A stretch of DNA of 64,000 nucleotides from Ferrovibrio terrae (GCF_007197755.1 NZ_CP041636.1:1462001-1526000); one strand, 5' to 3'. Shown: positions 1 to 64,000, numbered from the stretch's first letter. Translations and numbers: made by a program. Notes: generated from the sequence alone by a model not told the origin.

Positions 1-1
1 G

Positions 2-106
2 GCTGTTCTGCGCAGCGCCGGCCATACCGCGGCGACGTTTCTCCAGCAATGGCGCGGCTTTGCGACAGTCTCGTCCGCCGGCATGGCGCCCGCGATGGCA
101 GCCTAG
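2..106 (+). CDS. C-terminal fragment of an unidentified protein
   Basis: An open frame enters from before the window and stops at TAG 104-106, leaving 34 residues that are rich in Ala, Gly and Ser and end in MAPAMAA. Nothing in the fragment identifies a family. A gene with its own good ribosome site starts 67 bases later on the same strand, so this is probably the end of an upstream gene rather than noise. The call rests only on the open frame reaching the edge and its codon usage. Confidence 0.35.
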   Translation, partial: AVLRSAGHTAATFLQQWRGFATVSSAGMAPAMAA

Positions 107-172
107 CGTCGCGCTCACGACCCCGCCGGTGCCATTTTTATCCGCCGCGAACCTGCGGCAAAGGAGTCAGTC

Positions 173-529
173 ATGACCACCATGCTCGACCGAAAAACCA
201 GTTGGCAGGATCGCCTCGCCTACCAGTGGGGTGTGCTGAAGCCATTCGCGCTGGTTCTCGCGCTCGGCCTCGTCGCCGGTCCGCTGATCTCGAACTACAT
301 GGGCTGGCAGGTCACTTCCGGCGCCGCCAATCGCGAGAACCACGCTGTTGCCGTCCGGCAGCAGGCGATGGTCTGCGACGCGATGGCGCGCAGCGACACG
401 CCCAATGCATCGACGCTCGACTGGGGCGCGCGTCGCAGCCTGGCCGAGAAATTTGCCGTCATGCCTGGCCGCCAGGAGGCGGAGTCCGGCGTGGCGATGG
501 CCTGCAGCGAGATGCTCGCCAGGCCCTGA
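173..529 (+). CDS. Small single-pass membrane protein, unknown function
   Basis: This is a 118-residue protein I do not recognise. The ATG follows a clear AAAGGAG site. Residues 1-22 are polar and basic, residues about 24-45 form one hydrophobic helix (ALVLALGLVAG), and the rest is a soluble, probably periplasmic tail of about 70 residues. The tail holds two cysteines in similar contexts (MVCDAM near 71 and MACSEM near 111) that could form a disulfide. No catalytic motif is visible. The next gene on this strand is a short charged protein 139 bases away. Codon use matches the neighbours, so I take it as a real gene of unknown role. Confidence 0.6.
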   Translation: MTTMLDRKTSWQDRLAYQWGVLKPFALVLALGLVAGPLISNYMGWQVTSGAANRENHAVAVRQQAMVCDAMARSDTPNASTLDWGARRSLAEKFAVMPGRQEAESGVAMACSEMLARP

Positions 530-668
530 TTCTGCCGTCCGGACGCGCGATGCGGCGCTTTGCCGCCGCGCGCGAGGGCGAATTCCCACCAGATCGGGCC
601 GAAATCTGCTATACTATGCGCATCACACCGCCCCGGCTCAGGCCACAGCGCAATAGGAGCCGCTTTTC

Positions 669-893
669 ATGACAGCCCGCAGACAACAGGCGGAACTCGA
701 CCGCCATCGCGCCGAACTGCGCCAGGAAACCATGCAGCAGCGTCACCAGGCGTCGGTGGATGCCGCGCGTGACGCCGAGGACGTGCGTGCCGCCGAAGCT
801 GAACGCGTGACGGAACTGCGCAATCTGCGCCTTGCCCGCGATGCCCGCAAAGCCGGTGTTATGGCTGCCAAAACTGCGGCCGAGCAGGCCTGA
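669..893 (+). CDS. Short charged coiled-coil protein
   Basis: This 74-residue protein starts at an ATG with AGGAGC 8-9 bases upstream. It is almost wholly helical in composition, rich in Arg, Glu, Ala and Gln, with no hydrophobic segment and no cysteine, as expected for a short coiled coil or an RNA- or protein-binding helix. It begins MTAR, as does the next gene on this strand (1200-1529). Both share the pattern of alternating Arg/Glu/Ala followed by a LRxLRxAR-type stretch, so they may be paralogues. No function can be assigned. Confidence 0.6.
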   Translation: MTARRQQAELDRHRAELRQETMQQRHQASVDAARDAEDVRAAEAERVTELRNLRLARDARKAGVMAAKTAAEQA

Positions 894-1199
894 TGGCTGG
901 TCGCACAAGTCTTGTAATCGTGCGGGTACACACCATATAATTATGTGACGTAAGTTGACTGCGCGGCCAGCGAAGCTGCGCTGTAAGAAGTGTTGAGCAC
1001 TTCTACGTCCAAACCTGTGTCTGACATTTCGGCATCCACTGGTTGCCGGTTTTGCACAGTCCTTCCCGGCGCGTTTCACCGCATTTCCATGTTCGATGCG
1101 GATTCAAGCCTTGTCTTCGCGCCGTTTTCTCCGATGAGCACCTCACTGCATGGTTCGCCATGCATGGATCAGGTGCAGTTTGACTGGAGGCCATACGCC
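894..1199. other. Intergenic region with a short hairpin
   Basis: About 300 bases lie between the two charged small proteins, and I see no convincing coding frame in them. A perfect 7-bp stem with a 5-base loop (AGAAGTG / CACTTCT) lies at 986-1004. It has no T tract, so it is not an obvious terminator. The last 15 bases hold the GGAGG ribosome site of the next gene. The region may carry that gene's promoter, but no clear -35/-10 pair stands out. Confidence 0.4.
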
Positions 1200-1529
1200 A
1201 TGACGGCACGAACGATTACATCCGCTGATGCCCGCGCCCGGGCCGAACAGCGTTTTCAGAAAACCGCGCAGCGCGAGCGTGACGCCGAAGCCTCGGAGAA
1301 GGCTGAAGCCGAGCGCCGCAAGGCCACGGCGGCGAAGATGGAACATCTGCGCAAGCTGCGCATGGCCCGCGAAGCCGGTGAACCCGCGCCGGACCAGGCC
1401 GAGCTCGACGCCGAGAATGTCAAACGGCGCGCGGAACTGCTCGGTCTCGACAAGCCGGCGCCGGCCAAGCGCAAGCCGAGCATGCGGCCGAAGAAGACCG
1501 CGCCGGCCGCCTTCGATGCCAACGCATAA
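1200..1529 (+). CDS. Charged coiled-coil protein with basic tail
   Basis: This 109-residue protein starts at ATG 1200 behind a GGAGG site. An earlier in-frame start exists, but the upstream extension has unnatural composition and no ribosome site. Residues about 8-50 are a dense Arg/Glu/Ala/Lys helix. A short linker with EPAPDQAEL follows, and the C-terminus is Pro/Lys-rich (KPAPAKRKPS, RPKKTAPAAF), as seen in nucleic-acid-binding tails. It resembles the 74-residue protein upstream in composition and in its MTAR start. The function is unknown; a role in nucleoid or RNA binding would be speculation. Confidence 0.6.
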   Translation: MTARTITSADARARAEQRFQKTAQRERDAEASEKAEAERRKATAAKMEHLRKLRMAREAGEPAPDQAELDAENVKRRAELLGLDKPAPAKRKPSMRPKKTAPAAFDANA

Positions 1530-1564
1530 TCCCTGTGTGAATTCATAGGCATACAAGCATAAGC

Positions 1565-1594
1565 GGGGCCGGCCCTAGCCACGGGGCCGGCCCC
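1565..1594 (+). terminator. Strong GC hairpin after the small charged gene
   Basis: An 11-bp stem (GGGGCCGGCCC with GGGCCGGCCCC) closes a loop of about 8 bases, 35 bases after the stop codon of the small charged protein. The following bases (TGCCTTAT) are only weakly T-rich. It is a plausible but imperfect terminator. Confidence 0.45.
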
Positions 1595-1744
1595 TGCCTT
1601 ATAGTGCCGCCGCTATGCCAGACCGACCTAGCCTGGGCGCCACGCCCGCCAGCGGCACCCGCGACTCCGCGGATGCCGCTCCCGAAAATCCCCCGAGATT
1701 GCCGGCCTCTTTCGCCTCCGGTGTTCAATATGTGCGAGGACTGC

Positions 1745-3085
1745 ATGTCCCTCGCCATTGAACTGCTGCTGATCGTCGCCCTGATCCTGCTCAATGGCGT
1801 GCTCGCCATGTCGGAGCTGGCGGTCGTGTCGGCGCGCAAGGCGCGTCTCGAAGCCATGGTGCGCAAGAAGGGCCGCAGCTGGCGCGGCGCACGGCTGGCG
1901 CTCACGCTGGCCACGGAACCGGGCCGCTTCCTGTCGGCGGTGCAGATCGGCATTACGCTGGTCGGTATTTTCGCCGGCGCCTATTCGGGCGCCACGCTGG
2001 CCGAACGCCTCACCGGCTGGATGATGCTCACCTTCAGTTTCGAGCGCACGCTCGCCGAACCGATCTCTTTCGCTATCGTCGTCAGCATCGTCACCTATCT
2101 GTCGCTGATCATCGGCGAACTGGTGCCCAAGCAGCTGGCGCTAAAGAATGCCGAAGGCATCGCCAGCGCGATGGCGCCGGTGCTGAACCTGCTGGCGAAG
2201 ATTGCCGGGCCGCTGGTCTGGCTGCTCGATATCTCGTCGCAGGCCGTGCTGCGCCTGCTGGGCGCGGGCAGCGGCAATGCCGACGCGGTGACGGAAGAAG
2301 AGATCCATCATCTCGTCGCCGAAGCCGAAAGCGCCGGCACCGTCGAGCCCGCCGAACGCCTGATGATCGCCGCCGTGCTGCGGCTGGGCGACCGCCCGGT
2401 GCGCAGCGTGATGACGCCGCGCCACGATCTCGACTGGCTCGACCTGTCGCTGCCGCATGAAGAACAGCTCATGCGTCTGCGTGAGACCACGCATCTGCTG
2501 CTGCCCGCCGCGCGCGGCTCGATCGACGAACCGCTCGGCAGCGTCAGCGTGAAGGATGTGCTGAACCTGCTGCTCGACAGCGGCCGCGATGGCCTGGCGC
2601 AGGCCGGCATCGCCAGCTTCGTGCGTCCGGTGCCTGCATTGCATGAAAGCGCCGATCTGCTCGAGGCACTCTCGCTGCTGCAGAAGTCGCCCGCCGGCAT
2701 GGCGTTTGTCGTCGATGAATTCGGCAGCCTCGAAGGCGTGGTGACGGCGAACGACATTCTCGAAAGCATCGCCGGCAATTTCGCCTTGCCCGATGGCGAG
2801 GATGTGCCCGGCGCGGTTCAGCGCGAGGACGGCTCCTGGCTGCTCGATGGCCTGCTGGCGCGCGACGCATTCGCCGCACAGCTCGGCATCACGCTGCCGG
2901 CGCAGGAAGACGACTACCACACGGTGGCCGGCTTCATGCTCGCGCGCTTCGGCCGCCTGCCCGAGACCGGCGACTATGTCGAATGGAACGGCTGGCGTTT
3001 CGAGGTGATCGACATGGACGGTCGCCGCATCGACAAGGTGCTGGCACAGCAGGTGACGATCACCGACGGCGCGCACGACTCTTAG
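1745..3085 (+). CDS. CNNM/CorC-type membrane transporter with CBS pair
   Basis: This 446-residue protein belongs to the hemolysin/CorC-like family (DUF21 or CNNM membrane domain, two CBS domains, CorC_HlyC C-terminal domain). Family members are linked to Mg/Co export or membrane ion homeostasis. The N-terminus begins with a membrane helix (SLAIELLLIVALILLNG), and further hydrophobic segments lie near residues 60-80 and 100-130, the latter ending in the family motif GELVPK. The CBS pair covers about 205-335 and includes RSVMTPR and the VVDEFGSLEGVVT signature. The C-terminal 90 residues match the CorC domain (DGLLARDAF, DDYHTVAGFML). I chose ATG 1745, preceded by GAGGA. An ATG five codons upstream is the alternative. 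Confidence 0.88.
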   Translation: MSLAIELLLIVALILLNGVLAMSELAVVSARKARLEAMVRKKGRSWRGARLALTLATEPGRFLSAVQIGITLVGIFAGAYSGATLAERLTGWMMLTFSFERTLAEPISFAIVVSIVTYLSLIIGELVPKQLALKNAEGIASAMAPVLNLLAKIAGPLVWLLDISSQAVLRLLGAGSGNADAVTEEEIHHLVAEAESAGTVEPAERLMIAAVLRLGDRPVRSVMTPRHDLDWLDLSLPHEEQLMRLRETTHLLLPAARGSIDEPLGSVSVKDVLNLLLDSGRDGLAQAGIASFVRPVPALHESADLLEALSLLQKSPAGMAFVVDEFGSLEGVVTANDILESIAGNFALPDGEDVPGAVQREDGSWLLDGLLARDAFAAQLGITLPAQEDDYHTVAGFMLARFGRLPETGDYVEWNGWRFEVIDMDGRRIDKVLAQQVTITDGAHDS

Positions 3086-3182
3086 GTCGTTCAGCGTATA
3101 CATCGCCGCGACGATGCCATTGCCTTCTGTGAGGCAGCCTCAAAAACGTTCTTGTATGACAGGGCTGCCCTGGCGTGCGGGC

Positions 3183-3212
3183 AAAAAAAGGGGCCGCATC
3201 GAAATGCGGCCC
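3183..3212 (-). terminator. Rho-independent terminator of the sRNA
   Basis: The stem GGGCCGCAT/ATGCGGCCC (3191-3199 with 3204-3212) closes a four-base UUCG loop on the minus strand. It is followed by seven consecutive Ts at 3189-3183. It forms the 3' end of the MmgR-like RNA. Confidence 0.85.
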
Positions 3213-3269
3213 AAGTCTAGGGAGGAAACGCCCGAGAAGGGCATACAACAAACCCGGAGGCCTGTTGCA
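3183..3269 (-). ncRNA. mmgR: MmgR (alpha-r8, suhB Rfam family) small RNA
   Basis: Read on the minus strand, this segment has the layout of the alphaproteobacterial MmgR sRNA. A 5' hairpin has arms CAACA/TGTTG. A short GCCC/GGGC hairpin follows, then the single-stranded core UUUCCUCCCU (from minus-strand GTTTCCTCCCTAG). Last comes a rho-independent terminator with a 9-bp stem, a UUCG loop and seven Ts. MmgR in Sinorhizobium is about 77 nt, has the same ten-base core between stem-loops, and restrains polyhydroxybutyrate/phasin production; the CCUCCC core can pair with ribosome sites. The predicted start is near 3269 from the promoter at 3276-3304, giving about 87 nt. The exact 5' end is inferred. 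Confidence 0.85.
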
Positions 3270-3275
3270 ACGCAC

Positions 3276-3304
3276 AATCTAAAGAAACGACGTGTGCAGC
3301 GCAA
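3276..3304 (-). promoter_or_regulatory. Promoter of the MmgR-like sRNA
   Basis: On the minus strand a -35-like TTGCGC (3304-3299) and a -10-like TAGATT (3281-3276) are separated by exactly 17 bases. This places the start near 3269, just before the first hairpin of the sRNA. CTTGCG-type -35 boxes suit alphaproteobacterial housekeeping sigma. Confidence 0.6.
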
Positions 3305-3553
3305 GAGGAATTTTGGGCCAGATTGTCGCACCAGTGATTTCAATGACTTGTGTAATTTTCTGATTCAAATTCCCGGAGTCTGCGACAGATTGTTTGCTCA
3401 CATTCTATTGTGCAAGTGCGAATAAGATCAGAGTGTTGCGCCCGGAACACAGGCAGCCGTTTTTCCAGGCATTTTTTAGGCAATGCCGATTCCACAGTCA
3501 GCTGCGCTAACGGCCGGATCGTGTGAAGTTTTTATGTGATTAAACCCGGCCGG

Positions 3554-4789
3554 TCAGACACGCCGGCTGAGCCAGGCGGCGATCCAGCCTGGCAGGCTCT
3601 CGGGCTTGATCGGTGCGGAGATGAAATAGCCCTGCGCGATGTCGCAGCCCAGGGCGGCGGCGCAGTCCCAGTCGGGCTGGTTCTCGATGCCCTCGGCCAC
3701 CGTGGTCATGCCGAGCTTGCGCGCCAGTCGCACGGATGAGCTGACGATGGCGCGCGCCGCCTGGTCCGTGACGGCCATGCCGACGAACTGGCGATCGATT
3801 TTCATTTCCTCGAAGGGAAACCGCTGCAGCTGTTCGAGCGAGGAATAGCCGGTGCCGAAATCGTCGATGGCGAGGTTGAAGCCTTTCAGCTTGAGTCGCG
3901 TCAGCACCTCGAGCGCCGCGGTCTGGTCTTCGATCAGCCGGCTCTCGGTCACTTCCAGCACGAGGTCGGCGGGCGTCAGGCCGTGTTCGCTCACCGCTGC
4001 TGCAATGCGCTGCGGCAGATCGAGCCGTGTCAGATTCGCGGTGGAAAGATTCACCGCCATCTGCAGGTGCAGACCTTCAGCGCGCCACAAACCGGCGGCG
4101 CGCAGTGCCAGCCCCAGGATCGCCTCGAACAGCGGCTCGGCGGCGGCGCCATTCTCGGCAAGCGGAATGAACTGCCCGGCGCCGATCACGCCGCGCTGCG
4201 GATGACGCCAGCGGGCCAGTGCTTCGACGCCGATCGGCTGGCGCGTCTGCATCGACACTTTCGGCTGCACCATGATCTCGATCTGGCCCAGACGAATGCC
4301 ATCGAGCAACTCCGCTTCGCTCAAGGGTTCGGCAGTGTTGATCACGGCTTTCGCGCCGCCCAGGCTCAGTTTGCGCAGCAGGTCGGCGACGGCGGCGTCG
4401 GTCAGCGGCTTTTCGACGAAGCCGAGGATGTTGAGATTGTGCGCGCGCGCCAGCGTCTCCGCAGTGCGCAGCACGCGCGCGGACTCCGCGCTGAACAATG
4501 CGATCTGGCCTTCATAGCCGCGATCGGCGAGATGACGCAGCACCTCGATGCCGTCCATGCCGGGCATGTTGAGATCGAGCAGCATCAGGTCGCAGGACAG
4601 CGATGCCGCTGCCAGGCGATCGAGGGCGGCGAGCGCCGTGCTGCCGTCGTCGCAGGTTTCGACAATGCCGATGCCCTGCGCGCGCAGCATGGCCGAGGCC
4701 ATCTCGCGCATCAGCTTCATGTCGTCGACCACCAGCACGCGCAGGCGGGCCGGATCGATGACGGCAGCGGTAGTTTCAGCAGCTGACAC
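3554..4789 (-). CDS. Receiver-EAL protein, cyclic-di-GMP phosphodiesterase
   Basis: This 411-residue cytosolic response regulator has an EAL output domain. The receiver spans about 15-130, with the acidic pair D22-D23, the phosphoacceptor Asp in LLDLNMPG and the conserved Lys in VEKP. The EAL domain spans about 165-400 and shows the diagnostic VEALARW, NLS, LEVTES, DDFGTGYSSL and EGIE motifs. The metal- and base-handling residues of active phosphodiesterases therefore appear present, and it should hydrolyse c-di-GMP under phosphorelay control. No partner kinase lies next to it, so it is an orphan regulator. A PAP2 phosphatase lies upstream on the same strand, 112 bases away, with no obvious operon link. 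Confidence 0.9.
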   Translation of the reverse strand: MSAAETTAAVIDPARLRVLVVDDMKLMREMASAMLRAQGIGIVETCDDGSTALAALDRLAAASLSCDLMLLDLNMPGMDGIEVLRHLADRGYEGQIALFSAESARVLRTAETLARAHNLNILGFVEKPLTDAAVADLLRKLSLGGAKAVINTAEPLSEAELLDGIRLGQIEIMVQPKVSMQTRQPIGVEALARWRHPQRGVIGAGQFIPLAENGAAAEPLFEAILGLALRAAGLWRAEGLHLQMAVNLSTANLTRLDLPQRIAAAVSEHGLTPADLVLEVTESRLIEDQTAALEVLTRLKLKGFNLAIDDFGTGYSSLEQLQRFPFEEMKIDRQFVGMAVTDQAARAIVSSSVRLARKLGMTTVAEGIENQPDWDCAAALGCDIAQGYFISAPIKPESLPGWIAAWLSRRV

Positions 4790-4901
4790 GATGCTACTCT
4801 CGGCTGCCGTCAGGGCAGGGTCAAGAAAAAGTGCGTGTCCGTGCTTGGACTTAGGTCGCGCCTGAAAGCGGGCCGTGTCTTACAGGACTGTCGCCCGTGT
4901 C

Positions 4902-5648
4902 TCAGCTCCGATCCCCGGCCTGATCGTCCGGCGATGGTGCCGATTCGCCTTCCAGCTCGCCGCGGCGCTGCAGCAGCACGGCGAGTGTCCAGCACACCGC
5001 CGCCCAGGCGCTGCCGATCATCCAGCCGCCGAGCACGTCGCTGGGCCAGTGGACGCCGAGATAGACGCGGCTGAGGCCCACCATCAGCGTCACGGACGCC
5101 GCCAGCAGCAGCAGGAAGGCTTTCAGCCGGTGCCGGCTTTCACTGCGCGCCAGCAGGGCTGCGAGCGTGAGATAGACGATGGCGGTCATCATCGCATGGC
5201 CGCTCGGGAAGCTGGCGGAATAGACCGTCATGCCATGTGGCACCAGGTCGGGTCGCGGCCGGTCGAAACCGAGTTTCAGCAGCGATGACAGCAGCTGGCC
5301 GCCACTGATGGCGGCGAAGAGAAAGAGTGCCGTCCGCAGCCGCCGGCGCAGCAGCAGGTAGATCATGCCGGCCAGTGTGATGAAGGTGAGCGGCCCGGTG
5401 CCGCCGAAGGCGGTGATGTCGCGCATCAGTTCCTCGAACCAGCGCGGCCCGAGCGGATCGGAGGCATCCTGCGGATTGCGCAAGGCGAACAGCAGGCGGC
5501 TGTCGATGTCATGGACCTCCCCCTCCAGCACTTCATCCACCAGCGCGACGAAGCCCCACAATGCTGCGGCGGCGAGGCCGGGCAGCACCAGCAGCGGCAG
5601 TTCAAACTTGCCGAGGCGGGTGAAGAGGGAAGAGAGAAGATGGGGCAT
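4902..5648 (-). CDS. PAP2-family membrane phosphatase
   Basis: This 248-residue integral membrane protein belongs to the type 2 phosphatidic acid phosphatase superfamily. The three signature blocks are all seen: K125 with RPRP at 130-133, PSGH at 148-151, and SRVYLGVHWPSD at 193-204 with catalytic H200. About six hydrophobic helices surround them. Such enzymes dephosphorylate lipid phosphates, including phosphatidic acid, undecaprenyl pyrophosphate and lipid A phosphates; the true substrate cannot be read from sequence. The C-terminal 20 residues are acidic and soluble. Confidence 0.85.
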   Translation of the reverse strand: MPHLLSSLFTRLGKFELPLLVLPGLAAAALWGFVALVDEVLEGEVHDIDSRLLFALRNPQDASDPLGPRWFEELMRDITAFGGTGPLTFITLAGMIYLLLRRRLRTALFLFAAISGGQLLSSLLKLGFDRPRPDLVPHGMTVYSASFPSGHAMMTAIVYLTLAALLARSESRHRLKAFLLLLAASVTLMVGLSRVYLGVHWPSDVLGGWMIGSAWAAVCWTLAVLLQRRGELEGESAPSPDDQAGDRS

Positions 5649-5712
5649 GGTCAGGCGTCAGACCATCATGCCGTGGCGAAACTATGACGTGGCGAGGCAC
5701 TCATACAAGACT

Positions 5713-5786
5713 CGTCATGGTCGGGCTCGACCCGAGCATCTCAGCCAGAACTGTGAGAGATCCTCGGGTCAAGCCCGAGGATGACG
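5713..5786. repeat. Dispersed palindromic repeat, full-length copy
   Basis: A 74-base imperfect inverted repeat runs from CGTCAT to ATGACG, with two arms of about 32 bases (CGGGCTCGACCCGAG... and CTCGGGTCAAGCCCGAG...). It lies between the PAP2 and AhpD-like genes. Shorter relatives with the CAAGCCCGG core occur at 7050-7070, 8421-8435 and 14928-14957. Confidence 0.7.
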
Positions 5787-5833
5787 TACCTGTATGGAGA
5801 GTGGCCGGCATTTAGAATGACCGGATGCAGGCC

Positions 5834-6466
5834 TCACCGGAACGCGCCGTGATACTCGTCGTTCGGATTCATCTCGATGGCGGCGGCCATGCGGTTGCTC
5901 ATGTTGAAGAAGCTGGCTGTTGACGCGATGTCCCAGATGTCCTTGTCGCTCCAGCCCGCCTTGCGCAACGTCTCGCGATCCGATTCCACGATCTTGTCCG
6001 GGCGCTCGGTCAGCTTGGCGGCGAAGTCCAGCGCGGCGCGCATCTTCGGCGTCAGATCGGCGACGCGGTAGTTCATCACCATCTGCTCGCCCAGCTTCGG
6101 ATCGCCCGACAGCTGGCGCACCGCCGCGCCATGCGCGGTCAGGCAGTAGAAGCAGTGGTTGATGCTGCTGACCGCCACCGCGATCATTTCGCGTTCGAGT
6201 TTGCTCAGGCCGCTCTCGCCCAGCATCAGCTCGTTGTACATGTCGGTGAAGCCGCGCAGCTTCTTCGCGTCGAAGCTGTAGCTCAGCAGCACGTTGGGCA
6301 CGAAGCCGATCTTCTCGTCGCATTTGGCGAAATAGGCCTGCGTCGCCGGATCCAGCTTGTCGCGCGCCGGCACCGGAATCTTCAGGGCATGCGCTTTTTG
6401 GGCATGCGTCTTCGATGCCTTTTTCGCGGCGGCGGGTTTGGCGGTTTTCTGCTTCGGCTTGGCCAT
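5834..6466 (-). CDS. AhpD-like peroxidase-related enzyme (carboxymuconolactone decarboxylase family)
   Basis: This 210-residue protein has a Lys/Ala-rich N-terminal extension (residues 1-27, AKPKQKTAKPAAAKK-like) before a CMD/AhpD core. The core shows the family signature: E91 before EMIAVAVSSIN, then the redox pair C105-x-x-C108 followed by H112. This is the peroxidase proton-relay arrangement of AhpD alkylhydroperoxidases. A role in thiol-dependent peroxide removal is likely but the electron donor is unknown. The basic tail is unusual for the family and may bind nucleic acid or simply be disordered. The gene stands alone between the PAP2 phosphatase and the divergent copper-protein gene. 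Confidence 0.82.
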   Translation of the reverse strand: MAKPKQKTAKPAAAKKASKTHAQKAHALKIPVPARDKLDPATQAYFAKCDEKIGFVPNVLLSYSFDAKKLRGFTDMYNELMLGESGLSKLEREMIAVAVSSINHCFYCLTAHGAAVRQLSGDPKLGEQMVMNYRVADLTPKMRAALDFAAKLTERPDKIVESDRETLRKAGWSDKDIWDIASTASFFNMSNRMAAAIEMNPNDEYHGAFR

Positions 6467-6569
6467 GGATCGGTCCTCCTGATCTGACAGCAGACTAGGG
6501 CCAAGTCTGGCCGGAACAAAGAGTTGGGATCAGGGGTTTCAGCGGCAGTCGCAAATGTGGAGAGGGGCC

Positions 6570-6989
6570 ATGCATACTCAGATGATGATCCAGACCCATC
6601 CAGACGTGGATGGCGACATCCAGGCCGACCAGGTACTGATCGATTGCATCGAGGCCTGCTTCGACTGCGCGCAAACCTGCATCGCCTGCGCCGATGCCTG
6701 TCTGGCCGAAGACGAGGCGCATCACCTCAAGCAGTGCATCCGGCTCGATCTCGACTGCGCCGATATCTGCGACACGGTGGCGAAAGTCGCAACGCGCCGC
6801 ACCGGCAGCAACATCACCACACTGCGCGTGCTGCTGGCCGCCTGTGCCGAGGCCTGCCGCGTCTGCGCGGAAGAATGCGAGAGCCATGCCGACATGCATG
6901 AGCATTGCGCGATCTGCGCCGAGGCCTGCCGCCGCTGCGAGATGTCGTGCCACGCGATGGCCGACCTCGCGTCGCCGCTGATGCAGTGA
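6570..6989 (+). CDS. Csp-like four-helix-bundle copper-storage protein
   Basis: This 139-residue protein has 18 cysteines in regular CxxxC and CxxC spacings along predicted helices (C26, C30, C33, C37, C40, C44, C56, C63, C67, C92, C96, C99, C103, C113, C116, C120, C123, C127), plus His- and Met-rich ends. This matches the four-helix-bundle copper-binding family (DUF326; Csp1/Csp3). In that family, Cys lining the bundle core store many Cu(I) ions. No signal peptide is seen, so the protein is probably cytosolic like Csp3. I prefer ATG 6570 with GAGAGGGG upstream over the ATG five codons earlier. No copper regulator or exporter is adjacent. Confidence 0.88.
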   Translation: MHTQMMIQTHPDVDGDIQADQVLIDCIEACFDCAQTCIACADACLAEDEAHHLKQCIRLDLDCADICDTVAKVATRRTGSNITTLRVLLAACAEACRVCAEECESHADMHEHCAICAEACRRCEMSCHAMADLASPLMQ

Positions 6990-7049
6990 CCACGACGTCG
7001 CCCGGCCTTTGGGCCGGGAACCCATTACCCCTGTGAAGGCGAAAATGGG

Positions 7050-7070
7050 ACCCCGGGTCAAGCCCGGGGT
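7050..7070. repeat. Dispersed palindromic repeat, half copy
   Basis: ACCCCGGG/CCCGGGGT forms an 8-bp perfect stem around TCAAG and is followed by GACGG. It shares the GGGTCAAGCCCGGG core of the longer element at 5713-5786. It lies between the copper protein and the ArsR gene. Confidence 0.6.
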
Positions 7071-7126
7071 GACGGCGGAAGCACCCTGGTTCATCGGCAA
7101 AAACTTAGCCACTTGGCGAAGTTTCG

Positions 7127-7170
7127 CTTGCGGCGTCGTCGAAACCGGCTATAGTTAGCCGTATGGCTAA
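7127..7170 (+). promoter_or_regulatory. Promoter and ArsR operator overlapping the start codon
   Basis: CTTGCG (7127-7132) and TATAGT (7150-7155) are 17 bases apart, which predicts transcription from about 7161-7163, at the ATG itself. A perfect palindrome TTAGCC-GTAT-GGCTAA (7155-7170) overlaps the -10 and the start codon, and another TTAGCC half-site lies at 7105-7110. No Shine-Dalgarno sequence precedes the gene. This suggests a leaderless mRNA autorepressed by its ArsR product. Confidence 0.6.
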
Positions 7171-7504
7171 GCATGATCCTGATCTCTCGCTCCTCTTCCA
7201 CGCGCTCGCCGATCCGACCCGCCGCTCGATCCTGACCCGGCTTGCGGACGAGCCTGCGCGCGTCACCGATCTGGCCGGGCCCACGGGACTGCGCCTGCCC
7301 ACGGTGATGCGGCACCTGTCCGTGCTGGAGGAGGCGGGGTTGATCTCGACCTCCAAGGAGGGGCGGACACGGACCTGCGCCCTCGTTCCGGAAGCGCTGG
7401 ACCCGATGCGGACATGGCTGGAGGACCAGCGGGCGATCTGGGAAGCCCGACTCGACCGGCTGGATGCATTTGTGATGAACGTGATGAAGGCGCAAAAGGA
7501 ATGA
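7163..7504 (+). CDS. ArsR-family winged-helix transcriptional repressor
   Basis: This 113-residue protein has the ArsR winged helix-turn-helix fold. The hallmark ADPTRRSIL lies near residue 16, the recognition helix region is LRLPTVMRHLSVLEEAGL, and the wing is around SKEGRTRTCAL. It has no cysteine metal-binding pair, so it belongs to the SRPBCC-partnered ArsR type rather than metal sensors. It overlaps the next gene by ATGA, so the two are translationally coupled, an arrangement common for ArsR-AHSA1 pairs. It probably represses its own operon through the palindrome at 7155-7170. The inducing signal is unknown. Confidence 0.85.
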   Translation: MAKHDPDLSLLFHALADPTRRSILTRLADEPARVTDLAGPTGLRLPTVMRHLSVLEEAGLISTSKEGRTRTCALVPEALDPMRTWLEDQRAIWEARLDRLDAFVMNVMKAQKE

Positions 7505-8397
7505 CTCGGACAGCAAATGACCCGGCAAATCGCTTTGCAACTCTGACCTTCGCGCGCGACATCGCCGCGCCGGTCTCGGTGCTGTGGCAGGCCTGGACCG
7601 CCCCGGCCGCGCGCAAGGTCTGGGCTGCGCCCACGCCCGCGGTCACCGTGGAGTTTCTGGAAGCCGACACCAGGGTGGGCGGGCGCGAGGTCTCGCTCTG
7701 CAAGGTCGAGGGGCAGCCGGATATCCGCTGCGAGGTTGGCTGGCTCGACTTGCAGCCCATGCTGCGCAGCGTGAATTACGAAGTGGTGTCATGCGAGGAC
7801 GTGACGCAATCGGTTGCGCTGGTGACGGCGGAAGTCTCAGGTACGGACCAGCGCAGCCGGCTGGTCGTGACGGTGCAGCTGTCCTCGCTGGCGGAGAATA
7901 TGGAGACGGGATACCGGCAGGGTTTTGGCGCCGGGCTGGACAATCTGGCAAATGCTGCTGAACGCACCATGGTGCTGGAGCGCGTGATCAAGGCGCCGCG
8001 GCGCCTCGTCTGGGGCGCGTGGATGAACCCCGAGACGCTGCCGCAATGGTGGGGGCCGGACGGATATTCCTGCCGGACAACGCGGATCGATCTGCGCGCC
8101 GGTGGCGAATGGGTCTTCGACATGATCGGGCCGGATGGCACGGTCTATCCGAACCACCATCGTTACGGCGAGGTGCACGCCGAAGAACGACTCGCCTACA
8201 CGCTGCATTGGGGTGAGAACGGGCCGAAACATGCCGATGCCTGGGCCTTGTTCGAGGATCAGGGCGGCGCCACAAAGGTGACGCTGGGCATGGTGTTCAA
8301 CACGGCTGACGAATTCCAGGCGGCGAAGGGCTTCGGTGCCGTGGAACTGGGGCTGCAGACGCTCGGCAAACTAGAACGCTTCGTCACATCCCGCTGA
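7501..8397 (+). CDS. Tandem SRPBCC (AHSA1-like) domain protein
   Basis: This 298-residue protein starts at ATG 7501 and overlaps the ArsR stop. It has two successive AHSA1/SRPBCC domains. The first is about 12-150 (FARDIAAPVSVLWQAWT...). The second is about 160-295 (LERVIKAPRRLVWGAWMNPETLPQWWGP, GGEWVFDM, TLGMVF). Each shows the usual start of a beta strand followed by LVWxAWT and WWGP-like turns. The fold binds hydrophobic ligands, and in some proteins stimulates Hsp90; no enzyme activity can be assigned. The first domain has lost the WWGP turn, so its cavity may differ. The gene is coupled to the ArsR repressor. Confidence 0.85.
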   Translation: MTRTANDPANRFATLTFARDIAAPVSVLWQAWTAPAARKVWAAPTPAVTVEFLEADTRVGGREVSLCKVEGQPDIRCEVGWLDLQPMLRSVNYEVVSCEDVTQSVALVTAEVSGTDQRSRLVVTVQLSSLAENMETGYRQGFGAGLDNLANAAERTMVLERVIKAPRRLVWGAWMNPETLPQWWGPDGYSCRTTRIDLRAGGEWVFDMIGPDGTVYPNHHRYGEVHAEERLAYTLHWGENGPKHADAWALFEDQGGATKVTLGMVFNTADEFQAAKGFGAVELGLQTLGKLERFVTSR

Positions 8398-8420
8398 CAG
8401 GCGTCGACATCGCACGAACT

Positions 8421-8435
8421 GTCATGCCCGGGCTT
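8421..8435. repeat. Dispersed palindromic repeat, remnant
   Basis: GTCATGCCCGGGCTT matches one arm of the elements at 5713-5786 and 14928-14957. The other arm is absent. It lies between the convergent SRPBCC and aroC genes. Confidence 0.35.
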
Positions 8436-8474
8436 AACACAGCGGGTTCAGGGCGAAGTGGAGAGTGTCGCGCC

Positions 8475-9584
8475 TCAGCGCGGATCGAACCCGCTCTTGA
8501 AACCGCCGACCTGGCCGCGATGGCGCAGCAGATGGTCGGCCAGAACCAGCGCCAGCATCGCCTCGCCGACCGGCACCGCGCGGATGCCGACGCAAGGGTC
8601 ATGGCGACCCTTGGTCATGATCTGCGTCTCGGCGCCGAAGCGGTCGACCGTGGTGCGCGGATTGAGAATGGAAGATGTCGGCTTCACGGCGAAGCGCACC
8701 ACGATCTCCTGGCCGGTCGAAATGCCGCCGAGGATTCCGCCGGCCTGGTTCGAGGTGAATTCGGGCGCGCCGTTGTTCAGCTTCATCTCGTCGGCATTCT
8801 GCTCGCCGCTTAAGGCCGCCGAGGCGAAGCCCGCGCCGATCTCCACGCCCTTCACGGCATTGATGCTCATCATCGCCGCAGCAAGCTCGGCATCCAGCTT
8901 GCCGTAGATCGGCTCGCCGAGGCCGGCGGGAATGCCGCTGGCGCGCAGCTCCACGACGGCGCCGACCGACGACCCCGCCTTGCGGATGCCGTCGAGATAG
9001 TCTTCCCATTCCAGCGCCATTTTCGGATCGGGACACCAGAAGGGATTCTGCGTCACGCTGTCCCAGTTCCAAATGCTGCCGTCGATGGTCTTTTCGCCGA
9101 TCTGCACCAGCGCGCCACGCAACTGCACCTGCGGACCGATCAGGGTCTTCAGCACCTGCCGCGCCACGGCGCCGGCCGCCACACGCGATGCGGTTTCGCG
9201 CGCAGAACTGCGCCCGCCGCCGCGATAGTCGCGGATGCCGTATTTGCTCCAGTAGGTGAAGTCGGCATGGCCGGGACGGAACTTGTCCTTGATGTCGCTG
9301 TAGTCCTTCGAGCGCTGGTCGACATTCTCGATCATCAGCATGATCGGCGTGCCGGTGGTCAGGCCCTCGAAGGTGCCGGACAGGATTTTGACCGTGTCGG
9401 GTTCCTGGCGCTGCGTCACGAACCGCGAGGTGCCGGGCTTGCGCTTGTCCATCCAGTCCTGGATATCGGCTTCGGTCAGCGGCACGCGCGGCGGCGCGCC
9501 GTCGATCACGCAGCCCAGCGCCGGGCCGTGGCTTTCGCCCCAGGTGGTGACGCGAAAGAGTCGACCGAAGCTGTTATCCGACAT
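8475..9584 (-). CDS. aroC: Chorismate synthase
   Basis: This 369-residue enzyme converts 5-enolpyruvylshikimate-3-phosphate to chorismate using reduced FMN, the last step of the shikimate pathway. All three family signatures are visible: [15 protein letters not shown] near the N-terminus, the Arg-rich [12 protein letters not shown] in the middle, and [15 protein letters not shown] near the end. The length is typical. It follows fabI on the same strand with only 9 bases between them, so the pair is very probably an operon. A weak terminator is not evident before the convergent SRPBCC gene. Confidence 0.97.
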
Positions 9585-9593
9585 GGCGTCTGT

Positions 9594-10436
9594 TTACTCG
9601 GCCTTTTTGCCGAGCGAGAGCAGCAGTTCGGCCACCTGCGCCGACTGGTCGGTCGCCACCATGCCCACGGCATGATAGCCGCTGTCGACATGATGGGTTT
9701 CGCCGGTGACGCCGGAGCCCAGGTCGCTGAGCAGATAGAGGCCGGCGCCGCCGACCTGTTCGATGCTCACATTGCGGCGCAGCGGCGCGTTCAGTTCGTT
9801 CCACTTCAGGATATAGCGGAAGTCGCCGATGCCGCTGGCAGCCAGTGTCTTGATCGGGCCGGCTGAAATGGCGTTGACGCGGATGCCCTTCTTGCCGAGA
9901 TCGACGGCGAGATAGCGCACGCTGGCTTCAAGTGCTGCCTTGGCCACGCCCATGACGTTGTAATGCGGCATCACGCGCTCGGCGCCGTAATAGGTCAGCG
10001 TGAGGGCCGAGCCACCGTCGGTCATCAGCTTTTCGGCGCGCTGCATCACGGCAGTGAAGCTGTAGCAGCTCACATTCATGGTCAGCGCGAAATTATCGAA
10101 GCTGGTGTCGACGTAACGACCCTTCAGTTCGTTCTTGTCGGAAAAGCCGATGGCATGCACCAGGAAGTCGATCTTGCCCCAGGCCTTGCCCAGCGTGTCG
10201 AACACGGAATCGATCGAGGCGGCATTGGTGACGTCGCATTCCAGCACATGTTCGGCGCCGATAGTGGCGGCCAGCGGACGCACGCGCTTTTCCAGCGCCT
10301 CGCCCTGGTAGGTGAAGGCCATCTCTGCACCCTGGTCGTGCAGCGCCTTGGCGATGCCCCATGCCAGCGAACGGTCGTTGGCGACGCCCATGATCAGGCC
10401 ACGCTTGCCTTGCATGAGCGGTTGCGGTTGCGACAT
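9594..10436 (-). CDS. fabI: Enoyl-[acyl-carrier-protein] reductase (NADH)
   Basis: This 280-residue enzyme reduces trans-2-enoyl-ACP in the last step of the fatty-acid elongation cycle and is the target of triclosan and isoniazid-like drugs. The FabI-type SDR features are seen: the nucleotide-binding GVANDRSLAWGIA (17-29), HAIGFSD (94-100), and the catalytic Y-x6-K pair Y159/K166 in PHYNVMGVAK, with Y149 in the conserved YYGAE. The length fits alphaproteobacterial FabI. The start follows a GAGGA site. It sits directly upstream of aroC in a likely two-gene operon. Confidence 0.96.
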   Translation of the reverse strand: MSQPQPLMQGKRGLIMGVANDRSLAWGIAKALHDQGAEMAFTYQGEALEKRVRPLAATIGAEHVLECDVTNAASIDSVFDTLGKAWGKIDFLVHAIGFSDKNELKGRYVDTSFDNFALTMNVSCYSFTAVMQRAEKLMTDGGSALTLTYYGAERVMPHYNVMGVAKAALEASVRYLAVDLGKKGIRVNAISAGPIKTLAASGIGDFRYILKWNELNAPLRRNVSIEQVGGAGLYLLSDLGSGVTGETHHVDSGYHAVGMVATDQSAQVAELLLSLGKKAE

Positions 10437-10757
10437 GAAATCCTCGGAAACTGAAAGGGCGGGAGAAAGACTGGGCCGGGAGAGTACCCGAAAGGGCCGG
10501 CCCCGCCAAGGCCGATAACCCTTTTACTAACAATGACTTGTGGGTAAATCCGCCGGTCGCCCGGTCAGTTGGGCGGCCTGCGGGTGACGGGTACCGGCCC
10601 GACCGGCAGAGCGGTCAAGGTGGGCGGCGATCCGCCGTTTTACGCGCAGCCGGCCGTTCCCGGCCTGCGCCAGCGATATCATGAAGGTCGTGTCGGTGGG
10701 CGCCTGCCTGCCTGTGTCGGCGGCGCGCAGGGCCCGGGGCTTTGGAAAGGCGACGGT
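10437..10757. other. Intergenic region upstream of fabI
   Basis: About 320 bases lie between fabI and the SCP2 gene, both on the minus strand. The part next to fabI (about 10437-10560) should hold its promoter. The remainder is very GC-rich. I see no protein gene, structured RNA or clear terminator here. Open frames in it lack ribosome sites and have biased composition. Confidence 0.4.
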
Positions 10758-11048
10758 TCAGCCGAGGATCGACTGCAGCTTCATCGCGACGCCCATATTC
10801 CCCTTCACCTTCAGCTTGCCCATCATGAAGGCCGTCGTCGGATCAAGGTCGCCGCTGGCGAGCGCCGTGAAGTTGCTCATCGAGATGGTGATGGTGCAGT
10901 CGGCGTCGCTGTCGTCATTGGTCACGGTGCCGGCTGGGCCGTCGACAAAGACAATGCCGTCATCGCCGAAATCGAACTTCACCGTCGCGTCGATCGCGCC
11001 GGGCTTCACACGCTGGCTCATCTGCTGGGTGATCTGTTCGAGCGACAT
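10758..11048 (-). CDS. SCP2 sterol-carrier-domain protein
   Basis: This 96-residue stand-alone SCP2 domain resembles bacterial sterol-carrier-like proteins that bind fatty acyl-CoA or other lipids. Characteristic stretches are DATVKFDFGDDG, DADCTITIS and the C-terminal PTTAFMMGKLKVKGNMGVAMKLQ, which forms the lid helix. I chose ATG 11048 because GGGAG lies at the right distance; an upstream in-frame start adds 22 residues with no homology-like features. It is divergent from the acyl-CoA carboxylase operon and shares its operator region, which suggests joint control and a role in handling the same acyl substrates. Confidence 0.85.
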   Translation of the reverse strand: MSLEQITQQMSQRVKPGAIDATVKFDFGDDGIVFVDGPAGTVTNDDSDADCTITISMSNFTALASGDLDPTTAFMMGKLKVKGNMGVAMKLQSILG

Positions 11049-11100
11049 CTCGGGCTCCCGGTTTTTGTCGTATTTGCAGGCGGTGGCAAACATGACGAAT

Positions 11101-11113
11101 TGACGTAACGTCA
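11101..11113. promoter_or_regulatory. Palindromic operator 1 (TGACGT-A-ACGTCA)
   Basis: A perfect 13-base palindrome lies 53 bases upstream of the SCP2 start in the divergent promoter region. It is surrounded by further TGACG/CGTCA half-sites. It resembles sites of LiuR/AtuR-type regulators of branched acyl-CoA catabolism, but no regulator gene is adjacent. Confidence 0.5.
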
Positions 11114-11142
11114 TGCGTCATGCGGGTTTTTCGCACCCTATA

Positions 11143-11164
11143 TTGACGCTTACGTTAGCGTCAA
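11143..11164. promoter_or_regulatory. Palindromic operator 2 (TTGACGCT-N6-AGCGTCAA)
   Basis: Perfect 8-base arms flank TACGTT, 70 bases upstream of the SDR start of the carboxylase operon. It shares the TGACG arm with operator 1. Both probably bind one dimeric regulator, encoded elsewhere, that controls the operon and the SCP2 gene. Confidence 0.55.
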
Positions 11165-11233
11165 GTAGCGTTCCTGAACGATAAAAAACAACGTAGCGGC
11201 AGAGGTGCTGCACAGGGAGAGAGAAACGGTCCG

Positions 11234-12106
11234 ATGCCCTATCGCACGGTCTTTCGCGATGCGCTGTTTGCCGGCCAGGTGGTGATCGTCACCGGCGGCG
11301 GCTCAGGGATAGGCCGCTGCACGGCGCATGAGCTGAGTCGCCTGGGCGCCAGGCTGGTGCTGGTCGGTCGCAAGCTCGACAAGCTGCAGAGCGTGGCAGC
11401 CGAACTGCAATCGGACAATCCGGGTGCGGAGGTCGAATGCCTCTCCTGCGATATCCGCGAGGAAGACCGCGTGGCGGACACCGTCAAGGCGGCCTTGGCG
11501 CGGTTCGGCCGCATCGACGGTCTGGTCAACAATGCCGGCGGGCAGTTCCCCGCGCCGCTGGCCCAGATCTCCCAGAAGGGCTGGGACGCCGTCGTGCGCA
11601 ACAACCTCACCGGCGGCTTCCTGGTGGCGCGCGAATGCTACACCCAATGGATGGCCGATCATGGCGGCAGCATCGTCAATATCGTTGCCGATATGTGGAT
11701 GGGCATGCCGAATATGGGCCATTCGGGCGCGGCGCGCGCCGGCATGGTGAATTTCACCGAGACGGCGGCCACGGAATGGGGCGTGTCGGGTGTGCGGGTG
11801 AATGCCGTGGCGCCGGGCTGGATCGCGTCGTCCGGCATGGACACCTATCCTGACTGGATGAAGCCGCTGATCCGCGACATGCGCAATCATGTGCCGATGC
11901 AGCGGCTGGGCAACGAGGCCGAAGTCTCGGCTGCCATCGTCTTCCTGCTGTCGCCGGCGGCATCTTTCGTGAGCGGAACGACTCTGCGTGTGGATGCCGC
12001 CGTGCCCAATGCGCGCCGGCATTATCCGCTGCCCAAACACAGCAACGCGCCGAAGCCCTTCGACGGTTTCCACCGCGCCGTGTCGCCGAAAGTGCTGGAG
12101 GAATAA
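11234..12106 (+). CDS. Short-chain dehydrogenase, PECR/DECR-like (Atu-type)
   Basis: This 290-residue SDR is the first gene of the carboxylase operon. The Rossmann motif TGGGSGIGR (20-28) and the NNAGG motif are intact. Where classical SDRs have YxxxK, this protein has HSGAAR, so the usual Tyr and Lys are replaced. The peroxisomal trans-2-enoyl-CoA reductase subgroup shows the same HSGAARAG signature. This points to an acyl-CoA reductase or dienoyl-CoA reductase rather than an alcohol dehydrogenase. In Atu clusters two SDRs of unclear role (AtuB, AtuG) accompany the carboxylase. The stop is 2 bases before the next gene. Confidence 0.8.
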   Translation: MPYRTVFRDALFAGQVVIVTGGGSGIGRCTAHELSRLGARLVLVGRKLDKLQSVAAELQSDNPGAEVECLSCDIREEDRVADTVKAALARFGRIDGLVNNAGGQFPAPLAQISQKGWDAVVRNNLTGGFLVARECYTQWMADHGGSIVNIVADMWMGMPNMGHSGAARAGMVNFTETAATEWGVSGVRVNAVAPGWIASSGMDTYPDWMKPLIRDMRNHVPMQRLGNEAEVSAAIVFLLSPAASFVSGTTLRVDAAVPNARRHYPLPKHSNAPKPFDGFHRAVSPKVLEE

Positions 12107-12108
12107 CG

Positions 12109-13728
12109 GTGACAGTCTGGCGTTCGCAGATCGACACCGGCTCGGACGCGTATCGGCAGAACCGCGCCGAGATGCTGGCGCTGGTGGAAGGTTTCCGCGC
12201 GCTGGAGCAGCGCGTGCGCGATACCTCGAATGCACGCCGTCCGGTCTTCGAGAAGCGCGGCCAGCTCAGCCCACGCGATCGCCTGGCGCATGTGCTGGAT
12301 CGCGGCGCGGCGTTTCTGGAGATTTCGACGCTCGCCGGCTACCAGATGCATGACGACGACGGCGGCGACAACATCATGGGTGGCGGCTTCATCGCCGGTA
12401 TCGGGTCGATTGCCGGCATCCGCTGCATGGTCACGGCATCCGACAGCGGCATCAAGGGCGGCACGATTGCGCCGATGGGGCTGCGTAAAAGCTTGCGCGC
12501 GCAGGAGATTGCCTATCGCAACAAGCTGCCGGTGGTGAACCTGGTCGAATCCGGCGGCGCGAATCTGAACTATCAGGCCGAGATTTTCGTCGATGGCGGG
12601 CGCGGCTTCGCCAACCAGGCGCGCATGTCGGCCGCCGGCATCCCGCAGATCACAGTCGTGCATGGCTCCAGCACGGCGGGCGGCGCGTATATTCCCGGCA
12701 TGAGCGACTATGTCGTGGTGGTGAAGGGCCGCGCCAAGATATTCCTGGCCGGGCCGCCGCTGCTGAAATCCGCCACCGGCGAGATAGCCACCGATGAAGA
12801 GCTCGGCGGCGCCGAGATGCACACCACGGTTTCCGGCGTGGCCGAATTCATGGCCGAGGACGATGCCGATGGTCTGCGCATCGCGCGCGAGATTCTGCAA
12901 CGTCTGCCGTGGAACGAGCGCGGACCGCAGTTGCAGAAGAAAAGCTGGCAGCCGCCGGCTTACGATATCGACGAACTCTGCGGCATCGTGCCGGTGGATT
13001 ACAAAAAACCTTACGATGTGCGCGAGGTGATGGCGCGGCTGGTGGATGCCAGCGACCTGACCGACTTCAAGGCCCTGTATGGGTCGCACACCGTCTGCGT
13101 GCAGGCGAGTATCGAGGGCGAGGCCGTCGGCCTGATCGGCAACAATGGCCCCATCGACACCGAAGGTGCCGTGAAGGCCGCGCAGTTCATCCAGCTCTGC
13201 GACCAGGCCGATATGCCGCTTGTCTTCCTGCAGAACACCACCGGCTACATGGTCGGCAAGGAGGCCGAGCGCGGCGGTATCGTCAAGCATGGCTCGAAGA
13301 TGATCCAGGCTGTCACCAATGCGCGTGTGCCGAAACTCACGCTGCATATCGGCGCCAGCTTCGGCGCCGGCAATTACGGCATGTGCGGCCGCGCCTATGA
13401 TCCGCGCTTCATCTTCGCCTGGCCGAACAACCGCATCGCCGTGATGGGGCCGGAACAGGCCGCCGGCGTGCTGGGCATCGTGGCGGAAGAGAAATTCCGC
13501 CGTGCCGGTGTCGAGCCCGACATGGCCGCGCTGGAGAAGATGAAGGCCAAGGTCGTCGCCAAGATGGAAGCCGAAAGCACCGCCTACTTTGCCACCGCGC
13601 GGCTGTGGGACGACGGGCTGATCGATCCGCGCGACAGCCGCCGCGTGCTCAGTCTCTGCCTCGCTGTCTGTCGCACCGCCGATACGCGCGAAACCAAAAC
13701 CAATGCCTTCGGCATTGCCCGCATGTAA
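12109..13728 (+). CDS. Acyl-CoA carboxylase beta subunit, geranyl-CoA carboxylase-like
   Basis: This 539-residue carboxyltransferase subunit is of the MCC/GCC/PCC beta type. It starts at GTG 12109 with GGAGG upstream. The N-half shows IKGGTIAPMGLRK, NLVESGGANLNYQAE and the oxyanion-forming GSSTAGGAYIPGMSD. The C-half has NNGPIDTEGAVKAAQF and GASFGAGNYGMCGR. It transfers CO2 from carboxybiotin to a branched enoyl-CoA. The ESGGANLNYQ stretch and the neighbouring citronellyl-CoA-dehydrogenase-like ACAD favour geranyl-CoA carboxylase (AtuC) over 3-methylcrotonyl-CoA carboxylase (LiuB). The substrate cannot be settled by eye. Its partner alpha subunit is at 14978-16933. Confidence 0.85.
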   Translation: MTVWRSQIDTGSDAYRQNRAEMLALVEGFRALEQRVRDTSNARRPVFEKRGQLSPRDRLAHVLDRGAAFLEISTLAGYQMHDDDGGDNIMGGGFIAGIGSIAGIRCMVTASDSGIKGGTIAPMGLRKSLRAQEIAYRNKLPVVNLVESGGANLNYQAEIFVDGGRGFANQARMSAAGIPQITVVHGSSTAGGAYIPGMSDYVVVVKGRAKIFLAGPPLLKSATGEIATDEELGGAEMHTTVSGVAEFMAEDDADGLRIAREILQRLPWNERGPQLQKKSWQPPAYDIDELCGIVPVDYKKPYDVREVMARLVDASDLTDFKALYGSHTVCVQASIEGEAVGLIGNNGPIDTEGAVKAAQFIQLCDQADMPLVFLQNTTGYMVGKEAERGGIVKHGSKMIQAVTNARVPKLTLHIGASFGAGNYGMCGRAYDPRFIFAWPNNRIAVMGPEQAAGVLGIVAEEKFRRAGVEPDMAALEKMKAKVVAKMEAESTAYFATARLWDDGLIDPRDSRRVLSLCLAVCRTADTRETKTNAFGIARM

Positions 13729-13740
13729 GGAGATCGCGTC

Positions 13741-14898
<1,158 letters not shown>

Positions 14899-14927
14899 GT
14901 GCGGTGGCCGCGATTGAAAAGAAAAGT

Positions 14928-14957
14928 GTCATGGCCAGGCACAAGCCCGGCCATGAC
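14928..14957. repeat. Dispersed palindromic repeat inside the operon
   Basis: GTCATGGCC/GGCCATGAC forms a perfect 9-bp stem around AGGCACAAGCCC. It belongs to the same family as 5713-5786 and lies between the ACAD and the alpha subunit. In the mRNA it would form a stable hairpin just before the next gene. Confidence 0.65.
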
Positions 14958-14977
14958 GGTTGTGGGGTTGCGGGATA

Positions 14978-16933
14978 ATGCCTTCCTTCACCACCATCCT
15001 GATCGCCAATCGCGGCGAGATCGCCTGCCGGGTGATCCGCAGCGCGAAAGCGCTCGGCTATCGGACGGTGGCGGTCTATTCCGAGGCCGATGCCGGCGCG
15101 CTTCACGTGCAATCCGCAGATAAGGCAATTTGTATAGGTCCGGCCGAGGCGAAGCAGAGTTATCTCAGCATCGACGCCGTGATCGCCGCAGCCAAGGCCA
15201 CCGGGGCCGATGCGGTGCATCCGGGCTATGGCTTCCTGTCGGAGAATGCCGGCTTTGCCAAAGCCTGCACCGATGCCGGCCTCGTGTTCATCGGGCCGCC
15301 CGCCGAGGCGATTGCCGCCATGGGCAACAAGGCGGCGGCGAAGCAGCGCATGATCGCCGCCAGGGTGCCCTGCGTGCCGGGCTATCAGGGTTCCAACCAG
15401 AGCGATGCGACGCTGACGAAAGAGGCAGAAAAGATCGGCCTGCCGGTGATGGTCAAGGCGGCGGCCGGCGGCGGTGGGCGCGGCATGCGGCTGGTGCAGA
15501 ATGCCGTTGATCTGCCGGATGCGATCCGTGCCGCGCGGGCGGAAGCTGAAAATGCCTTCGGTTCAGGCGAACTGATTCTCGAAAAAGCCGTGGTTAACGG
15601 CCGCCATATTGAAATCCAGGTCTTTGCCGATACCCATGGCAACGTGATCCACCTTGGCGAGCGCGACTGTTCCGTGCAGCGCCGGCACCAGAAGGTGATC
15701 GAAGAGGCGCCCTCGCCGGCGGTGAACGAGTCTTTACGCGCGCAGATGGGTGCGGCGGCTGTCGCGGCGGCCAAGGCGATCCATTACGTCGGCGCCGGTA
15801 CGGTCGAATTCCTGCTCGATGCCAATGGCCGCGATTTCTATTTCCTCGAAATGAACACGCGGCTGCAGGTCGAGCATCCGGTCACCGAGGCGATCACCGG
15901 CCTTGATCTGGTGGCCCTGCAGATCCGCGTCGCCGCTGGCGAAAGTCTGCCGCTGACGCAGGCCGATGTGCAGTTGCAGGGTCACGCCATCGAGGTGCGG
16001 CTCTATGCCGAATCTCCGGCGCAGAATTTCCTGCCGCAGTCGGGGTGGCTTTCTCTCTGGTCGCCGCCCGGCAATATCCGCGTCGATCACGGCCTGCATG
16101 GCGGCGATCAGGAGATCACGCCCTATTACGATCCGATGATCGCCAAGCTGATCGCGCATGGCGGCAGCCGCGAAGAGGCACGCCGCCGCCTGATCGTCGC
16201 CCTGGAGCAGACGGCAGCCTTGGGCATCAGCACCAATCGCGGCTTCCTGATCGATCTGCTCTCGCATCCGGAATTCGCCGCTGGCAAAACCACCACGGCC
16301 TTCATCCCGCAGCATTTCTCGACCATCGCCGCGCCGCAGGCTGACGCGGCCCTGCAGGCCATCGCGGCACTGCTGTGGTTTGAACGTGGCGCCGCGCAGC
16401 ATGGCCACGATCCGGCCAATGCCTGGTCGTCCAACGGCAGCCTCGCCTGGCCGGTGAAACTTGGCATCGGTGAGACAACCGCAAAACTATCGGTCGCCGT
16501 GCTTGGCCGCGACCGCTACCGCATCAACGACGCCGACTACACGGTGACCGCGCGTGGTGACAACCGCCTGCGTGTATCGGCTGGCGGCATTGAACGCGAT
16601 GTCGCTTACGCATTTTCCGGCGATGAGCTGCATCTCTGCAGCGGTGCCGCCGATCTTGCCTGCCGCGACCTGACCTGGGCGCCACCAGCCGAGGCTGAGG
16701 GCGCGGCCGAGCGTGAATTGCGCGCGCCGATGAACGGCAAGATCGTGGCCGTGCTGTCGGCTGTCGGTGACAGGGTGAAAAAAGGCCAGTGCCTCGTCGT
16801 GATGGAGGCGATGAAGATGCAGCATGAGATGGTGGCGCGCGTCGATGCCACTATCTATACCCTGCCGGTCAAGGTCGGCGACCAGGTGGCGACGCGGCAG
16901 CTGCTGGCGGCACTGACACCCGTGCAGGCATGA
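14978..16933 (+). CDS. Acyl-CoA carboxylase alpha subunit (biotin carboxylase + BCCP)
   Basis: This 651-residue protein carries an N-terminal biotin carboxylase (about 1-445: ILIANRGEIACRVIRSAK, HPGYGFLSENA, ATP loop AAAGGGGRGMR, EMNTRLQVEHPVTE). A middle BT-like linker domain follows, then a C-terminal biotinyl domain with the biotin-lysine motif VMEAMKMQHE (K613). It carboxylates its own biotin with bicarbonate and ATP for the beta subunit upstream. I chose ATG 14978; the upstream in-frame start would lie next to the palindromic repeat. The stop overlaps the GNAT start by ATGA. By context it is the AtuF-like partner; MccA/LiuD remains possible. Confidence 0.9.
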   Translation: MPSFTTILIANRGEIACRVIRSAKALGYRTVAVYSEADAGALHVQSADKAICIGPAEAKQSYLSIDAVIAAAKATGADAVHPGYGFLSENAGFAKACTDAGLVFIGPPAEAIAAMGNKAAAKQRMIAARVPCVPGYQGSNQSDATLTKEAEKIGLPVMVKAAAGGGGRGMRLVQNAVDLPDAIRAARAEAENAFGSGELILEKAVVNGRHIEIQVFADTHGNVIHLGERDCSVQRRHQKVIEEAPSPAVNESLRAQMGAAAVAAAKAIHYVGAGTVEFLLDANGRDFYFLEMNTRLQVEHPVTEAITGLDLVALQIRVAAGESLPLTQADVQLQGHAIEVRLYAESPAQNFLPQSGWLSLWSPPGNIRVDHGLHGGDQEITPYYDPMIAKLIAHGGSREEARRRLIVALEQTAALGISTNRGFLIDLLSHPEFAAGKTTTAFIPQHFSTIAAPQADAALQAIAALLWFERGAAQHGHDPANAWSSNGSLAWPVKLGIGETTAKLSVAVLGRDRYRINDADYTVTARGDNRLRVSAGGIERDVAYAFSGDELHLCSGAADLACRDLTWAPPAEAEGAAERELRAPMNGKIVAVLSAVGDRVKKGQCLVVMEAMKMQHEMVARVDATIYTLPVKVGDQVATRQLLAALTPVQA

Positions 16934-17496
16934 CCATGAGCGAGATGCCCAAAGAAGAGAAAGCTCGCGCCACATTACGCCAGATCACCGAAGCCGATGC
17001 CGCAGGCTATCGCGCCTGCCTCGACCGTGTCGCGGCGGAGCGGCGCTATCTCGCCTTCACGGCGGCGCCGCCGCTGCAGGAAGTGAAGTTCTACATCATG
17101 GCCATGCTGCAGCGTGGACTGCCGTTCGTTGTCGCGGTTGATGCCGAAGGCCAGGTGGTGGGATGGTGCAATATTCACGTCCTGCCGCAGACCGAACACC
17201 GTGTCGGCTTCTCGCATGTCGGCACGGTCGGCATGGGACTTGATGCCGCCTGGCGCGGGCGCGGGCTGGGCCGTGAAATGCTGCAGTCGGTGTTCGACAC
17301 GGCCGGCCGCGTCGGTATCGAACGCGTCGAGCTGCAGGTCTATGCCAGCAATGAATCGGCCGTGAAGCTCTATCGCAAATTCGGTTTCGTCACCGAAGGC
17401 ATCAAGAGCCGCGCGCGCAAGATCGACGGACAATACGACGACATCATCATGATGGCGCGACTGCGTCCGCCGCAAAGCAGTGGAGGCGCGCGCTGA
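16930..17496 (+). CDS. GNAT-family N-acetyltransferase
   Basis: This 188-residue protein has a GNAT acetyltransferase domain. The acetyl-CoA-binding signature WRGRGLGREML follows the beta4 strand GTVGMGLDAA. The C-terminal motif is VYASNESAVKLYRKFGFVTEG, typical of RimI/PhnO-like enzymes. The substrate is unknown. It is translationally coupled on both sides (ATGA with the alpha subunit, TGATG with the next dehydrogenase), so it is part of the operon. A GNAT enzyme is not a standard member of Atu or Liu clusters. It may acylate a pathway enzyme or detoxify an intermediate. Confidence 0.8.
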   Translation: MTMSEMPKEEKARATLRQITEADAAGYRACLDRVAAERRYLAFTAAPPLQEVKFYIMAMLQRGLPFVVAVDAEGQVVGWCNIHVLPQTEHRVGFSHVGTVGMGLDAAWRGRGLGREMLQSVFDTAGRVGIERVELQVYASNESAVKLYRKFGFVTEGIKSRARKIDGQYDDIIMMARLRPPQSSGGAR

Positions 17497-18638
17497 TGCT
17501 TGGCGCTTCGCCGTACTATACTGCCGACCACGAAGCCTTCCGCGACCAGCTGCGCCGTTTCGTGGCGAAAGAGATCACGCCTTTTGCCGACCAGTGGGAC
17601 GAGGCCGGCGAATTCCCGCGCGAATTATACAAGAAGGCCGCCGCCATTGGTCTGCTGCAGCTGAATTTCCCGGAAGAGTATGGCGGTATTGCCGCCGACC
17701 GCTTCTACGCCATCATCGCCGGCCAGGAACTGGCGCGCGCCGGTTCGGGCGGCGTGGCGGCCTCCCTGATGAGTCACACCATCGGCTGCCCGCCGATCGC
17801 CAAGCTGGGCGGCGAGCATCTCAAGCGCAAGGTGTTGCCCGGCGTGCTGAGTGGCGAGAAAATCTCCGCGCTGGCGATCACCGAACCTGGCGGCGGCTCG
17901 GATGTCGCCAACCTGAAGACCACGGCGAAGCGTGACGGCGATGATTACATCGTGCGCGGCGAAAAGACCTTCATCACGTCGGGCATGCGCGCCGACTACT
18001 ACACCGTGGCGGTGCGCACCGGCGAGGCCGGCATGGGCGGCATTTCGCTGCTGCTGGTCGAGCGCGACTGCGCAGGCTTCACGCGCACGCCGCTGAAGAA
18101 AATGGGCTGGTGGGCCTCGGACACGGCCACCCTGCATTTCGACGATTGCCGCGTGCCGGCCGAGAACCTGATCGGGCCGGAGAATGCCGGCTTTCGTGGC
18201 ATAATGCTCAATTTCAACGACGAGCGACTTGGACTTGCGGCGAGCTCCATCGGTTTCGCCCGCGTCGCCTATGAAGACGCGCTGGATTATGCGCGGCAGC
18301 GCGAGACTTTCGGCAAACATCTGATCCGGCATCAGGTGATCCGCCACAAACTGGTGGACATGGCGCAGCGGATCGAGGCGAGCCAGGCCATGCTGGAACG
18401 TATCGCCTGGGCGCTGGATCAGGGTGAAAGCCCGGTGGCAGAATTGTGCATGCTGAAGAACCAGGCGACGCAGACGATGGCCTTCTGCGCCTCGGAAGCC
18501 GTGCAGATTTTCGGCGGCGCCGGCTTCATGCGTGGCGCCCGTGTGGAGCGCATCTACCGCGAGGTGAAGGTGAATGCCATCGGCGGTGGCGCCGAAGAGA
18601 TCATGAAGGATCTGGCGAGCCGTCAGCTCGGGTGGTGA
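17496..18638 (+). CDS. Acyl-CoA dehydrogenase, second ACAD of the operon
   Basis: This 380-residue flavoprotein has the ACAD fold: EEYGGIAADRFY, the FAD/substrate loop ALAITEPGGGSDVANLKTTA, FITSGMRADYYTVA, ARQRETFGKHLIRHQ, and C-terminal FGGAGFMRGARVERIYREVKV. As in the first ACAD, the C-terminal catalytic site reads IGGGAEEI rather than YEGT. The likely base is the Glu in NDERLGLA, the isovaleryl-CoA-dehydrogenase position. It overlaps the GNAT stop by TGATG. Two ACADs in one operon suggest two oxidation rounds, or oxidation of both the branched precursor and a later product. Confidence 0.85.
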   Translation: MLGASPYYTADHEAFRDQLRRFVAKEITPFADQWDEAGEFPRELYKKAAAIGLLQLNFPEEYGGIAADRFYAIIAGQELARAGSGGVAASLMSHTIGCPPIAKLGGEHLKRKVLPGVLSGEKISALAITEPGGGSDVANLKTTAKRDGDDYIVRGEKTFITSGMRADYYTVAVRTGEAGMGGISLLLVERDCAGFTRTPLKKMGWWASDTATLHFDDCRVPAENLIGPENAGFRGIMLNFNDERLGLAASSIGFARVAYEDALDYARQRETFGKHLIRHQVIRHKLVDMAQRIEASQAMLERIAWALDQGESPVAELCMLKNQATQTMAFCASEAVQIFGGAGFMRGARVERIYREVKVNAIGGGAEEIMKDLASRQLGW

Positions 18639-18730
18639 CAGCACATATTATTATTGTCTCCCGACAATTCCGCGCTGGATTTGCGTGAAATCGCGGCCTA
18701 GAAGCGGACTGCAGTTCTGGAGCCCACCCC

Positions 18731-19060
18731 ATGCAGATGTCCAGTATTCCTTTCGGCACCACCGACTGGTCGAAGATCGAACCGACCCAGCACAAGGGCG
18801 AGACCGGCAGCGCCACCTGGCGCACGCAGACCTTTGGCAGCATCCGCGTGCGCCGTGTCGACTACACGCCGGGCTATCTGGCTGACCACTGGTGCGTGAA
18901 GGGGCATATCCTCTTCGTCCTCGAGGGTGAACTCGTCACCGAACTTGAAGATGGCCGCGAATTCGTGATGAAGGCGGGGCAGTCGTATCAGGTGGCCGAC
19001 AATGCCGAGCCGCATCGCTCGCGCACGGCCACCGGCGCCAAACTCTTCATCGTTGACTGA
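18731..19060 (+). CDS. DHCW-motif cupin protein
   Basis: This 109-residue single-domain cupin contains the family stretch ADHWCVKGHILFVLEGEL, with conserved His and Cys residues that could hold a metal, followed by the second cupin strand set around GQSYQVADNAEPHRS. Small cupins of this type have no established reaction. It lies 92 bases after the second ACAD and 81 bases before the MFS gene. It is therefore probably co-regulated with, though not tightly coupled to, the catabolic operon. Possible roles are an isomerase or dioxygenase step or a ligand-binding accessory. Confidence 0.75.
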   Translation: MQMSSIPFGTTDWSKIEPTQHKGETGSATWRTQTFGSIRVRRVDYTPGYLADHWCVKGHILFVLEGELVTELEDGREFVMKAGQSYQVADNAEPHRSRTATGAKLFIVD

Positions 19061-19141
19061 ACACGTCATTGCCGGCCTGCGACGTACCCGGCTAGACTGC
19101 TTCGTATAACAAGAAAGTATCGCCACCCCGGAGGAAGCCCC

Positions 19142-20380
19142 ATGGCGCCAGCCACTGCGGAAAGCCGCGTCGAATCGCCCTATGCCTGGCTGCGACTGGT
19201 CACCGCCATTGTGATCGGCACGATCGGCGGCGTCGGCATGTGGTCGCCGGTTCTGGTAGTGCCGGCCGTGCAGGCCGATTTCGGCGTGGCGCGCGCCGAG
19301 GCGGCCCTGCCCTACACGCTGACCATGATCGGCTTTGTCTTCGGCAGCATCATTGCCGGCCGCATGGCCGACAAGCGTGGCATCATTTTCCCGGTGGTGC
19401 TGGCCACGATCACCATGTCGGCCGGCTACATGCTGGCCTCACAGGCGCCGAGCTTCTGGGTGTTTGCCGCGATCTGCGGTCTGATGGGCTTCATGGGCAG
19501 CGCGGCGTTCTTCGCGCCGTTGCTGGCCGATACCTCGATGTGGTTCGAGAAGCGGCGCGGACTGGCCATCTCGCTCTGTGCTGCCGGCAATTATGTGGCC
19601 GGCACGATCTGGCCGCCGGTGCTGGAGCATTTCATTTCCACCGATGGCTGGCGCGCCACGCATTTCTATGTCGGCGTCTTCTGCCTGATCACGCTGCTGC
19701 CGCTCAGCCTGCTGCTGCGTCGCCGGCCGCCCGCGCAACCTGCGCCGGCCGCCACGGCGCAATCGGGCATGGCGCGTCCGCTCGGCCTGCATCCCAATGT
19801 CCTGCAGGGCGCCATTCTGGTGATGGGGCTGGGCTGCTGCGTCGCCATGTCGATGCCGCAGGTGCATATCGTGGCCTATTGCGTCGATCTCGGCTATGGC
19901 CCGGCGCGCGGCGCCGAGATGCTGTCGCTGATGCTCGGCTTCGGCATCATCAGCCGGCTGGCGTCGGGTTACATTCTCGACAAGATCGGCGGGCTGAAGA
20001 CGCTGCTGCTGGGGTCGACCCTGCAGATGCTGGCGCTGGCGCTCTATCTGCCGTTCGACGGGCTGATGTCGCTCTACGTCATCTCGGCGGTGTTCGGTCT
20101 GGTCCAGGGCGGTATCGTGCCCAGCTATGCCTTCATCATCCGTGAGCTGTTTCCGGCTGCACAGGCCGGCCTGCGTGTCAGCCTGGCGATTTCCGCCACG
20201 CTGGCCGGCATGGCGCTGGGCGGCTGGATGTCGGGCAAGATCTACGATTTCACCGGCTCGTATCAGGCGGCGCTGCTGAACGGCATTGCCTTTAACATGA
20301 TGAACATCCTGATCGCCGCCTGGCTGCTGTATCGCCTGAAAGGCGGCCGTCGCGCGACGCCGGTCGCGACGACGGCCTGA
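19142..20380 (+). CDS. MFS transporter, possible monocarboxylate/terpenoid-acid carrier
   Basis: This 412-residue major facilitator has about 12 hydrophobic helices. The family motif GRMADKRG lies between helices 2 and 3, a related SGYILDKIGG loop lies in the second half, and a hydrophilic central loop is near residues 195-215 (RRRPPAQPAP). The start follows a strong GGAGGAAG site. The general pattern resembles oxalate/formate-antiporter-like or monocarboxylate MFS proteins. By position at the end of the acyl-CoA operon it probably imports the acid degraded by it. The gene ends 3 bases from the convergent Na/Pi gene. Confidence 0.8.
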   Translation: MAPATAESRVESPYAWLRLVTAIVIGTIGGVGMWSPVLVVPAVQADFGVARAEAALPYTLTMIGFVFGSIIAGRMADKRGIIFPVVLATITMSAGYMLASQAPSFWVFAAICGLMGFMGSAAFFAPLLADTSMWFEKRRGLAISLCAAGNYVAGTIWPPVLEHFISTDGWRATHFYVGVFCLITLLPLSLLLRRRPPAQPAPAATAQSGMARPLGLHPNVLQGAILVMGLGCCVAMSMPQVHIVAYCVDLGYGPARGAEMLSLMLGFGIISRLASGYILDKIGGLKTLLLGSTLQMLALALYLPFDGLMSLYVISAVFGLVQGGIVPSYAFIIRELFPAAQAGLRVSLAISATLAGMALGGWMSGKIYDFTGSYQAALLNGIAFNMMNILIAAWLLYRLKGGRRATPVATTA

Positions 20381-20383
20381 CGC

Positions 20384-22111
20384 TTACGCCAGACTGGTGC
20401 GGCCGTTGCGGGCGGCCTCGGCATCCTTCTGCGAACTGCGGTCCGGACGCTCGTCGGCGCGCAGCCGCGTCGCAGTCAGTTCGCCGGTCTGTTCCAGGAT
20501 CGGATAGGCCACAGCCGTAAGATGGCTGTTGATGCGCTTGAGGTCGCGGATCAGGTCGAGATGGATCGCGCTGGTCTCGATGCTTTCAGACCGGCCGTCG
20601 CGGATACGCTGGTAATGATTCTCCGCGGCCTGCTGTTCGGCCAGCCGCAGCTGGGCTTTCTCTTCCAGCAGCAGGCGCGCCATCTTCACATCGCCCGACA
20701 TGAACAGGTTACAGGCCATCTGCAGATTGGCGGCGACGCGATGGTGGAAGTTGGTCAGTTCGGCCAGGCCTTCCTTCGAGAAGGTCAGCTTGTTCTTGAT
20801 CTTCTTCTGCGCCAGTTCCATCAGGTTCTTGTCGATGATGTCGCCGATATGCTCGAGATTGGTGGTGAAGGTGAGTACATCGACATAACGCCGGCTGTCC
20901 TTCTCATCCAGGCCCTGCTTGCTCAGTTCGGTCAGGTACAGCTTGATCGCTTCGTAGAGCTGGTCGACCTGATCGTCGGCCTGCTCCACCGCCTTGGCGA
21001 GCTTGCCGTCGTCGCGGGTGAACACCGTCATCGTGTCGTCCAGCATGCGGGCGACCGCATCGCTCAGGCGCAACGTCTCGCGCGCCGCCGCCGCCAGCGC
21101 CACGCCGGGCGTCTCCAGCGCCGAGGCATCGAGATAGCGCGGCGCGAAGCTCGCTTCGTCCTTCACATCGGGCAGGAAACGGCGCGTCAGCTTATCGACC
21201 GGCCCCAGCAGCGGCAGGAACACCAGCGCCAGCGCGATATTGAAGGCGGTGTGCATGTCGATGGCCTGACGCGCCGGCGAGGTGCCGAGCTGCGCCATCC
21301 AGTCCGGCAGCCATGACAGCAACGGCAGCATCAGCAGCACGCCGATGCCGCGCATCACCAGATTGCCCAGCGGTGGCCGGCGCGCGGCCGGCGGCTGGCC
21401 GGCGGTCGCCATGAACGGTGCCATGGCGCCGCCGATATTGGCGCCCAGCACCAGCGCAAACACCAAAGTCGTGTCGATGGTGCCAGCCGCGGCCAGACCG
21501 GTGAACAGCAGGATCATGGCGAGGCTGGAATGCGCCGCCCAGGTCAGCAGCGCGGCCAGCAGAACGGCGATCAGCGGCTCGTGATCCAGCGGCCGCAGCA
21601 CGATGGCGAGCGCGGGGGAGTCGCGCAGCGGCGCGGAGGCCGCGACGATCAGTTTCAGCGCCAGCAAGGTGAGGCCGAGGCCGATGGCAAGGCGGCCGAT
21701 ATGACGGCGCATGCTGTTTTCGCCGGTGGTGAACAGACCGACGCCCAGCACCAGGCAGAGCGGCGCGAGCCAGCTGAGATCCAGCGAGAGAATCTGCGCG
21801 GCAACAGTCGTGCCGACATCGGCGCCCAGCATCACGCCCAGCGCCACCGTGCCGGTGATCAGGCCGCGACCGGCAAAGGAAGAAATGATCAGTGCGGTGG
21901 CCGTGCTCGACTGCAGCAAAGCGGTGATGCCGAGGCCGGCGACGAAGCCGGAAAAGCGCTGGCGCAGCGCGCGGCCGAGATAGCGGCGCAGCTGTGCGCC
22001 GAAGGCGCGGGTCATGCCGGTGCGCACCATGCGCACGCCCCAGAGCAGGAGGGCGACGCCGGACATCAGGTGGAGAAGCAGTTCGGTCGCGCCTGCGGAT
22101 GCGGTAATCAT
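20384..22111 (-). CDS. Na+/phosphate cotransporter with PhoU-like domain
   Basis: This 575-residue protein of the Na/Pi cotransporter (NptA/YjbB) family is split into a membrane half and a soluble half. The membrane half (about 1-310) contains the repeated QSS signature: LLQSSTATALIISS in the first repeat and AAHSSLAMILLF in the second, with LGADVGTT and LGANIGGA following. The soluble half (about 345-550) is a helical PhoU-like domain (TTNLEHIGDIIDKNLMELA). It moves phosphate with sodium, with PhoU-type sensing. A three-repeat Pho box sits about 130 bases upstream, which supports induction by phosphate starvation. GGGGGG precedes the ATG. Confidence 0.9.
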   Translation of the reverse strand: MITASAGATELLLHLMSGVALLLWGVRMVRTGMTRAFGAQLRRYLGRALRQRFSGFVAGLGITALLQSSTATALIISSFAGRGLITGTVALGVMLGADVGTTVAAQILSLDLSWLAPLCLVLGVGLFTTGENSMRRHIGRLAIGLGLTLLALKLIVAASAPLRDSPALAIVLRPLDHEPLIAVLLAALLTWAAHSSLAMILLFTGLAAAGTIDTTLVFALVLGANIGGAMAPFMATAGQPPAARRPPLGNLVMRGIGVLLMLPLLSWLPDWMAQLGTSPARQAIDMHTAFNIALALVFLPLLGPVDKLTRRFLPDVKDEASFAPRYLDASALETPGVALAAAARETLRLSDAVARMLDDTMTVFTRDDGKLAKAVEQADDQVDQLYEAIKLYLTELSKQGLDEKDSRRYVDVLTFTTNLEHIGDIIDKNLMELAQKKIKNKLTFSKEGLAELTNFHHRVAANLQMACNLFMSGDVKMARLLLEEKAQLRLAEQQAAENHYQRIRDGRSESIETSAIHLDLIRDLKRINSHLTAVAYPILEQTGELTATRLRADERPDRSSQKDAEAARNGRTSLA

Positions 22112-22239
22112 GTGGCCCCCCGGTCATGGCGCGCCAGGATCAATGTGGCGGGGGGCATCAAAGCGTCCAGTGCGCCGTCGGGGTCCGGGTCAGGATCGCG
22201 GAAAACAGGCATTTATTTCCACCTTTGTGGGCAAGATTC

Positions 22240-22272
22240 GATTATTACAGTTTCATTACACCTATATGACAT
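22240..22272 (-). promoter_or_regulatory. Pho box of three 11-bp repeats
   Basis: Reading the minus strand gives ATGTCATATAG, GTGTAATGAAA and CTGTAATAATC in direct succession. Each is an 11-bp unit of the PhoB type (xTGTmAT plus four mostly AT bases), oriented toward the Na/Pi cotransporter gene. The consensus unit is CTGTCATNNNN. Confidence 0.78.
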
Positions 22273-22633
22273 ACAGCCCAAGTCTTTAAATCCGGCAAAC
22301 AGGAATTCTTCTGAACTGAGCCATTAGGTGCCCAGTGTGCATCTGAGGCCGCAACAGGTGCGCATTGAGAAATGAACACCTATTCGGAAAGTCTGTTCAG
22401 ATTGGGGCGAGTGTTCAGGCGACAGGCATTCTGACTTCGGGGGAGCTTTCCCCACACGCTTGCCGATTTCATGACCGGTGCCTGTGCAAGGGCTGCCGTT
22501 CTACCAGCGACGAGGCAAACCTATCTCAAGGTGCAGGTCCATCTGTTTCTTGGGTCGCGGAACCTAGCGGGCTGCACGATACACGGCGGTCGATCCGTGA
22601 GCGACCATGGCCTCACCATAACAGGAGGCAAAC
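22273..22633. other. Intergenic region upstream of the MBL gene
   Basis: About 360 bases lie between the Pho box and the MBL-fold gene. I see no credible protein gene. The open frames here are Cys- and Ser-rich and have no ribosome site. The final bases hold the AGGAGG site of the MBL gene. No hairpin or promoter stands out clearly. Confidence 0.4.
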
Positions 22634-23542
22634 ATGAACGTGAACGTTGCATCACATTCCGGCAAAGCGAAGCCCGACGAACTGGTTCCGTCGCGCTATG
22701 CGCTGCAGGTCGGCGATTATGAAGTTCTGGTAATCAGCGACGGCGTGCTGACGATACCAACATCGGTCCTGGCCACCAACGCCGATCCGGCTGCCCTCGC
22801 GGCTTGGCTGAAGGGTATGTTTATGCCGTCGGACACGCTCGACTGGCCGCTGAACGTGGTGGTGATCCGTGGCCGCGGCCGGACCATCCTGGTCGATGCC
22901 GGGATCGGGCTGGAGTATCCGGACTTCCCGAAAGCCGGGCGGCTGGCGCAGCGTCTGGCCGCTGCCGGCGTTGAACTCGCGTCTGTGACGGATTTGGTGC
23001 TCACCCACCTGCACATGGACCACATCGGCGGGCTGGTCGGCGACGGGCTGAAGGGGCTGCGTCGGGATATACCGATCCATGTGGCGGCCACCGAGGTCGA
23101 ATTCTGGGCATCGCCCGATTTCTCCCACACCACCATGCCGAATCCGATCCCGCCTGTCCTTCGGTCGGTCGCCACTCGGTTCCTGAAACAGTATGGCAGC
23201 CAGCTGCGGCAGTTCGACGAGCAGCACGAAGTGGTGCCGGGTGTTGTCGTCCGCCGCACCGGTGGCCACACGCCCGGGCACAGCGTGGTTCGCATTTCAT
23301 CCGGTGGCAAGCATCTGACTTTCGCCGGCGACGCCATCTTCCCGGTCGGGTTCGACCATCCGTACTGGTACAACGGTTTCGAACACGATCCTGAAGAGTC
23401 GGCCCGTGTCCGTGTCGAGCTTCTGCGGGAACTGGCGGGAACCGGCGAGGTGTTGGTGGCGGCACACCTGTCATTCCCGTTCTGCCGGGTGGCGATCGAC
23501 GGCGACGTGTTCCGCTGGGTGCCCGCCCACTGGGAGTACTGA
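22634..23542 (+). CDS. MBL-fold metallo-hydrolase (AHL-lactonase-like group)
   Basis: This 302-residue metallo-beta-lactamase-fold enzyme has the metal motif T-H125-L-H127-M-D129-H130, the third His in GGHTPGHSVV, the Asp in TFAGDAIF and a distal His near the C-terminus (AAHLSFPF). This arrangement suits a dinuclear zinc hydrolase of the AttM/AiiA-like or arylsulfatase-like groups. The substrate is not readable. A perfect AGGAGG site precedes the ATG. It is convergent with the FixJ-type regulator cluster and shares a bidirectional terminator with it. Lactone or ester hydrolysis is a reasonable guess. Confidence 0.82.
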   Translation: MNVNVASHSGKAKPDELVPSRYALQVGDYEVLVISDGVLTIPTSVLATNADPAALAAWLKGMFMPSDTLDWPLNVVVIRGRGRTILVDAGIGLEYPDFPKAGRLAQRLAAAGVELASVTDLVLTHLHMDHIGGLVGDGLKGLRRDIPIHVAATEVEFWASPDFSHTTMPNPIPPVLRSVATRFLKQYGSQLRQFDEQHEVVPGVVVRRTGGHTPGHSVVRISSGGKHLTFAGDAIFPVGFDHPYWYNGFEHDPEESARVRVELLRELAGTGEVLVAAHLSFPFCRVAIDGDVFRWVPAHWEY

Positions 23543-23617
23543 CCACTTGCGTGCTACCGGCGTCTTTTCTCCGAGGCGCCGGTAGAGCTCGAATATTTTC
23601 GAGCGCATCACTCTTTC

Positions 23618-23658
23618 AAAAAGGGCCGGTCAGCCATTCAGTGGCGGCCGGCCTTTTT
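23618..23658. terminator. Bidirectional terminator
   Basis: GGCCGG/CCGGCC arms with an inner GCCA/TGGC stem are bordered by AAAAA on the left and TTTTT on the right. It lies between the convergent MBL gene and response-regulator gene and can serve both strands. Confidence 0.8.
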
Positions 23659-23671
23659 GCTAATGAGTCCG

Positions 23672-24364
23672 CTATTCCTTGCCGATATCCCGTACGGGCG
23701 CGGGCAGTGCTTCCCAGATGCGGACCAGTTCGCCAACCGAGCTGACCTCCATCTTGCGCATGGCATTGCTGCGATGGAGTTTCACCGTCACGTCACTGAT
23801 CCCGAGGTCAAAGGCGATCTGCTTGTTCTGCCGTCCGCGCACCACTTGCTGAAGTACCTCGCGCTCGCGCTGGGTCAGCACTTTGAGGCGCTCGGTGTAG
23901 CGTTCGATCACGACACCACGGGCGCGCCGTTCGGTGTCCAATGCAATCGCTGCGGTGATGGCATCGAGAAGGTCCTGGTCGCGCACGGGCTTGGTCAGGA
24001 AATCGACCGCACCGGCTTTCATGGCCTGTACGCTCATCGGGATGTCGCCATGGCCTGTCAGGAAGATGATCGGTTTGACGTCGCCCTTCTGCGCCAGGCG
24101 ACGCTGCAAATCTAGTCCGCTCGCGCCCGGCATCCGCACATCAAGGATGAGGCATCCGGGAGCTTCCAGTATATCGGCTCCGATCAGTTCGCCAGTCGAG
24201 GCAAAGCAGATAGCGTTGAATCCTGCCGATTGAACGAGGTCGGATAACGCCTCGCGGACCGCAGAATCGTCATCGACGATGATGACGGTCGGCTGCCCTG
24301 CGTCCTGACTGGTCTGTGATGATGACTGTGTTAATCGCCGCTGGAGCGGCTGGTCAACTCTCAT
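23672..24364 (-). CDS. FixJ/NarL-type response regulator (A)
   Basis: This 230-residue protein has a receiver at about 26-140 (VIIVDDDSAVREAL, LILDVRMPG, LTGHGDIPMSVQAMKAGAVDFLTKP) and a C-terminal LuxR helix-turn-helix (LTQREREVLQQVVRGRQNKQIAFDLGISDVTVKLHRSN in part, residues about 160-215). I chose ATG 24364, seven bases after AGGAGG; a GTG two codons earlier overlaps the preceding gene by GTGA. It is the last gene of a kinase-regulator-receiver-regulator operon. The receiver is closely similar to regulator C at 31346. It should be phosphorylated by the MASE1 kinase and act at promoters. Confidence 0.88.
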   Translation of the reverse strand: MRVDQPLQRRLTQSSSQTSQDAGQPTVIIVDDDSAVREALSDLVQSAGFNAICFASTGELIGADILEAPGCLILDVRMPGASGLDLQRRLAQKGDVKPIIFLTGHGDIPMSVQAMKAGAVDFLTKPVRDQDLLDAITAAIALDTERRARGVVIERYTERLKVLTQREREVLQQVVRGRQNKQIAFDLGISDVTVKLHRSNAMRKMEVSSVGELVRIWEALPAPVRDIGKE

Positions 24365-24366
24365 GA

Positions 24367-24744
24367 TCACCCTCCTTTTCCTTTGTGTTGCAAGGCATCT
24401 CCGACGGCCGCCAACAAAGCCTGGCCATCGAACGGTTTTTGGAAAATCCCGCCTACTCCCTGTGCGCGGCCCTGATCCGCAATCTCGTGGCGACCGGTGA
24501 TCAGGAAAACCGGCAGATCCGGACGCTCCCGTTTCACCCGGTCGCGCAGTTCGAAACCGTCTATGGTCGGCATTCCGATATCGGTGATCAGAAGATCAAT
24601 GTTCGATATGCCGCCATTGAGCAGCGCTCCGGCCGATCCAAAGCTGCGTGTGGCATAGCCAGCCGATTCCAGCAGCTCTTCCAGAGACTCCAGCACCCGC
24701 GGGTCATCATCCACAACGGCGACTATACGCTTCACCTGACTCAC
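24367..24744 (-). CDS. Stand-alone receiver protein (CheY-like) 1
   Basis: This 125-residue single receiver domain has the acidic cluster in VAVVDDDPRV, phosphoacceptor Asp in LLITDIGMPT, Thr in FLITGRHE and Lys in FQKPF. It has no output domain. The gene starts at GTG, overlapping the stop of regulator B by GTGA, with GGGAGG upstream, and its own stop overlaps the region of regulator A. Such receivers act in phosphorelays or as phosphate sinks. The position between two FixJ-type regulators suggests it competes for or relays phosphate from the same kinase. Confidence 0.85.
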   Translation of the reverse strand: MSQVKRIVAVVDDDPRVLESLEELLESAGYATRSFGSAGALLNGGISNIDLLITDIGMPTIDGFELRDRVKRERPDLPVFLITGRHEIADQGRAQGVGGIFQKPFDGQALLAAVGDALQHKGKGG

Positions 24745-25388
24745 TTTCGTGTACCTCCCGCTCGACGGGAATGTTTGACTGGTATTCCCATTCGCTCTGC
24801 GACCCGCACGAGATCGGCGAATGAATCGACGCCCATTTTCTGCGTCACGTTTCGCCTGTGGATTTGCAGCATCACCTCGCTGATCCCCAGTTCCGCAGCT
24901 GCCTGCTTATTGAGAAGACCACTTACCACCAGCGGAAATACCTCGCGTTCGCGCGGCGTCAGTTCGAGATACCGGCGCTGCAGGTCTTCCAATTCGGCAC
25001 GGGCCGATCGGTTCCCGCGATCCTGAGCGATGGCGGTGTCGATCGCGGTCATCAGGTCGTTGTCGCTGAAAGGCTTGGTCAGGAAATCGACGGCGCCGCG
25101 TTTGATCGCGCGTACCGAGGACGGGATGTCGCCATGCCCGGTAATGAACACGATCGGGGGATGATTGGTGGTGGCAATTTGTCCCTGCAGGTCCAGACCG
25201 TTGATATCGGGCAATTCGACATCAAGGATCAGACAGGCGGGAATATCCGGCTTGTCGGCGGCGATGTAGTCGCGCGCAGATCCGAAGGCAATGCTATGCA
25301 TACCACGTGAGGCAAGCAGGTCTGCAAGCGCCTCGCGAATGCGGGCGTCGTCATCGACAATGAAAACAATCTGGCTATCCAAACTCAT
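24741..25388 (-). CDS. FixJ/NarL-type response regulator (B)
   Basis: This 215-residue protein has a receiver at about 1-120 (VFIVDDDARIREAL, LILDVELPD, FITGHGDIPSSVRAIKRGAVDFLTKP) and a LuxR-type HTH at about 145-205 (LTPREREVFPLVVSGLLNKQAAAELGISEVMLQIHRRN in part). The start is ATG 25388, which overlaps the kinase stop (TGATG); a longer frame upstream lies inside the kinase gene. It is translationally coupled to the kinase, so it is its most likely direct partner. Its HTH differs more from A and C, so it may read a different site. Confidence 0.87.
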   Translation of the reverse strand: MSLDSQIVFIVDDDARIREALADLLASRGMHSIAFGSARDYIAADKPDIPACLILDVELPDINGLDLQGQIATTNHPPIVFITGHGDIPSSVRAIKRGAVDFLTKPFSDNDLMTAIDTAIAQDRGNRSARAELEDLQRRYLELTPREREVFPLVVSGLLNKQAAAELGISEVMLQIHRRNVTQKMGVDSFADLVRVAERMGIPVKHSRRAGGTRK

Positions 25389-27805
25389 CACAAAACTTTC
25401 AACTCTATCGGTAAGGTAAACAGCAGGATCGCGCCTTGCGGCTCGTTCCGTTCGGCCCACAGCCGCCCGCCATGCGACTCTATAATCGACCGGCAAATGG
25501 CCAGGCCCATGCCCATGCCATGTTCCTTGGTGGTGAAGAATGGCTCGAACATCCGGTCCGGATTCTCGATGCCATGGCCGCGATCCCGGATTTCAACCTG
25601 GATCGCCGTTTCGACGCGATGGACATGCAGCCCAAGCATCTTGTCGCCGGATACGGAATCCATGGCTTCCATGCCATTGCGCAGAAGATTGATCAGAACC
25701 TGTTTAACCTGCACCACGTCCATGAAGATGGCTGGCAGATCGCTGGCAACATCGATATCCATCTGGACACGGCGGCGGGTTGCTTCCTCCGCCATAAGAT
25801 TCTGCGCCTCCGCCACGACATTGCCGATCATCGTATAGGCCCTGGTGTCGGCGGACTGCTTGAACAGGGCGCGGATGCGGCTGACGACATCAGCTGCCGA
25901 GTTGGCGTCGCGGATAATGCGATCGACCGTCTTGTTCGCCCGTTCGATATTCGGCGGATCCGCCGTGAGCCAGCGATGGCAGGCATAGGAGTTGGCGATC
26001 ACCGCGGCGAGCGGCTGATTCACTTCATGGGCAATGGAGGCCGAGAGTTCGGCAAGGCTTGCGGCCTGACTCTGGCGTGCCAGGCTGTCCTGCGCCGCCC
26101 GCAAGGCCTGCTGGGCCTGCATCTCGTCGTCGATGTCGATCGAAACCATGTACCATTGCACAATTTCACCAGAGGCATCGCGTAAGGGCTGCGCGCGGGC
26201 CTCGATCCAGCGATAAATGCCCTGGCTGTCGCGCCGGCGGAAACGGTTCACGAAGAGCTGGCCGGAGGCAAAACCGTGTGATGCCACGGCAAACATCTTC
26301 GGAAAATCTTCCGGATGGGCCACTTCCCGGGCCAGCGCATCGAAGTTCTCGATATGCGGCTGCGGCGCGCCGACTTTGTCGATGTATCGTTTGCTGGCAT
26401 AGGTCATTTTGCGCGAAGGCGCGAAGCTCAGGATGTTGATGGGCAGGGCATCGACCAGTTCCTGCAATCCGCGCTCGCGTTCACGTAGCGCCTGTTCGGC
26501 GTGCACCTGATCGTCGATGTCATGGCAAAGACCATACCACTGGACGATACGTCCGTCCTCACCACGCAGCGGGTCGGCACGGCTCGACATCCAGCGGTAG
26601 ACGCCATCGGCGCGGCGCAGGCGATAGCGCATGGCAAAAGGCTCGCCGGTGGAAAGCGAATGTTTCAGTGATGTCCTGAAGTCTGGCGCGTCGGTCGGGT
26701 GAACCGCTTCGATAAGCACATCAAGCCGGGTGCTGCCCGGCCTGTCGGTGTCCGCGACTTTCATACCGAGAAAGTCGACCATCCGCCGGTTGAAGAAGAT
26801 CGGCTCGCCATCTGGCGTCAGACGCCACAGATGGCTGGGGACCACATTGACGAGCTGAGTGAGTTCCCACTGCCGGTCGCGCAATGCATCCATGCTTTGC
26901 CGCAGGGTCAGCAGGCCCAGGCGGTGCTGGCGGGAAATCGCCGCCACGACCATCGCCGAGAATGCGGAAATGGCCAGAAAAAGCTGTAGCAGTATATGCC
27001 GCTCTTTCGGGGAGTCAGACACGCCGGCAAGTTCGCCCGTGCCCGACATGGTGAATACCGCCGTGATCAGGGCAAGCAGAATCAGTGCAATCGCGGCGCC
27101 TTTGAATTCGAAACGTACAGCGGCCCAGAGCAGCGGCGGCACGATGATATAGGTGAAGGACAGGTAGTGGCCGAGGGAGAGGGCGGCGATACCCAGGAAG
27201 ATCAGCGCCAGAATGGAAATTTCCATCCATTGCGCCGTCGAGAGTCGGCTCGTCTCGCCCCAGTTCTGGAACACGGCAAGCGCCAACGGCGCCACGATCA
27301 GAACGCCGGTCGCATCGCCGATCCAGAAAAGCGGCCAGGCTGTCCAGAAGTTTTGCGACAGCATGTCGAACCAGTCGACGGTCGCGGCGCCCACCGTCGC
27401 TGTCATGATCGGCGCAATACCGGCGCCCAGCGCAATGAAGATGAGCATTTGCTGCAGGGTGTCCAGGCGAACCGGGTGGCCCAGCGCGCGCCGGATCAGC
27501 CATGCGCCCGTGACGGCTTCCAGCGCATTGCCGGCATAGATCAGGACCGCAGCGGGGAATGGACTATGGAACCACAGCATATTGGCAACGAGTTCGGCAA
27601 AGCAGCCCGCGACGACCCACCATGCCCAGTTGCGCCCGGAGTTGAGCAGTAATGTCGCAATAAAGAGGCCGCTCGGAAGCCAGATGGAAATCCCGGTACC
27701 CGGCATGAAGGCCAGGACCTGGGCAAACGCACAGCCTGCGATATAGGCCGCCACGAAGATTCCGAGATGGATCAGTTTGGGGCGCTGCATCCAGAGACCG
27801 GTCAT
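25388..27805 (-). CDS. Membrane histidine kinase: MASE1-PAS-PAS-HisKA-HATPase
   Basis: This 805-residue sensor has an N-terminal MASE1-like membrane domain of about eight helices (residues 8-300). Two PAS/PAC units follow (about 340-460 and 475-590; signature RWMSSRADPLRGEDGRIVQWYG and RWIEARAQPLRD...IVQWYM in part). The HisKA H-box is SIAHEVNQPL with H593, followed by the N box LINLLRNGMEAM, G1 RDRGHGI and G2 GMGMGLAI. It resembles DctB/FixL-class kinases. I chose ATG 27805 (GGGGAG upstream); a GTG 33 codons earlier is possible. It heads a four-gene operon with three response regulators. Confidence 0.88.
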   Translation of the reverse strand: MTGLWMQRPKLIHLGIFVAAYIAGCAFAQVLAFMPGTGISIWLPSGLFIATLLLNSGRNWAWWVVAGCFAELVANMLWFHSPFPAAVLIYAGNALEAVTGAWLIRRALGHPVRLDTLQQMLIFIALGAGIAPIMTATVGAATVDWFDMLSQNFWTAWPLFWIGDATGVLIVAPLALAVFQNWGETSRLSTAQWMEISILALIFLGIAALSLGHYLSFTYIIVPPLLWAAVRFEFKGAAIALILLALITAVFTMSGTGELAGVSDSPKERHILLQLFLAISAFSAMVVAAISRQHRLGLLTLRQSMDALRDRQWELTQLVNVVPSHLWRLTPDGEPIFFNRRMVDFLGMKVADTDRPGSTRLDVLIEAVHPTDAPDFRTSLKHSLSTGEPFAMRYRLRRADGVYRWMSSRADPLRGEDGRIVQWYGLCHDIDDQVHAEQALRERERGLQELVDALPINILSFAPSRKMTYASKRYIDKVGAPQPHIENFDALAREVAHPEDFPKMFAVASHGFASGQLFVNRFRRRDSQGIYRWIEARAQPLRDASGEIVQWYMVSIDIDDEMQAQQALRAAQDSLARQSQAASLAELSASIAHEVNQPLAAVIANSYACHRWLTADPPNIERANKTVDRIIRDANSAADVVSRIRALFKQSADTRAYTMIGNVVAEAQNLMAEEATRRRVQMDIDVASDLPAIFMDVVQVKQVLINLLRNGMEAMDSVSGDKMLGLHVHRVETAIQVEIRDRGHGIENPDRMFEPFFTTKEHGMGMGLAICRSIIESHGGRLWAERNEPQGAILLFTLPIELKVL

Positions 27806-27904
27806 CTGCTGCTCCCCTTCGGGCCAGAACGGCCGCTTGGGTCTTGGCATATCCTCCAGCACTTCCCCAGATTGCCTGCCCTGCGGAAGTGCATGATCTG
27901 ACAC

Positions 27905-27921
27905 TAGTTATGCCATACCGG
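27905..27921 (-). promoter_or_regulatory. Weak member of the TATGG-box family
   Basis: On the minus strand GGTATGGCATAACTAGTG shares its first eight bases with the perfect palindrome at 31099-31112 (reverse strand), but the second half-site is degenerate. It lies about 100 bases upstream of the kinase start chosen here. Confidence 0.3.
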
Positions 27922-27958
27922 TGCCGCAACTATGGAAATCCATGCCTGGCCGCGCCGG

Positions 27959-27999
27959 AAAAAGAGGGCCGCCACTCACGGGGTGCATGAGTGGCGGCC
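27959..27999 (-). terminator. Terminator of the hydrolase operon
   Basis: A perfect 12-bp stem GGCCGCCACTCA/TGAGTGGCGGCC with a 9-base loop is followed on the minus strand by CTCTTTTTCC. It lies about 145 bases after the stop of the alpha/beta hydrolase gene. Confidence 0.75.
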
Positions 28000-28142
28000 A
28001 GGTCCGGCATGCCTGGGGGAGGCTACCGGGAACGCCACGTCGCCGGGGGACTGCGGGTGGCGGCAGACCGGTGGCTCAGGGGGGCGAGGCCACCGGAGAG
28101 GAGACAGACGGCTGCTGCGAAAGCGTCTGTCTGCGCCTGGGG

Positions 28143-29123
28143 TCAGGCTTTGAAGAAGCCGAGCAGGTCCTCGTTGATGATCTCGGCATGGGTCGCAGCC
28201 ATGCCGTGGGGCAGACCCTTGTAGAGCTTGAGCCTGCCATTCCTGACCAGCCTGATCGCCTTGTGGGCGGAGTCATGTACCGGCACGACCTGGTCGTCCT
28301 CGCCATGCATGATCAGCACCGGCTGGTCGATTCTTTTCAGATCTTCGGTGAAGTCCGTCTCGGAGAAGGCCTTGATGCAGTCGTACTGTGCCTTGGTGCC
28401 GCCCATCATCGCCTGGCGGAACCAGTTCTGGATCAGCCCCATGGAAATTTCGCTACCCTTGCGATTGAAGCCATAGAACGGGCCTGAGGCGAGTTCGAGG
28501 AAGAACTGCGCCCGGTTTTTGGCGTGCGCCGCGCGGAAACCGTCAAACACTTCCAGCGGCAGGCCTTCGGGATTGGTCGCCAACTTCACCATCACCGGGG
28601 TGACGGCGCCGACCAGCACCAGCTTGGCGACGCGACCGGGTTCGGCGCGGGCGACATAATGCGCGGCTTCGCCGCCGCCGGTGGAATGCCCGACATGGAT
28701 GGCATTCTTCAGATCCAGCGCTCTGGCCAGTTCGATCAGGTCGGCGGCATAGGTGTCCATGTCGTTGCCGTTATAGGCCTGGCTCGACCGGCCATGGCCG
28801 CGGCGGTCATGCGCGATGACACGATAGCCTCGGGCATAGAAATAGAGCATCTGGTTGTCCCATTCGTCGCCGCTGAGCGGCCAGCCGTGATGAAACACGA
28901 TCGGCTGTGCATCGCGCGGACCCCAGTCCTTGAAGAAAATCCGGGTGCCGTCACGTGTGGTGATCGTATCCAGGAAGGGGCCTTCCTTGGTGCTCGGATT
29001 CAGCGCGACCGACGCGGTCTGCGCCTGTGCAACGCCGGGAAGTGCTGCGATGCCCGCAAGGCCGACGCCGGCCTTGAGCAGGCTGCGCCGCTGCGGGGCA
29101 CCAACATTGTTTGATTGAGTCAT
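28143..29123 (-). CDS. Tat-exported alpha/beta hydrolase (chloroperoxidase/esterase-like)
   Basis: This 326-residue protein has a twin-arginine signal at residues 11-35 (RRSLLKAGVGLAGIAAL, cleavage near AQA). The mature part is an alpha/beta hydrolase of the non-heme chloroperoxidase/aryl-esterase group: oxyanion HHGWPLSGDEW, DRRGHGRSS, nucleophile in GHSTGGGE, Asp in MHGEDDQVVP and His in GLPHGM. Family members hydrolyse esters and can perhydrolyse acids; the substrate is unknown. ATG 29123 is used because the Tat motif follows at the right distance. It lies 63 bases after the SDR and forms an operon with it. Confidence 0.87.
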   Translation of the reverse strand: MTQSNNVGAPQRRSLLKAGVGLAGIAALPGVAQAQTASVALNPSTKEGPFLDTITTRDGTRIFFKDWGPRDAQPIVFHHGWPLSGDEWDNQMLYFYARGYRVIAHDRRGHGRSSQAYNGNDMDTYAADLIELARALDLKNAIHVGHSTGGGEAAHYVARAEPGRVAKLVLVGAVTPVMVKLATNPEGLPLEVFDGFRAAHAKNRAQFFLELASGPFYGFNRKGSEISMGLIQNWFRQAMMGGTKAQYDCIKAFSETDFTEDLKRIDQPVLIMHGEDDQVVPVHDSAHKAIRLVRNGRLKLYKGLPHGMAATHAEIINEDLLGFFKA

Positions 29124-29186
29124 TGGAGGCTTCCTTCTTGTTTTTGAGGTGGGGAGAGAAACGGGTATCTGCTGCACGGCCTGACG

Positions 29187-29936
29187 TCAGGTCAGCGACA
29201 TGCCGCCATCCACAGTGAGTTCGATGCCGGTGATGAAGCTGCCTGCATCGCAAGCAAGGAACAGCGCGGCATTGGCCAGGTCCTCGGGCAGGCCCATGCG
29301 GCCCAGCGGGATCATGTTGCCCATCGCCCTGACGAAGTCGGGCCGTTCTTTCTCGCCCACGCCGAGCTTGTCGAGGATGGGGGTTTCGACCGGGCCGGGG
29401 CTCAGTACGTTGACACGGATTTTCCGCGCCTTCAGCTCCAGTGCCCAGGCCCGGGCGAAGGCACCAATGGCCGCCTTGCTGCCGGCATAGACGGCGTGAT
29501 TGTCGAGGGTCTTGTGTGCGGCGATGGAGCTGACCAAGATGATGCTGCCACCGTCGCGCATCAGGGGCAGGATTGCCTGCACGCCGAAGAACACGCCGCG
29601 CGCATTAACACCGAACTGGTGGTCGTAGTCCTCCACCGTCACTTTGTCTGATGGCGCGAGGTTTATGACGCCGGCATTGGCGACGAAGGTGTCGAGTCCA
29701 CCGAATTGGCGGCGAATCTCATAAGCCAGCCGGGTATGATGTGCGATGTCCGAGGCGTCGCTGCGGATACCGACGACACCCGGGCCGATTTCCGCGACTG
29801 CGGCATCGAGTACGTCCTGCCGGCGGCCGGTGATGGCGACTTTGGCGCCCTGCTGGGCGAACAGGCGCGCCGTGGCTTTGCCGATTCCGCTATTGCCGCC
29901 GGTAATGACAGCGATCTTTCCCGCCAGAGTTTGCAT
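29187..29936 (-). CDS. Short-chain dehydrogenase/reductase
   Basis: This 249-residue classical SDR has TGGNSGIGKA at the nucleotide-binding turn, NAGV, catalytic Ser in VSSIAA, and the YxxxK motif in YAGSKAAI, followed by PGPVETPI and the C-terminal GIELTVDGG. It should use NAD(P)H to reduce a carbonyl or oxidise an alcohol; the substrate is unknown. I took ATG 29936, preceded by GAAAGG; a GTG two codons upstream is the alternative. It is the first gene of the pair with the Tat-exported hydrolase. A TATGG-type palindrome sits about 125 bases upstream. Confidence 0.87.
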   Translation of the reverse strand: MQTLAGKIAVITGGNSGIGKATARLFAQQGAKVAITGRRQDVLDAAVAEIGPGVVGIRSDASDIAHHTRLAYEIRRQFGGLDTFVANAGVINLAPSDKVTVEDYDHQFGVNARGVFFGVQAILPLMRDGGSIILVSSIAAHKTLDNHAVYAGSKAAIGAFARAWALELKARKIRVNVLSPGPVETPILDKLGVGEKERPDFVRAMGNMIPLGRMGLPEDLANAALFLACDAGSFITGIELTVDGGMSLT

Positions 29937-30058
29937 CGACACCTTTCCGTCAGTCGGTTGGACTGTTCGGGCAGAGTGTGTCAGCGCAGGGTGGGCCGGC
30001 GGTATCGCGCGCCGGTCTAGCGCGACGTTACCAATCGTAGGGGGGATTAGGGCTCAGG

Positions 30059-30072
30059 TATGGTTTGCCCTA
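30059..30072. promoter_or_regulatory. TATGG box upstream of the SDR operon
   Basis: TATGGTTTGCCCTA differs at two of 14 positions from the perfect palindrome TATGGTTAGCCATA at 31099-31112. It lies 123 bases upstream of the SDR start, in the gap below the AraC gene. Confidence 0.45.
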
Positions 30073-30096
30073 TCCAAGGCATAAGGCTGTCTATGG

Positions 30097-31002
30097 TTAT
30101 GACAGCGCGCGGCGCCAGGCGCCGGGGCTCTCGCCGACAATCGACTTGAAGACCCTGCTGAAGTGGCTGGCATCGTTGAAGCCCGCTGTGGCGGCGACCT
30201 CTGCCAGTGTCAGAGTTGGCACCTGCAGCAAGGCTTTTGCGGTTTCGACCCGTCGCTGCAGCAGCCATTGATGCGGTGAGACGCCGGTCGAGTGACGGAA
30301 GGCACGGGCGAAGTGGCTGGCGGAAAGGCCGCATTCCCTGGCGAGCGCCTCCAGGGTCGTCGTGCCATCGAGATTTGCGTCGATATAGTCGCAGACCCGC
30401 TTGAGCTGGCGCTGGGTCAGCCCGCCCTTGGCAAACGTCTTGAGGAACTGCATCCCGCCATAAGCTGTTGCCGCATGCAGGGCGATGGCCATGGTGACAT
30501 GGTCGACGAAAAGCTGGTTGGCCTCGGCCGGCCGGCGCACGGCCTCCAGCAGCGACATGCCGAGGTGCCGGATCACCGGATCGTCAAAAGCTTCGCCCAG
30601 CGGGCAGTACAGGTGACGGACGGGTGTGGCATTCGCCTGTTCGGCCACGGCATTCAGTGCACTGCGCGGCACGTAGAAGAAGATCGAGTGATATGGCTTG
30701 TCGATGACGTAACGCGGATTCGACTTCAGATCGTAGATGTAGGTGGCGCCGGCAAAGACGTCGTATTTCTTGACCTTGTGTTCGACCCATCCCTCGCAGT
30801 CGGGATAGTCCTTCAGCTTCAGGCTGATCATGTAGGCGTCGTCGGCCGGGATCGAACCGGACAGGCCGACCTCGGGTTTGTCCGACCGGACTTCCGTGAT
30901 CGCAATCTCGGATTTGCGCAGCGAACGGTTCACCAGGACGGGCGAGATGTCCGAGCGGAGTACCTTTCCAAGGCTTTCACCGTATACGCCGGCACGCGTC
31001 AT
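30097..31002 (-). CDS. AraC-family transcriptional regulator
   Basis: This 301-residue protein (if ATG 31002 is used; GTG 31026 would add eight residues) has a variable N-terminal sensing part and a C-terminal double helix-turn-helix. The latter includes LARECGLSASHFARAFRHSTGVSPHQWLLQRRV and the second helix pair LAEVAATAGFNDASHFSRVFKSIVGESPGAW (quoted in part). This is the AraC/XylS signature. It probably activates the SDR-hydrolase operon just downstream or a nearby gene in response to a small molecule. AGGGCAG precedes the chosen start. A perfect TATGG box lies about 97 bases upstream. Confidence 0.85.
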   Translation of the reverse strand: MTRAGVYGESLGKVLRSDISPVLVNRSLRKSEIAITEVRSDKPEVGLSGSIPADDAYMISLKLKDYPDCEGWVEHKVKKYDVFAGATYIYDLKSNPRYVIDKPYHSIFFYVPRSALNAVAEQANATPVRHLYCPLGEAFDDPVIRHLGMSLLEAVRRPAEANQLFVDHVTMAIALHAATAYGGMQFLKTFAKGGLTQRQLKRVCDYIDANLDGTTTLEALARECGLSASHFARAFRHSTGVSPHQWLLQRRVETAKALLQVPTLTLAEVAATAGFNDASHFSRVFKSIVGESPGAWRRALS

Positions 31003-31098
31003 CAGATTCTGCCCTAGCGAAGTCACTAAAACGGCGGTGCCTCCGCCGCCAGGACGTATGCGCCCAAATTATTGCGCATGGGGACATGGGGGCCAACC

Positions 31099-31112
31099 TA
31101 TGGTTAGCCATA
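31099..31112. promoter_or_regulatory. TATGG box, perfect palindrome, AraC/FixJ divergent region
   Basis: TATGG-TTAG-CCATA is a perfect 5-4-5 palindrome in the 343-base divergent region between the AraC gene and regulator C. On the reverse strand it reads TATGGCTAACCATA, 12 of 14 bases identical to the palindrome at 34208-34221. Confidence 0.5.
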
Positions 31113-31345
31113 CCCCCGGATGCCGGGCTGGAATTGTACAAGTCGATCATTCCTTGTCCGAACCGATCATAAAGTCCGGAACGGCAAGAAGGTTTTGGCA
31201 GACAGCTGTATGCCAATGCGGTGAAATCGCTGCCAGGGAAGCTGCGACCTCGTCCAGAAATTTCTCAGGCTCCGGGCCGGTGACCGACCATGTGTCGCGA
31301 TATCGCGTCAGGCGCCAGATTTCACCCGTGATCGGGAGACGATCC

Positions 31346-32017
31346 ATGAATCTGATGCTTGCAACTGCAAAAAAGCCAGCAACGCCGCCCGAACGGCCGA
31401 TCGTGATCGTCGTCGATGACGACAGCGATGTCCGCATGGCGCTCAAGGAACTGCTGGAATCCGTAGGACTGGAGGCGGCTTGTTTCAGCTCCGTCCAGGA
31501 GCTGACGAAACAACCGCTATCCGACCGTCCTGGCTGCATCGTGCTGGATGTCCGCCTGCCGGGAATCAGCGGCCTCGACTTTCACGGCCAGCTGGCATCG
31601 ACAGGAAGCGCAAAGCCGGTGGTCTTTCTCACCGGACATGGCGACATCACGATGTCGGTGCAGGCAATGAAGGCTGGCGCTATTGATTTTCTGACAAAAC
31701 CCGTGCGTGACCAGACACTTCTCGACGCCATCATGCTCGGCATCGAGCGCGATATCGAAAGCCGTATGACCGCGCAGGCAGTCAAAATCCATGTCGACCG
31801 GTTCAGCAGCCTGACCCCGCGCGAACGCCAGGTCTTTCGAGGTGTGGCCAACGGGTGGGCGAACAAGCAAATCGCCTTCGACCTCGGCATCAGCGAAATC
31901 ACGGTCAAACTGCACCGCACCAACACAATGCGGAAGATGCACGTCACTTCGATCGGCGATGCAGTCCGCGCCTGGGAAGCGATCCCGCCCGCCATCCGGG
32001 ATCGCGGGGTGAATTAA
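31346..32017 (+). CDS. FixJ/NarL-type response regulator (C)
   Basis: This 223-residue protein has a receiver at about 18-135 (VIVVDDDSDVRMAL, IVLDVRLPG, LTGHGDITMSVQAMKAGAIDFLTKP) and a LuxR HTH at about 155-210 (LTPRERQVFRGVANGWANKQIAFDLGISEITVKLHR in part). ATG 31346 is chosen because GGGAG lies eight bases ahead; the frame extends much further upstream but without coding character. It is very similar to regulator A at 23672, especially in the HTH (QIAFDLGIS, TVKLHR). A and C may therefore recognise the same sites. It is followed by a lone receiver and a PAS kinase. Confidence 0.88.
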   Translation: MNLMLATAKKPATPPERPIVIVVDDDSDVRMALKELLESVGLEAACFSSVQELTKQPLSDRPGCIVLDVRLPGISGLDFHGQLASTGSAKPVVFLTGHGDITMSVQAMKAGAIDFLTKPVRDQTLLDAIMLGIERDIESRMTAQAVKIHVDRFSSLTPRERQVFRGVANGWANKQIAFDLGISEITVKLHRTNTMRKMHVTSIGDAVRAWEAIPPAIRDRGVN

Positions 32018-32083
32018 CATCAGTAGGCCGAGCCGGCCGGGCGGGCCGGGCGGTAGTTCCATGACCATGGCAAGGACAGTTTA

Positions 32084-32467
32084 TTGCCCAAGAAAAAAAC
32101 AGTAATCGCCATCGTTGATGACGACCCGGACATGCTAGCTGCGCTCTCCGAGCTTCTCCAGGTCCTGTCATTTGAGTGTTTGACCTTCAGTAGTGCCGAA
32201 GCTTTTCTGGAGTCTTATGGTCACCATGAATTCGGGTGTCTGATTACCGATGTGCGCATGCCGGGCATCAGCGGGCTGGAACTGCTCGAAAAACTGAAAA
32301 AAATCAGGTCGCCTCTGCCGGTGATTGTCATCAGTTCGTCGGTAAATGATGAGACCGGAGCGCAGGCAATGGCGAACGGGGCGCTGGCATTCCTGAAGAA
32401 GCCGATCGATGACAAGACCCTGCTGCATTACCTGGCGCTCGCACTGCGGCAGGGTGACGGAGTCTGA
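32084..32467 (+). CDS. Stand-alone receiver protein (CheY-like) 2
   Basis: This 127-residue receiver starts at TTG 32084 with AAGGA eight bases upstream; no better start is available. Conserved residues are the acidic triplet in AIVDDDPDM, the Asp in CLITDVRMPG, Ser in VISSSV and Lys in LKKPI. It has no output domain. It lies between regulator C and a cytosolic PAS kinase, mirroring the first two-component cluster, which also has a lone receiver. A phosphate-sink or relay role is inferred. Confidence 0.83.
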   Translation: MPKKKTVIAIVDDDPDMLAALSELLQVLSFECLTFSSAEAFLESYGHHEFGCLITDVRMPGISGLELLEKLKKIRSPLPVIVISSSVNDETGAQAMANGALAFLKKPIDDKTLLHYLALALRQGDGV

Positions 32468-32543
32468 TTGCGTACAGTTGAAGTGATTGGCGTAAAGGGC
32501 GGTGCGTTAGGGGAAAGGACTCGATTGATCAAGGAACCATGAC

Positions 32544-34190
32544 ATGGGCGAGACTGCCAAATCATTGGAGAAACCTGCATTCAGTAGTTCCGTCAACGCA
32601 GTGGAACTCGCCGATCTCGCTGCCGAAAGCGTGATCGTCTATGATCCCAATGGTGTCATTGCCTACTGGAATCCGGCATCGGAGCGCCTCTATGGCTGGA
32701 CGGCGACCGCAACCGTCGGTCGCCATTTCAGCGCCTTCCTGGCACCCGGGACCCCATATACGGATCACTGGAACGCCATCCTGGAGAAGGGCTGGTGGGA
32801 AGGAATTGTGCGCCGGAGAACCGCGGCGGGCCGGCTGTTTTATGCTTATGTCCGGCAGACTGCACGGCGGGATCAGCGGGACGGTCTCGTCGATATCGTC
32901 GAATATGGGCGGCTTGTGGCGCCACGCCCGGCCGGAACCCTACACGATGCCGACGCGGATATTACTGCCGATCCTACAGGGAGCGATGATCAGTATCACA
33001 AACTGCTGCGGAACATGCCCACGGCACTGTGGCAGGTCGACGCGCGGTACTCAGCTGAGCTTTTTACGCGGCTGAGGGCAGAAGGGGTCACCGACATCAG
33101 GGCGTATCTTGATGAGCATCCGGAGGTGGTGGAATTCGCAAAGGACCATGTGGTTGTCACGGCTGCGAATCACAGCGCAGTCGCCTTGATGCGGGCCAAC
33201 GAGGCCGCCGAGCTGATCGGACCGATCCGGTATCTTGTCGCTGCCGCGCCGAACCTGGCCAGGCGCGTGATGATCGCGCGCTTCGAAGGGCGACGCAGCC
33301 ATACCGAAGAGACCAGGCTGCTGACCTTCGATGGTTGCGTGCGGGATGTTTCCTTCTCGGCAACCTATCCGACACCACCGGAGAATATTGAAACCACGTT
33401 CATCACGCTTGAGGACATCACCGAGCGCGTGCGCGCCCAGGCACAGCTTAGAAAGCTGCAGATGGAACACGAACGGGCGGCACGCATATCTACGCTCGGC
33501 AAGCTGACGGCCTGCATCGCGCATGAGGTGAAGCAACCATTGGCGGCCATTGTTACGAATGCCGAGACGTCGCTGCGCTGGCTGGCGAAGGAAGATCTCA
33601 ATATCGAAAAAGTCAGGTATCTGACCGGACGCATCATCTCTGGCGCGATTCGCGCTAGCGAAATCGTTCAGCGTGTCCAGCGCATGGCGGGGAAGAGCGA
33701 GGCCATGCGAATACCGCTCCAGATCGCGGATGTGATCGGCGAGGCGGTGTGTTTTATCCAGGATGATATCGACGCCAGGGATATCGCGCTGGAAGTCGAT
33801 TGCGAGCCGTGCCTGCCGGCGGTACTGGGGGACCGGGTACAGCTGCAGCAGGTCATCGTCAATTTGCTGATCAACAGCATACAGGCGATCTCGCAGGCCG
33901 GTTCGGAGCGGCGATTCATCCACATGTCGATTGCTATATCCGCGAACCGGCGCAGCATCGTCATTTCGATCCATGACAGTGGGCCTGGAATCTCGGACGA
34001 CAACCTGTCCCATATTTTTGAGAGTTTCTTCACGACCAAGGATGGAGGCATGGGGATTGGTTTGGCGATCTGTCATTCGATCGCCACCGAGCATGGTGGA
34101 GAGATCCGGGCTTCGAACCATCCCGATGGTGGCGCACATTTTCAGATGTCGCTGCCGACCGCTCCGGCAGAAAACCAGCAGGGCACCTAG
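32544..34190 (+). CDS. Cytosolic PAS histidine kinase
   Basis: This 548-residue kinase has no membrane segment. An N-terminal PAS domain (about 20-125; VIVYDPNGVIAYWNPASERLYGW) is followed by a second PAS-like region (about 150-300, ending FITLEDITERVRAQ). Next come the HisKA H-box CIAHEVKQPLAAI with H327, N box VNLLINSIQAI, G1 HDSGPGIS, F box and G2 GGMGIGLAI. The H-box resembles that of the MASE1 kinase (HEVxQPLAA). The second PAS region resembles sensors of the StyS/PAS-FixL type. It probably phosphorylates regulator C, the first gene of this plus-strand group. Confidence 0.87.
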   Translation: MGETAKSLEKPAFSSSVNAVELADLAAESVIVYDPNGVIAYWNPASERLYGWTATATVGRHFSAFLAPGTPYTDHWNAILEKGWWEGIVRRRTAAGRLFYAYVRQTARRDQRDGLVDIVEYGRLVAPRPAGTLHDADADITADPTGSDDQYHKLLRNMPTALWQVDARYSAELFTRLRAEGVTDIRAYLDEHPEVVEFAKDHVVVTAANHSAVALMRANEAAELIGPIRYLVAAAPNLARRVMIARFEGRRSHTEETRLLTFDGCVRDVSFSATYPTPPENIETTFITLEDITERVRAQAQLRKLQMEHERAARISTLGKLTACIAHEVKQPLAAIVTNAETSLRWLAKEDLNIEKVRYLTGRIISGAIRASEIVQRVQRMAGKSEAMRIPLQIADVIGEAVCFIQDDIDARDIALEVDCEPCLPAVLGDRVQLQQVIVNLLINSIQAISQAGSERRFIHMSIAISANRRSIVISIHDSGPGISDDNLSHIFESFFTTKDGGMGIGLAICHSIATEHGGEIRASNHPDGGAHFQMSLPTAPAENQQGT

Positions 34191-34206
34191 AGCGGCCGCA
34201 CCAGGA

Positions 34207-34222
34207 CTATGCCTAAGCATAG
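34207..34222. promoter_or_regulatory. TATGG-type palindrome upstream of the NDH-2-like gene
   Basis: CTATGC-CTAA-GCATAG is a perfect 6-4-6 palindrome, 168 bases upstream of the flavoprotein start. Its core TATGCCTAAGCATA matches the reverse of the 31099-31112 box at 12 of 14 positions. Confidence 0.5.
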
Positions 34223-34389
34223 GCCGACCTGACGATCAGCGACCGCAACCGACCGTCGCGCACAATACCCGACAAAACCTCCAGGACGCACACTCGCTTG
34301 GCTCCATCGCGCAGGCCGCAGACGTCGTGCGCATCCGGGGGCAGGACGCGGAGCGAAACGCCCCGACATTCAACGAGCGGAGACTTCGA

Positions 34390-35604
34390 ATGCAAAAGCG
34401 ACTTCTGATCATCGGTGCCGGTTTTGCCGGCATGTATGCCGCCCTGTCCGCGGCCCGCCTGCGCGAACTGAACGGCGTTTCTGCCGATCAACTGGAAATC
34501 GCGCTGGTGGCACCGCGTCCGACCCTGGTGGTCCGGCCGCGTCTCTATGAGGCAAAGCCGGAGACCCTGTCGGCTCCGCTTCTGGATGTCCTCAAGGCCG
34601 TCGATGTCGTCTACATCCAGGGCTATGTGACCGGCGTCGATACCGCGCGGCAGGTCGTCGAGGCGACTGGCCACGGGGAAGACAATTTCACCATCCAGTA
34701 CGACCGGCTGGTGCTGGCAACCGGCAGCCAGCTGTTCCGCCCGCCGGTGCCGGGCTTGGCCGAATTCGGCTTCAGCGTCGATCAGATGGAAGACGCGGTA
34801 AAACTCGACCGGCATCTGCACGACCTGGCGAAGCAGCCGGACTCCGAAACCCGCAACACTGTCGTGGTTGCCGGTGGTGGCTTCACCGGCATCGAAGTCG
34901 CCACTGAACTGCCGGCGCGACTGAAGGAAATCTTCGGATCGAAGGTGAAGACCCGCGTCATTATCGTGGATCGTTCCGATGCCATCGCACCGGATATGGG
35001 CGCCGGGCCGCGTCCGATCATCGAAAAGGCACTGAAGGATCTCGGCGTCGAAATGCGCATGAAGTCGGGTGTCGCCGAGCTGACCCGGACTGGCGTGAAA
35101 CTGTCGGACGGCAGCGAGATTGCCTGTTCCACCGTGGTCTGGGCCGCTGGTATTCGCGCCAATCCGCTGACCCAGAAGTTCGCCGCCGAACGCGACAATT
35201 TCGGTCGGCTGATCGTCGACCGCGATCTTCGCGTGCCGGGTCTGCAGGGCGTCTTTGCCACCGGCGACTCCGCCAAGGCAGCCTGCGACGATGATGGCAA
35301 CTTCGCGCTGATGTCCTGTCAGCATGCCACGCGCATGGGTGCTTTTGCGGGCAACAATGCTGCCGCGGATCTGCTCGGCGTCGCAACCAGCCCGTATCAT
35401 CAAAAGGCCTATGCTACCTGTTTGGACCTGGGCGCCGCCGGCGCGCTGTTCACGCGTGGCTGGGACCGCAAAGTCGAATTGACCGGCGAAGTGGGCAAGG
35501 CGACCAAGCGCGAGATCAACACGGTCTGGATCTATCCGCCCAAGGCCGATCGCAAGATCGCACTGGCCTCGGCCGAGCCGGCGCGCGTCACCGACCTCGG
35601 CTGA
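34390..35604 (+). CDS. NDH-2-like FAD pyridine-nucleotide oxidoreductase
   Basis: This 404-residue protein is of the NADH dehydrogenase type II / FAD-dependent disulfide-reductase fold. The FAD-binding motif IIGAGFAGMYAA is at residues 6-17. The second dinucleotide motif VVAGGGFTGIEVATEL binds NAD(P)H. The FAD-contacting GVFATGDSAKA lies near the C-terminus, followed by SCQHATRMGAFAGNNAA. It is typical of NDH-2 enzymes that pass electrons from NADH to quinone, though it lacks an obvious long membrane anchor. It is followed by a short basic ORF and an efflux pair, which suggests a stress-response context. Confidence 0.83.
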   Translation: MQKRLLIIGAGFAGMYAALSAARLRELNGVSADQLEIALVAPRPTLVVRPRLYEAKPETLSAPLLDVLKAVDVVYIQGYVTGVDTARQVVEATGHGEDNFTIQYDRLVLATGSQLFRPPVPGLAEFGFSVDQMEDAVKLDRHLHDLAKQPDSETRNTVVVAGGGFTGIEVATELPARLKEIFGSKVKTRVIIVDRSDAIAPDMGAGPRPIIEKALKDLGVEMRMKSGVAELTRTGVKLSDGSEIACSTVVWAAGIRANPLTQKFAAERDNFGRLIVDRDLRVPGLQGVFATGDSAKAACDDDGNFALMSCQHATRMGAFAGNNAAADLLGVATSPYHQKAYATCLDLGAAGALFTRGWDRKVELTGEVGKATKREINTVWIYPPKADRKIALASAEPARVTDLG

Positions 35605-35641
35605 GGGCCGCGTTTAACCAACCCGTTCAGGAGACGCCGTC

Positions 35642-35767
35642 ATGTTACGCAAAATCCTTGCCCTGCTGATGAGTCGCAAGTGGCGCAAGCCTGTCATGCT
35701 GAAAGGAAACCCCCTCGGCCGTTCGCGGCCGAGGACGCGGCCGAAAGCCGGCTTGCGTCTGGGCTGA
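35642..35767 (+). CDS. Possible 41-residue basic peptide
   Basis: A 41-codon frame begins with MLRKILALLMSRKWRK and ends near KAGLRLG. It is preceded by AGGAG at good spacing. It is strongly basic (about a third Arg/Lys) with a short hydrophobic start. It lies in the gap between the NDH-2-like gene and the efflux operon, and a 9-bp UUCG hairpin falls inside it. It could be a real small protein or a leader peptide for the downstream genes. I do not recognise it. Confidence 0.4.
   Translation: MLRKILALLMSRKWRKPVMLKGNPLGRSRPRTRPKAGLRLG
35713..35734 (+). other. UUCG hairpin upstream of the efflux operon
   Basis: CCTCGGCCG-TTCG-CGGCCGAGG is a perfect 9-bp stem with a tetraloop, 61 bases before the HlyD start. 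It has no T tract, so it is not a simple terminator. It may be an mRNA stabiliser or part of an attenuator. Confidence 0.5.
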
Positions 35768-35794
35768 TGGCTGGTAATCGGGTGCGGGGCAGTG

Positions 35795-36829
35795 ATGGCG
35801 CAACTCAACCGCAATAAGGCAGTCGGGCTGCTGCTGTGTCTGGGTGCCATCCTGCTGGCGGTGGCCGGCTGGGCCTGGGCTGACGCGAAGAGTGCGCGAT
35901 TCACCGACAACGCCTATATCCGCGGCGATGTCACCTCGCTGGCGCCGAAGATCGCTGGTTATGTCACGGCAGTAGAGATCGACGACAACCAGGCTGTTCG
36001 CACAGGCGACGTCCTGTTCCGCATCGATGACAAAGATTACCGTGCACGGCTGGCGCAGGCGATTGCCAATGTCGAGGCCGCGCAGGCCCGGCTGACCAAT
36101 GTGGATGCCGAAATCCAGCTCCAGCACGCGCTGGTGCGGCAGGCCAGGGCGCAGTTCCGGTCCAGTGCTGCAGAACTGACCCGGGCCAGCAAAGCCTCTG
36201 ACCGGCGGCGGGAGTTGGTTCGCAACAGCGTGGTCAGCCAGGCGCAGGTCGATGAAAGCGACGCCGCGAGATTGCGGGCCGAGGCCGGAGTTGCGGCGGC
36301 CTCTGCCACGGTGGATGCACAGCAGCAGCGTATCACCGTACTGCTCACCCAGCGTGAAGCGGCGGGTGCCGCGGTGGCGCAGGCGCAGGCTGCGCGCGAT
36401 CTCGCACAGATCGACCTGGACTGGACCGTGGTGCGCGCGCCGGTCGATGGCGTCATCGGGAATCGTCAGGTCCGTGTCGGCCGGTTGGTCGCACCGGGCG
36501 CTGCCCTGCTCGATATCGTTCCGGTCGACGACCTGTGGGTCGTGGCGAATTTCAAGGAAACCCAGATCGAGCATGTCCGCCCCGGCCTGCGCGCACGGAT
36601 TACCGTCGATGGATATCCGGATGAAACATTCGACGGCGTGGTGGATAGTTTCGCGCCCGGCAGCGGCTCGGCCTTCAGTCTGCTGCCGGCCGACAATGCG
36701 ACGGGCAATTTCATCCGCGTGGTCCAGCGCGTGCCGGTGAAAATCCGGTTTGCCGGCAACCCGTTGCCGGGACGCCTGGTGCCCGGACTCTCTGCGCGTG
36801 TGGAGATCAGGCCCGGCGCTGGCGCATGA
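35795..36829 (+). CDS. HlyD/EmrA-type membrane-fusion protein
   Basis: This 344-residue periplasmic adaptor of the EmrA/HlyD family has one N-terminal helix (about 8-28, GLLLCLGAILLAVAGWAW). A biotinyl-lipoyl-like hairpin follows (YIRGDVTSLAPKIAGYV), with a long coiled-coil stretch about 90-195 rich in Ala, Gln and Arg, and the lipoyl return VRAPVDGVIGNRQVRVG. It couples the MFS pump in the next gene to an outer-membrane channel not present here. The ATG at 35795 is used; a GTG one codon earlier is possible. The stop overlaps the pump start by ATGA. Confidence 0.88.
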   Translation: MAQLNRNKAVGLLLCLGAILLAVAGWAWADAKSARFTDNAYIRGDVTSLAPKIAGYVTAVEIDDNQAVRTGDVLFRIDDKDYRARLAQAIANVEAAQARLTNVDAEIQLQHALVRQARAQFRSSAAELTRASKASDRRRELVRNSVVSQAQVDESDAARLRAEAGVAAASATVDAQQQRITVLLTQREAAGAAVAQAQAARDLAQIDLDWTVVRAPVDGVIGNRQVRVGRLVAPGAALLDIVPVDDLWVVANFKETQIEHVRPGLRARITVDGYPDETFDGVVDSFAPGSGSAFSLLPADNATGNFIRVVQRVPVKIRFAGNPLPGRLVPGLSARVEIRPGAGA

Positions 36830-38433
36830 CAGCTGTGGCTTCGCCCAGTCGTGAAACGGCGGCAGGCCCGTTACTTCTGGTTGGCATTATACTTGCCGCC
36901 ATGACCGAGGCGGTCGCCGTTACTGTCCTCGCTCTGGGCCGCCCTGATATTCTGGGCGATATCCATGCCACGCCGGATGAATTCGCCTGGCTCGATATCG
37001 GCTACACGAGCCTGAAGTTGATCGGTTTCCTGTCTGCCGCACCGCTAATGACCCGGGTCACACCCTATCGGCTGGTCATCGCTACGACCTTGGTCATGGG
37101 CGCAGCGTGTCTGATCGCCGCCATCGCAGTGGCGCGGCTCGACATTCTGATCGCGCTCCGCATGGTTCAGGGATTCGCGGGCGGGACTTTGCTTGTCGCC
37201 GGTCAGGCAATTGTATTCTTCGTCTATCCGCGCGTGCATCAGCCGATGTTGCAGGCGCTTTTCGCGATGGGGTCGGTGGTCGCGCCGGCAACGGTCGCAC
37301 CGGCCTTTCAGGGCTGGCTGCTCGACACTGAGTCCTGGACCTGGATTTTTTTCAGTGTTGGTCCGCTGGCGTTGACGGCGGCCGGTTTGCTGCTGATCGT
37401 CGAGGTCCCGGCACTGCCAACAGTTGTTCGTCGCCGCTTCGACTGGATCGGGCTATTTTTGGTCTCGATCACGCTGCTCTGCTTCACATACGTTCTCAGC
37501 CAGGGCCACCGATGGGACTGGTTCGAGGAACCGCACATCCTGTGGCTCACGCTGCTCGGGACTTGCGGCCTGCTGGGTTTCTTCGGTCAGCTGGTCCTGC
37601 GCCGCGGGCAGGGCCTGATCGACGCGACCATCTTCAGGTCGGATGATTTCTGCTTCGCCTTCATTGTCAGCTTTGTCGCCGGCATTGCCCTGTTTGGCAG
37701 CGCGTATCTGATTCCGACCTTCGCCATCTCCGTCCTCGCGTTTACGCCGACGGATGCCGGCCTGCTGCTGCTGCCGAGTGGCGCGTGTTTCGCAGGCTCC
37801 CTACTGGCCGCGGCTTACGTCATGCAGGTTCGTCACATATCGCCGATTGCCACGGTGCCGTTCGGGATCCTGATGATCATGGCCGGCATGTGGATGCTGT
37901 CCGGTTCGACCAGCGAAAGTGGCGCAGGGGATATGACGGCCGGCATTCTGCTGCGGGGACTGGGGCTTGGTTTCCTGTTTCTGTCGATCACGATCACGGC
38001 CTTCGGCAATCTCGCCAGCCCGAATCTCGCCAGCGCCATCGGCGTCTTCAATACCGGTCGCCAGGTGGGCGGTCTGATGGGCGTTGCCGGACTGCAGACG
38101 CTGATCGACCACGAGGTTATGTCGAATCTCGCCGTGTTGGGTGCGAGTATCACGACGGGCGTTCCGGCCGTTGGCGAGCGGCTGGCGGCGACAACCGCCA
38201 TGCTGGCCGGACGGGGGATGGATGCCGCGACCGCAGGCCGGGCCGCCACCAGCCTGCTGGGCCGCGCCGTGACGGGGCAGTCTACCGTGATTGCCTTCGA
38301 CGCGGCGTTCAACGCGGTCGCGCTGCTCTTTGTGATCGCCGCGCCCCTGCTGGTTAGCATCAAGATCGGGCTTCACCGCTTTGCGGTGAGGCGAAATTCG
38401 GCCGAGCGCGGGCGCCTTCCCCCTGCTTTTTGA
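36826..38433 (+). CDS. DHA2-family (EmrB-like) MFS efflux pump
   Basis: This 535-residue transporter has about 14 hydrophobic helices, the EmrB/QacA length. Seen are LDIGYTSLKLIGF in helix 2, the RMVQGFAGG motif C-like segment of helix 5 and FNTGRQVGGLMGVAG in the second half. It exports hydrophobic drugs or acids by proton antiport, with the adaptor it overlaps (ATGA). The first residues include EAVAVTVLALGRPDIL where most EmrB proteins have LDTTIVNVALP. The acidic residue of helix 1 is therefore shifted, and substrate specificity may differ. Confidence 0.87.
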   Translation: MTAVASPSRETAAGPLLLVGIILAAMTEAVAVTVLALGRPDILGDIHATPDEFAWLDIGYTSLKLIGFLSAAPLMTRVTPYRLVIATTLVMGAACLIAAIAVARLDILIALRMVQGFAGGTLLVAGQAIVFFVYPRVHQPMLQALFAMGSVVAPATVAPAFQGWLLDTESWTWIFFSVGPLALTAAGLLLIVEVPALPTVVRRRFDWIGLFLVSITLLCFTYVLSQGHRWDWFEEPHILWLTLLGTCGLLGFFGQLVLRRGQGLIDATIFRSDDFCFAFIVSFVAGIALFGSAYLIPTFAISVLAFTPTDAGLLLLPSGACFAGSLLAAAYVMQVRHISPIATVPFGILMIMAGMWMLSGSTSESGAGDMTAGILLRGLGLGFLFLSITITAFGNLASPNLASAIGVFNTGRQVGGLMGVAGLQTLIDHEVMSNLAVLGASITTGVPAVGERLAATTAMLAGRGMDAATAGRAATSLLGRAVTGQSTVIAFDAAFNAVALLFVIAAPLLVSIKIGLHRFAVRRNSAERGRLPPAF

Positions 38434-38655
38434 GCAGTTCATCTCTACACCACTGAAATCTGTGCAGAGATATCGTCATAGTCGGAAATTCTGGGCAGAC
38501 TTAGCGTCATAAACGCAATTTCAGACTTTATAACAGATTAAATAAAATCAATGACTTACTTTGCAAATCCGTGCAGGTATTTCGGCATCTCAGAATTCTT
38601 CTGAACTGTCGGGACACCCATATTCCGCAACAAGGCACCCATTTCCTGCAACACG

Positions 38656-38762
38656 CTGACGCATAAGGTGCAAACGCGAGTTCAAGGACCTTAAGAGTCG
38701 GACATGGCTTTTTGACGACCCTGGCGGCCAACTCCCACTCACCAGACTCGAATTACCATTGT
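38656..38762 (+). repeat. Direct repeat copy A (107 bp)
   Basis: This copy is closely similar to 54660-54768, with a 37-base identical block at the right end and a 22-base identical block in the middle. Relative to copy B it lacks one G and a GCG triplet. On the minus strand copy B could encode a C-terminus ending VVVKKAMSDS-stop, which copy A breaks. It lies in a 353-base gene-free stretch upstream of the sigma factor. Confidence 0.85.
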
Positions 38763-38765
38763 ATT

Positions 38766-38780
38766 TAAGAACCATTCTCA
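38766..38780. promoter_or_regulatory. Fur-box-like inverted repeat before the ECF sigma gene
   Basis: TAAGAAC-C-ATTCTCA has the 7-1-7 layout of Fur boxes (reverse strand TGAGAAT-G-GTTCTTA; consensus TGATAAT-N-ATTATCA). It lies just upstream of the sigma gene and abuts repeat copy A. It is consistent with iron control of the cassette. Confidence 0.5.
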
Positions 38781-38840
38781 TTTAGATTGCGCGGGAATAA
38801 AGCTGGGGTGCGGCATCCCTCGGCGTTTGGGACTGCGCAT

Positions 38841-39353
38841 TTGAAATATACCGGCCCGCTCGACGTCTTTGTTTCCCAGCGTTCCGCGTTGGTCGATTAC
38901 GCGACTCCGATCGTCGGCGACAGGAGCCGGGCGGAAGACGTTGTTCAGGAGGCCTTCCTGCGATACGCCCCGGCGGTCGAGAAGGGCACAGAAGTCGACG
39001 AACCCCTGCGCTACCTGTATCGCATCGTCCGCAACCTCGCCTTCGACCTGCGACGTCGCAAAACGCTGGAAAGGCGCGAGGCAGATAAGGGGCCGGAATG
39101 GTGGATGGTCCCCGCGACGCCCCAGACGCCGGAAGAACAGCTCATAGAGACCGATACGGTTTCCAAGTTCCGGCTGGCGCTGGCCAAGCAGCCTGCGGAG
39201 ATTCGCACCGCCATCGAAATGAACAAATTTGGCGGTCACTCCCTGACGGACGTGGCTGCGCATCTGAATATGCCCCTGACATCTGTCCATCGCCTGGTGG
39301 CGAGGGGCATGGCAGACATCATTGAGGAGCTCGACGGCAGCCCACCGCCATAG
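38841..39353 (+). CDS. FecI-type ECF sigma factor
   Basis: This protein of about 170 residues (start uncertain: TTG 38841, or TTG 38787 giving 188) has sigma-70 region 2 (GDRSRAEDVVQEAFLRYAP, RYLYRIVRNLAFDLRRRK in part) and region 4 (EMNKFGGHSLTDVAAHLNMPLTSVHRLVARG in part), with no other domains. This is the FecI-like iron-starvation ECF class. A FecR gene follows 104 bases later, then a TonB receptor, the classical surface-signalling order. No ATG start with a ribosome site is present, so the 5' end is the weak point. Confidence 0.85.
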   Translation: MKYTGPLDVFVSQRSALVDYATPIVGDRSRAEDVVQEAFLRYAPAVEKGTEVDEPLRYLYRIVRNLAFDLRRRKTLERREADKGPEWWMVPATPQTPEEQLIETDTVSKFRLALAKQPAEIRTAIEMNKFGGHSLTDVAAHLNMPLTSVHRLVARGMADIIEELDGSPPP

Positions 39354-39457
39354 ATTTTGAGTTCAGGCCGCCCCAGCCTGGAAAATACCCCTGAGCCAGA
39401 CGTCATTATGGTAGCGGCACTGCGCCAAACGTAACTCAGGCCTGCGAAACCGGAAAA

Positions 39458-40423
39458 ATGATCAGCACGCCGACCAAGCACCATGTTGAAGAAGCCATGT
39501 CCTGGCTGCTCCGCCTTCAGGAGGCGGAGAGCGATGCGGGACTGCGCGCACAGCACCGTGCCTGGCTGAACAGCGACCCGGTCCACGCGATTGCCTGGCA
39601 GAAGGTGATGAAGGCCTGGTCTGTGGCAGGGAAAGCCGCCGGACCATCGGAGCCATCTGCAGCAGAAACGGACACTGTCGTGCCGTTCGCTGTGCGCAGG
39701 CGGCGTGTCGCTACCTGGGCCGCTGTGGCTGCAGCAGCCTGCATGGCCGTTTTCGTGGCGCCGCAGCTGTGGCAGCGCGCCAGCGCAGATGTCTCGACAC
39801 ACACCGCTGAATTTCGCACCGTTCAGCTGTCGGATGGCAGTACCGTTCAGCTCGGTGCCCAGACCTCGATTTCAGTAGATATCAAGGCTGACAAGCGCTC
39901 GGTTAAACTGCTGGGCGGGCGGGCGTTCTTCGATATCGCCAAGGATGCAAACCGGCCCTTCACTGTTACGGCACGCGATGTCGATATCACTGTGCTGGGG
40001 ACGGCTTTCGATGTGCGCCTGGGCGAGCAGGAGGTATCGGTAGCGGTACAGCGTGGCTCGGTCAGTGTCCGCCGGACTGCCTCGCATTTCGATGAGCGAC
40101 TGTCCGCCGGCGACCAGGTGACGATCGCACCCAAGAGCGGGACGGCGCATATGGCTGCGATCCAGCCATCGGAAGTCGCCGAGTGGCGCGACGGCAAACT
40201 GTCGGCGGTGAAGGTGCCGCTCTCTGAAGTTGTCGCGGAGCTGCGGCGGTATCACAAGGGCTGGATTCTGATCGCCGACGACCGGTTGGGTGCAGAACCG
40301 ATCACCGGCCTGTACGACCTGAAGACTCCCGACCTTGCCCTGAGAGCCATGATGCAGCCGGTGAAGGGCAACATCCTTCAGGTCACTCCTTACCTGACGA
40401 TCCTGTCGAAGCCCGACAAATAG
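39458..40423 (+). CDS. FecR anti-sigma / signal transducer
   Basis: This 321-residue protein has an N-terminal cytosolic DUF4880-like helix region (EEAMSWLLRLQEAESDAG, HAIAWQKVMKAW), one membrane helix about 84-102 (VATWAAVAAAACMAVFVA) and a periplasmic FecR domain (DGSTVQLGAQTSISVDI, GRAFFDIAKDANRPFTVTA). The C-terminus has a secretin/STN-like fold (LYDLKTPDLALRAM). It receives a signal from the loaded TonB receptor and controls the sigma factor. It lies between fecI-like and receptor genes on one strand. Confidence 0.9.
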   Translation: MISTPTKHHVEEAMSWLLRLQEAESDAGLRAQHRAWLNSDPVHAIAWQKVMKAWSVAGKAAGPSEPSAAETDTVVPFAVRRRRVATWAAVAAAACMAVFVAPQLWQRASADVSTHTAEFRTVQLSDGSTVQLGAQTSISVDIKADKRSVKLLGGRAFFDIAKDANRPFTVTARDVDITVLGTAFDVRLGEQEVSVAVQRGSVSVRRTASHFDERLSAGDQVTIAPKSGTAHMAAIQPSEVAEWRDGKLSAVKVPLSEVVAELRRYHKGWILIADDRLGAEPITGLYDLKTPDLALRAMMQPVKGNILQVTPYLTILSKPDK

Positions 40424-40576
40424 CCGCCCCGGCCAGTCTCCCCGGTAAATTCGGGCCGCGCGAAAAAATCTTCTGCAATCTGGAAATCACCTCCGAGCCG
40501 CTCGTCAATCAGTTTGGGTAGACGCGAGTGCATCGCATTTGCGGCGTAACGATTATGCATTTGGGGGATCATTTTT

Positions 40577-43081
40577 ATGCGATTTGGCGGGCAGCAGGCA
40601 CTGTCTCAAGTGCTTGGTTTCAATAAGTTTTCTCTTCTTCTGACGACGGCGCTGGTTGCCCTGCCGCTAGCTCCGGCGCAGGCGGCTGATGCCGGATCCG
40701 CGCCTGTTCAGGTCGCTCAGGCCCAGACCCGCATCCGCTTTGCCGTTCCGGCCCAGCCGCTCCCGGCCGCGCTGATCCAGTTTGCTCGCCAGGCGAACCT
40801 GCAGATCACCACGCATGGATTGACCACGGACGGCAAACAAAGCGCGGGCGTCACCGGCGATCTGACGCCGAATGAAGCCTTGGCGCGCCTGCTGGAAGGC
40901 ACCGGATTGACCTGGAGCTACACCGACAGCCGAACGGTGAATCTGATTGAGGCGCCGCGCGGCAGCGGAGCGACGGTCCTGCCGACGCTGAACGTGGAAG
41001 GGCGTGCGATCAATCCGAATTCGACGATGACGCCGATGCCGGAATATGCCGGCGGCCAGATCGCGCGCGGCGGGCAGCTCGGCATGCTCGGCAACAGGGA
41101 TGTGATGGACACGCCGTTCTCACAGACCAACTACACGAACAAGACGATTCGCGATCAGCAGGCCCGGACCGTTCAGGATGTACTACTGAATGATCCGTCG
41201 ATCCTGACAAAACAAAACAGCGCCAGCGATGAAGACGGCTCGATCACCATTCGCGGCTTCTCGCACACCCTGTCATCCGGTAACGGCAGTCTGAACGGCC
41301 TGGCGGGCATGGCGCCGCTGCGCACGCCGGACATGGATTACATGGAACGCGTCGAGGTGCTGAGGGGGCCGAGCGCTCTGCTGAACGGCATGGCGGCTTT
41401 CGGGCAGGGCGGTGTCGGCGGCTCGTACAATCTCGTCACCAAAAAGGCCACTGACGAACCGGTCACCGAGCTGACGGCGCGCTATGGCTCCCTCATGCAG
41501 CTGGGCACTCATCTCGATATCGGCCGCCGCTTCGGTGCGGAGAAGCAGTTGGGCATTCGCGCCAACGGAGCGTATCGCGAAGGCGATACGGCGGTGGAAC
41601 CGGGCAATGCAGAAGTGGGATCGATGGCGATCAATCTGGACTATCGCGGCGAGCGCGTCCGGATATCCGGTGATGTCGCCCATCAAACGAACGACGCCAA
41701 CCCCCAGATCGTACAGCAGCTCGTTCTCAGCGGTGTCGGCGGCGGTATCGTCCACGTACCGAAAGCTCCCGACGCCAGCACCAGCCTCAATCCGACATGG
41801 AGCAAACAGCCCAGCAAGTTGACGCTCGGCATGGTGGCAGGCGAAGTCGACATTACCGAGAAAGTCACGGCCTATGCCGCCATCGGCAAGCAGACACTGG
41901 ATTTCTCGCTCATTGGCCCGAACCAGCCCAAGCTGCTGGGTACGGACGGAACTTATGGATGGAACAACGTCGAGCACACGAATTTTGCCTATGACGTGCT
42001 GTCCATGCAGGGCGGCTTGAGGGCGAAGGCGACGACAGGTCCGGTGAACCATACCTTCGGTCTAAACCTGTCGCAGTCCGTGATGGAGACCGGCGAGGCG
42101 CAGGCGACAACCCCCTTCGCCTACACCACGAATATTTACAATCCGGTATTCGGCGGCGTTACGGCCGCCGCCGATCCTGGCGCTCCTAAGAAAACAAACG
42201 AGACGCGGACTTCGAGCATCGGTATCGCCGATACCTTGTCGATCCTCGATGAGCAGATCCAGTTCACCGCAGGCATCCGTCAGCAGAGAGTGGAATCCGA
42301 CAGTTTCAATACGACGACTGGCGCCATCACGTCCGGCTATGACAGCGATGCACTGACCCCGGCTCTGGGTGTGGTCGTCAAGCCAAGGGAGAATGTCTCG
42401 CTCTACGCCAACTATGTAGAAAATCTGCAACGCGGAACCATCGTCAGCACATCGTTTTCGAATGCTGGCGAGGTCTTTGCGCCCTATGTCAGCAAACAGT
42501 ATGAGACGGGCGTCAAGGTCGATTGGGGAAGGATGACCACAACGCTGGCGGTGTTCCAGATCGCTCAGCCCAACACGATCAGCATCGCCGGCACGCCGCT
42601 GCCGCGGCAAGCACTCGATGGCGAGGTGCGCAATCGCGGTGTCGAGCTGAACGCTTATGGAGAAGTCACGCCTGGCATTCGCCTGATGGGTGGGCTCACC
42701 CTGATCGACAGTCAGCAGACGAAGACCCAGGGTGGCCTCTATGACGGCAACAGGGAAGCCGGCATCCCCATCATTCGGACTGTTGTTGGCGGCGAGTGGG
42801 ATACGCCGTTCGTGCACGGCCTGACCCTGACCGGCCGCTTCACCTACACCGGAAATCAAATGGTCAGCAGCAGCAACGACAACCTGAAGATCCCTGCATG
42901 GGAGCTCGTCGATCTCGGTGCCCGGTATGTCTGGGACTCGCCCTGGAACAACAAGCCGATCACGTTCCGCTTCAATGTCGATAACGTGTTCGACAAGAAC
43001 TACTGGTCGGCATCGAACTTCAGGTATGTCCAGCTCGGCGCGCCGCGCACCTTCTGGCTTTCGGCATCCGTGGACTTCTGA
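40577..43081 (+). CDS. TonB-dependent siderophore receptor with STN signalling domain
   Basis: This 834-residue outer-membrane transducer has a signal peptide at about 1-37 (LLLTTALVALPLAPAQA). An STN domain (about 50-115, FAVPAQPLPAALIQFARQAN) contacts FecR. A plug follows (about 150-280, including SITIRGF and RVEVLRGPSALLNGM), then a 22-strand barrel ending YVQLGAPRTFWLSASVDF. It belongs to the FhuE/FpvA/FoxA-like siderophore group. The ligand is not readable. The STN domain means the receptor activates its own cassette through FecR and the ECF sigma factor. Confidence 0.93.
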   Translation: MRFGGQQALSQVLGFNKFSLLLTTALVALPLAPAQAADAGSAPVQVAQAQTRIRFAVPAQPLPAALIQFARQANLQITTHGLTTDGKQSAGVTGDLTPNEALARLLEGTGLTWSYTDSRTVNLIEAPRGSGATVLPTLNVEGRAINPNSTMTPMPEYAGGQIARGGQLGMLGNRDVMDTPFSQTNYTNKTIRDQQARTVQDVLLNDPSILTKQNSASDEDGSITIRGFSHTLSSGNGSLNGLAGMAPLRTPDMDYMERVEVLRGPSALLNGMAAFGQGGVGGSYNLVTKKATDEPVTELTARYGSLMQLGTHLDIGRRFGAEKQLGIRANGAYREGDTAVEPGNAEVGSMAINLDYRGERVRISGDVAHQTNDANPQIVQQLVLSGVGGGIVHVPKAPDASTSLNPTWSKQPSKLTLGMVAGEVDITEKVTAYAAIGKQTLDFSLIGPNQPKLLGTDGTYGWNNVEHTNFAYDVLSMQGGLRAKATTGPVNHTFGLNLSQSVMETGEAQATTPFAYTTNIYNPVFGGVTAAADPGAPKKTNETRTSSIGIADTLSILDEQIQFTAGIRQQRVESDSFNTTTGAITSGYDSDALTPALGVVVKPRENVSLYANYVENLQRGTIVSTSFSNAGEVFAPYVSKQYETGVKVDWGRMTTTLAVFQIAQPNTISIAGTPLPRQALDGEVRNRGVELNAYGEVTPGIRLMGGLTLIDSQQTKTQGGLYDGNREAGIPIIRTVVGGEWDTPFVHGLTLTGRFTYTGNQMVSSSNDNLKIPAWELVDLGARYVWDSPWNNKPITFRFNVDNVFDKNYWSASNFRYVQLGAPRTFWLSASVDF

Positions 43082-43084
43082 GCC

Positions 43085-43363
43085 ATGATGGTGGCCCTGG
43101 CACTCGCACTGACCATAGCCGGTTGCGCGTGCCTTTACCTCGCCAGCCCCAATCAACGGTGGCTGGCGCAGGCTTTGCCGGGGAGGCCCGTCCTTGTGGC
43201 GGGCAGCCTGCTGCTGGCGGCCGGCCTTGCCGCATGGATCGCGGCGTTGCAGCCTCTGGCGGGCTTCTTCGTCGCGCTGCATGTCGCCATGGTCTGTCTT
43301 TTCGTCTTTCCCTATTCGGCTGCCCTCCGTAGCCTGGGGCGCAGTCTCGGGCGGAAGAGCTGA
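43085..43363 (+). CDS. DUF3325-like small membrane protein
   Basis: This 92-residue protein has three hydrophobic helices (about 1-22, 36-56, 60-80) and a basic C-terminus (RSLGRSLGRKS). The layout and its place directly after a TonB siderophore receptor (3 bases after its stop) fit DUF3325-like proteins of iron-uptake cassettes. Their role is unclear; they accompany the PepSY-associated proteins. The start is ATG 43085, with a second ATG one codon later. The next small membrane gene begins 1 base after its stop. Confidence 0.75.
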   Translation: MMVALALALTIAGCACLYLASPNQRWLAQALPGRPVLVAGSLLLAAGLAAWIAALQPLAGFFVALHVAMVCLFVFPYSAALRSLGRSLGRKS

Positions 43364-43364
43364 C

Positions 43365-43658
43365 ATGGCTGGCGATATCCGTCCCGACTGGTGGGGGAAG
43401 GCCAGTGCCGGCGTCATCCTCGGCTTCGGCCTGGCGCTCTCGCTGGTCGGCCTCTACGCCTATCTGGGGCCGGGAGGCATAGATGCACCGGGTGGGCGCT
43501 ACTCGTTGATGCGTTATCTGGAAGCGTTCGTCTGGATCTCGGTGTTCAGCTTCTGCTTCCTGTTTCGCAGCGGTCGTTCCGCCTGGGCGTGGCTCGGCGC
43601 GGCGAACCTCATCGCCTTCGCGGCGCTGTTTGCGTGCCGCTTTGTCTTTTTTGCGTGA
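43365..43658 (+). CDS. Small three-helix membrane protein of iron cassette
   Basis: This 97-residue protein has hydrophobic helices near 12-32, 50-66 and 73-95. It has a tryptophan-containing N-terminus (RPDWWGKASAGV) and a SGRSAWAWLGA turn before the last helix. It resembles the small iron-uptake membrane proteins (such as DUF3649) found in the same place in other cassettes, but I cannot confirm the family. It follows the DUF3325-like gene with one base between them and precedes the PepSY gene by 7 bases. It is therefore co-transcribed. Confidence 0.7.
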   Translation: MAGDIRPDWWGKASAGVILGFGLALSLVGLYAYLGPGGIDAPGGRYSLMRYLEAFVWISVFSFCFLFRSGRSAWAWLGAANLIAFAALFACRFVFFA

Positions 43659-43665
43659 GGCCAGC

Positions 43666-45318
43666 ATGATCCGCGCCGATATCGTCAGGCTCTACAAAAC
43701 GGTTCACACATGGACCGGTATTACTTGCGGCTTTTCACTGTTCATCGCTTTCTATGCGGGCGCGCTCACCATGTTTCAGGAGCCCATAGCTCGCTGGGCG
43801 TCGCCGCCGTCCGTGGGGGTGGCCGCGGTTTCTCTGGACAATGCCCCCCGTCTCCTCGAGCTGGTCGCCGCCGCTCATCCTCAGGCGCGTGCGGAAGGTA
43901 TCAAGCTGCATCTGCGGGGCCACGAGAACGAGCCTGCGCGGGTCACCTGGGAGGAGGACGAGCCGCACGAGCCGGGTCAGCCGCATGGGCATGTCCACTG
44001 GTGGGGGACGCTCAATCCAGACGGCAAGCTGCTAGCGAAGCCGGAAGAGCCGTCCGAACTGGCCGAGTTCATCAATGACATCCACATGCGCGTCGGGATA
44101 CCGAGGCCGTGGGGATCGTATTTTATGGGGGTGATCTCGCTGCTCTACGGTGTGGCGCTGATCGCAGGCGTCATCACGCTGCTGCCGTCGCTTGTGAAGG
44201 ATTTTCTTGAGCTGCGTGTCGGCAAAAACCTCAAGCGCATGTGGCTGGATGCCCACAATGTCGTTGGAATTACCGCACTCCCGTTTCACATCGCGATCGC
44301 GATCACTGCGACCGCATTGAGCCTCAGCAGCCCGCTCTGGTCCGCACAGGAGCGTGTGATTTTCGGCGGCAAGCAGGCCATCCTGGACGATCAGGAAAAT
44401 GAGCCGCGCAGAGCGCCCAAGCCGATCGGCGAGGCGGGTGTGATGATGCCGCCCGTGCAGTTGCTGCAAAAACTCAAGGAGCAGGTGCCCGATCTCGAGC
44501 CCCGCTTCCTGGTTTTCAAGAATTTCGGCGACAAGGCCGCTTCGGTGAGAGTCCCCGGACGGGAGCGCGGCTATGTGGGAGATTACCATCTTGGCGGCGT
44601 GATGCTCAGCGCCGTGACCGGCGAATTGCTCAACGACCTCACCCGTCCAGCGCGCCAGGATCCGGATCGTCGTGCGGCAGAGACATTCTACGGCCTGCAT
44701 GCCGGGCATTATGAGGGGGCGACAGTTACGTGGGCGTACTTCTTACTGGGCCTCTCCGGAGCGTGGCTGTTTTACAGCGGTAATCTGCTCTGGATCGAGA
44801 CGCGCCGGAAGACTGCCCGCAAGGGCGGCGAGGTCGAACAGTCGCGCTCGACGCGCCTCCTGGGCAGCGCGACCGTAGGTGTGTGTCTCGGCTGCGTGGC
44901 GGGTATCTCGCTCACCATTGTCGCGGCCAAATGGCTGCATGGTCGCGTGGACGATCTCAACCACTGGCATGAGCTGATCTATTACGCCGTGTTCCTTGGC
45001 TCGATCGCATGGGCCTTTGCCTCGGGCGCGGCGCGCTCGGCCGTCCATCTGCTGTGGCTGTGCGCCGCCGCGACGGTAGCGATCCCGCTGACAACGCTGA
45101 CGGCACTCCTGTTTCCGACACTCGGCATGTGGGCGCATGGCAGCATTGCCACCATCGGCGTCGATGTGGTTGCCTTCGTCGGCGCGCTCTGCTTCGCATG
45201 GATGGCAGTCGCCACCCGGCGTCGCATCACGACCGGTCCCGCCGATAGCATCTGGTCCGTCCGTAAGGCGGACGCGGCCACACCGCCGCGTGAGCCTGCC
45301 GCTGTCGCGGCCGAATGA
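43666..45318 (+). CDS. PepSY-associated membrane protein (iron-reductase-like)
   Basis: This 550-residue protein has an N-terminal helix (KTVHTWTGITCGFSLFIAFYAGAL in part), then PepSY-type periplasmic regions separated by further helices (about 148-175, 205-230, 360-385 and several near the end). Typical family sequences are HTWTG, DIHMRVGIP, WLDAHNVVGI and YGLHAGHYEG, with conserved His that may hold haem. PepSY_TM proteins near TonB receptors are thought to reduce ferric siderophores after import. I used ATG 43666. It is the last gene of the iron cassette. Confidence 0.85.
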   Translation: MIRADIVRLYKTVHTWTGITCGFSLFIAFYAGALTMFQEPIARWASPPSVGVAAVSLDNAPRLLELVAAAHPQARAEGIKLHLRGHENEPARVTWEEDEPHEPGQPHGHVHWWGTLNPDGKLLAKPEEPSELAEFINDIHMRVGIPRPWGSYFMGVISLLYGVALIAGVITLLPSLVKDFLELRVGKNLKRMWLDAHNVVGITALPFHIAIAITATALSLSSPLWSAQERVIFGGKQAILDDQENEPRRAPKPIGEAGVMMPPVQLLQKLKEQVPDLEPRFLVFKNFGDKAASVRVPGRERGYVGDYHLGGVMLSAVTGELLNDLTRPARQDPDRRAAETFYGLHAGHYEGATVTWAYFLLGLSGAWLFYSGNLLWIETRRKTARKGGEVEQSRSTRLLGSATVGVCLGCVAGISLTIVAAKWLHGRVDDLNHWHELIYYAVFLGSIAWAFASGAARSAVHLLWLCAAATVAIPLTTLTALLFPTLGMWAHGSIATIGVDVVAFVGALCFAWMAVATRRRITTGPADSIWSVRKADAATPPREPAAVAAE

Positions 45319-45545
45319 CCGTGCCGGGCCTGAAGCGTGCCGCTTCGACCTCGAAGAGAAAGGCCCGATTATGACCCCCGAGTCAGTCTCTCGTAGATTG
45401 CTCCAGCCTGCCTGCGGGGCACTCAATTTATAAGTAATTCCTATAAGTCTTATAAGATTACCACCAATATTTTTGGATATAACTTCCTCGTAAAATCAGT
45501 GCCTAGACGTAAAACCTGCGTCCGCTGCTTTTAGAGGAATTGGAC

Positions 45546-45749
45546 ATGAAGACTCTTGTCGCGATACTCACCGCCGCCGTGCTGTTTGCCGCGCCTATGA
45601 GTCATGCCGAGACCCGAACCGCCACCCCGGCCATTGGCCTGGCCCCGGTGAAGACTTCGCAAATCTGTGCAGCGTTAAAAACATCTCAGATGTCGTGTGA
45701 GGCATTAAGTGAGCACAGTGCAGCTAAGGCTGATCCTGTGTGCAGTTAA
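45546..45749 (+). CDS. Small exported protein with three cysteines
   Basis: This 67-residue protein has a clear signal peptide (MKTLVAILTAAVLFAAPMSHA, cleavage near residue 21 before ETRT). The mature part has about 46 residues with three cysteines (SQICAAL, MSCEAL, PVCS). AGAGGAA lies upstream at good spacing. A 227-base AT-rich stretch separates it from the PepSY gene and probably holds its promoter. I do not recognise it. Secreted small Cys proteins can be metal-binding or toxin-like, but nothing more can be supported. Confidence 0.6.
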   Translation: MKTLVAILTAAVLFAAPMSHAETRTATPAIGLAPVKTSQICAALKTSQMSCEALSEHSAAKADPVCS

Positions 45750-45976
45750 GATTTGAACATGGGCTTACGCCTAAGGCTTGGCCGGAATATGGCGAAGCCC
45801 TCCCGAGTCTGGGTACGAAGCCAGCATTCCAGGGGCTGGTGCTGCTTTTCCACCGGAAAAGCACGCGATCCAGATCTATTACAATTCAAGATCTGGAATA
45901 GATGTCCTGATGTCGCCGCCACTTTTGAGTGACACGGCGCCATACAGAATCGTGCCGATGGGTCTATTGGCGGACT

Positions 45977-47077
45977 TCAGTCCGAAAGCACGGACAATGC
46001 GTAAGTCTCAAACTGTTCAATTATCACTCGATTCTGATTCAATACCAGGCGCCGCCACAGGGGTGAGCACGGATCGTACTCCTCGCGAAGCGCGTTCTTG
46101 ATGGTCTTCGTCTCAGAGGCGTGCCAGTCAAGCTGACCCGGCTTCCGATGCAGATAGCTGTCCTGCCTGAGGATGCCTCCAGCCAATGTCATAGGGTAGG
46201 TGCCGAACTCAAGGGCAAGCAGATAGGCGCGATCGCAACCAACCCTCTCCCAGAGTTCCGAACCAAGGCCTGTCTGCGGCGGAGTAACCGCGCCGTCCGA
46301 TCGTTGAGATGTGAGCCAGGAGCCGAAAAGCGTTTTGGCAAGACGATAACGTATTCCCGTCGGTTGACCGAGGTAGATTGGCTCGCAATAGCCGAAGGGG
46401 CCCGCGCCAGTGTGGTAGTCCAAAACCACGACATTTGCGCGGTCAACCAAGGCATAATCCTTGATTACAGCTTCGACGATCAACCTCGATGCCGATGGTC
46501 GCAGGCCGCCGTAGTGCAGACCATCAGGAAACTCATACTGCCCCGCAGAACGAGCCGTCAGGACGGCGCGCGACCCGTATTTTTCAGCGGCCCGGTCGAT
46601 AGCAGCATTAGATTCAGACAAACCTGCGCCACTCAGATCACGAAGCAACAGGTCCGCATGGATGTCGCGGTAGAGGTCGTTCCGCGGCAGCGCGGCATCG
46701 AAGTCAATATAGTTGCGGTTCAGGTCGATGTTGTCTTCGGTTTCGCGTCGGCCCCATGCAGAGCCCCACGGATTTACGGCATGGATGAGGCAGAAGGCCC
46801 AGCTATCGGGTACGCGGCCATGCAGGAGAATGTCAATCATACAGGCCGAGCCGCAGTAAAGCTCGACGCCATGCGTGCCGCTCTGCAATACCAGAATGTT
46901 CCTGGCGTCAGTCCTTCCAAGCCACACCACGTCTGTCGTCAATCGCTCGCCTAACGGGCCTGTGGTGCTGTGCGCGTATTCACGATGCTGCCCACCTGCA
47001 ATCGCGGCCGCGTGCAGGAACTTTTGACGGGCGTCGCTGTAATCAAGCGAGAAAAAGCGTTCGACTGGCGACTTCAT
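45977..47077 (-). CDS. DUF2817 (M14-like) zinc metallopeptidase
   Basis: This 366-residue protein belongs to the DUF2817 branch of zinc carboxypeptidase-like enzymes. The metal motif H69-x-x-E72 sits in QSGTHGVELYCGSA. AVNPWGSAWGRRETEDNIDLNRNY (in part) is the family block, and the third ligand is probably the His in LDYHTGAGPFGY. It probably cleaves an amide or peptide bond of a small substrate in the cytoplasm; no signal peptide is seen. GAGGAAC precedes the ATG. It is divergent from the DUF3100 permease, 328 bases away, so both may serve the same substrate. Confidence 0.82.
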   Translation of the reverse strand: MKSPVERFFSLDYSDARQKFLHAAAIAGGQHREYAHSTTGPLGERLTTDVVWLGRTDARNILVLQSGTHGVELYCGSACMIDILLHGRVPDSWAFCLIHAVNPWGSAWGRRETEDNIDLNRNYIDFDAALPRNDLYRDIHADLLLRDLSGAGLSESNAAIDRAAEKYGSRAVLTARSAGQYEFPDGLHYGGLRPSASRLIVEAVIKDYALVDRANVVVLDYHTGAGPFGYCEPIYLGQPTGIRYRLAKTLFGSWLTSQRSDGAVTPPQTGLGSELWERVGCDRAYLLALEFGTYPMTLAGGILRQDSYLHRKPGQLDWHASETKTIKNALREEYDPCSPLWRRLVLNQNRVIIEQFETYALSVLSD

Positions 47078-47405
47078 GAAGGTTCCTCAGCGATGACAGC
47101 GGCTGCCGCTTGTAAGCGACAGGCTCTTAGGTTGCGGAAGGTTGATCCGTACCTGCATGGAGCCCTTCGGCACGCTCTTATCGTCGAGGTTGCCACTCTG
47201 CCTGGTTCGTCTCACCCTGCATAGACGGTATTGGCGAGATGCAGATCTGGTCTTGGACAGAAGTGTACCGAGACGCATTCGCTTACCGGCATCTGGGTTC
47301 CTTCCATCCAAGACGCTCCGTTTTGTTGCAGCCATCGTCATGGACACAATGAGGGTGGGATGGGACCGCCCCATAACGATTTTGCTCAAAACAGAGGGGG
47401 TAGAG
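47078..47405. other. Divergent promoter region between DUF2817 and DUF3100 genes
   Basis: A 328-base stretch lies between the two divergent starts. Open frames exist on both strands, but they have no ribosome site and mixed composition. It should contain both promoters. The last 12 bases contain AGGGGG, the ribosome site of the DUF3100 gene. I see no clear palindrome. Confidence 0.4.
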
Positions 47406-48746
47406 ATGGAAGCTCAATTCACAACAGTGTCACGAGACACTTCGTGGTTACGATTGGCCGCACTATTTGTGTGCGCGAGCATCTGTGTCATCATTGCGGA
47501 AATCGCCGGCCCGCTGACTATTCCGCTGGGTGGCGCCTACAAGGTCACCCTGTTGCCGTTTCTCTGGGCGCTGCTGATCGGGGCAGTGTGGGGCACGGTT
47601 TCCACACGCCTTCCGCCTTTTATGAAGGTAGACAACTCCATCCAGCGTCTGGCAAGCGCGGCGCTTCAATTCGCACTCCTACTGTTCATCGCAAAACTGG
47701 GCCTGCTCGTAGGAGGGTCTCTGCCAAAAATCCTGACGGCAGGCTGGGCACTGGCCTTCCAGGAGTTCGGTCACTTCTTCGGAACTGCAGTTATCGGCCT
47801 ACCGATCGCTCTACTGCTGGGCATCAAGCGTGAGGCCATCGGCGCTACATTCTCCGTGGGGCGCGAACCCAGTCTGGCGATCATCGGTGAGCGGTATGGG
47901 ATGTCGAGCCCGGAGGGTCACGGTGTTCTGGCTGAATACATCACCGGAACGGTCTTTGGTGCAGTCTTTATCTCCATCTTTGCCTCACTCGTGACCAGCC
48001 TGAACATTTTCCATCCCCATGCACTGGCTATGGGCGCCGGTATGGGTTCGGGCAGCCTTATGGCTGCGGCTGCAGGTGCCATTTCTGCTCAGCAGACGCC
48101 TGAAATGGCCAAGGAAGTTGCCGCTTTCGCTGCCGCCAGTAACCTGATTACGACCACGATCGGCACGTATTTCACGCTGTTCCTGTCACTGCCGTTCACC
48201 GTCTGGGCGTACAAGGTGCTGGAGCCTATCCTGGGGCGCGGCAAAGGACAGCCTGTGGAGGCTACACCTGCGTTCACCCAGAGCGAACAGGTCGTAGATA
48301 AGCCGGAAGCGCTTTCCATCCCGCAAATTCTCACTCTCTGGCTGGGCGTGGGCGTCATTGGTTTGGCGGCTAATTACATCGCCTTCAAGACTGTGCCTGA
48401 TGCTGTGACGGTCAGCGGCATGGGCATCATTCTGGGCTGCGTCGTGGTGGGCTATATTCTGTATAAGCTCGCCCGCGGCGTCCTCCCGGCAGTGTTGTGG
48501 GTTTCGCTGGTTGCGATGGCCCTGACCTATCCCGGCACGCCGTTCGCTGCCGAAACCGTCGCCATGACCGGGAAAATCAGCTTCCTGGCGCTGGCCACGC
48601 CAGTCATCGCGTTGGCAGGTCTTTCGATTGCCAAGGATCTGCCGGTATTCCGCCGTCTCGGCTGGCGTATTGTCGTGGTGTCGCTGGCAGCAAATGCCGG
48701 GACGTTCCTGGGGGGTGCGTTCGTGGCGCAGTTCTTCATGCACTGA
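47406..48746 (+). CDS. DUF3100 multi-pass membrane protein (candidate permease)
   Basis: This 446-residue protein has about 11 hydrophobic helices. Typical stretches are IAEIAGPLTIPLGGAYKVTLLPFLWALLIGAVWG (in part), GREPSLAIIGERYG and the Gly/Ser/Ala-rich AMGAGMGSGSLMAAAAGAISA in the centre. The last resembles the reentrant substrate loop of glutamate/citrate-type symporters. I identify it as DUF3100-like. No transport substrate is known to me. AGGGGG precedes ATG 47406. It is convergent with the AraC gene and divergent from the DUF2817 gene, which suggests import of the amino acid or peptide handled by this cluster. Confidence 0.75.
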   Translation: MEAQFTTVSRDTSWLRLAALFVCASICVIIAEIAGPLTIPLGGAYKVTLLPFLWALLIGAVWGTVSTRLPPFMKVDNSIQRLASAALQFALLLFIAKLGLLVGGSLPKILTAGWALAFQEFGHFFGTAVIGLPIALLLGIKREAIGATFSVGREPSLAIIGERYGMSSPEGHGVLAEYITGTVFGAVFISIFASLVTSLNIFHPHALAMGAGMGSGSLMAAAAGAISAQQTPEMAKEVAAFAAASNLITTTIGTYFTLFLSLPFTVWAYKVLEPILGRGKGQPVEATPAFTQSEQVVDKPEALSIPQILTLWLGVGVIGLAANYIAFKTVPDAVTVSGMGIILGCVVVGYILYKLARGVLPAVLWVSLVAMALTYPGTPFAAETVAMTGKISFLALATPVIALAGLSIAKDLPVFRRLGWRIVVVSLAANAGTFLGGAFVAQFFMH

Positions 48747-48759
48747 CGCGACGCACGCA

Positions 48760-49479
48760 TCACTGCCTGGTGGTAGTTCTCACTGCGTATGCATGCTCGG
48801 AGGTCCGCGGCGCCGTAACCCAGGCGCCGCGGAACGCTCCAGGCGTAAAGCCGTAGGTCCGTACCAGTTCCCGGCTCAGATGAGCCTGATCGTAGAAGCC
48901 AGCTTCCAAAGCGGCGTCCACAATCGGCAGGCCGCTCTTTAGCATCGATTTGGCGTGGTGAAGGGCGACCAGCACGTGGAAATCATGCAGGCCTGTTCCA
49001 ACCTCGTGGCGGAACCGCCGCGACAGATAGCCTTTGGAAATCGCGCAGGCTTCGGCAATCTGAGCGACATCGGTGCGCAGTGAGCCGCGCCTGGACAATA
49101 AGGCTTTTACGCGCTCCACCAGCGCGCCATCCGGTCCACGATTGAGGCCGTCCAATTTGTAATCGTCGGGCACCACGAACTCGGAGACAAAACTCCAGCC
49201 GTGAGAATCCAGTGGCTCGAAGCGGTGAATGACCCCAGCCGGGACAATGACTTTCTCGCCAGCTTCAACTCTCCGGCCGACGCTCCCAATTCTCAGGAAT
49301 GCACATCCTTCCAGCATATGCACCACTTCATCGCCGAGATGATAGTGCGGACGGAACGACCAGACACTGCGAGTACCCGCGATGATTTCCCGATACCTCC
49401 CTTTAGTGAAGTCCACCGACAGGGAGGTGCGTGGCGCTGGCCGTGCCGCCGACACTGCCGAGGAAGTCAGAGTTTCCAT
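48760..49479 (-). CDS. AraC-family regulator with N-terminal cupin sensor
   Basis: This 239-residue protein has a small cupin-like domain (about 40-110, PHYHLGDEVVHMLEGCAFL and VPAGVIHRFEPLDSHGW in part) followed by an AraC double HTH (about 135-230, IAEACAISKGYLSRRFRHEVG and DAALEAGFYDQAHLSRELVRTYGFTPGAFR in part). This is the LysR-independent amino-acid/sugar-sensing AraC layout. It is the last gene on the minus strand of the amino-acid cluster, ending close to the convergent DUF3100 gene. It probably regulates this cluster. Confidence 0.85.
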   Translation of the reverse strand: METLTSSAVSAARPAPRTSLSVDFTKGRYREIIAGTRSVWSFRPHYHLGDEVVHMLEGCAFLRIGSVGRRVEAGEKVIVPAGVIHRFEPLDSHGWSFVSEFVVPDDYKLDGLNRGPDGALVERVKALLSRRGSLRTDVAQIAEACAISKGYLSRRFRHEVGTGLHDFHVLVALHHAKSMLKSGLPIVDAALEAGFYDQAHLSRELVRTYGFTPGAFRGAWVTAPRTSEHAYAVRTTTRQ

Positions 49480-49507
49480 TGTATGGCTAGGTCTGCTTTT
49501 GGAGCTT

Positions 49508-49627
49508 TCACCCCTTGATGTCGGTGACGAACATCTTTCCGGGCGACTGAACAGCGGTATTGCGTTTGAAATCGCCGCTGCGGCAGGCCAGCCGCAAGGC
49601 CAGGGGTGTGTCGAAGTTCTGGAACAT
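49508..49627 (-). CDS. Possible 39-residue peptide of the amino-acid operon
   Basis: A 39-codon frame starts 14 bases after the dehydratase stop, behind GGAGG, and ends before the AraC gene. It begins MFQNFDTPLALRLACRSG and ends FVTDIKG. The spacing and the ribosome site suggest it is translated, though it may be a remnant of a longer gene. The stretch LACRSGDF recalls N-termini of DUF1445 hydro-lyase-like proteins, but this is only a faint resemblance and no domain is complete. Confidence 0.4.
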   Translation of the reverse strand: MFQNFDTPLALRLACRSGDFKRNTAVQSPGKMFVTDIKG

Positions 49628-49641
49628 TTGTCCTCCCAGGA

Positions 49642-50565
49642 TCAGGCCGCTTGCGCCACGTCGTGGCGCCAGCCTTCGAGCAGCGACGCGCTGGTGCTGG
49701 CACCGCCGCAGACAATGACGACGACATCCTTGGCGTTTGCGATGAGTGGATGATTAAGATAGGCAACCGCCAGTGAGACACCGCAAGCGGGCTCGACCAG
49801 TTGCCGCATGTCGTCGGCAAACCGGACCGCACCAGATAGCGCTTCGGCATCGGACAGGATGGCCGGTCGATAGCGGAACCGGCCAATCTGCTCGACTGGC
49901 CATGCGGCGACTTCACCTGCGGCCAGGCAGCCGCAAACCGTGTCCAGCGGGAAGTTTACGGGACGCCCGGCCGCGACCGCTGCGGCAAAGGAAGCCGAGC
50001 CGGTCGTCTCGCAGCCAATGACATCGACGTCATGTCGCTTGTGGCGATCCAGGCCGACCATAAGACCGGCAAGAAGGCCACCGCCGCCAATCGCGGTTAC
50101 CAGAGCATCGAACTCGGGTTTCTCCTCGATGATTTCGTCAATCATCGTCGAGTGCCCGCGCCAGAGTGTCGGATGGTCGAACGCCGGGACCAGCTCCACA
50201 TGCTCACCCTTGGCCAGTTGCTGGGCCAGCGCATTGGCTTCGTCCCAGACAGCTCCATGCACGGTGACGCTGGCACCGAGGGAAGCGATGATTTCGCGAG
50301 TCACGGCAGGTGTGGATTTCGGAACGATGATACTGCACTTGATGCCGAGCTTCTTGGCGGCAAAAGCGACCGCGACACCGGCATTGCCGCCCGAGGGGCA
50401 GATGAACTCAGTCTTCCCGGCCCTGGCCGCTTCCTCGCAAAGCAGGCCGATGCCGCGCAGCTTGAAGGAACCACTGGGCTGAAGGTTTTCGAGCTTGAGC
50501 CAGATCCGTCGTTCGGACGTGGACAGGCCGTGATGGAGGACGAGCGGAGTGCGGATGTGAAGCAT
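49642..50565 (-). CDS. Serine/threonine dehydratase-like PLP enzyme
   Basis: This 307-residue fold-type II PLP enzyme resembles mammalian-type L-serine dehydratase or threonine ammonia-lyase. The cofactor Lys is K35 in PSGSFKLRG, the phosphate-binding PSGGNAG lies near 57-63, and the glycine loop GGGGLLAG lies near 168-175. The C-terminal regulatory domain of biosynthetic IlvA is absent. It deaminates a beta-hydroxy or related amino acid to a 2-keto acid; the exact substrate, including D-isomers, cannot be told. It sits 12 bases after the DadA-like gene on the minus strand. Confidence 0.85.
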   Translation of the reverse strand: MLHIRTPLVLHHGLSTSERRIWLKLENLQPSGSFKLRGIGLLCEEAARAGKTEFICPSGGNAGVAVAFAAKKLGIKCSIIVPKSTPAVTREIIASLGASVTVHGAVWDEANALAQQLAKGEHVELVPAFDHPTLWRGHSTMIDEIIEEKPEFDALVTAIGGGGLLAGLMVGLDRHKRHDVDVIGCETTGSASFAAAVAAGRPVNFPLDTVCGCLAAGEVAAWPVEQIGRFRYRPAILSDAEALSGAVRFADDMRQLVEPACGVSLAVAYLNHPLIANAKDVVVIVCGGASTSASLLEGWRHDVAQAA

Positions 50566-50577
50566 ACTGGAACTCCA

Positions 50578-51834
50578 TTAAGCAAAGCGTGCGGGTGAGA
50601 ACGGCGCGACATCAATGCGCGGATTGGCCCCAGTCATCTGGGCCGCCAGCAGCTCGCCGGTGACCGGACCAAGCGTGAAGCCCTGGTGGCCGTGGCCGAA
50701 GGCGCACCACATGCCATCCTGGCCAGGTATCCGACCGAAGACGGGCTTCATGTCCGGCATGCAGGGCCGTGCGCCCATCCAGGGTTCGGCATCCAGCCGA
50801 TCGCCCAATGGGAACACGTCGCGAGCGATCGCTTCGGCATTGGCCAACTGACTGGGGGTGCGGGTAGCATCCACATGCGCCAGTTCTGCTCCAGTGGTGA
50901 GACGCAGGCCCGCCTTCATCGGGCAGACGACGTAGCCCATCTCGGCGTCGATCACCCAGTTGTTGAGAGGCCGGTCATCCTGCCTGGCGTAATGCATGTG
51001 ATAGCCGCGCTTGGCGAACATCGGCGGCCTGTACCCGAACCTGGAGGTCAGTTCCGTGCTCCATGGACCAAGGGCAATGACAACCTTTTCGCCTTCAACG
51101 GTGCTCCGATCATTGAGGGTGATCCTCCAGGCATCCGGACGCAGACGGGTGAGCGATTTGGCATCGCCAAGGAGTACTTGGCCGCCCTCCTTCTCGAACA
51201 GGCGTGCATAGGCCTGCACCAGATCGCCCGGGCTTTTGATCGCCAGCGGATCGGTCCACTGAATCGCGCCAGCGAACTCACGCTTGAGGTGTGGTTCTGC
51301 CTTTGCCACATCCGCGGCAGTGAGCTTCAGGTGGCTGACTCCCAGCTTCGCCCGCGCGTCGGCCTTTTCGAAGAACTTGTGCAGCTCGCGCTCGGTACGG
51401 AACAGGGTCAGGTAGCCCTTACCAGCGATCAGCTCTTCCGCATCGGCCTGCTCGATCAGTTCGGCATGGGTCTCGATGGAGCGGGCGATAAGCGTCTTAT
51501 ACTCGCGGGAAATCTCGGCATGCCGCTTCGGTGCGGATTGCACAAAATACGAGAACAGCGGTCCGGCCAATTGCAGGACTGCGTCCAGGTGATAGCGGAC
51601 ATCAATCCGCCGGTTCATCGCTCCGGAGATCAGGAAGCCGAGGTCGCGCGGCAGCTCGTAAGGCTCGGTTGCCTCGAACTGGACAAGCCCTGAGTTGCCG
51701 AACGATGTCTCCAGCCCAGGTGCGCGGCGGTCGACCAAGGCGACCGACAGCCCCCTGCGCTGCAAATGTAACGCGCAGCTGACGCCCACCATGCCCGCGC
51801 CAAGTACGATCACGTCATGCTTCATATCTGGCAT
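50578..51834 (-). CDS. DadA-like FAD amino-acid dehydrogenase
   Basis: This 418-residue flavoprotein of the DAO/DadA family has an N-terminal Rossmann motif VLGAGMVGVSCALHLQRRG (FAD). The catalytic region SNSGLVQ-like is SFGNSGLVQFE. The C-terminal FAD block is MWCAFGHGHQGFTLGPVTGEL. DadA oxidises D-amino acids to keto acids with electrons going to the respiratory chain. Other family members act on sarcosine or hydroxyproline, so the substrate is unsure. No ribosome site stands out; M1 or M4 may be the start. It lies between the SGNH gene and the dehydratase in a tight operon. Confidence 0.87.
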   Translation of the reverse strand: MPDMKHDVIVLGAGMVGVSCALHLQRRGLSVALVDRRAPGLETSFGNSGLVQFEATEPYELPRDLGFLISGAMNRRIDVRYHLDAVLQLAGPLFSYFVQSAPKRHAEISREYKTLIARSIETHAELIEQADAEELIAGKGYLTLFRTERELHKFFEKADARAKLGVSHLKLTAADVAKAEPHLKREFAGAIQWTDPLAIKSPGDLVQAYARLFEKEGGQVLLGDAKSLTRLRPDAWRITLNDRSTVEGEKVVIALGPWSTELTSRFGYRPPMFAKRGYHMHYARQDDRPLNNWVIDAEMGYVVCPMKAGLRLTTGAELAHVDATRTPSQLANAEAIARDVFPLGDRLDAEPWMGARPCMPDMKPVFGRIPGQDGMWCAFGHGHQGFTLGPVTGELLAAQMTGANPRIDVAPFSPARFA

Positions 51835-51842
51835 GGCGGTAG

Positions 51843-52490
51843 TCAGCTTCGATTGACGATGTCGGCGACGATCGGGGCCAAGGCCTTGCCGATGGCGATA
51901 TGCTGGTCGGCGTCCAAGTGAATGCCATCGACCTTGCTGCCGCCCGTCACGCTGTTGACGTCGAAGAAGTGGACCGACTTCAGCTGGGCCATTTCCTTAA
52001 GCGCAGGCGCGAAGCCCTTGTTGCGCTCCACAGCGCCTTCGAACTTCTGCACGTTGGCGCCCTTGGGCTCCTCGATTGCAGGCGGCGCCAGCACCAGGAT
52101 CTCCGGACGAGGCATGCCGGGCTCAATGGGGGCCTGGCGGATGATGTCGACCAGCTTGCCGACACCGGCGGCTGCACCCCACGCCTTGATATCGTGGGTG
52201 GCCTGGAAGTCGTTGGTACCGAGCTGGATGATGACCAGGGCCAATGGAGAGTTGATTTCGATGACCTCCCCCAGCGCCACCGAGCCGTTGCGGCCCGGCC
52301 GGAATGGGTCGTCCCACAGGGTCTTACGGCCTGCCAGGCTGTTCTCGATGACCCGGACGTCCTGCTTCCCGTCGCCATTCAGGGCAATCTCAAGGACACC
52401 GGGCCAACGCTGATCGAAGGGGAATCTGTCACGGGTGCCGGGCACCATGCCCCAACCCACACTGTCGCTATAAACTAGAATCTGTTTCAT
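51843..52490 (-). CDS. SGNH/GDSL-family hydrolase
   Basis: This 215-residue SGNH hydrolase has block I YSDSVGWGM (GDS-like, Ser nucleophile), block III LVIIQLGTND (Gly/Asn oxyanion), and a C-terminal DGIHLDADQH (block V, Asp and His). No signal peptide is seen, so it is cytosolic. Members hydrolyse acyl esters or O-acetyl groups on sugars and amino acids. In this operon it may remove an acyl or lactone group before oxidation. ATG 52490 is used; the track of bases allows a GTG one codon earlier. It is the first gene of the minus-strand operon. Confidence 0.83.
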   Translation of the reverse strand: MKQILVYSDSVGWGMVPGTRDRFPFDQRWPGVLEIALNGDGKQDVRVIENSLAGRKTLWDDPFRPGRNGSVALGEVIEINSPLALVIIQLGTNDFQATHDIKAWGAAAGVGKLVDIIRQAPIEPGMPRPEILVLAPPAIEEPKGANVQKFEGAVERNKGFAPALKEMAQLKSVHFFDVNSVTGGSKVDGIHLDADQHIAIGKALAPIVADIVNRS

Positions 52491-52532
52491 CACCCACTGC
52501 CTTTCTGTTGGCTTGGGCGGAGCATAATATCT

Positions 52533-52574
52533 GTGACACTTTGTTCAAAACATTATAGTGTCACGATACACTTT
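52533..52574. promoter_or_regulatory. Likely MocR operator (direct and inverted repeats)
   Basis: ACACTTT occurs at 52536-52542 and 52568-52574, 32 bases apart (about three turns). GTGACACT (52533-52540) and AGTGTCAC (52557-52564) form an inverted pair. The region lies between the divergent SGNH operon and MocR gene. MocR/GabR/PdxR-type regulators bind direct repeats. Confidence 0.5.
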
Positions 52575-52656
52575 TAAGGAAATCACGGAAAATAGGTCTA
52601 GTCGATGAGATGCTTCTGCAAAAATTTCGATATGATTTTTAGACGCTGAGGTGTCG

Positions 52657-54012
52657 ATGCGTAAGAAGCCCACCTGGATGCCACGCCTTTCGGGAATCGA
52701 AGGGACGCCCTGCGATCGCCTCGTCACGGCAATGGCTGAAGACATCGTCGAGGGACGGATTGAGGCGAATTCCCGCCTGCCGCCCCATCGTGAATTGGCG
52801 ATTGCGCTTGGCCTGGGGCTGGGGACCGTGACCAAGGCCTATGGCCTTCTTGAACGTCGCGGCCTGACCCGGACTGTCAAGGGTAGCGGTACCTTCGTCG
52901 CTCTGTCGCATTCCAGAAGCGGGCCGACGATAGACCTGTCACGGAATGTGCCGCCCGCCATCATGACCGAGCGCGTGTTGGCGCGCACAATGTCAGCGCT
53001 GGCCAAGCGACCTGATTCTCACCTGTTCAACAGCTATCCACCGGCCGCGGGGCACGACGAATATCGGCGCCAGATGGCGCACTGGTATTCCCGCCTTGGA
53101 ATGGATGCAGATCCGCGCAGGCTCATGCTGACCAGTGGCGCGCATCATGCGCTGGCGGTCGCCCTGTCCGTAGCGGCGGGTCCGCAGGGGCATCTGTTGG
53201 TCGAATCTCACACTTATCCCGGCGCGATCGCCCTGGCCCGCTACCAGGGACTGAAGCTTGTGGGAGTGGAAGCCGATGACGACGGTATGAGCGCGGACGC
53301 ATTGGATCGGGCTCTACACGGCATTCGGGAAAGCAAACGTGCGCTGTATGTAACGCCAACAATGCAGAACCCGACCACAACAACGATGAGTCTGTCCCGC
53401 CGCAAGGCCATCGTGCGGGTTTGCATTGAGCACGATGTTCAAATCATCGAGGACGATGTCTATTCTCTGGGTGGCGCTCCCGCATTGCCTCCGCTGGCAA
53501 TGCTTGCACCTGAGCGCACACTTTACGTCAACGGTTTGTCCAAGACGCTATGTCCGTCCCTGCGGATTGGCGGCCTGGTGACCCCTCCTTCACTGTATGC
53601 GCAGGCCGAGAACATCCTTCAGGTCACCTCCTTGATGGTGTCGTCCGCCAGTTGTGCGGTGATGGAGCAATGGATGCTGGATGGCACGGCAGACGCCGTC
53701 AGTGCATCCATTCGCGAGGAGTCCCGGCGCAGGTATGCCGTGGCTCGGACATACCTAGGAGATGCCATGAAGGAACCCGATCATGTGGGCTTTCACCTAT
53801 GGCTTCCCATGGAGCGGTCGACGGCCCGGCTATTTGAAGAGGAGGCGAAAGCTCTTGGCGTCATCGTGACGCCAGCCGATTCCACAGCAGTCGGCCCCGA
53901 TGTTGCAAAGGGCGGCATCCGGCTCTGCATCGGGGCGGTCTCGCAAGCTGAGCTCCAAACAGCCCTGCCAGCACTCTCGGCTCTGATGACAAAAATGAGC
54001 AAAGAGGTGTGA
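52657..54012 (+). CDS. MocR-type GntR/aminotransferase regulator
   Basis: This 451-residue regulator has an N-terminal GntR winged helix (about 15-80; GRIEANSRLPPHRELAIALGLGLGTVTKAY in part) fused to a fold-type I PLP aminotransferase domain. The latter has TSGAHHALAVAL, TPTMQNPTT, EDDVYSLG and the Schiff-base lysine K296 in NGLSKTLCPSLRIGG. MocR regulators sense an amino acid through PLP. It is divergent from the SGNH-DadA-dehydratase operon and probably controls it. ATG 52657 is preceded by GAGG; a GTG two codons earlier is the alternative. Confidence 0.88.
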   Translation: MRKKPTWMPRLSGIEGTPCDRLVTAMAEDIVEGRIEANSRLPPHRELAIALGLGLGTVTKAYGLLERRGLTRTVKGSGTFVALSHSRSGPTIDLSRNVPPAIMTERVLARTMSALAKRPDSHLFNSYPPAAGHDEYRRQMAHWYSRLGMDADPRRLMLTSGAHHALAVALSVAAGPQGHLLVESHTYPGAIALARYQGLKLVGVEADDDGMSADALDRALHGIRESKRALYVTPTMQNPTTTTMSLSRRKAIVRVCIEHDVQIIEDDVYSLGGAPALPPLAMLAPERTLYVNGLSKTLCPSLRIGGLVTPPSLYAQAENILQVTSLMVSSASCAVMEQWMLDGTADAVSASIREESRRRYAVARTYLGDAMKEPDHVGFHLWLPMERSTARLFEEEAKALGVIVTPADSTAVGPDVAKGGIRLCIGAVSQAELQTALPALSALMTKMSKEV

Positions 54013-54081
54013 ACTGTACAAGACGGCAATTCGAGAATGATGGCCGATTAACCGATTGCCATGATTCGAGAGTAGGCCGGC

Positions 54082-54579
54082 ATGTCCGCATCCACCAATT
54101 CCACACGTGATAGGATTCTGAATCTGCTGAATGAGAATCAGGCCCGATATCAGCAGATGAGTCACGAGGCGCTGGGTTTCACCTCCGATGAGGTCGCCAG
54201 GGTCCGGAATGTTGAGCTGGGCCAATGTTCAAAGGCCGCTATCCTGAAAATCAAAGGGAATGGCGTCAGAAAGTATGTGCTGGCTGTCTTGCCCGGAGAC
54301 AGGAAGATCAACACCGACAAGCTGTCGAGCCTGTACGGGGGGAAGAAGGCCTCATTTGCCTCTGCCGGCGAAGTGCTGGAACTGACGTCTTGTGTTCCAG
54401 GTGCGCTGGCCCCGTTCAGCTTCAACGAGGAACTGGCGCTGGTGGTGGACCCAAGCATCTTTGAACGGTATTCGGAGATAGCTTTCAACGCTGGCACGCT
54501 GACTGAAACCATCGTGCTGAATGTCGACGATTATCGCAGAATCGTGAAACCGAAAGAGTACAGCCTCATCCAAGATTAG
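54082..54579 (+). CDS. YbaK/ProX-type aminoacyl-tRNA deacylase-like protein
   Basis: This 165-residue protein is of the YbaK/INS superfamily. Family marks are the C-terminal editing-domain sequence GKKASFASAGEVLELTSCVPGALAPFSF (in part), the lysine in DRKINTDKL, and CSKAAILKIKGNG in the first half. Such proteins hydrolyse wrongly charged aminoacyl-tRNA (Ala-tRNAPro, Cys-tRNAPro and others). It follows the MocR gene by 69 bases on the same strand. Near an amino-acid catabolic cluster it may protect translation from a misincorporated substrate analogue. That role is inference. Confidence 0.82.
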   Translation: MSASTNSTRDRILNLLNENQARYQQMSHEALGFTSDEVARVRNVELGQCSKAAILKIKGNGVRKYVLAVLPGDRKINTDKLSSLYGGKKASFASAGEVLELTSCVPGALAPFSFNEELALVVDPSIFERYSEIAFNAGTLTETIVLNVDDYRRIVKPKEYSLIQD

Positions 54580-54659
54580 TTGGATAGGGTCCGGTCGGCC
54601 AGCTATTCCCCATACGCTGTATAATCAGATGCGGCGTCCGATTCGCTTGTCGCAACTGA

Positions 54660-54768
54660 CTGACGCATAAGATGCAGACTGGAGCGGTGACCTTAAGAGT
54701 CGGACATGGCCTTTTTGACGACCACGGCGGCGGCCAACTCCCACTCACCAGACTCGAATTACCATTGT
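54660..54768 (+). repeat. Direct repeat copy B (109 bp)
   Basis: This is the counterpart of 38656-38762, same orientation, about 16 kb away. On the minus strand it opens WELAAAVVVKKAMSDS and then stops, the look of a C-terminal coding remnant. The 37 bases at the right end are identical to copy A. Its origin is unknown. Confidence 0.85.
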
Positions 54769-54808
54769 CGTGGCCTGTTTTCTTACTTTTTTGCCCGTGC
54801 CTGAAATG

Positions 54809-54838
54809 AAAAAGCCCCGGCATTCCTGCCGGGGCTTT
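54809..54838 (-). terminator. Terminator of the TRAP binding-protein gene
   Basis: A perfect 11-bp stem AAAGCCCCGGC/GCCGGGGCTTT with a 6-base loop is followed on the minus strand by further Ts (GGGGCTTTTTC). It lies 24 bases after the stop of the DctP gene. Confidence 0.85.
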
Positions 54839-54861
54839 CCATGCCATCTGTGTCTGTACGC

Positions 54862-55902
54862 TTAGCGTCGGACTTCGGCCAGCGCCGCGCGGAATTCCTT
54901 CAGCACCTGGCTGCCGGGTTTGCCGCGCTTGTCGAGGCCATCAGCCCATTCATTGGCGACCTCGGCCGAGATGTCGTCGAACGGCTTACGTTCGGCGGCA
55001 GTCAGCGTGTGGTACTTCACGCCTGCCTCGGCCAGCTTGGCCTGCATGTGGCCGATATTGGCATCGATCACCTTGCAGATATTCATCGTCGCGGCTTCGC
55101 CGGCATCCTTCATGATCTTCTGCACGTCCTTGGGCAGCTTGTTCCACACCGCGTCGCTGACCACATAGGAGGCCACGAAGCTGCCGAAGTTGCCGCCCTT
55201 GGTGCCGAACTTCGTGAAGCTCTGCAGGTCGTAGGACATCACGCTTTCATTTGGGAAAATCAGGCCGTCCAGCGTGCCGCGTGACAGCGATTCACGCGCT
55301 TCGGGCGCGGCCATGCGCACCGGAATCGCACCGATCTTGCGGGCGAAGATGTCCATTGCACCGCCGGTGCTGCGCAGTTTCAGGCCTTTGACGTCATCGA
55401 CCGTGCGCACCTGTTTCGACGTGGTGTAGAACTGATAGGGCTCGAGCACGATGGCAAACAGCGGCCGCACCTTGTTGGCGCTGAACTCCTGCTTGGTCAT
55501 CGTCTCGCCATGGGCGATCTTCCAGTAGGCCTTGGTGCCTTCGCAGGCAGTGGTGAAGCTGCCCGGCAACTGCGCCACGCTGGAGAGCGGCATCTTGTCG
55601 GAGACATACGACATGCCGACATAGCCGATATCCGCCACGCCGGTCTGGGTCAGGTTGAGCAGATCCGGCGCCTTGCCGAGCTGCTGGGCCGGGAAATACT
55701 CGAACTTGACCTGGCCGTTGGTTTTCTTGGTCACTTCTTCCATCCAGGGAAGGGTGGCCGTGCCGGGAATGAAATGGCCGGTGGGGAAAGAGTCGGCGAC
55801 GCGCAAGGTAATCGTCTTGCCGCTCTGGGCGAGGGCAGTGCCGCCCAGCAGCGCGGTGCCGGCGGCAACCGCCGTGACCAGCATATGTATGTATTTCTGC
55901 AT
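54862..55902 (-). CDS. TRAP transporter periplasmic binding protein (DctP)
   Basis: This 346-residue protein has a signal peptide (residues 1-25, VTAVAAGTALLGGTALA) followed by a DctP solute-binding domain. Family motifs are ITLRVADSFPTGHF, NGQVKFEYFPAQQLGKA and VRTVDDVKGLKLRSTGG (in part), which includes the Arg that pairs with the ligand carboxylate, and GTLDGLIFPNESV. It binds a carboxylate for the DctQM pair at the far end of the divergent operon. The start is ATG 55902 with GGAGGAAAC in front; a longer frame adds 15 residues. A hairpin terminator follows. Confidence 0.9.
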   Translation of the reverse strand: MQKYIHMLVTAVAAGTALLGGTALAQSGKTITLRVADSFPTGHFIPGTATLPWMEEVTKKTNGQVKFEYFPAQQLGKAPDLLNLTQTGVADIGYVGMSYVSDKMPLSSVAQLPGSFTTACEGTKAYWKIAHGETMTKQEFSANKVRPLFAIVLEPYQFYTTSKQVRTVDDVKGLKLRSTGGAMDIFARKIGAIPVRMAAPEARESLSRGTLDGLIFPNESVMSYDLQSFTKFGTKGGNFGSFVASYVVSDAVWNKLPKDVQKIMKDAGEAATMNICKVIDANIGHMQAKLAEAGVKYHTLTAAERKPFDDISAEVANEWADGLDKRGKPGSQVLKEFRAALAEVRR

Positions 55903-55993
55903 GTTTCCTCCGGTGATCCGCTCATCGAGTCGGTTGTGTTTGGCCATAGCCTCGCGGCATATTCGGCGTCGTACATCAGAAAACGGTACCTAC

Positions 55994-56009
55994 GTTCCGA
56001 TATTGGAAT
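55994..56009. promoter_or_regulatory. IclR operator copy 1
   Basis: GTTCCGATATTGGAAT is an imperfect 16-bp palindrome, 14 bases before the IclR start and in the region shared with the divergent DctP gene. It differs from the perfect palindrome at 56957-56972 at two bases (5' half G for A, and last base). Confidence 0.65.
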
Positions 56010-56022
56010 TATATTCGAAAAT

Positions 56023-56850
56023 ATGAACAGCACAACCAGAGATTCTGACAGCGATGGCCGTGCGCCCGAGGGGCCCCGGTCTCCGCTGCGTGTGATGCAG
56101 GCGCTTGAGGAACTGGCCGCCAGCAAGGATGGCCTGACCCTGACCCGCCTGAGTGAGCGGTTGCAGACGCCGAAAACCAGCCTTCTCAATCTGTTGCGCT
56201 CGCTCGAGGCGGGCGCTTATGTCACCCAGGTCAACGGGCATTACCAGCTGGGGGCGAATGCGCTGCGGCTTGGTGCGCTGATCGGCACGCGCCTGACCCC
56301 GGAATCTTCAATTTCGGCAAAACTGCATCCGCTGCTGGCCGAGATGATGGAGCAGGCCGAGGACACCACACTGCTTGGCGTGATGGGCGACGATCGACGT
56401 CACGGCGTCTATGTAGACATCATCGAAAGCCGTGGCGCGATCCGCTTCAGTTCGCTGATCGGCACCAGGCGGCCGCTATTTTGCTCGGCTTTCGGCAAGA
56501 CATTGCTGGCTTTCCAGCCAGCAGCGCATATCGATGCCTACTTGAAGGACACCGATCTGGTGTTGCCCAATGGCGGCCGGCGCCTGCATCCTGAAGAGGT
56601 GCGGGGCAGTCTCGCCGCGATCCGGGCCACCGGCGTCAGCGCCTCCTACGAGGAGATCGTCGAAGGTGCGGGCGGTGTGTCGTCGCCGGTCTACGATCGC
56701 AATGGTGTTGTCGTCGCGGTGTTTGCCATTGCGGCACCGATCGCGCGCCTGAAGGCACGGCATGACCGGCTCGCCGGGCTGGTACACGCTTTCGGCGACC
56801 GCGCGTCGCGCCTGCTCGGCTATATCGGACCTTACCCCGGCAAGGCCTGA
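56023..56850 (+). CDS. IclR-family transcriptional regulator
   Basis: This 275-residue protein has an N-terminal winged HTH (about 20-85; PLRVMQALEELAASKDGLTLTRLSERLQTPKTSLLNLLRSLEA in part) and a C-terminal IclR effector domain (IRFSSLIGTRRPLFCSAFGKTLLAF, RRLHPEEVRGSLAAIRATGVSASYEE in part). The order and spacing are standard for the family. It lies between divergent DctP and the CoA operon. A palindrome before its own gene and one at the operon promoter suggest it represses both and is released by a pathway intermediate. ATG 56023 is used; a much longer upstream frame covers the DctP gene and is not real. Confidence 0.9.
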   Translation: MNSTTRDSDSDGRAPEGPRSPLRVMQALEELAASKDGLTLTRLSERLQTPKTSLLNLLRSLEAGAYVTQVNGHYQLGANALRLGALIGTRLTPESSISAKLHPLLAEMMEQAEDTTLLGVMGDDRRHGVYVDIIESRGAIRFSSLIGTRRPLFCSAFGKTLLAFQPAAHIDAYLKDTDLVLPNGGRRLHPEEVRGSLAAIRATGVSASYEEIVEGAGGVSSPVYDRNGVVVAVFAIAAPIARLKARHDRLAGLVHAFGDRASRLLGYIGPYPGKA

Positions 56851-56907
56851 GCCGACCGTTTACTACCCGGCTTAATCAGTCCCATTTCAGATCATGGTGC
56901 ATTCGCC

Positions 56908-56936
56908 TTGACAGGCGCGGCCGCCACTCTCTAGGT
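56908..56936 (+). promoter_or_regulatory. Promoter of the CoA catabolic operon
   Basis: TTGACA (56908-56913) and CTAGGT (56931-56936) are separated by 17 bases, which predicts a start near 56943. The palindrome at 56957-56972 lies just downstream, the usual place for a repressor. Confidence 0.6.
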
Positions 56937-56956
56937 TGTTCCGATATAAGTATTAA

Positions 56957-56972
56957 GTTCCAATATTGGAAC
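56957..56972. promoter_or_regulatory. IclR operator copy 2, perfect palindrome
   Basis: GTTCCAATATTGGAAC is perfectly palindromic over 16 bases and lies 18 bases before the ACAD start. A half-site TTCCGATATA lies at 56939-56948. It matches copy 1 at 55994-56009. Confidence 0.75.
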
Positions 56973-56989
56973 AATATGGGAGAGAAACA

Positions 56990-58156
56990 ATGCCAGGCAG
57001 CCTGACCGCTGACCAGCAGACCATTCGTGAAACCGTCCTGCGCGTCTGCAGCGAGTTTGGCGACGATTACTGGCTGGCGCGGGATCGCGACGGCAAGTTT
57101 CCCGAGGAATTCAAGCAGGCCATGGTCGCTGGCGGCTGGCTCGGCCTGACCATGCCGGTCGAATATGGCGGCGCCGGATTGGGCATTACCGAAGGCGCCG
57201 TGATGATGCAGGCGATCGCCGAGTCAGGCGCCGGCATGAGCGGTGCCTCGGCGATCCACCTGAACGTCTTCGCGCCGAAGGTGATCGTGAAATTCGGCAA
57301 CGACGAGCAGAAGCAGCGCATGCTGCCGCCGATCATCCGCGGCGACGTGCTGGCCTCTTTCGGCGTGACCGAACCGGATGCCGGTCTCGACACCACCAGC
57401 ATCAAGACCAAGGCCGTGCTGCAGGGCGACCGCTACATCGTCAACGGGCGCAAGGTCTGGACCACGCTGGCGCAACGGGCGACCAAGTTGTTCCTGCTGG
57501 CGCGCACCACGCCGCGCGATCAGTGCAAACGTCCGACCGACGGCATCACGCTGTTCTATACCGATCTCGACCGCAGTCGCTGCGAGGCGCGCGAGATCGA
57601 AAAGATGGGCCGCAAATGCATCGATTCGAACCAGTTCTTCATCGACAATCTTGAAATTCCGGTCGAAGACCGGATCGGCGAGGAAGGCCGAGGTTTCGAA
57701 TATATCCTGATGGGACTCAACCCCGAACGCATCCTGCTGGCGGCGGAAGCCATCGGCCTAGGCCGCGTCGCGCTGCAGCGTGCGACGCGCTATGCGAATG
57801 AGCGTGTCGTCTTCAACCGGCCGATCGGACAGAACCAGGCGATCCAGCATCCGCTGGCGGAGAACTGGATGGAGCTCGAAGCCGCCAATCTGATGATGCT
57901 GCGTGCCGCCGAGCTCTATGATTCGAACCAGCCCTGCGGCGCCGAAGCCAACGCGGCGAAATACCTGGCGGCCGAAGCCGGCTTCAAGGCCTGTACGCAG
58001 TCAGTCATGACCCATGGCGGTTACGGATATTCCAAGGAATTCCACGTCGAACGCTATATGCGCGAAGTGATGATTCCGCGCATCGCGCCGGTCAGCCGCG
58101 AGATGATCCTCTGTTTCATTGCCGAGAAAGTGCTTGGTCTGCCGAAATCCTATTGA
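56990..58156 (+). CDS. Acyl-CoA dehydrogenase, first gene of the CoA operon
   Basis: This 388-residue ACAD shows PVEYGGAGLGITEGAVM, the FAD loop ASFGVTEPDAGLDTTSIKT, WTTLAQRATKLFLLART, NERVVFNRPIGQNQAIQHPLAENW (in part) and the C-terminal GGYGYSKEFHVERYMREVMIPRIAPVS. As in the Atu-like operon, the terminal YEGT motif is replaced (RIAPVS), so the base is probably the Glu in NPERILLA. The substrate is unknown; a CoA thioester made by one of the CoA transferases downstream is expected. The start is ATG 56990 with GGGAGAG; the upstream palindrome overlaps the leader. Confidence 0.88.
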   Translation: MPGSLTADQQTIRETVLRVCSEFGDDYWLARDRDGKFPEEFKQAMVAGGWLGLTMPVEYGGAGLGITEGAVMMQAIAESGAGMSGASAIHLNVFAPKVIVKFGNDEQKQRMLPPIIRGDVLASFGVTEPDAGLDTTSIKTKAVLQGDRYIVNGRKVWTTLAQRATKLFLLARTTPRDQCKRPTDGITLFYTDLDRSRCEAREIEKMGRKCIDSNQFFIDNLEIPVEDRIGEEGRGFEYILMGLNPERILLAAEAIGLGRVALQRATRYANERVVFNRPIGQNQAIQHPLAENWMELEAANLMMLRAAELYDSNQPCGAEANAAKYLAAEAGFKACTQSVMTHGGYGYSKEFHVERYMREVMIPRIAPVSREMILCFIAEKVLGLPKSY

Positions 58157-58189
58157 TCGTTCGCGTCAGCGTTGCCGGGAGAAAATGCC

Positions 58190-59197
58190 GTGACCATTGA
58201 ATCCGTCCTCAAGAACACTGTGTTGTGCAAGCGTCTCGGTATCGAATATCCGATCATGCAGGCCGGCATGGGCCAGGTCGCCTATGGCCGTCTCGCTGCC
58301 GCGGTTTCCGCGGCCGGCGGTTTGGGCGTGATCGGTGCCGGCTATCTCACGGGCGATGAACTCCGCCGGGAAATCCGCGTGATCCGTGACACCACCGACA
58401 AGCCGTTCGGCGTCGATATCCTGTTCGCCAAAGTGTCGGGCGATGACGATGCTTCAGTCAAATACACCCGCCAGGTGCAGGACCAGATCGCGGTCAGTCT
58501 GGAGGAGCGTGTGCCGGTGCTGATCTCCGGCCTGGGCAATCCGCTCGGCGTGGTCAACGAGGCGCATGATCTCGGCATGACGGTGATGAGCGTGGTCGGC
58601 AATGTGCGGCAGGCACGCATGCTGGAATCGCAGGGTGTCGACATGCTGATCGCATCTGGTGGCGACGGCGGTGGTCATGTCGGCCGTGTCGGCACGGCGG
58701 CGCTGGTGCCGGCGGTGACGCAGGCGGTGAAAATCCCGGTGATCGCCGGCGGCGGCCTGGCCGATGGTCGCGGCCTGCTGGCCGCGCTGGCTTTCGGCGC
58801 GGTCGGCGCCTGGATGGGTACGCGGTTCATCGCGTCCGACGAAGCGCGCGCACATGACAACTACAAGAACGAGCTGGTGACGCGGGACGAAGAGGGCACG
58901 GTCATCAGCCGCGCCCATAGCGGCAAGACGGTGCGCATGCTGCGCAATGCCTTCACGAATTACTGGGAGCATAACCAGGACAAAATCCTGCCTTATCCGC
59001 GCCAGATGCAGGAAGTGGGCGGGCCGGCAACGATCCGCGGCCGCATCGAGGGCGATATCGACAATGGCGTGCTGCCGGCCGGCCAAAGCGTCGGCCTGAT
59101 CCAGTCGGTGAAGCCGGCGGGCCAGATCGTGCGCGACATCTTCGACGAGGCCTGCGCCGCCTATCGGCAGAATTTTGCACCGGGAGATGCGGCATGA
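58190..59197 (+). CDS. Nitronate monooxygenase-like FMN enzyme
   Basis: This 335-residue TIM-barrel flavoprotein belongs to the 2-nitropropane dioxygenase/NMO superfamily, which also includes FabK enoyl reductases. Visible are PIMQAGMGQVAYGRLAAAVSAAGGLG and GVDILF, then the FMN-binding SGGDGGGHVGRVGT with the catalytic His region, and PVIAGGGLADGRGLLAALAFGAVGAWMGTRFI (all quoted in part). A nitroalkane substrate is not required; a flavin-dependent enoyl reduction is equally plausible here. The start GTG 58190 has GGGAGA seven bases before it. The stop overlaps the next gene by ATGA. Confidence 0.82.
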   Translation: MTIESVLKNTVLCKRLGIEYPIMQAGMGQVAYGRLAAAVSAAGGLGVIGAGYLTGDELRREIRVIRDTTDKPFGVDILFAKVSGDDDASVKYTRQVQDQIAVSLEERVPVLISGLGNPLGVVNEAHDLGMTVMSVVGNVRQARMLESQGVDMLIASGGDGGGHVGRVGTAALVPAVTQAVKIPVIAGGGLADGRGLLAALAFGAVGAWMGTRFIASDEARAHDNYKNELVTRDEEGTVISRAHSGKTVRMLRNAFTNYWEHNQDKILPYPRQMQEVGGPATIRGRIEGDIDNGVLPAGQSVGLIQSVKPAGQIVRDIFDEACAAYRQNFAPGDAA

Positions 59198-60066
59198 TCC
59201 GCAGTCTGTTCTTCGCGCCGGCCAACCGGCATGACCTGCTGACCAAATTCCCCCGCTTCCGGGCCGACTGCTATGCGATCGATCTCGAGGATGGCACCCC
59301 GGAGGGCGACAAGGACTCTGCGCGTGCCCGCCTGGACGAGGCCGTGCGCATGCTGCGCGGCGTCAGCCTGCAGGGCCGGCTCTATGTGCGCGTCAACGAG
59401 GCATCGTCGAAGCATTACATCCGCGACATCGAAGCCGCCGTGCTGTGCGATATCGACGGCCTGATCGTCCCGAAACTGGAAAGCCGCGACCAGCTCTTCC
59501 CGGTCGATCATGCGATCACCCGCGCCGAAGCAGCTCAGACGGGCCGGCGTCGTATCGAGATCATGGCCGGCATCGAATCGATGCGCGGCGTGATCGACGC
59601 TGTGGCTCTGTGCGCGGCGCATCCGCGCATCACTTCGGCCTTCTTTGGCGCCGAGGATTTCGCCTCCGATATCGGTGCGCGGCGCACCCGTACTGGCGAT
59701 GAAGTGCTGTATGCCCGCTCGCAGGTTGTGCTGGCCGCCAAGGCGGCGCGCATCATCGCCATTGACCAGGCCGTGGTGGAAATCCGCGACGACGAGCAGT
59801 TCCGCCGCGACGCCGAAAAGGGCCGTGATCTTGGATATGAAGGCAAGATCTGCGTGGTGCCGCGTCAGGTCGAACTCAGCAACGAGATCTATGCACCTAC
59901 TGCGGACGAAATCGCCCATGCCCGCGAACTGGTTGCCGTTTATCAGGATGCCATGCAGCGCGGCATCGGCACCATCGACTTCAAGGGCCACATGATCGAC
60001 GGTCCCCTGCTCAAGCGCGCTGAAGCAGTGCTTGAACTGGCACGCCAGCTCGAGGCGAGGGCCTGA
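59194..60066 (+). CDS. CitE/Mcl-type CoA ester lyase
   Basis: This 290-residue HpcH/HpaI/CitE-family enzyme begins MIRSLFFAPANRHD. It has the acidic metal/substrate region AIDLEDGTPEGDKDSAR, the conserved arginine in LYVRVNE, the Lys-containing GLIVPKLES and the GAEDFASDIGAR loop. Relatives cleave citryl-, malyl-, citramalyl- or 3-hydroxy-3-methylglutaryl-CoA into acetyl-CoA or glyoxylate/pyruvate. It is coupled by ATGA to the NMO-like gene. In this operon it is the candidate for the terminal C-C bond cleavage. Confidence 0.85.
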   Translation: MIRSLFFAPANRHDLLTKFPRFRADCYAIDLEDGTPEGDKDSARARLDEAVRMLRGVSLQGRLYVRVNEASSKHYIRDIEAAVLCDIDGLIVPKLESRDQLFPVDHAITRAEAAQTGRRRIEIMAGIESMRGVIDAVALCAAHPRITSAFFGAEDFASDIGARRTRTGDEVLYARSQVVLAAKAARIIAIDQAVVEIRDDEQFRRDAEKGRDLGYEGKICVVPRQVELSNEIYAPTADEIAHARELVAVYQDAMQRGIGTIDFKGHMIDGPLLKRAEAVLELARQLEARA

Positions 60067-60068
60067 CC

Positions 60069-61340
60069 ATGCAGGAATTGCAGGCCGACGGGCTCGACCT
60101 CAAAGGCATTGTCCGTGCCGGCGACACCATCCTGTGGGGCCAGGCCTGTGGTGAACCGCAGACTCTGACCGAAGCGCTGATGGCGCAGCGCGCCGGACTT
60201 GGCGGCGTGAACGTCTTTCTGGGATCTGGCTTTTCCAGCACGCTGAAACCGGAATATGCCGATCACCTCCGCTTTGTCGGCATCGGAGCTGCCGGCACGC
60301 ATCGTCGCCTGACCAAGGCCGGCGTGCTCGATGTACTGCCCTGCCATGTGTCCAAGATGGAAGGTTACGTCACCGACGGCGTGATCCCCTGCGATATCGC
60401 CTTCGTTCAGGTGGCGCCCGCCGATGAAAATGGCCATTACAGCCTCGGCCTGATCAGCGACTATATTCGCGCAGCCGTCCGTCGTGCCCGCGTGGTAGTG
60501 GCGGAGGTGAATGCCCGGGTGCCGCAGGTGCCCTGTGCCGAACCGCTCACGGCTGCCGATATCGACTACGTTATCCATACCGACCGCGCACTGGTCGAAC
60601 TGGCGCCGGCGGCGATCACCGATCTCGACCGAGCCATCGCCGGTTTTGCTCAAGGCTATATCCCCGAACGGGCCACATTGCAGGTTGGCATCGGCGCGGT
60701 GCCCGAGGCGGTGATGGCCAATCTGCGCAATCACCGCGATCTCAGCATCCATTCCGGCATGCTGGGAGACAGCGCCGCCGATCTGGTGGAGTGCGGCGCT
60801 GTCACCAATGCCTATAAGGAAATCGACCCCGGCGTGATGGTGACCGGCGCGCTGATCGGCACCCGCCGCCTGTATGATTTCTGCCATCGCAACAAAGGCG
60901 TGCGGATGCATCCGCTTTCGCATACGCACAACATTGCCATGCTGTCGCGGCTGTCACGGTTCATCTCGCTCAACTCCGCCATCGAGGTCGATCTGACCGG
61001 GCAGGTCAATGCGGAAAGCATCAATGGTCAGTATCTGGGCGCCGTTGGCGGACAGGTCGATTATGTGCGCGCCGCCACGGCGTCAGTCGGCGGCCGTTCT
61101 ATGATTGCTCTGCCCAGCACGGCGCAAAACGGCGCGGTCAGCCGCATCGTCATGTCGCTCTCCGGCCCGGTCACCACGGCGCGCAGCGATGCCGACGTGA
61201 TCGTGACCGAATACGGTGCCGCCGACCTGCGCGGCAAACCGCTGAGTCAGCGCATGAAAGCCATGATCGCGATTGCGCATCCGGCGCAGCGTGAAAACCT
61301 GGAACGCGCCGCACATGCCGCGGCGAAGGAAGTTGCATGA
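60069..61340 (+). CDS. Acetyl-CoA hydrolase/4-hydroxybutyrate CoA-transferase family enzyme
   Basis: This 423-residue protein of the Cat2/AbfT-like CoA transferase family has LLGQACGEPQTL-like start, GIGAVPEAVMANLRNHRDL, SINGQYLGAVGGQVDYVRAA and the C-terminal VTEYGAADLRGKPLSQR. In studied family members the catalytic Glu lies in an IHTEM-type loop. Here the same loop reads IHSGM, with Gly at residue 230, so the Glu is missing from that spot. It may use another residue or act differently. It would move CoA between an acyl-CoA and the imported acid. Spacing is 2 bases from the lyase, and it overlaps the next gene by ATGA. Confidence 0.82.
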   Translation: MQELQADGLDLKGIVRAGDTILWGQACGEPQTLTEALMAQRAGLGGVNVFLGSGFSSTLKPEYADHLRFVGIGAAGTHRRLTKAGVLDVLPCHVSKMEGYVTDGVIPCDIAFVQVAPADENGHYSLGLISDYIRAAVRRARVVVAEVNARVPQVPCAEPLTAADIDYVIHTDRALVELAPAAITDLDRAIAGFAQGYIPERATLQVGIGAVPEAVMANLRNHRDLSIHSGMLGDSAADLVECGAVTNAYKEIDPGVMVTGALIGTRRLYDFCHRNKGVRMHPLSHTHNIAMLSRLSRFISLNSAIEVDLTGQVNAESINGQYLGAVGGQVDYVRAATASVGGRSMIALPSTAQNGAVSRIVMSLSGPVTTARSDADVIVTEYGAADLRGKPLSQRMKAMIAIAHPAQRENLERAAHAAAKEVA

Positions 61341-62575
61341 CCACCAGTAAGACCGCGGCGCGCAAGACCGGTCCGCTCGCCGGCATCCGGATTCTCGATC
61401 TTACCTCGGTGCTGATGGGGCCGTACTGCACCCAGATCATGGCCGATCTCGGCGCCGACGTGATCAAGGTCGAAAGCCCGGATGGCGATACCTCCCGCTA
61501 TGTCGGCCCCACCCGGACACCGGGCCGTTCCGGCATGTTCGCCAACCTCAATCGCGGCAAGCGCGGTATCGTACTCGATTTGCGCAAGCCGGAGGGCCTG
61601 GCGGTCTGCCTGCGCCTGGCCCAGAAATCCGATGTCGTGCTGCACTCCATGCGCAAGCCGGCGATTGAAAAACTGAAGCTGGATTATGCGGCGGTGTCCG
61701 CGGTCAATCCGGATGTGGTCTATGCCAGCCTGTACGGCTACGGCAAGGATGGCCGCTACTCCGGCAAACCGGCCTACGACGACACGATCCAGGCCATCAG
61801 CGGTCTTGCCATGTTGCAGGCCGAGATCAATCCCGAGCCGCAATACGTCACCACAGTGGTTGGCGACAAGGTCTGCGCGCTGAGTGCGGCCTATGCGATC
61901 ATAGCTGCGCTGCTGCATCGCCAACGTGGTGGCGGAGGCCAGGAAATCGAGATTCCGATGTTCGAGGTGATGACCTCGTTCCTGCTGGTCGAGCATATTG
62001 CCGGCGCGGCCTACGACCCGCCGATGGGACGGCCGGTCTACGAACGCACTGTCACGCCCTATCGCCGGCCCTACAAGACACGCGACGGTTATCTCTCAGT
62101 GCTGGTCTATAATGACAAACAGTGGACGCGGTTTGCCGAACTGATCGACCGGCCGGATCTGGCGGCCGATCCACGCTTCCGCAGCCAGGCGGCGCGGAGC
62201 CAGAACATGGCGGCTTTCTGCACCATGGTGGCGGAAATCCTGGCCGGCCGGACCTCGGTGGAGTGGATCGCTCTGCTGGAACGTGCCGAAATTCCGGTCG
62301 CCCGCCTCAATACTACCCAGGATCTCTACACCGATCCGCACCTGGCCGATGTCGGTTTCTTCAAGTCCATCGACGATCCGCATGACGGGACGCTGCGTCT
62401 GCCGGACTATCCGGTCCGCTTCTCGCAGACGCCGGGCCATTTCGAGCGCGGCGGGCCGATGCTGGGCGAACATACGGCCGAAGTGCTGCACGAACTCGGC
62501 ATGGATGATGCCGAGTTGGAAGGACTGGAAAACCGTGGCGCCATCCGGCGCTGGCAGGGGAAGGCCGGAGCATGA
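61337..62575 (+). CDS. CaiB/BaiF family type III CoA transferase
   Basis: This 412-residue enzyme has the family start GPLAGIRILDLTSVLMGPYCTQIMADLGADVIKVE (in part), an acidic residue in VLDLRKPEGLAV that carries the transient acyl bond, and typical later blocks (YGKDGRYSGKPAYDDTIQA, GYLSVLVYNDKQW). Type III transferases swap CoA between carboxylates such as succinyl-CoA and the imported acid. It overlaps both neighbours by ATGA, so it is fully coupled. Two unrelated CoA transferases in one operon suggest distinct activation and recycling steps. Confidence 0.88.
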   Translation: MTTSKTAARKTGPLAGIRILDLTSVLMGPYCTQIMADLGADVIKVESPDGDTSRYVGPTRTPGRSGMFANLNRGKRGIVLDLRKPEGLAVCLRLAQKSDVVLHSMRKPAIEKLKLDYAAVSAVNPDVVYASLYGYGKDGRYSGKPAYDDTIQAISGLAMLQAEINPEPQYVTTVVGDKVCALSAAYAIIAALLHRQRGGGGQEIEIPMFEVMTSFLLVEHIAGAAYDPPMGRPVYERTVTPYRRPYKTRDGYLSVLVYNDKQWTRFAELIDRPDLAADPRFRSQAARSQNMAAFCTMVAEILAGRTSVEWIALLERAEIPVARLNTTQDLYTDPHLADVGFFKSIDDPHDGTLRLPDYPVRFSQTPGHFERGGPMLGEHTAEVLHELGMDDAELEGLENRGAIRRWQGKAGA

Positions 62576-63336
62576 GCGAAGATATCCTGTTTGACCGCCG
62601 CGGTGCCGTCGCGGTCATCACCATCAACCGGCCGGAGCAGCGCAACGCGATCAGTTCGGGCGTTCGCCGTGGCCTGCGCGATGCCTTCGAATGTTTCGAG
62701 GCAGACGAATCCGCGCATGTCGCCATTCTGACCGGCACTGGTGAAAAGGCCTTCTGTGCCGGCATGGACCTGAAGGAGGCGGCCGATACCATGCTCGGCG
62801 TGCCGCCGCGCGATTTCCTGCCGATCATCGGTGATACCGTTCAGGTGACCAAGCCGGTGATTGCCGCGGTGAACGGTGTTGCCTATGCCGGCGGCTGGCT
62901 GCTGACGCAGATGTGTGATCTGTGCATCGCTGCCGAGCATGCCACTTTCGCGATCACCGAGGGCAAGGTCGGCCGGGGCATGCCCTGGGCGGCGCCACTC
63001 GGCCATATCATTCCGCAGCGGCTGATGATGGAATTGCTGCTGACCGGTGATCCGATCGATGCCCGGCGTGGCTATGAAATCGGCTTCGTCAACCGCGTGG
63101 TGCCGGCTGCGGATCTGATGCCGGCCGCCATGGCGATGGCGGAGAAGATCGCCGCCAATGCGCCGCTGACCGTGCGCGCCGCGCGGGAACTCGTCTATCT
63201 TTCGACTGAGATGGGCCGTTCCGCCGCCCTGCGTGCAGGTTATCATTTGTTCGAACGGGTCTACCGCAGTGAAGATGCGCAGGAAGGTCCGCGCGCATTC
63301 AAGGAAAAACGCAAGCCACAATGGCGCGGCCGGTGA
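62572..63336 (+). CDS. Enoyl-CoA hydratase/isomerase (crotonase family)
   Basis: This 254-residue crotonase has INRPEQRNAISSGVR, the oxyanion-hole blocks AFCAGMDLKEA and AVNGVAYAGGWLL, and the C-terminal FVNRVVPAADLM. The first Glu-bearing position reads ITEGKVGRGMPWAAPLG, so the usual PEVKLGL pattern is altered. It may hydrate, isomerise or decarboxylate an enoyl-CoA made by the ACAD. It overlaps the CaiB gene by ATGA. It is the last catabolic gene before the TRAP membrane genes. Confidence 0.87.
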   Translation: MSEDILFDRRGAVAVITINRPEQRNAISSGVRRGLRDAFECFEADESAHVAILTGTGEKAFCAGMDLKEAADTMLGVPPRDFLPIIGDTVQVTKPVIAAVNGVAYAGGWLLTQMCDLCIAAEHATFAITEGKVGRGMPWAAPLGHIIPQRLMMELLLTGDPIDARRGYEIGFVNRVVPAADLMPAAMAMAEKIAANAPLTVRAARELVYLSTEMGRSAALRAGYHLFERVYRSEDAQEGPRAFKEKRKPQWRGR

Positions 63337-63373
63337 ATTCAACACCGGTGCAATCGGGGAAGCGGAGGGGTGC

Positions 63374-63919
63374 ATGCAGATGCTGGACAGATTGACGGCG
63401 GGTGTTGAAAAAGCATTCCTGTACCTGACCGGTCTTGGGTTGATGGCGATCATGCTGGTGATCGTGGTCGATGTAGTGATGCGCTATCTGTTCTCTGCAC
63501 CGCTGAGCTGGTCCTACGATCTGATCGGAATGTATCTCGTCACGTTGGTTTTCTTCCTCGCGCTGGCCGACACTTTCCGGCGTGGCGGCCACATCAAGGT
63601 CGACCTGTTCGAGAGCCTGCGCGGCAATCGCCTGTTCGCCGTCGCCGAAATACTCTGCTACTGCACCGCGCTGGTCTTCTTCGCGCTGATCCTGAAGCAG
63701 ATGATTGAGAGCGGCGTGGACGGGATGCTCGCCGGCGACGTGGTCGACGGCGCCATCCCATGGCCAACCTGGCCACCCTATCTGATGGCGGCGCTGGGCG
63801 TTGCCCTGCTGATGATCCGTGTCACGCTGAACACCATTCGCCGCATCGCCGCACTCGCTGCCGGCCGCGTTTATGAACAAGAAGGTGGCAACCACCTGCA
63901 TGTGGAGCATGTGGAATGA
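63374..63919 (+). CDS. TRAP transporter small membrane subunit (DctQ)
   Basis: This 181-residue protein has four hydrophobic helices (about 15-35, 50-70, 90-110, 130-150). The DctQ block is DVVMRYLFSAPLSWSYDLIGMYLVTLVF (in part), and RRGGHIKVDL follows. It pairs with DctM in the Na+-driven TRAP transporter that takes solute from DctP at 54862. GGAGG lies five bases before ATG 63374; an ATG two codons later is also possible. Its stop overlaps DctM by ATGA. Confidence 0.88.
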   Translation: MQMLDRLTAGVEKAFLYLTGLGLMAIMLVIVVDVVMRYLFSAPLSWSYDLIGMYLVTLVFFLALADTFRRGGHIKVDLFESLRGNRLFAVAEILCYCTALVFFALILKQMIESGVDGMLAGDVVDGAIPWPTWPPYLMAALGVALLMIRVTLNTIRRIAALAAGRVYEQEGGNHLHVEHVE

Positions 63920-64000
63920 TTGTCGCGGCCGGACTGATCATGCTGCTGCTGCTACTGCTCTTCGGCATGCCGGTGGCGTTTGCACTGGGCGTCGCGGGTG
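63916..64000 (+). CDS. TRAP transporter large permease (DctM), 5' end only
   Basis: Only 28 residues remain before the window ends: MIVAAGLIMLLLLLLFGMPV and then AFALGVAG. The hydrophobic start and FGMPVAFALG block are typical of DctM, the large 12-helix ion-coupled subunit. It overlaps DctQ by ATGA. The rest lies beyond the window, so any downstream pathway genes cannot be judged. Confidence 0.8.
   Translation, partial: MIVAAGLIMLLLLLLFGMPVAFALGVAG

Follow-up and report, generated by a model that had tools for sequence, protein, structure and literature searches.

A Putative MocR-Controlled Serine/Threonine-Type Catabolic Module with a ProXp-ST1-Like Deacylase, beside a Possible Import Module, in Ferrovibrio terrae

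Introduction

In Ferrovibrio terrae, genes for a DUF2817 protein, a DUF3100 membrane protein, a DadA-like flavoenzyme, a PALP dehydratase, an SGNH hydrolase, a MocR regulator and a stand-alone tRNA deacylase lie side by side, which raises the question of whether they serve one substrate under one regulator, and which substrate that might be. The preliminary description of the locus read them as one pathway for the degradation of an unusual amino acid, with built-in self-protection. The DNA analysed here, called the window, is a stretch of 64,000 nt (GCF_007197755.1 NZ_CP041636.1:1462001-1526000), in which the noted cluster occupies 45977-54579; the host genome is a single contig of 4.26 Mb.

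The explanation that we cautiously favour as a whole is that the cluster consists of two adjacent, separately regulated modules in a strain-specific segment: a right module for serine/threonine-type catabolism with a safeguard for translation, and a left module with an import and unmasking pair.

Genes of the Cluster

Gene calls and family scans recovered every gene that had been named (Table 1), and the active-site motifs are unbroken in DUF2817, SGNH, PALP, MocR and the DadA-like flavoenzyme. A ninth gene had been overlooked, namely that of the AraC/cupin regulator between DUF3100 and PALP. According to sequence and homologues, the likely starts are ATG 47406 for DUF3100, ATG 52490 for SGNH and ATG 52657 for MocR.

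Table 1. Features of the cluster; positions are counted from the first nucleotide of the window.
Feature	Position	Strand	Support
DUF2817 protein, M14-type zinc amidase/carboxypeptidase motifs, left module	45977..47077	-	PF10994 E=1e-84
DUF3100 membrane protein, probable importer, left module	~47406..48746	+	PF11299 E=8e-87
AraC-family regulator with cupin domain, left module	48760..49479	-	HTH_18 4e-16, Cupin_2 2e-6
PALP, SDS/SDSL-type, third gene of right operon	49642..50565	-	PF00291 5e-67
DadA-like FAD D-amino-acid dehydrogenase/oxidase, second gene of right operon	50578..51834	-	DAO PF01266 5e-62
SGNH/GDSL arylesterase-like hydrolase, first gene of right operon	51843..52490	-	PF13472 2e-10
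Predicted MocR operator	52533..52573		three half-sites, conserved beside homologues
MocR/GabR-type PLP-dependent regulator	52657..54012	+	GntR + Aminotran_1_2
tRNA_edit protein, ProXp-ST1 (YeaK)-like aminoacyl-tRNA deacylase	54082..54579	+	PF04073 1e-26
~117-bp direct repeat, right copy	54652..54768		other copy 38648-38762

MocR and Its Predicted Operator

The SGNH, DadA-like and PALP genes probably form an operon, because the gaps between them are only 8 bp (SGNH-DadA) and 12 bp (DadA-PALP). They are divergent from MocR, and a gap of 69 bp separates MocR from the deacylase gene downstream of it. The regulator has a GntR wHTH and an Aminotran_1_2 domain with the PLP lysine motif NGLSK, which places it in the MocR/GabR group. 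In the divergent promoter lies an operator-like site of ~41 bp in total, GTGACACTT-N15-AGTGTCAC followed directly by GATACACTT (also written GTGACACT-N16-AGTGTCAC, then GATACACTT), with direct half-sites 32 bp apart and an inverted half-site between them. This corresponds to a layout reported for MocR operators (PMC5320631), in which two or three helical turns separate the direct half-sites and, in GabR, an inverted repeat lies in between.

The same three half-sites are found beside eight MocR homologues of ~39% identity or more (S. meliloti, Chelatococcus, Prescottella, Gluconobacter, three Tistrella-type genomes and locus L038), the spacing of the direct half-sites across them being near-constant at 32-34 bp, and they are missing beside four more distant relatives (32-39% identity). 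The core pattern occurs once in the whole genome, and a relaxed match was found in none of five shuffles of the window; a scan for consensus promoters and terminators gave no more matches than shuffles. That MocR controls the oxidase, the dehydratase and the esterase, as had been proposed, is thus supported by the conserved site in their divergent promoter.

The gene divergent from MocR in Chelatococcus, Prescottella and L038 encodes a LysE-type exporter, and in S. meliloti LysE is located downstream of MocR instead. That is to say, the same MocR clade and the same operator go there with an exporter, in whose place SGNH-DadA-PALP is found here. Since the homologues keep both regulator and operator, mostly with LysE, the two are a conserved unit that is attached here to degradative genes; and since the operator mostly serves an exporter, the present neighbours do not fix the MocR ligand. 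The analysis thus yields a ~41-bp predicted operator for a MocR clade that adjoins exporters in other genomes.

These exporters, which in four relatives are encoded at the same operator or next to it, would also agree with another purpose of the right module, that it answers an excess of serine, of threonine or of a toxic analogue with a beta-hydroxy group and replaces the LysE exporter. The deacylase, as a fidelity factor, fits such detoxification too; however, a set of one esterase and two degradative enzymes suits consumption equally. We regard detoxification as possible but rather doubtful, and it overlaps with the favoured two-module explanation, from which it differs in purpose and not in parts.

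It has been reported that in the EnuR/EhuR ectoine regulons a MocR regulator stands over an operon with the threonine-dehydratase-like EutB, and that the EnuR operator is ATTGT-N6-ACAAT (PMC8739950, PMC5320631). EhuR is indeed the best-scoring NCBIfam model for the MocR of the window, but its score is 360 bits against a cut-off of 480, the operator here is of the GTGACACT type, and no ectoine hydrolase genes are among those annotated in the cluster; an identification of the regulator as EhuR/EnuR was rejected on its score and its operator.

Enzymes of the Right Module

The closest solved relatives of the PALP protein are SDSL and SDS (L-serine dehydratase), at 1e-65 to 1e-51, the best structures being 2rkb, 4h27, 1pwe, 1p5j and 5c3u, and its GSFK and SGGNAG motifs are intact. 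Judged by its sequence, it is an SDS-type L-serine/L-threonine dehydratase. A serine racemase that feeds DadA was also considered. Ser84 is the catalytic re-face serine of serine racemase, and the residue aligned with it here is a Gly in SGGNAG, for which reason this candidate was rejected.

The other two enzymes of the operon are assigned more broadly. The DadA-like protein has an unbroken GAGMVG motif but reaches only 158 bits with the NCBIfam DadA model NF001933 (cut-off 383), so that it is described as a member of the DAO superfamily only; its relatives adjoin D-aminoacylase, carbamoylase, hydantoinase, RidA or ornithine cyclodeaminase genes. The SGNH protein, with intact SDS, GTND and DGIH motifs, resembles the arylesterases 3dci, 4tx1 and 2q0q.

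tRNA Deacylase and Self-Protection

The deacylase is 44-45% identical to E. coli YeaK, yeaK is its single match per whole E. coli chromosome, and K51, the conserved editing-site lysine, is invariant in the alignment. YeaK is ProXp-ST1 (PMC7603204), and ProXp-ST1 and ProXp-ST2 hydrolyse Ser- and Thr-tRNAs (PMC11295145). The tRNA_edit protein is accordingly closest to ProXp-ST1, and not to YbaK or to ProRS INS. The deacylase had been called YbaK-like; a tRNA_edit gene is present as described, but its identification as YbaK proper is rejected, as the models for this Cys-tRNA(Pro) deacylase score far below their cut-offs (TIGR00011, 52.8 bits against 153; NF007951, 19.9 bits against 243) and the nearest protein is YeaK.

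Because the PALP protein is of SDS type and the deacylase is nearest to YeaK, the right module points to serine/threonine-type amino acids, and the strongest hint to the substrate would be that one regulator stands over both a dehydratase and a deacylase that share this class. The idea of self-protection is supported as an inference, since the deacylase and the adjoining dehydratase share the Ser/Thr class; it is reasonable, and more specific than before. It counts against the favoured explanation that deacylases of the YeaK type are also found outside catabolic clusters, as in E. coli. The activity of ProXp-ST1-type deacylases is known in vitro and their cellular need is less clear; a predicted regulon in which such a deacylase goes with a Ser/Thr dehydratase behind a defined operator makes its trigger testable.

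Left Module

The DUF2817 protein contains M14-type H69xxE72, DLNRN, H222 and E290, and with its HxxE...H zinc ligands and catalytic Glu it may be taken as an M14-type amidase; the only structural hint is MpaA, at E=0.22. DUF3100 has ~10 hydrophobic segments by hydropathy, its single-sequence fold model, with a pLDDT of 44, is too poor for use, and no viral relatives of it were found.

Of 23 DUF3100 loci, 14 have an M20 amidohydrolase within 5 kb, and equally many have a 3-hydroxyisobutyrate-dehydrogenase-like gene (14/23); in the 47 control loci the count is 0/47 for each. With the source loci of the reference proteins left out, the counts are 10/19 for M20 and 13/22 for the dehydrogenase-like gene. 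The Fisher value of 4e-9 overstates this association, because the loci are not independent. Such DUF3100-M20 units, found in E. coli, Klebsiella and Agrobacterium plasmids and in Burkholderiales, are similar to the left module in that a probable importer adjoins an amide hydrolase, and a serine ammonia-lyase is sometimes adjacent, as on the Klebsiella and Agrobacterium leguminum plasmids, where both an M20 aminoacylase gene and one for an L-serine ammonia-lyase accompany DUF3100. They differ in the hydrolase, which in the window is DUF2817 (M14-like): no M20 gene stands next to DUF3100 among the annotated window genes, and no other DUF2817-DUF3100 pair was found among the 23 DUF3100 loci. The recurrent neighbourhood suggests that the module takes up and splits an N-acylated amino acid or a small peptide, and the arrangement suggests that DUF2817 replaces M20 here. 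The membrane family DUF3100, to which no function is assigned, is thereby linked to amide hydrolases in many bacteria, which suggests concrete candidate substrates.

On plasmids, only two relatives of the AraC regulator were found at E<1e-20; one adjoins DUF3100 and amidohydrolases and the other an M20 aminoacylase. One regulon for all genes, as first assumed, is unsupported on two counts: the MocR operator is not present at DUF2817, DUF3100 or AraC, and the relatives of DUF3100 and AraC elsewhere belong to a separate, amidohydrolase-linked module.

These results also bear on a single pathway, in which DUF3100 imports an acylated or D-amino acid, DUF2817 and SGNH unmask it, DadA and PALP degrade it, MocR stands over all and the deacylase protects. 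Both modules are contiguous in the same strain-specific segment; two DUF3100 loci that combine an aminoacylase of the M20 family with an L-serine ammonia-lyase form a parallel to DUF3100, DUF2817 and a serine dehydratase; and no terminator is predicted between PALP and AraC, in a scan that was no better than shuffles. Yet the core of the MocR operator, with its one genomic copy, is not at DUF3100/DUF2817, the left module comes with an AraC regulator of its own, and elsewhere relatives of AraC and DUF3100 are found together with amidohydrolase genes but without PALP, DadA or MocR. A single pathway is therefore unlikely, and it is unsupported by regulation.

Proposed Mechanism

In the two-module explanation, MocR with bound PLP would sense a free amino acid and, through its predicted operator, would control two operons, the divergent one of SGNH, DadA and PALP and the one that mocR itself forms with the deacylase gene. 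PALP would deaminate beta-hydroxy amino acids of the L-serine/L-threonine type to 2-oxo acids, the DadA-like flavoenzyme would oxidise the D-form or a related amino acid, and SGNH would take off an ester group. During amino-acid excess, the ProXp-ST1-like protein would hydrolyse tRNAs mischarged with serine, threonine or an analogue. In the left module, with AraC in control, DUF3100 would import and DUF2817 would hydrolyse an N-acylated amino acid or small peptide, and this module may or may not feed the right one.

A narrower reading is that MocR controls the catabolism of a Ser/Thr-like, possibly D- or O-acylated, non-protein amino acid, fed by DUF3100/DUF2817 and guarded by a ProXp-ST1-type deacylase. 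We give this reading little credence. If true, it would be the Ser/Thr-class counterpart of the canavanine/CtdA systems and would supply a physiological substrate for ProXp-ST1.

Comparison with Known Systems

The preliminary description knew no described pathway with this set. The gene combination is a variation on a known theme, and the general idea has a precedent in the canavanine utilisation clusters with the CtdA deacylase of Pseudomonas canavaninivorans and Rhizobium leguminosarum (PMC10018355), which follow the same logic: an amino-acid catabolic cluster with a dedicated stand-alone tRNA deacylase that protects translation from the substrate. CtdA has a B3/4 domain and acts on canavanyl-tRNA(Arg), whereas the deacylase of the window is of the tRNA_edit type (INS family, ProXp-ST1-like), and the enzymes here are of the serine/threonine class and under MocR control. 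In the CtdA system the B3/4 deacylase adjoins a canavanine-gamma-lyase operon; here the deacylase is PF04073, and the annotated genes include no gamma-lyase.

FthB is reported to be a ProXp-ST1-related fluorothreonyl-tRNA deacylase of fluorothreonine-producing bacteria (PMC11295145). By that account it is similar in being a ProXp-ST1-type deacylase for tRNA charged with a threonine analogue, and different in that it comes from producers of the analogue and not from a catabolic cluster. A homologue on pSCAT (locus L137) was also considered as FthB, which is unsupported, its neighbour being an amidohydrolase and not a transaldolase.

Occurrence and Chromosomal Setting

The gene set was searched for via DadA (own order, with a sample of 18 genomes, class, and the order of genome G416), PALP (phylum), MocR (class), AraC (class), DUF3100 (two samples) and plasmid searches, and PALP, DadA, SGNH and MocR were together at no other locus in these searches, which counts against the two-module explanation. 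The best relatives differ by gene, being in Variovorax for SGNH, a Pseudomonadota genome for PALP, Sinorhizobium for MocR and enterobacteria for the deacylase, and none of them shares the neighbourhood of the window genes. This is what would be expected of a mosaic of different donors and unrelated substrates in which proximity is incidental; the very short intergenic gaps and the conserved operator between SGNH and MocR speak against it, and we hold such a mosaic to be improbable.

The cluster is located in a strain-specific segment, because synteny with the congeners that have a long match starts only at ~54,805 and continues rightwards at 77-86% identity, and because nine congeners contain no relative of the DadA-like protein at E<1e-60. 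Left of ~54,805, checked down to 40,500, the congeners have no match at that locus, and their left flank maps elsewhere. No riboswitch or other known RNA was found at 36-58 kb of the window. The DctP and IclR genes at 54862-56850 belong to the genus backbone, outside the cluster. The two copies of the direct repeat are 85% identical, and the right copy is 37 bp from the synteny break.

Boundaries and Left Flank of the Cluster

The two copies of a direct repeat bound a 16-kb block, in which an ECF sigma factor, FecR, a TonB receptor and a PepSY protein are found together with the cluster, and 37 bp separate the right copy from the point at which synteny with congeners breaks. These left-hand genes form a set of the surface-signalling iron-uptake type, which adjoins the cluster within the same segment. 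An intergenic stretch, in contrast to the sequence around it, is matched at a site in a congener (G012:C77), and it is possibly a dispersed element.

Features of the block and its boundaries
Feature	Window position	Remark
Direct repeat, left copy	38648-38762	~117 bp; 85% identical to right copy
ECF sigma factor, FecR, STN-TonB receptor, PepSY_TM protein	38787-45318	
Intergenic stretch	45691-45798	~107 bp; 88% identity to congener site
Direct repeat, right copy	54652-54768	~117 bp; 85% identical to left copy

Related Genes in Other Genomes

The DUF3100 protein of the window is a single fused protein of about 450 aa, a fusion also present in several other bacteria, while two adjacent genes of about 270 and 150 aa are a frequent split form (loci L148, L149, L150, L157 and L158). 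The MocR-LysE pair with a common predicted operator of the GTGACACT type is repeated at loci L094, L095, L142 and L038, and its hosts are alphaproteobacteria and one actinobacterium. On plasmid p_4 of Rhizobium lusitanum (L092:11455-22935), a YbaK/ProXp-ST1-like gene lies amid polyketide synthase, AMP-binding, methyltransferase and diaminopimelate-decarboxylase-like genes, and these neighbours suggest another self-protection deacylase, here in a biosynthetic cluster.
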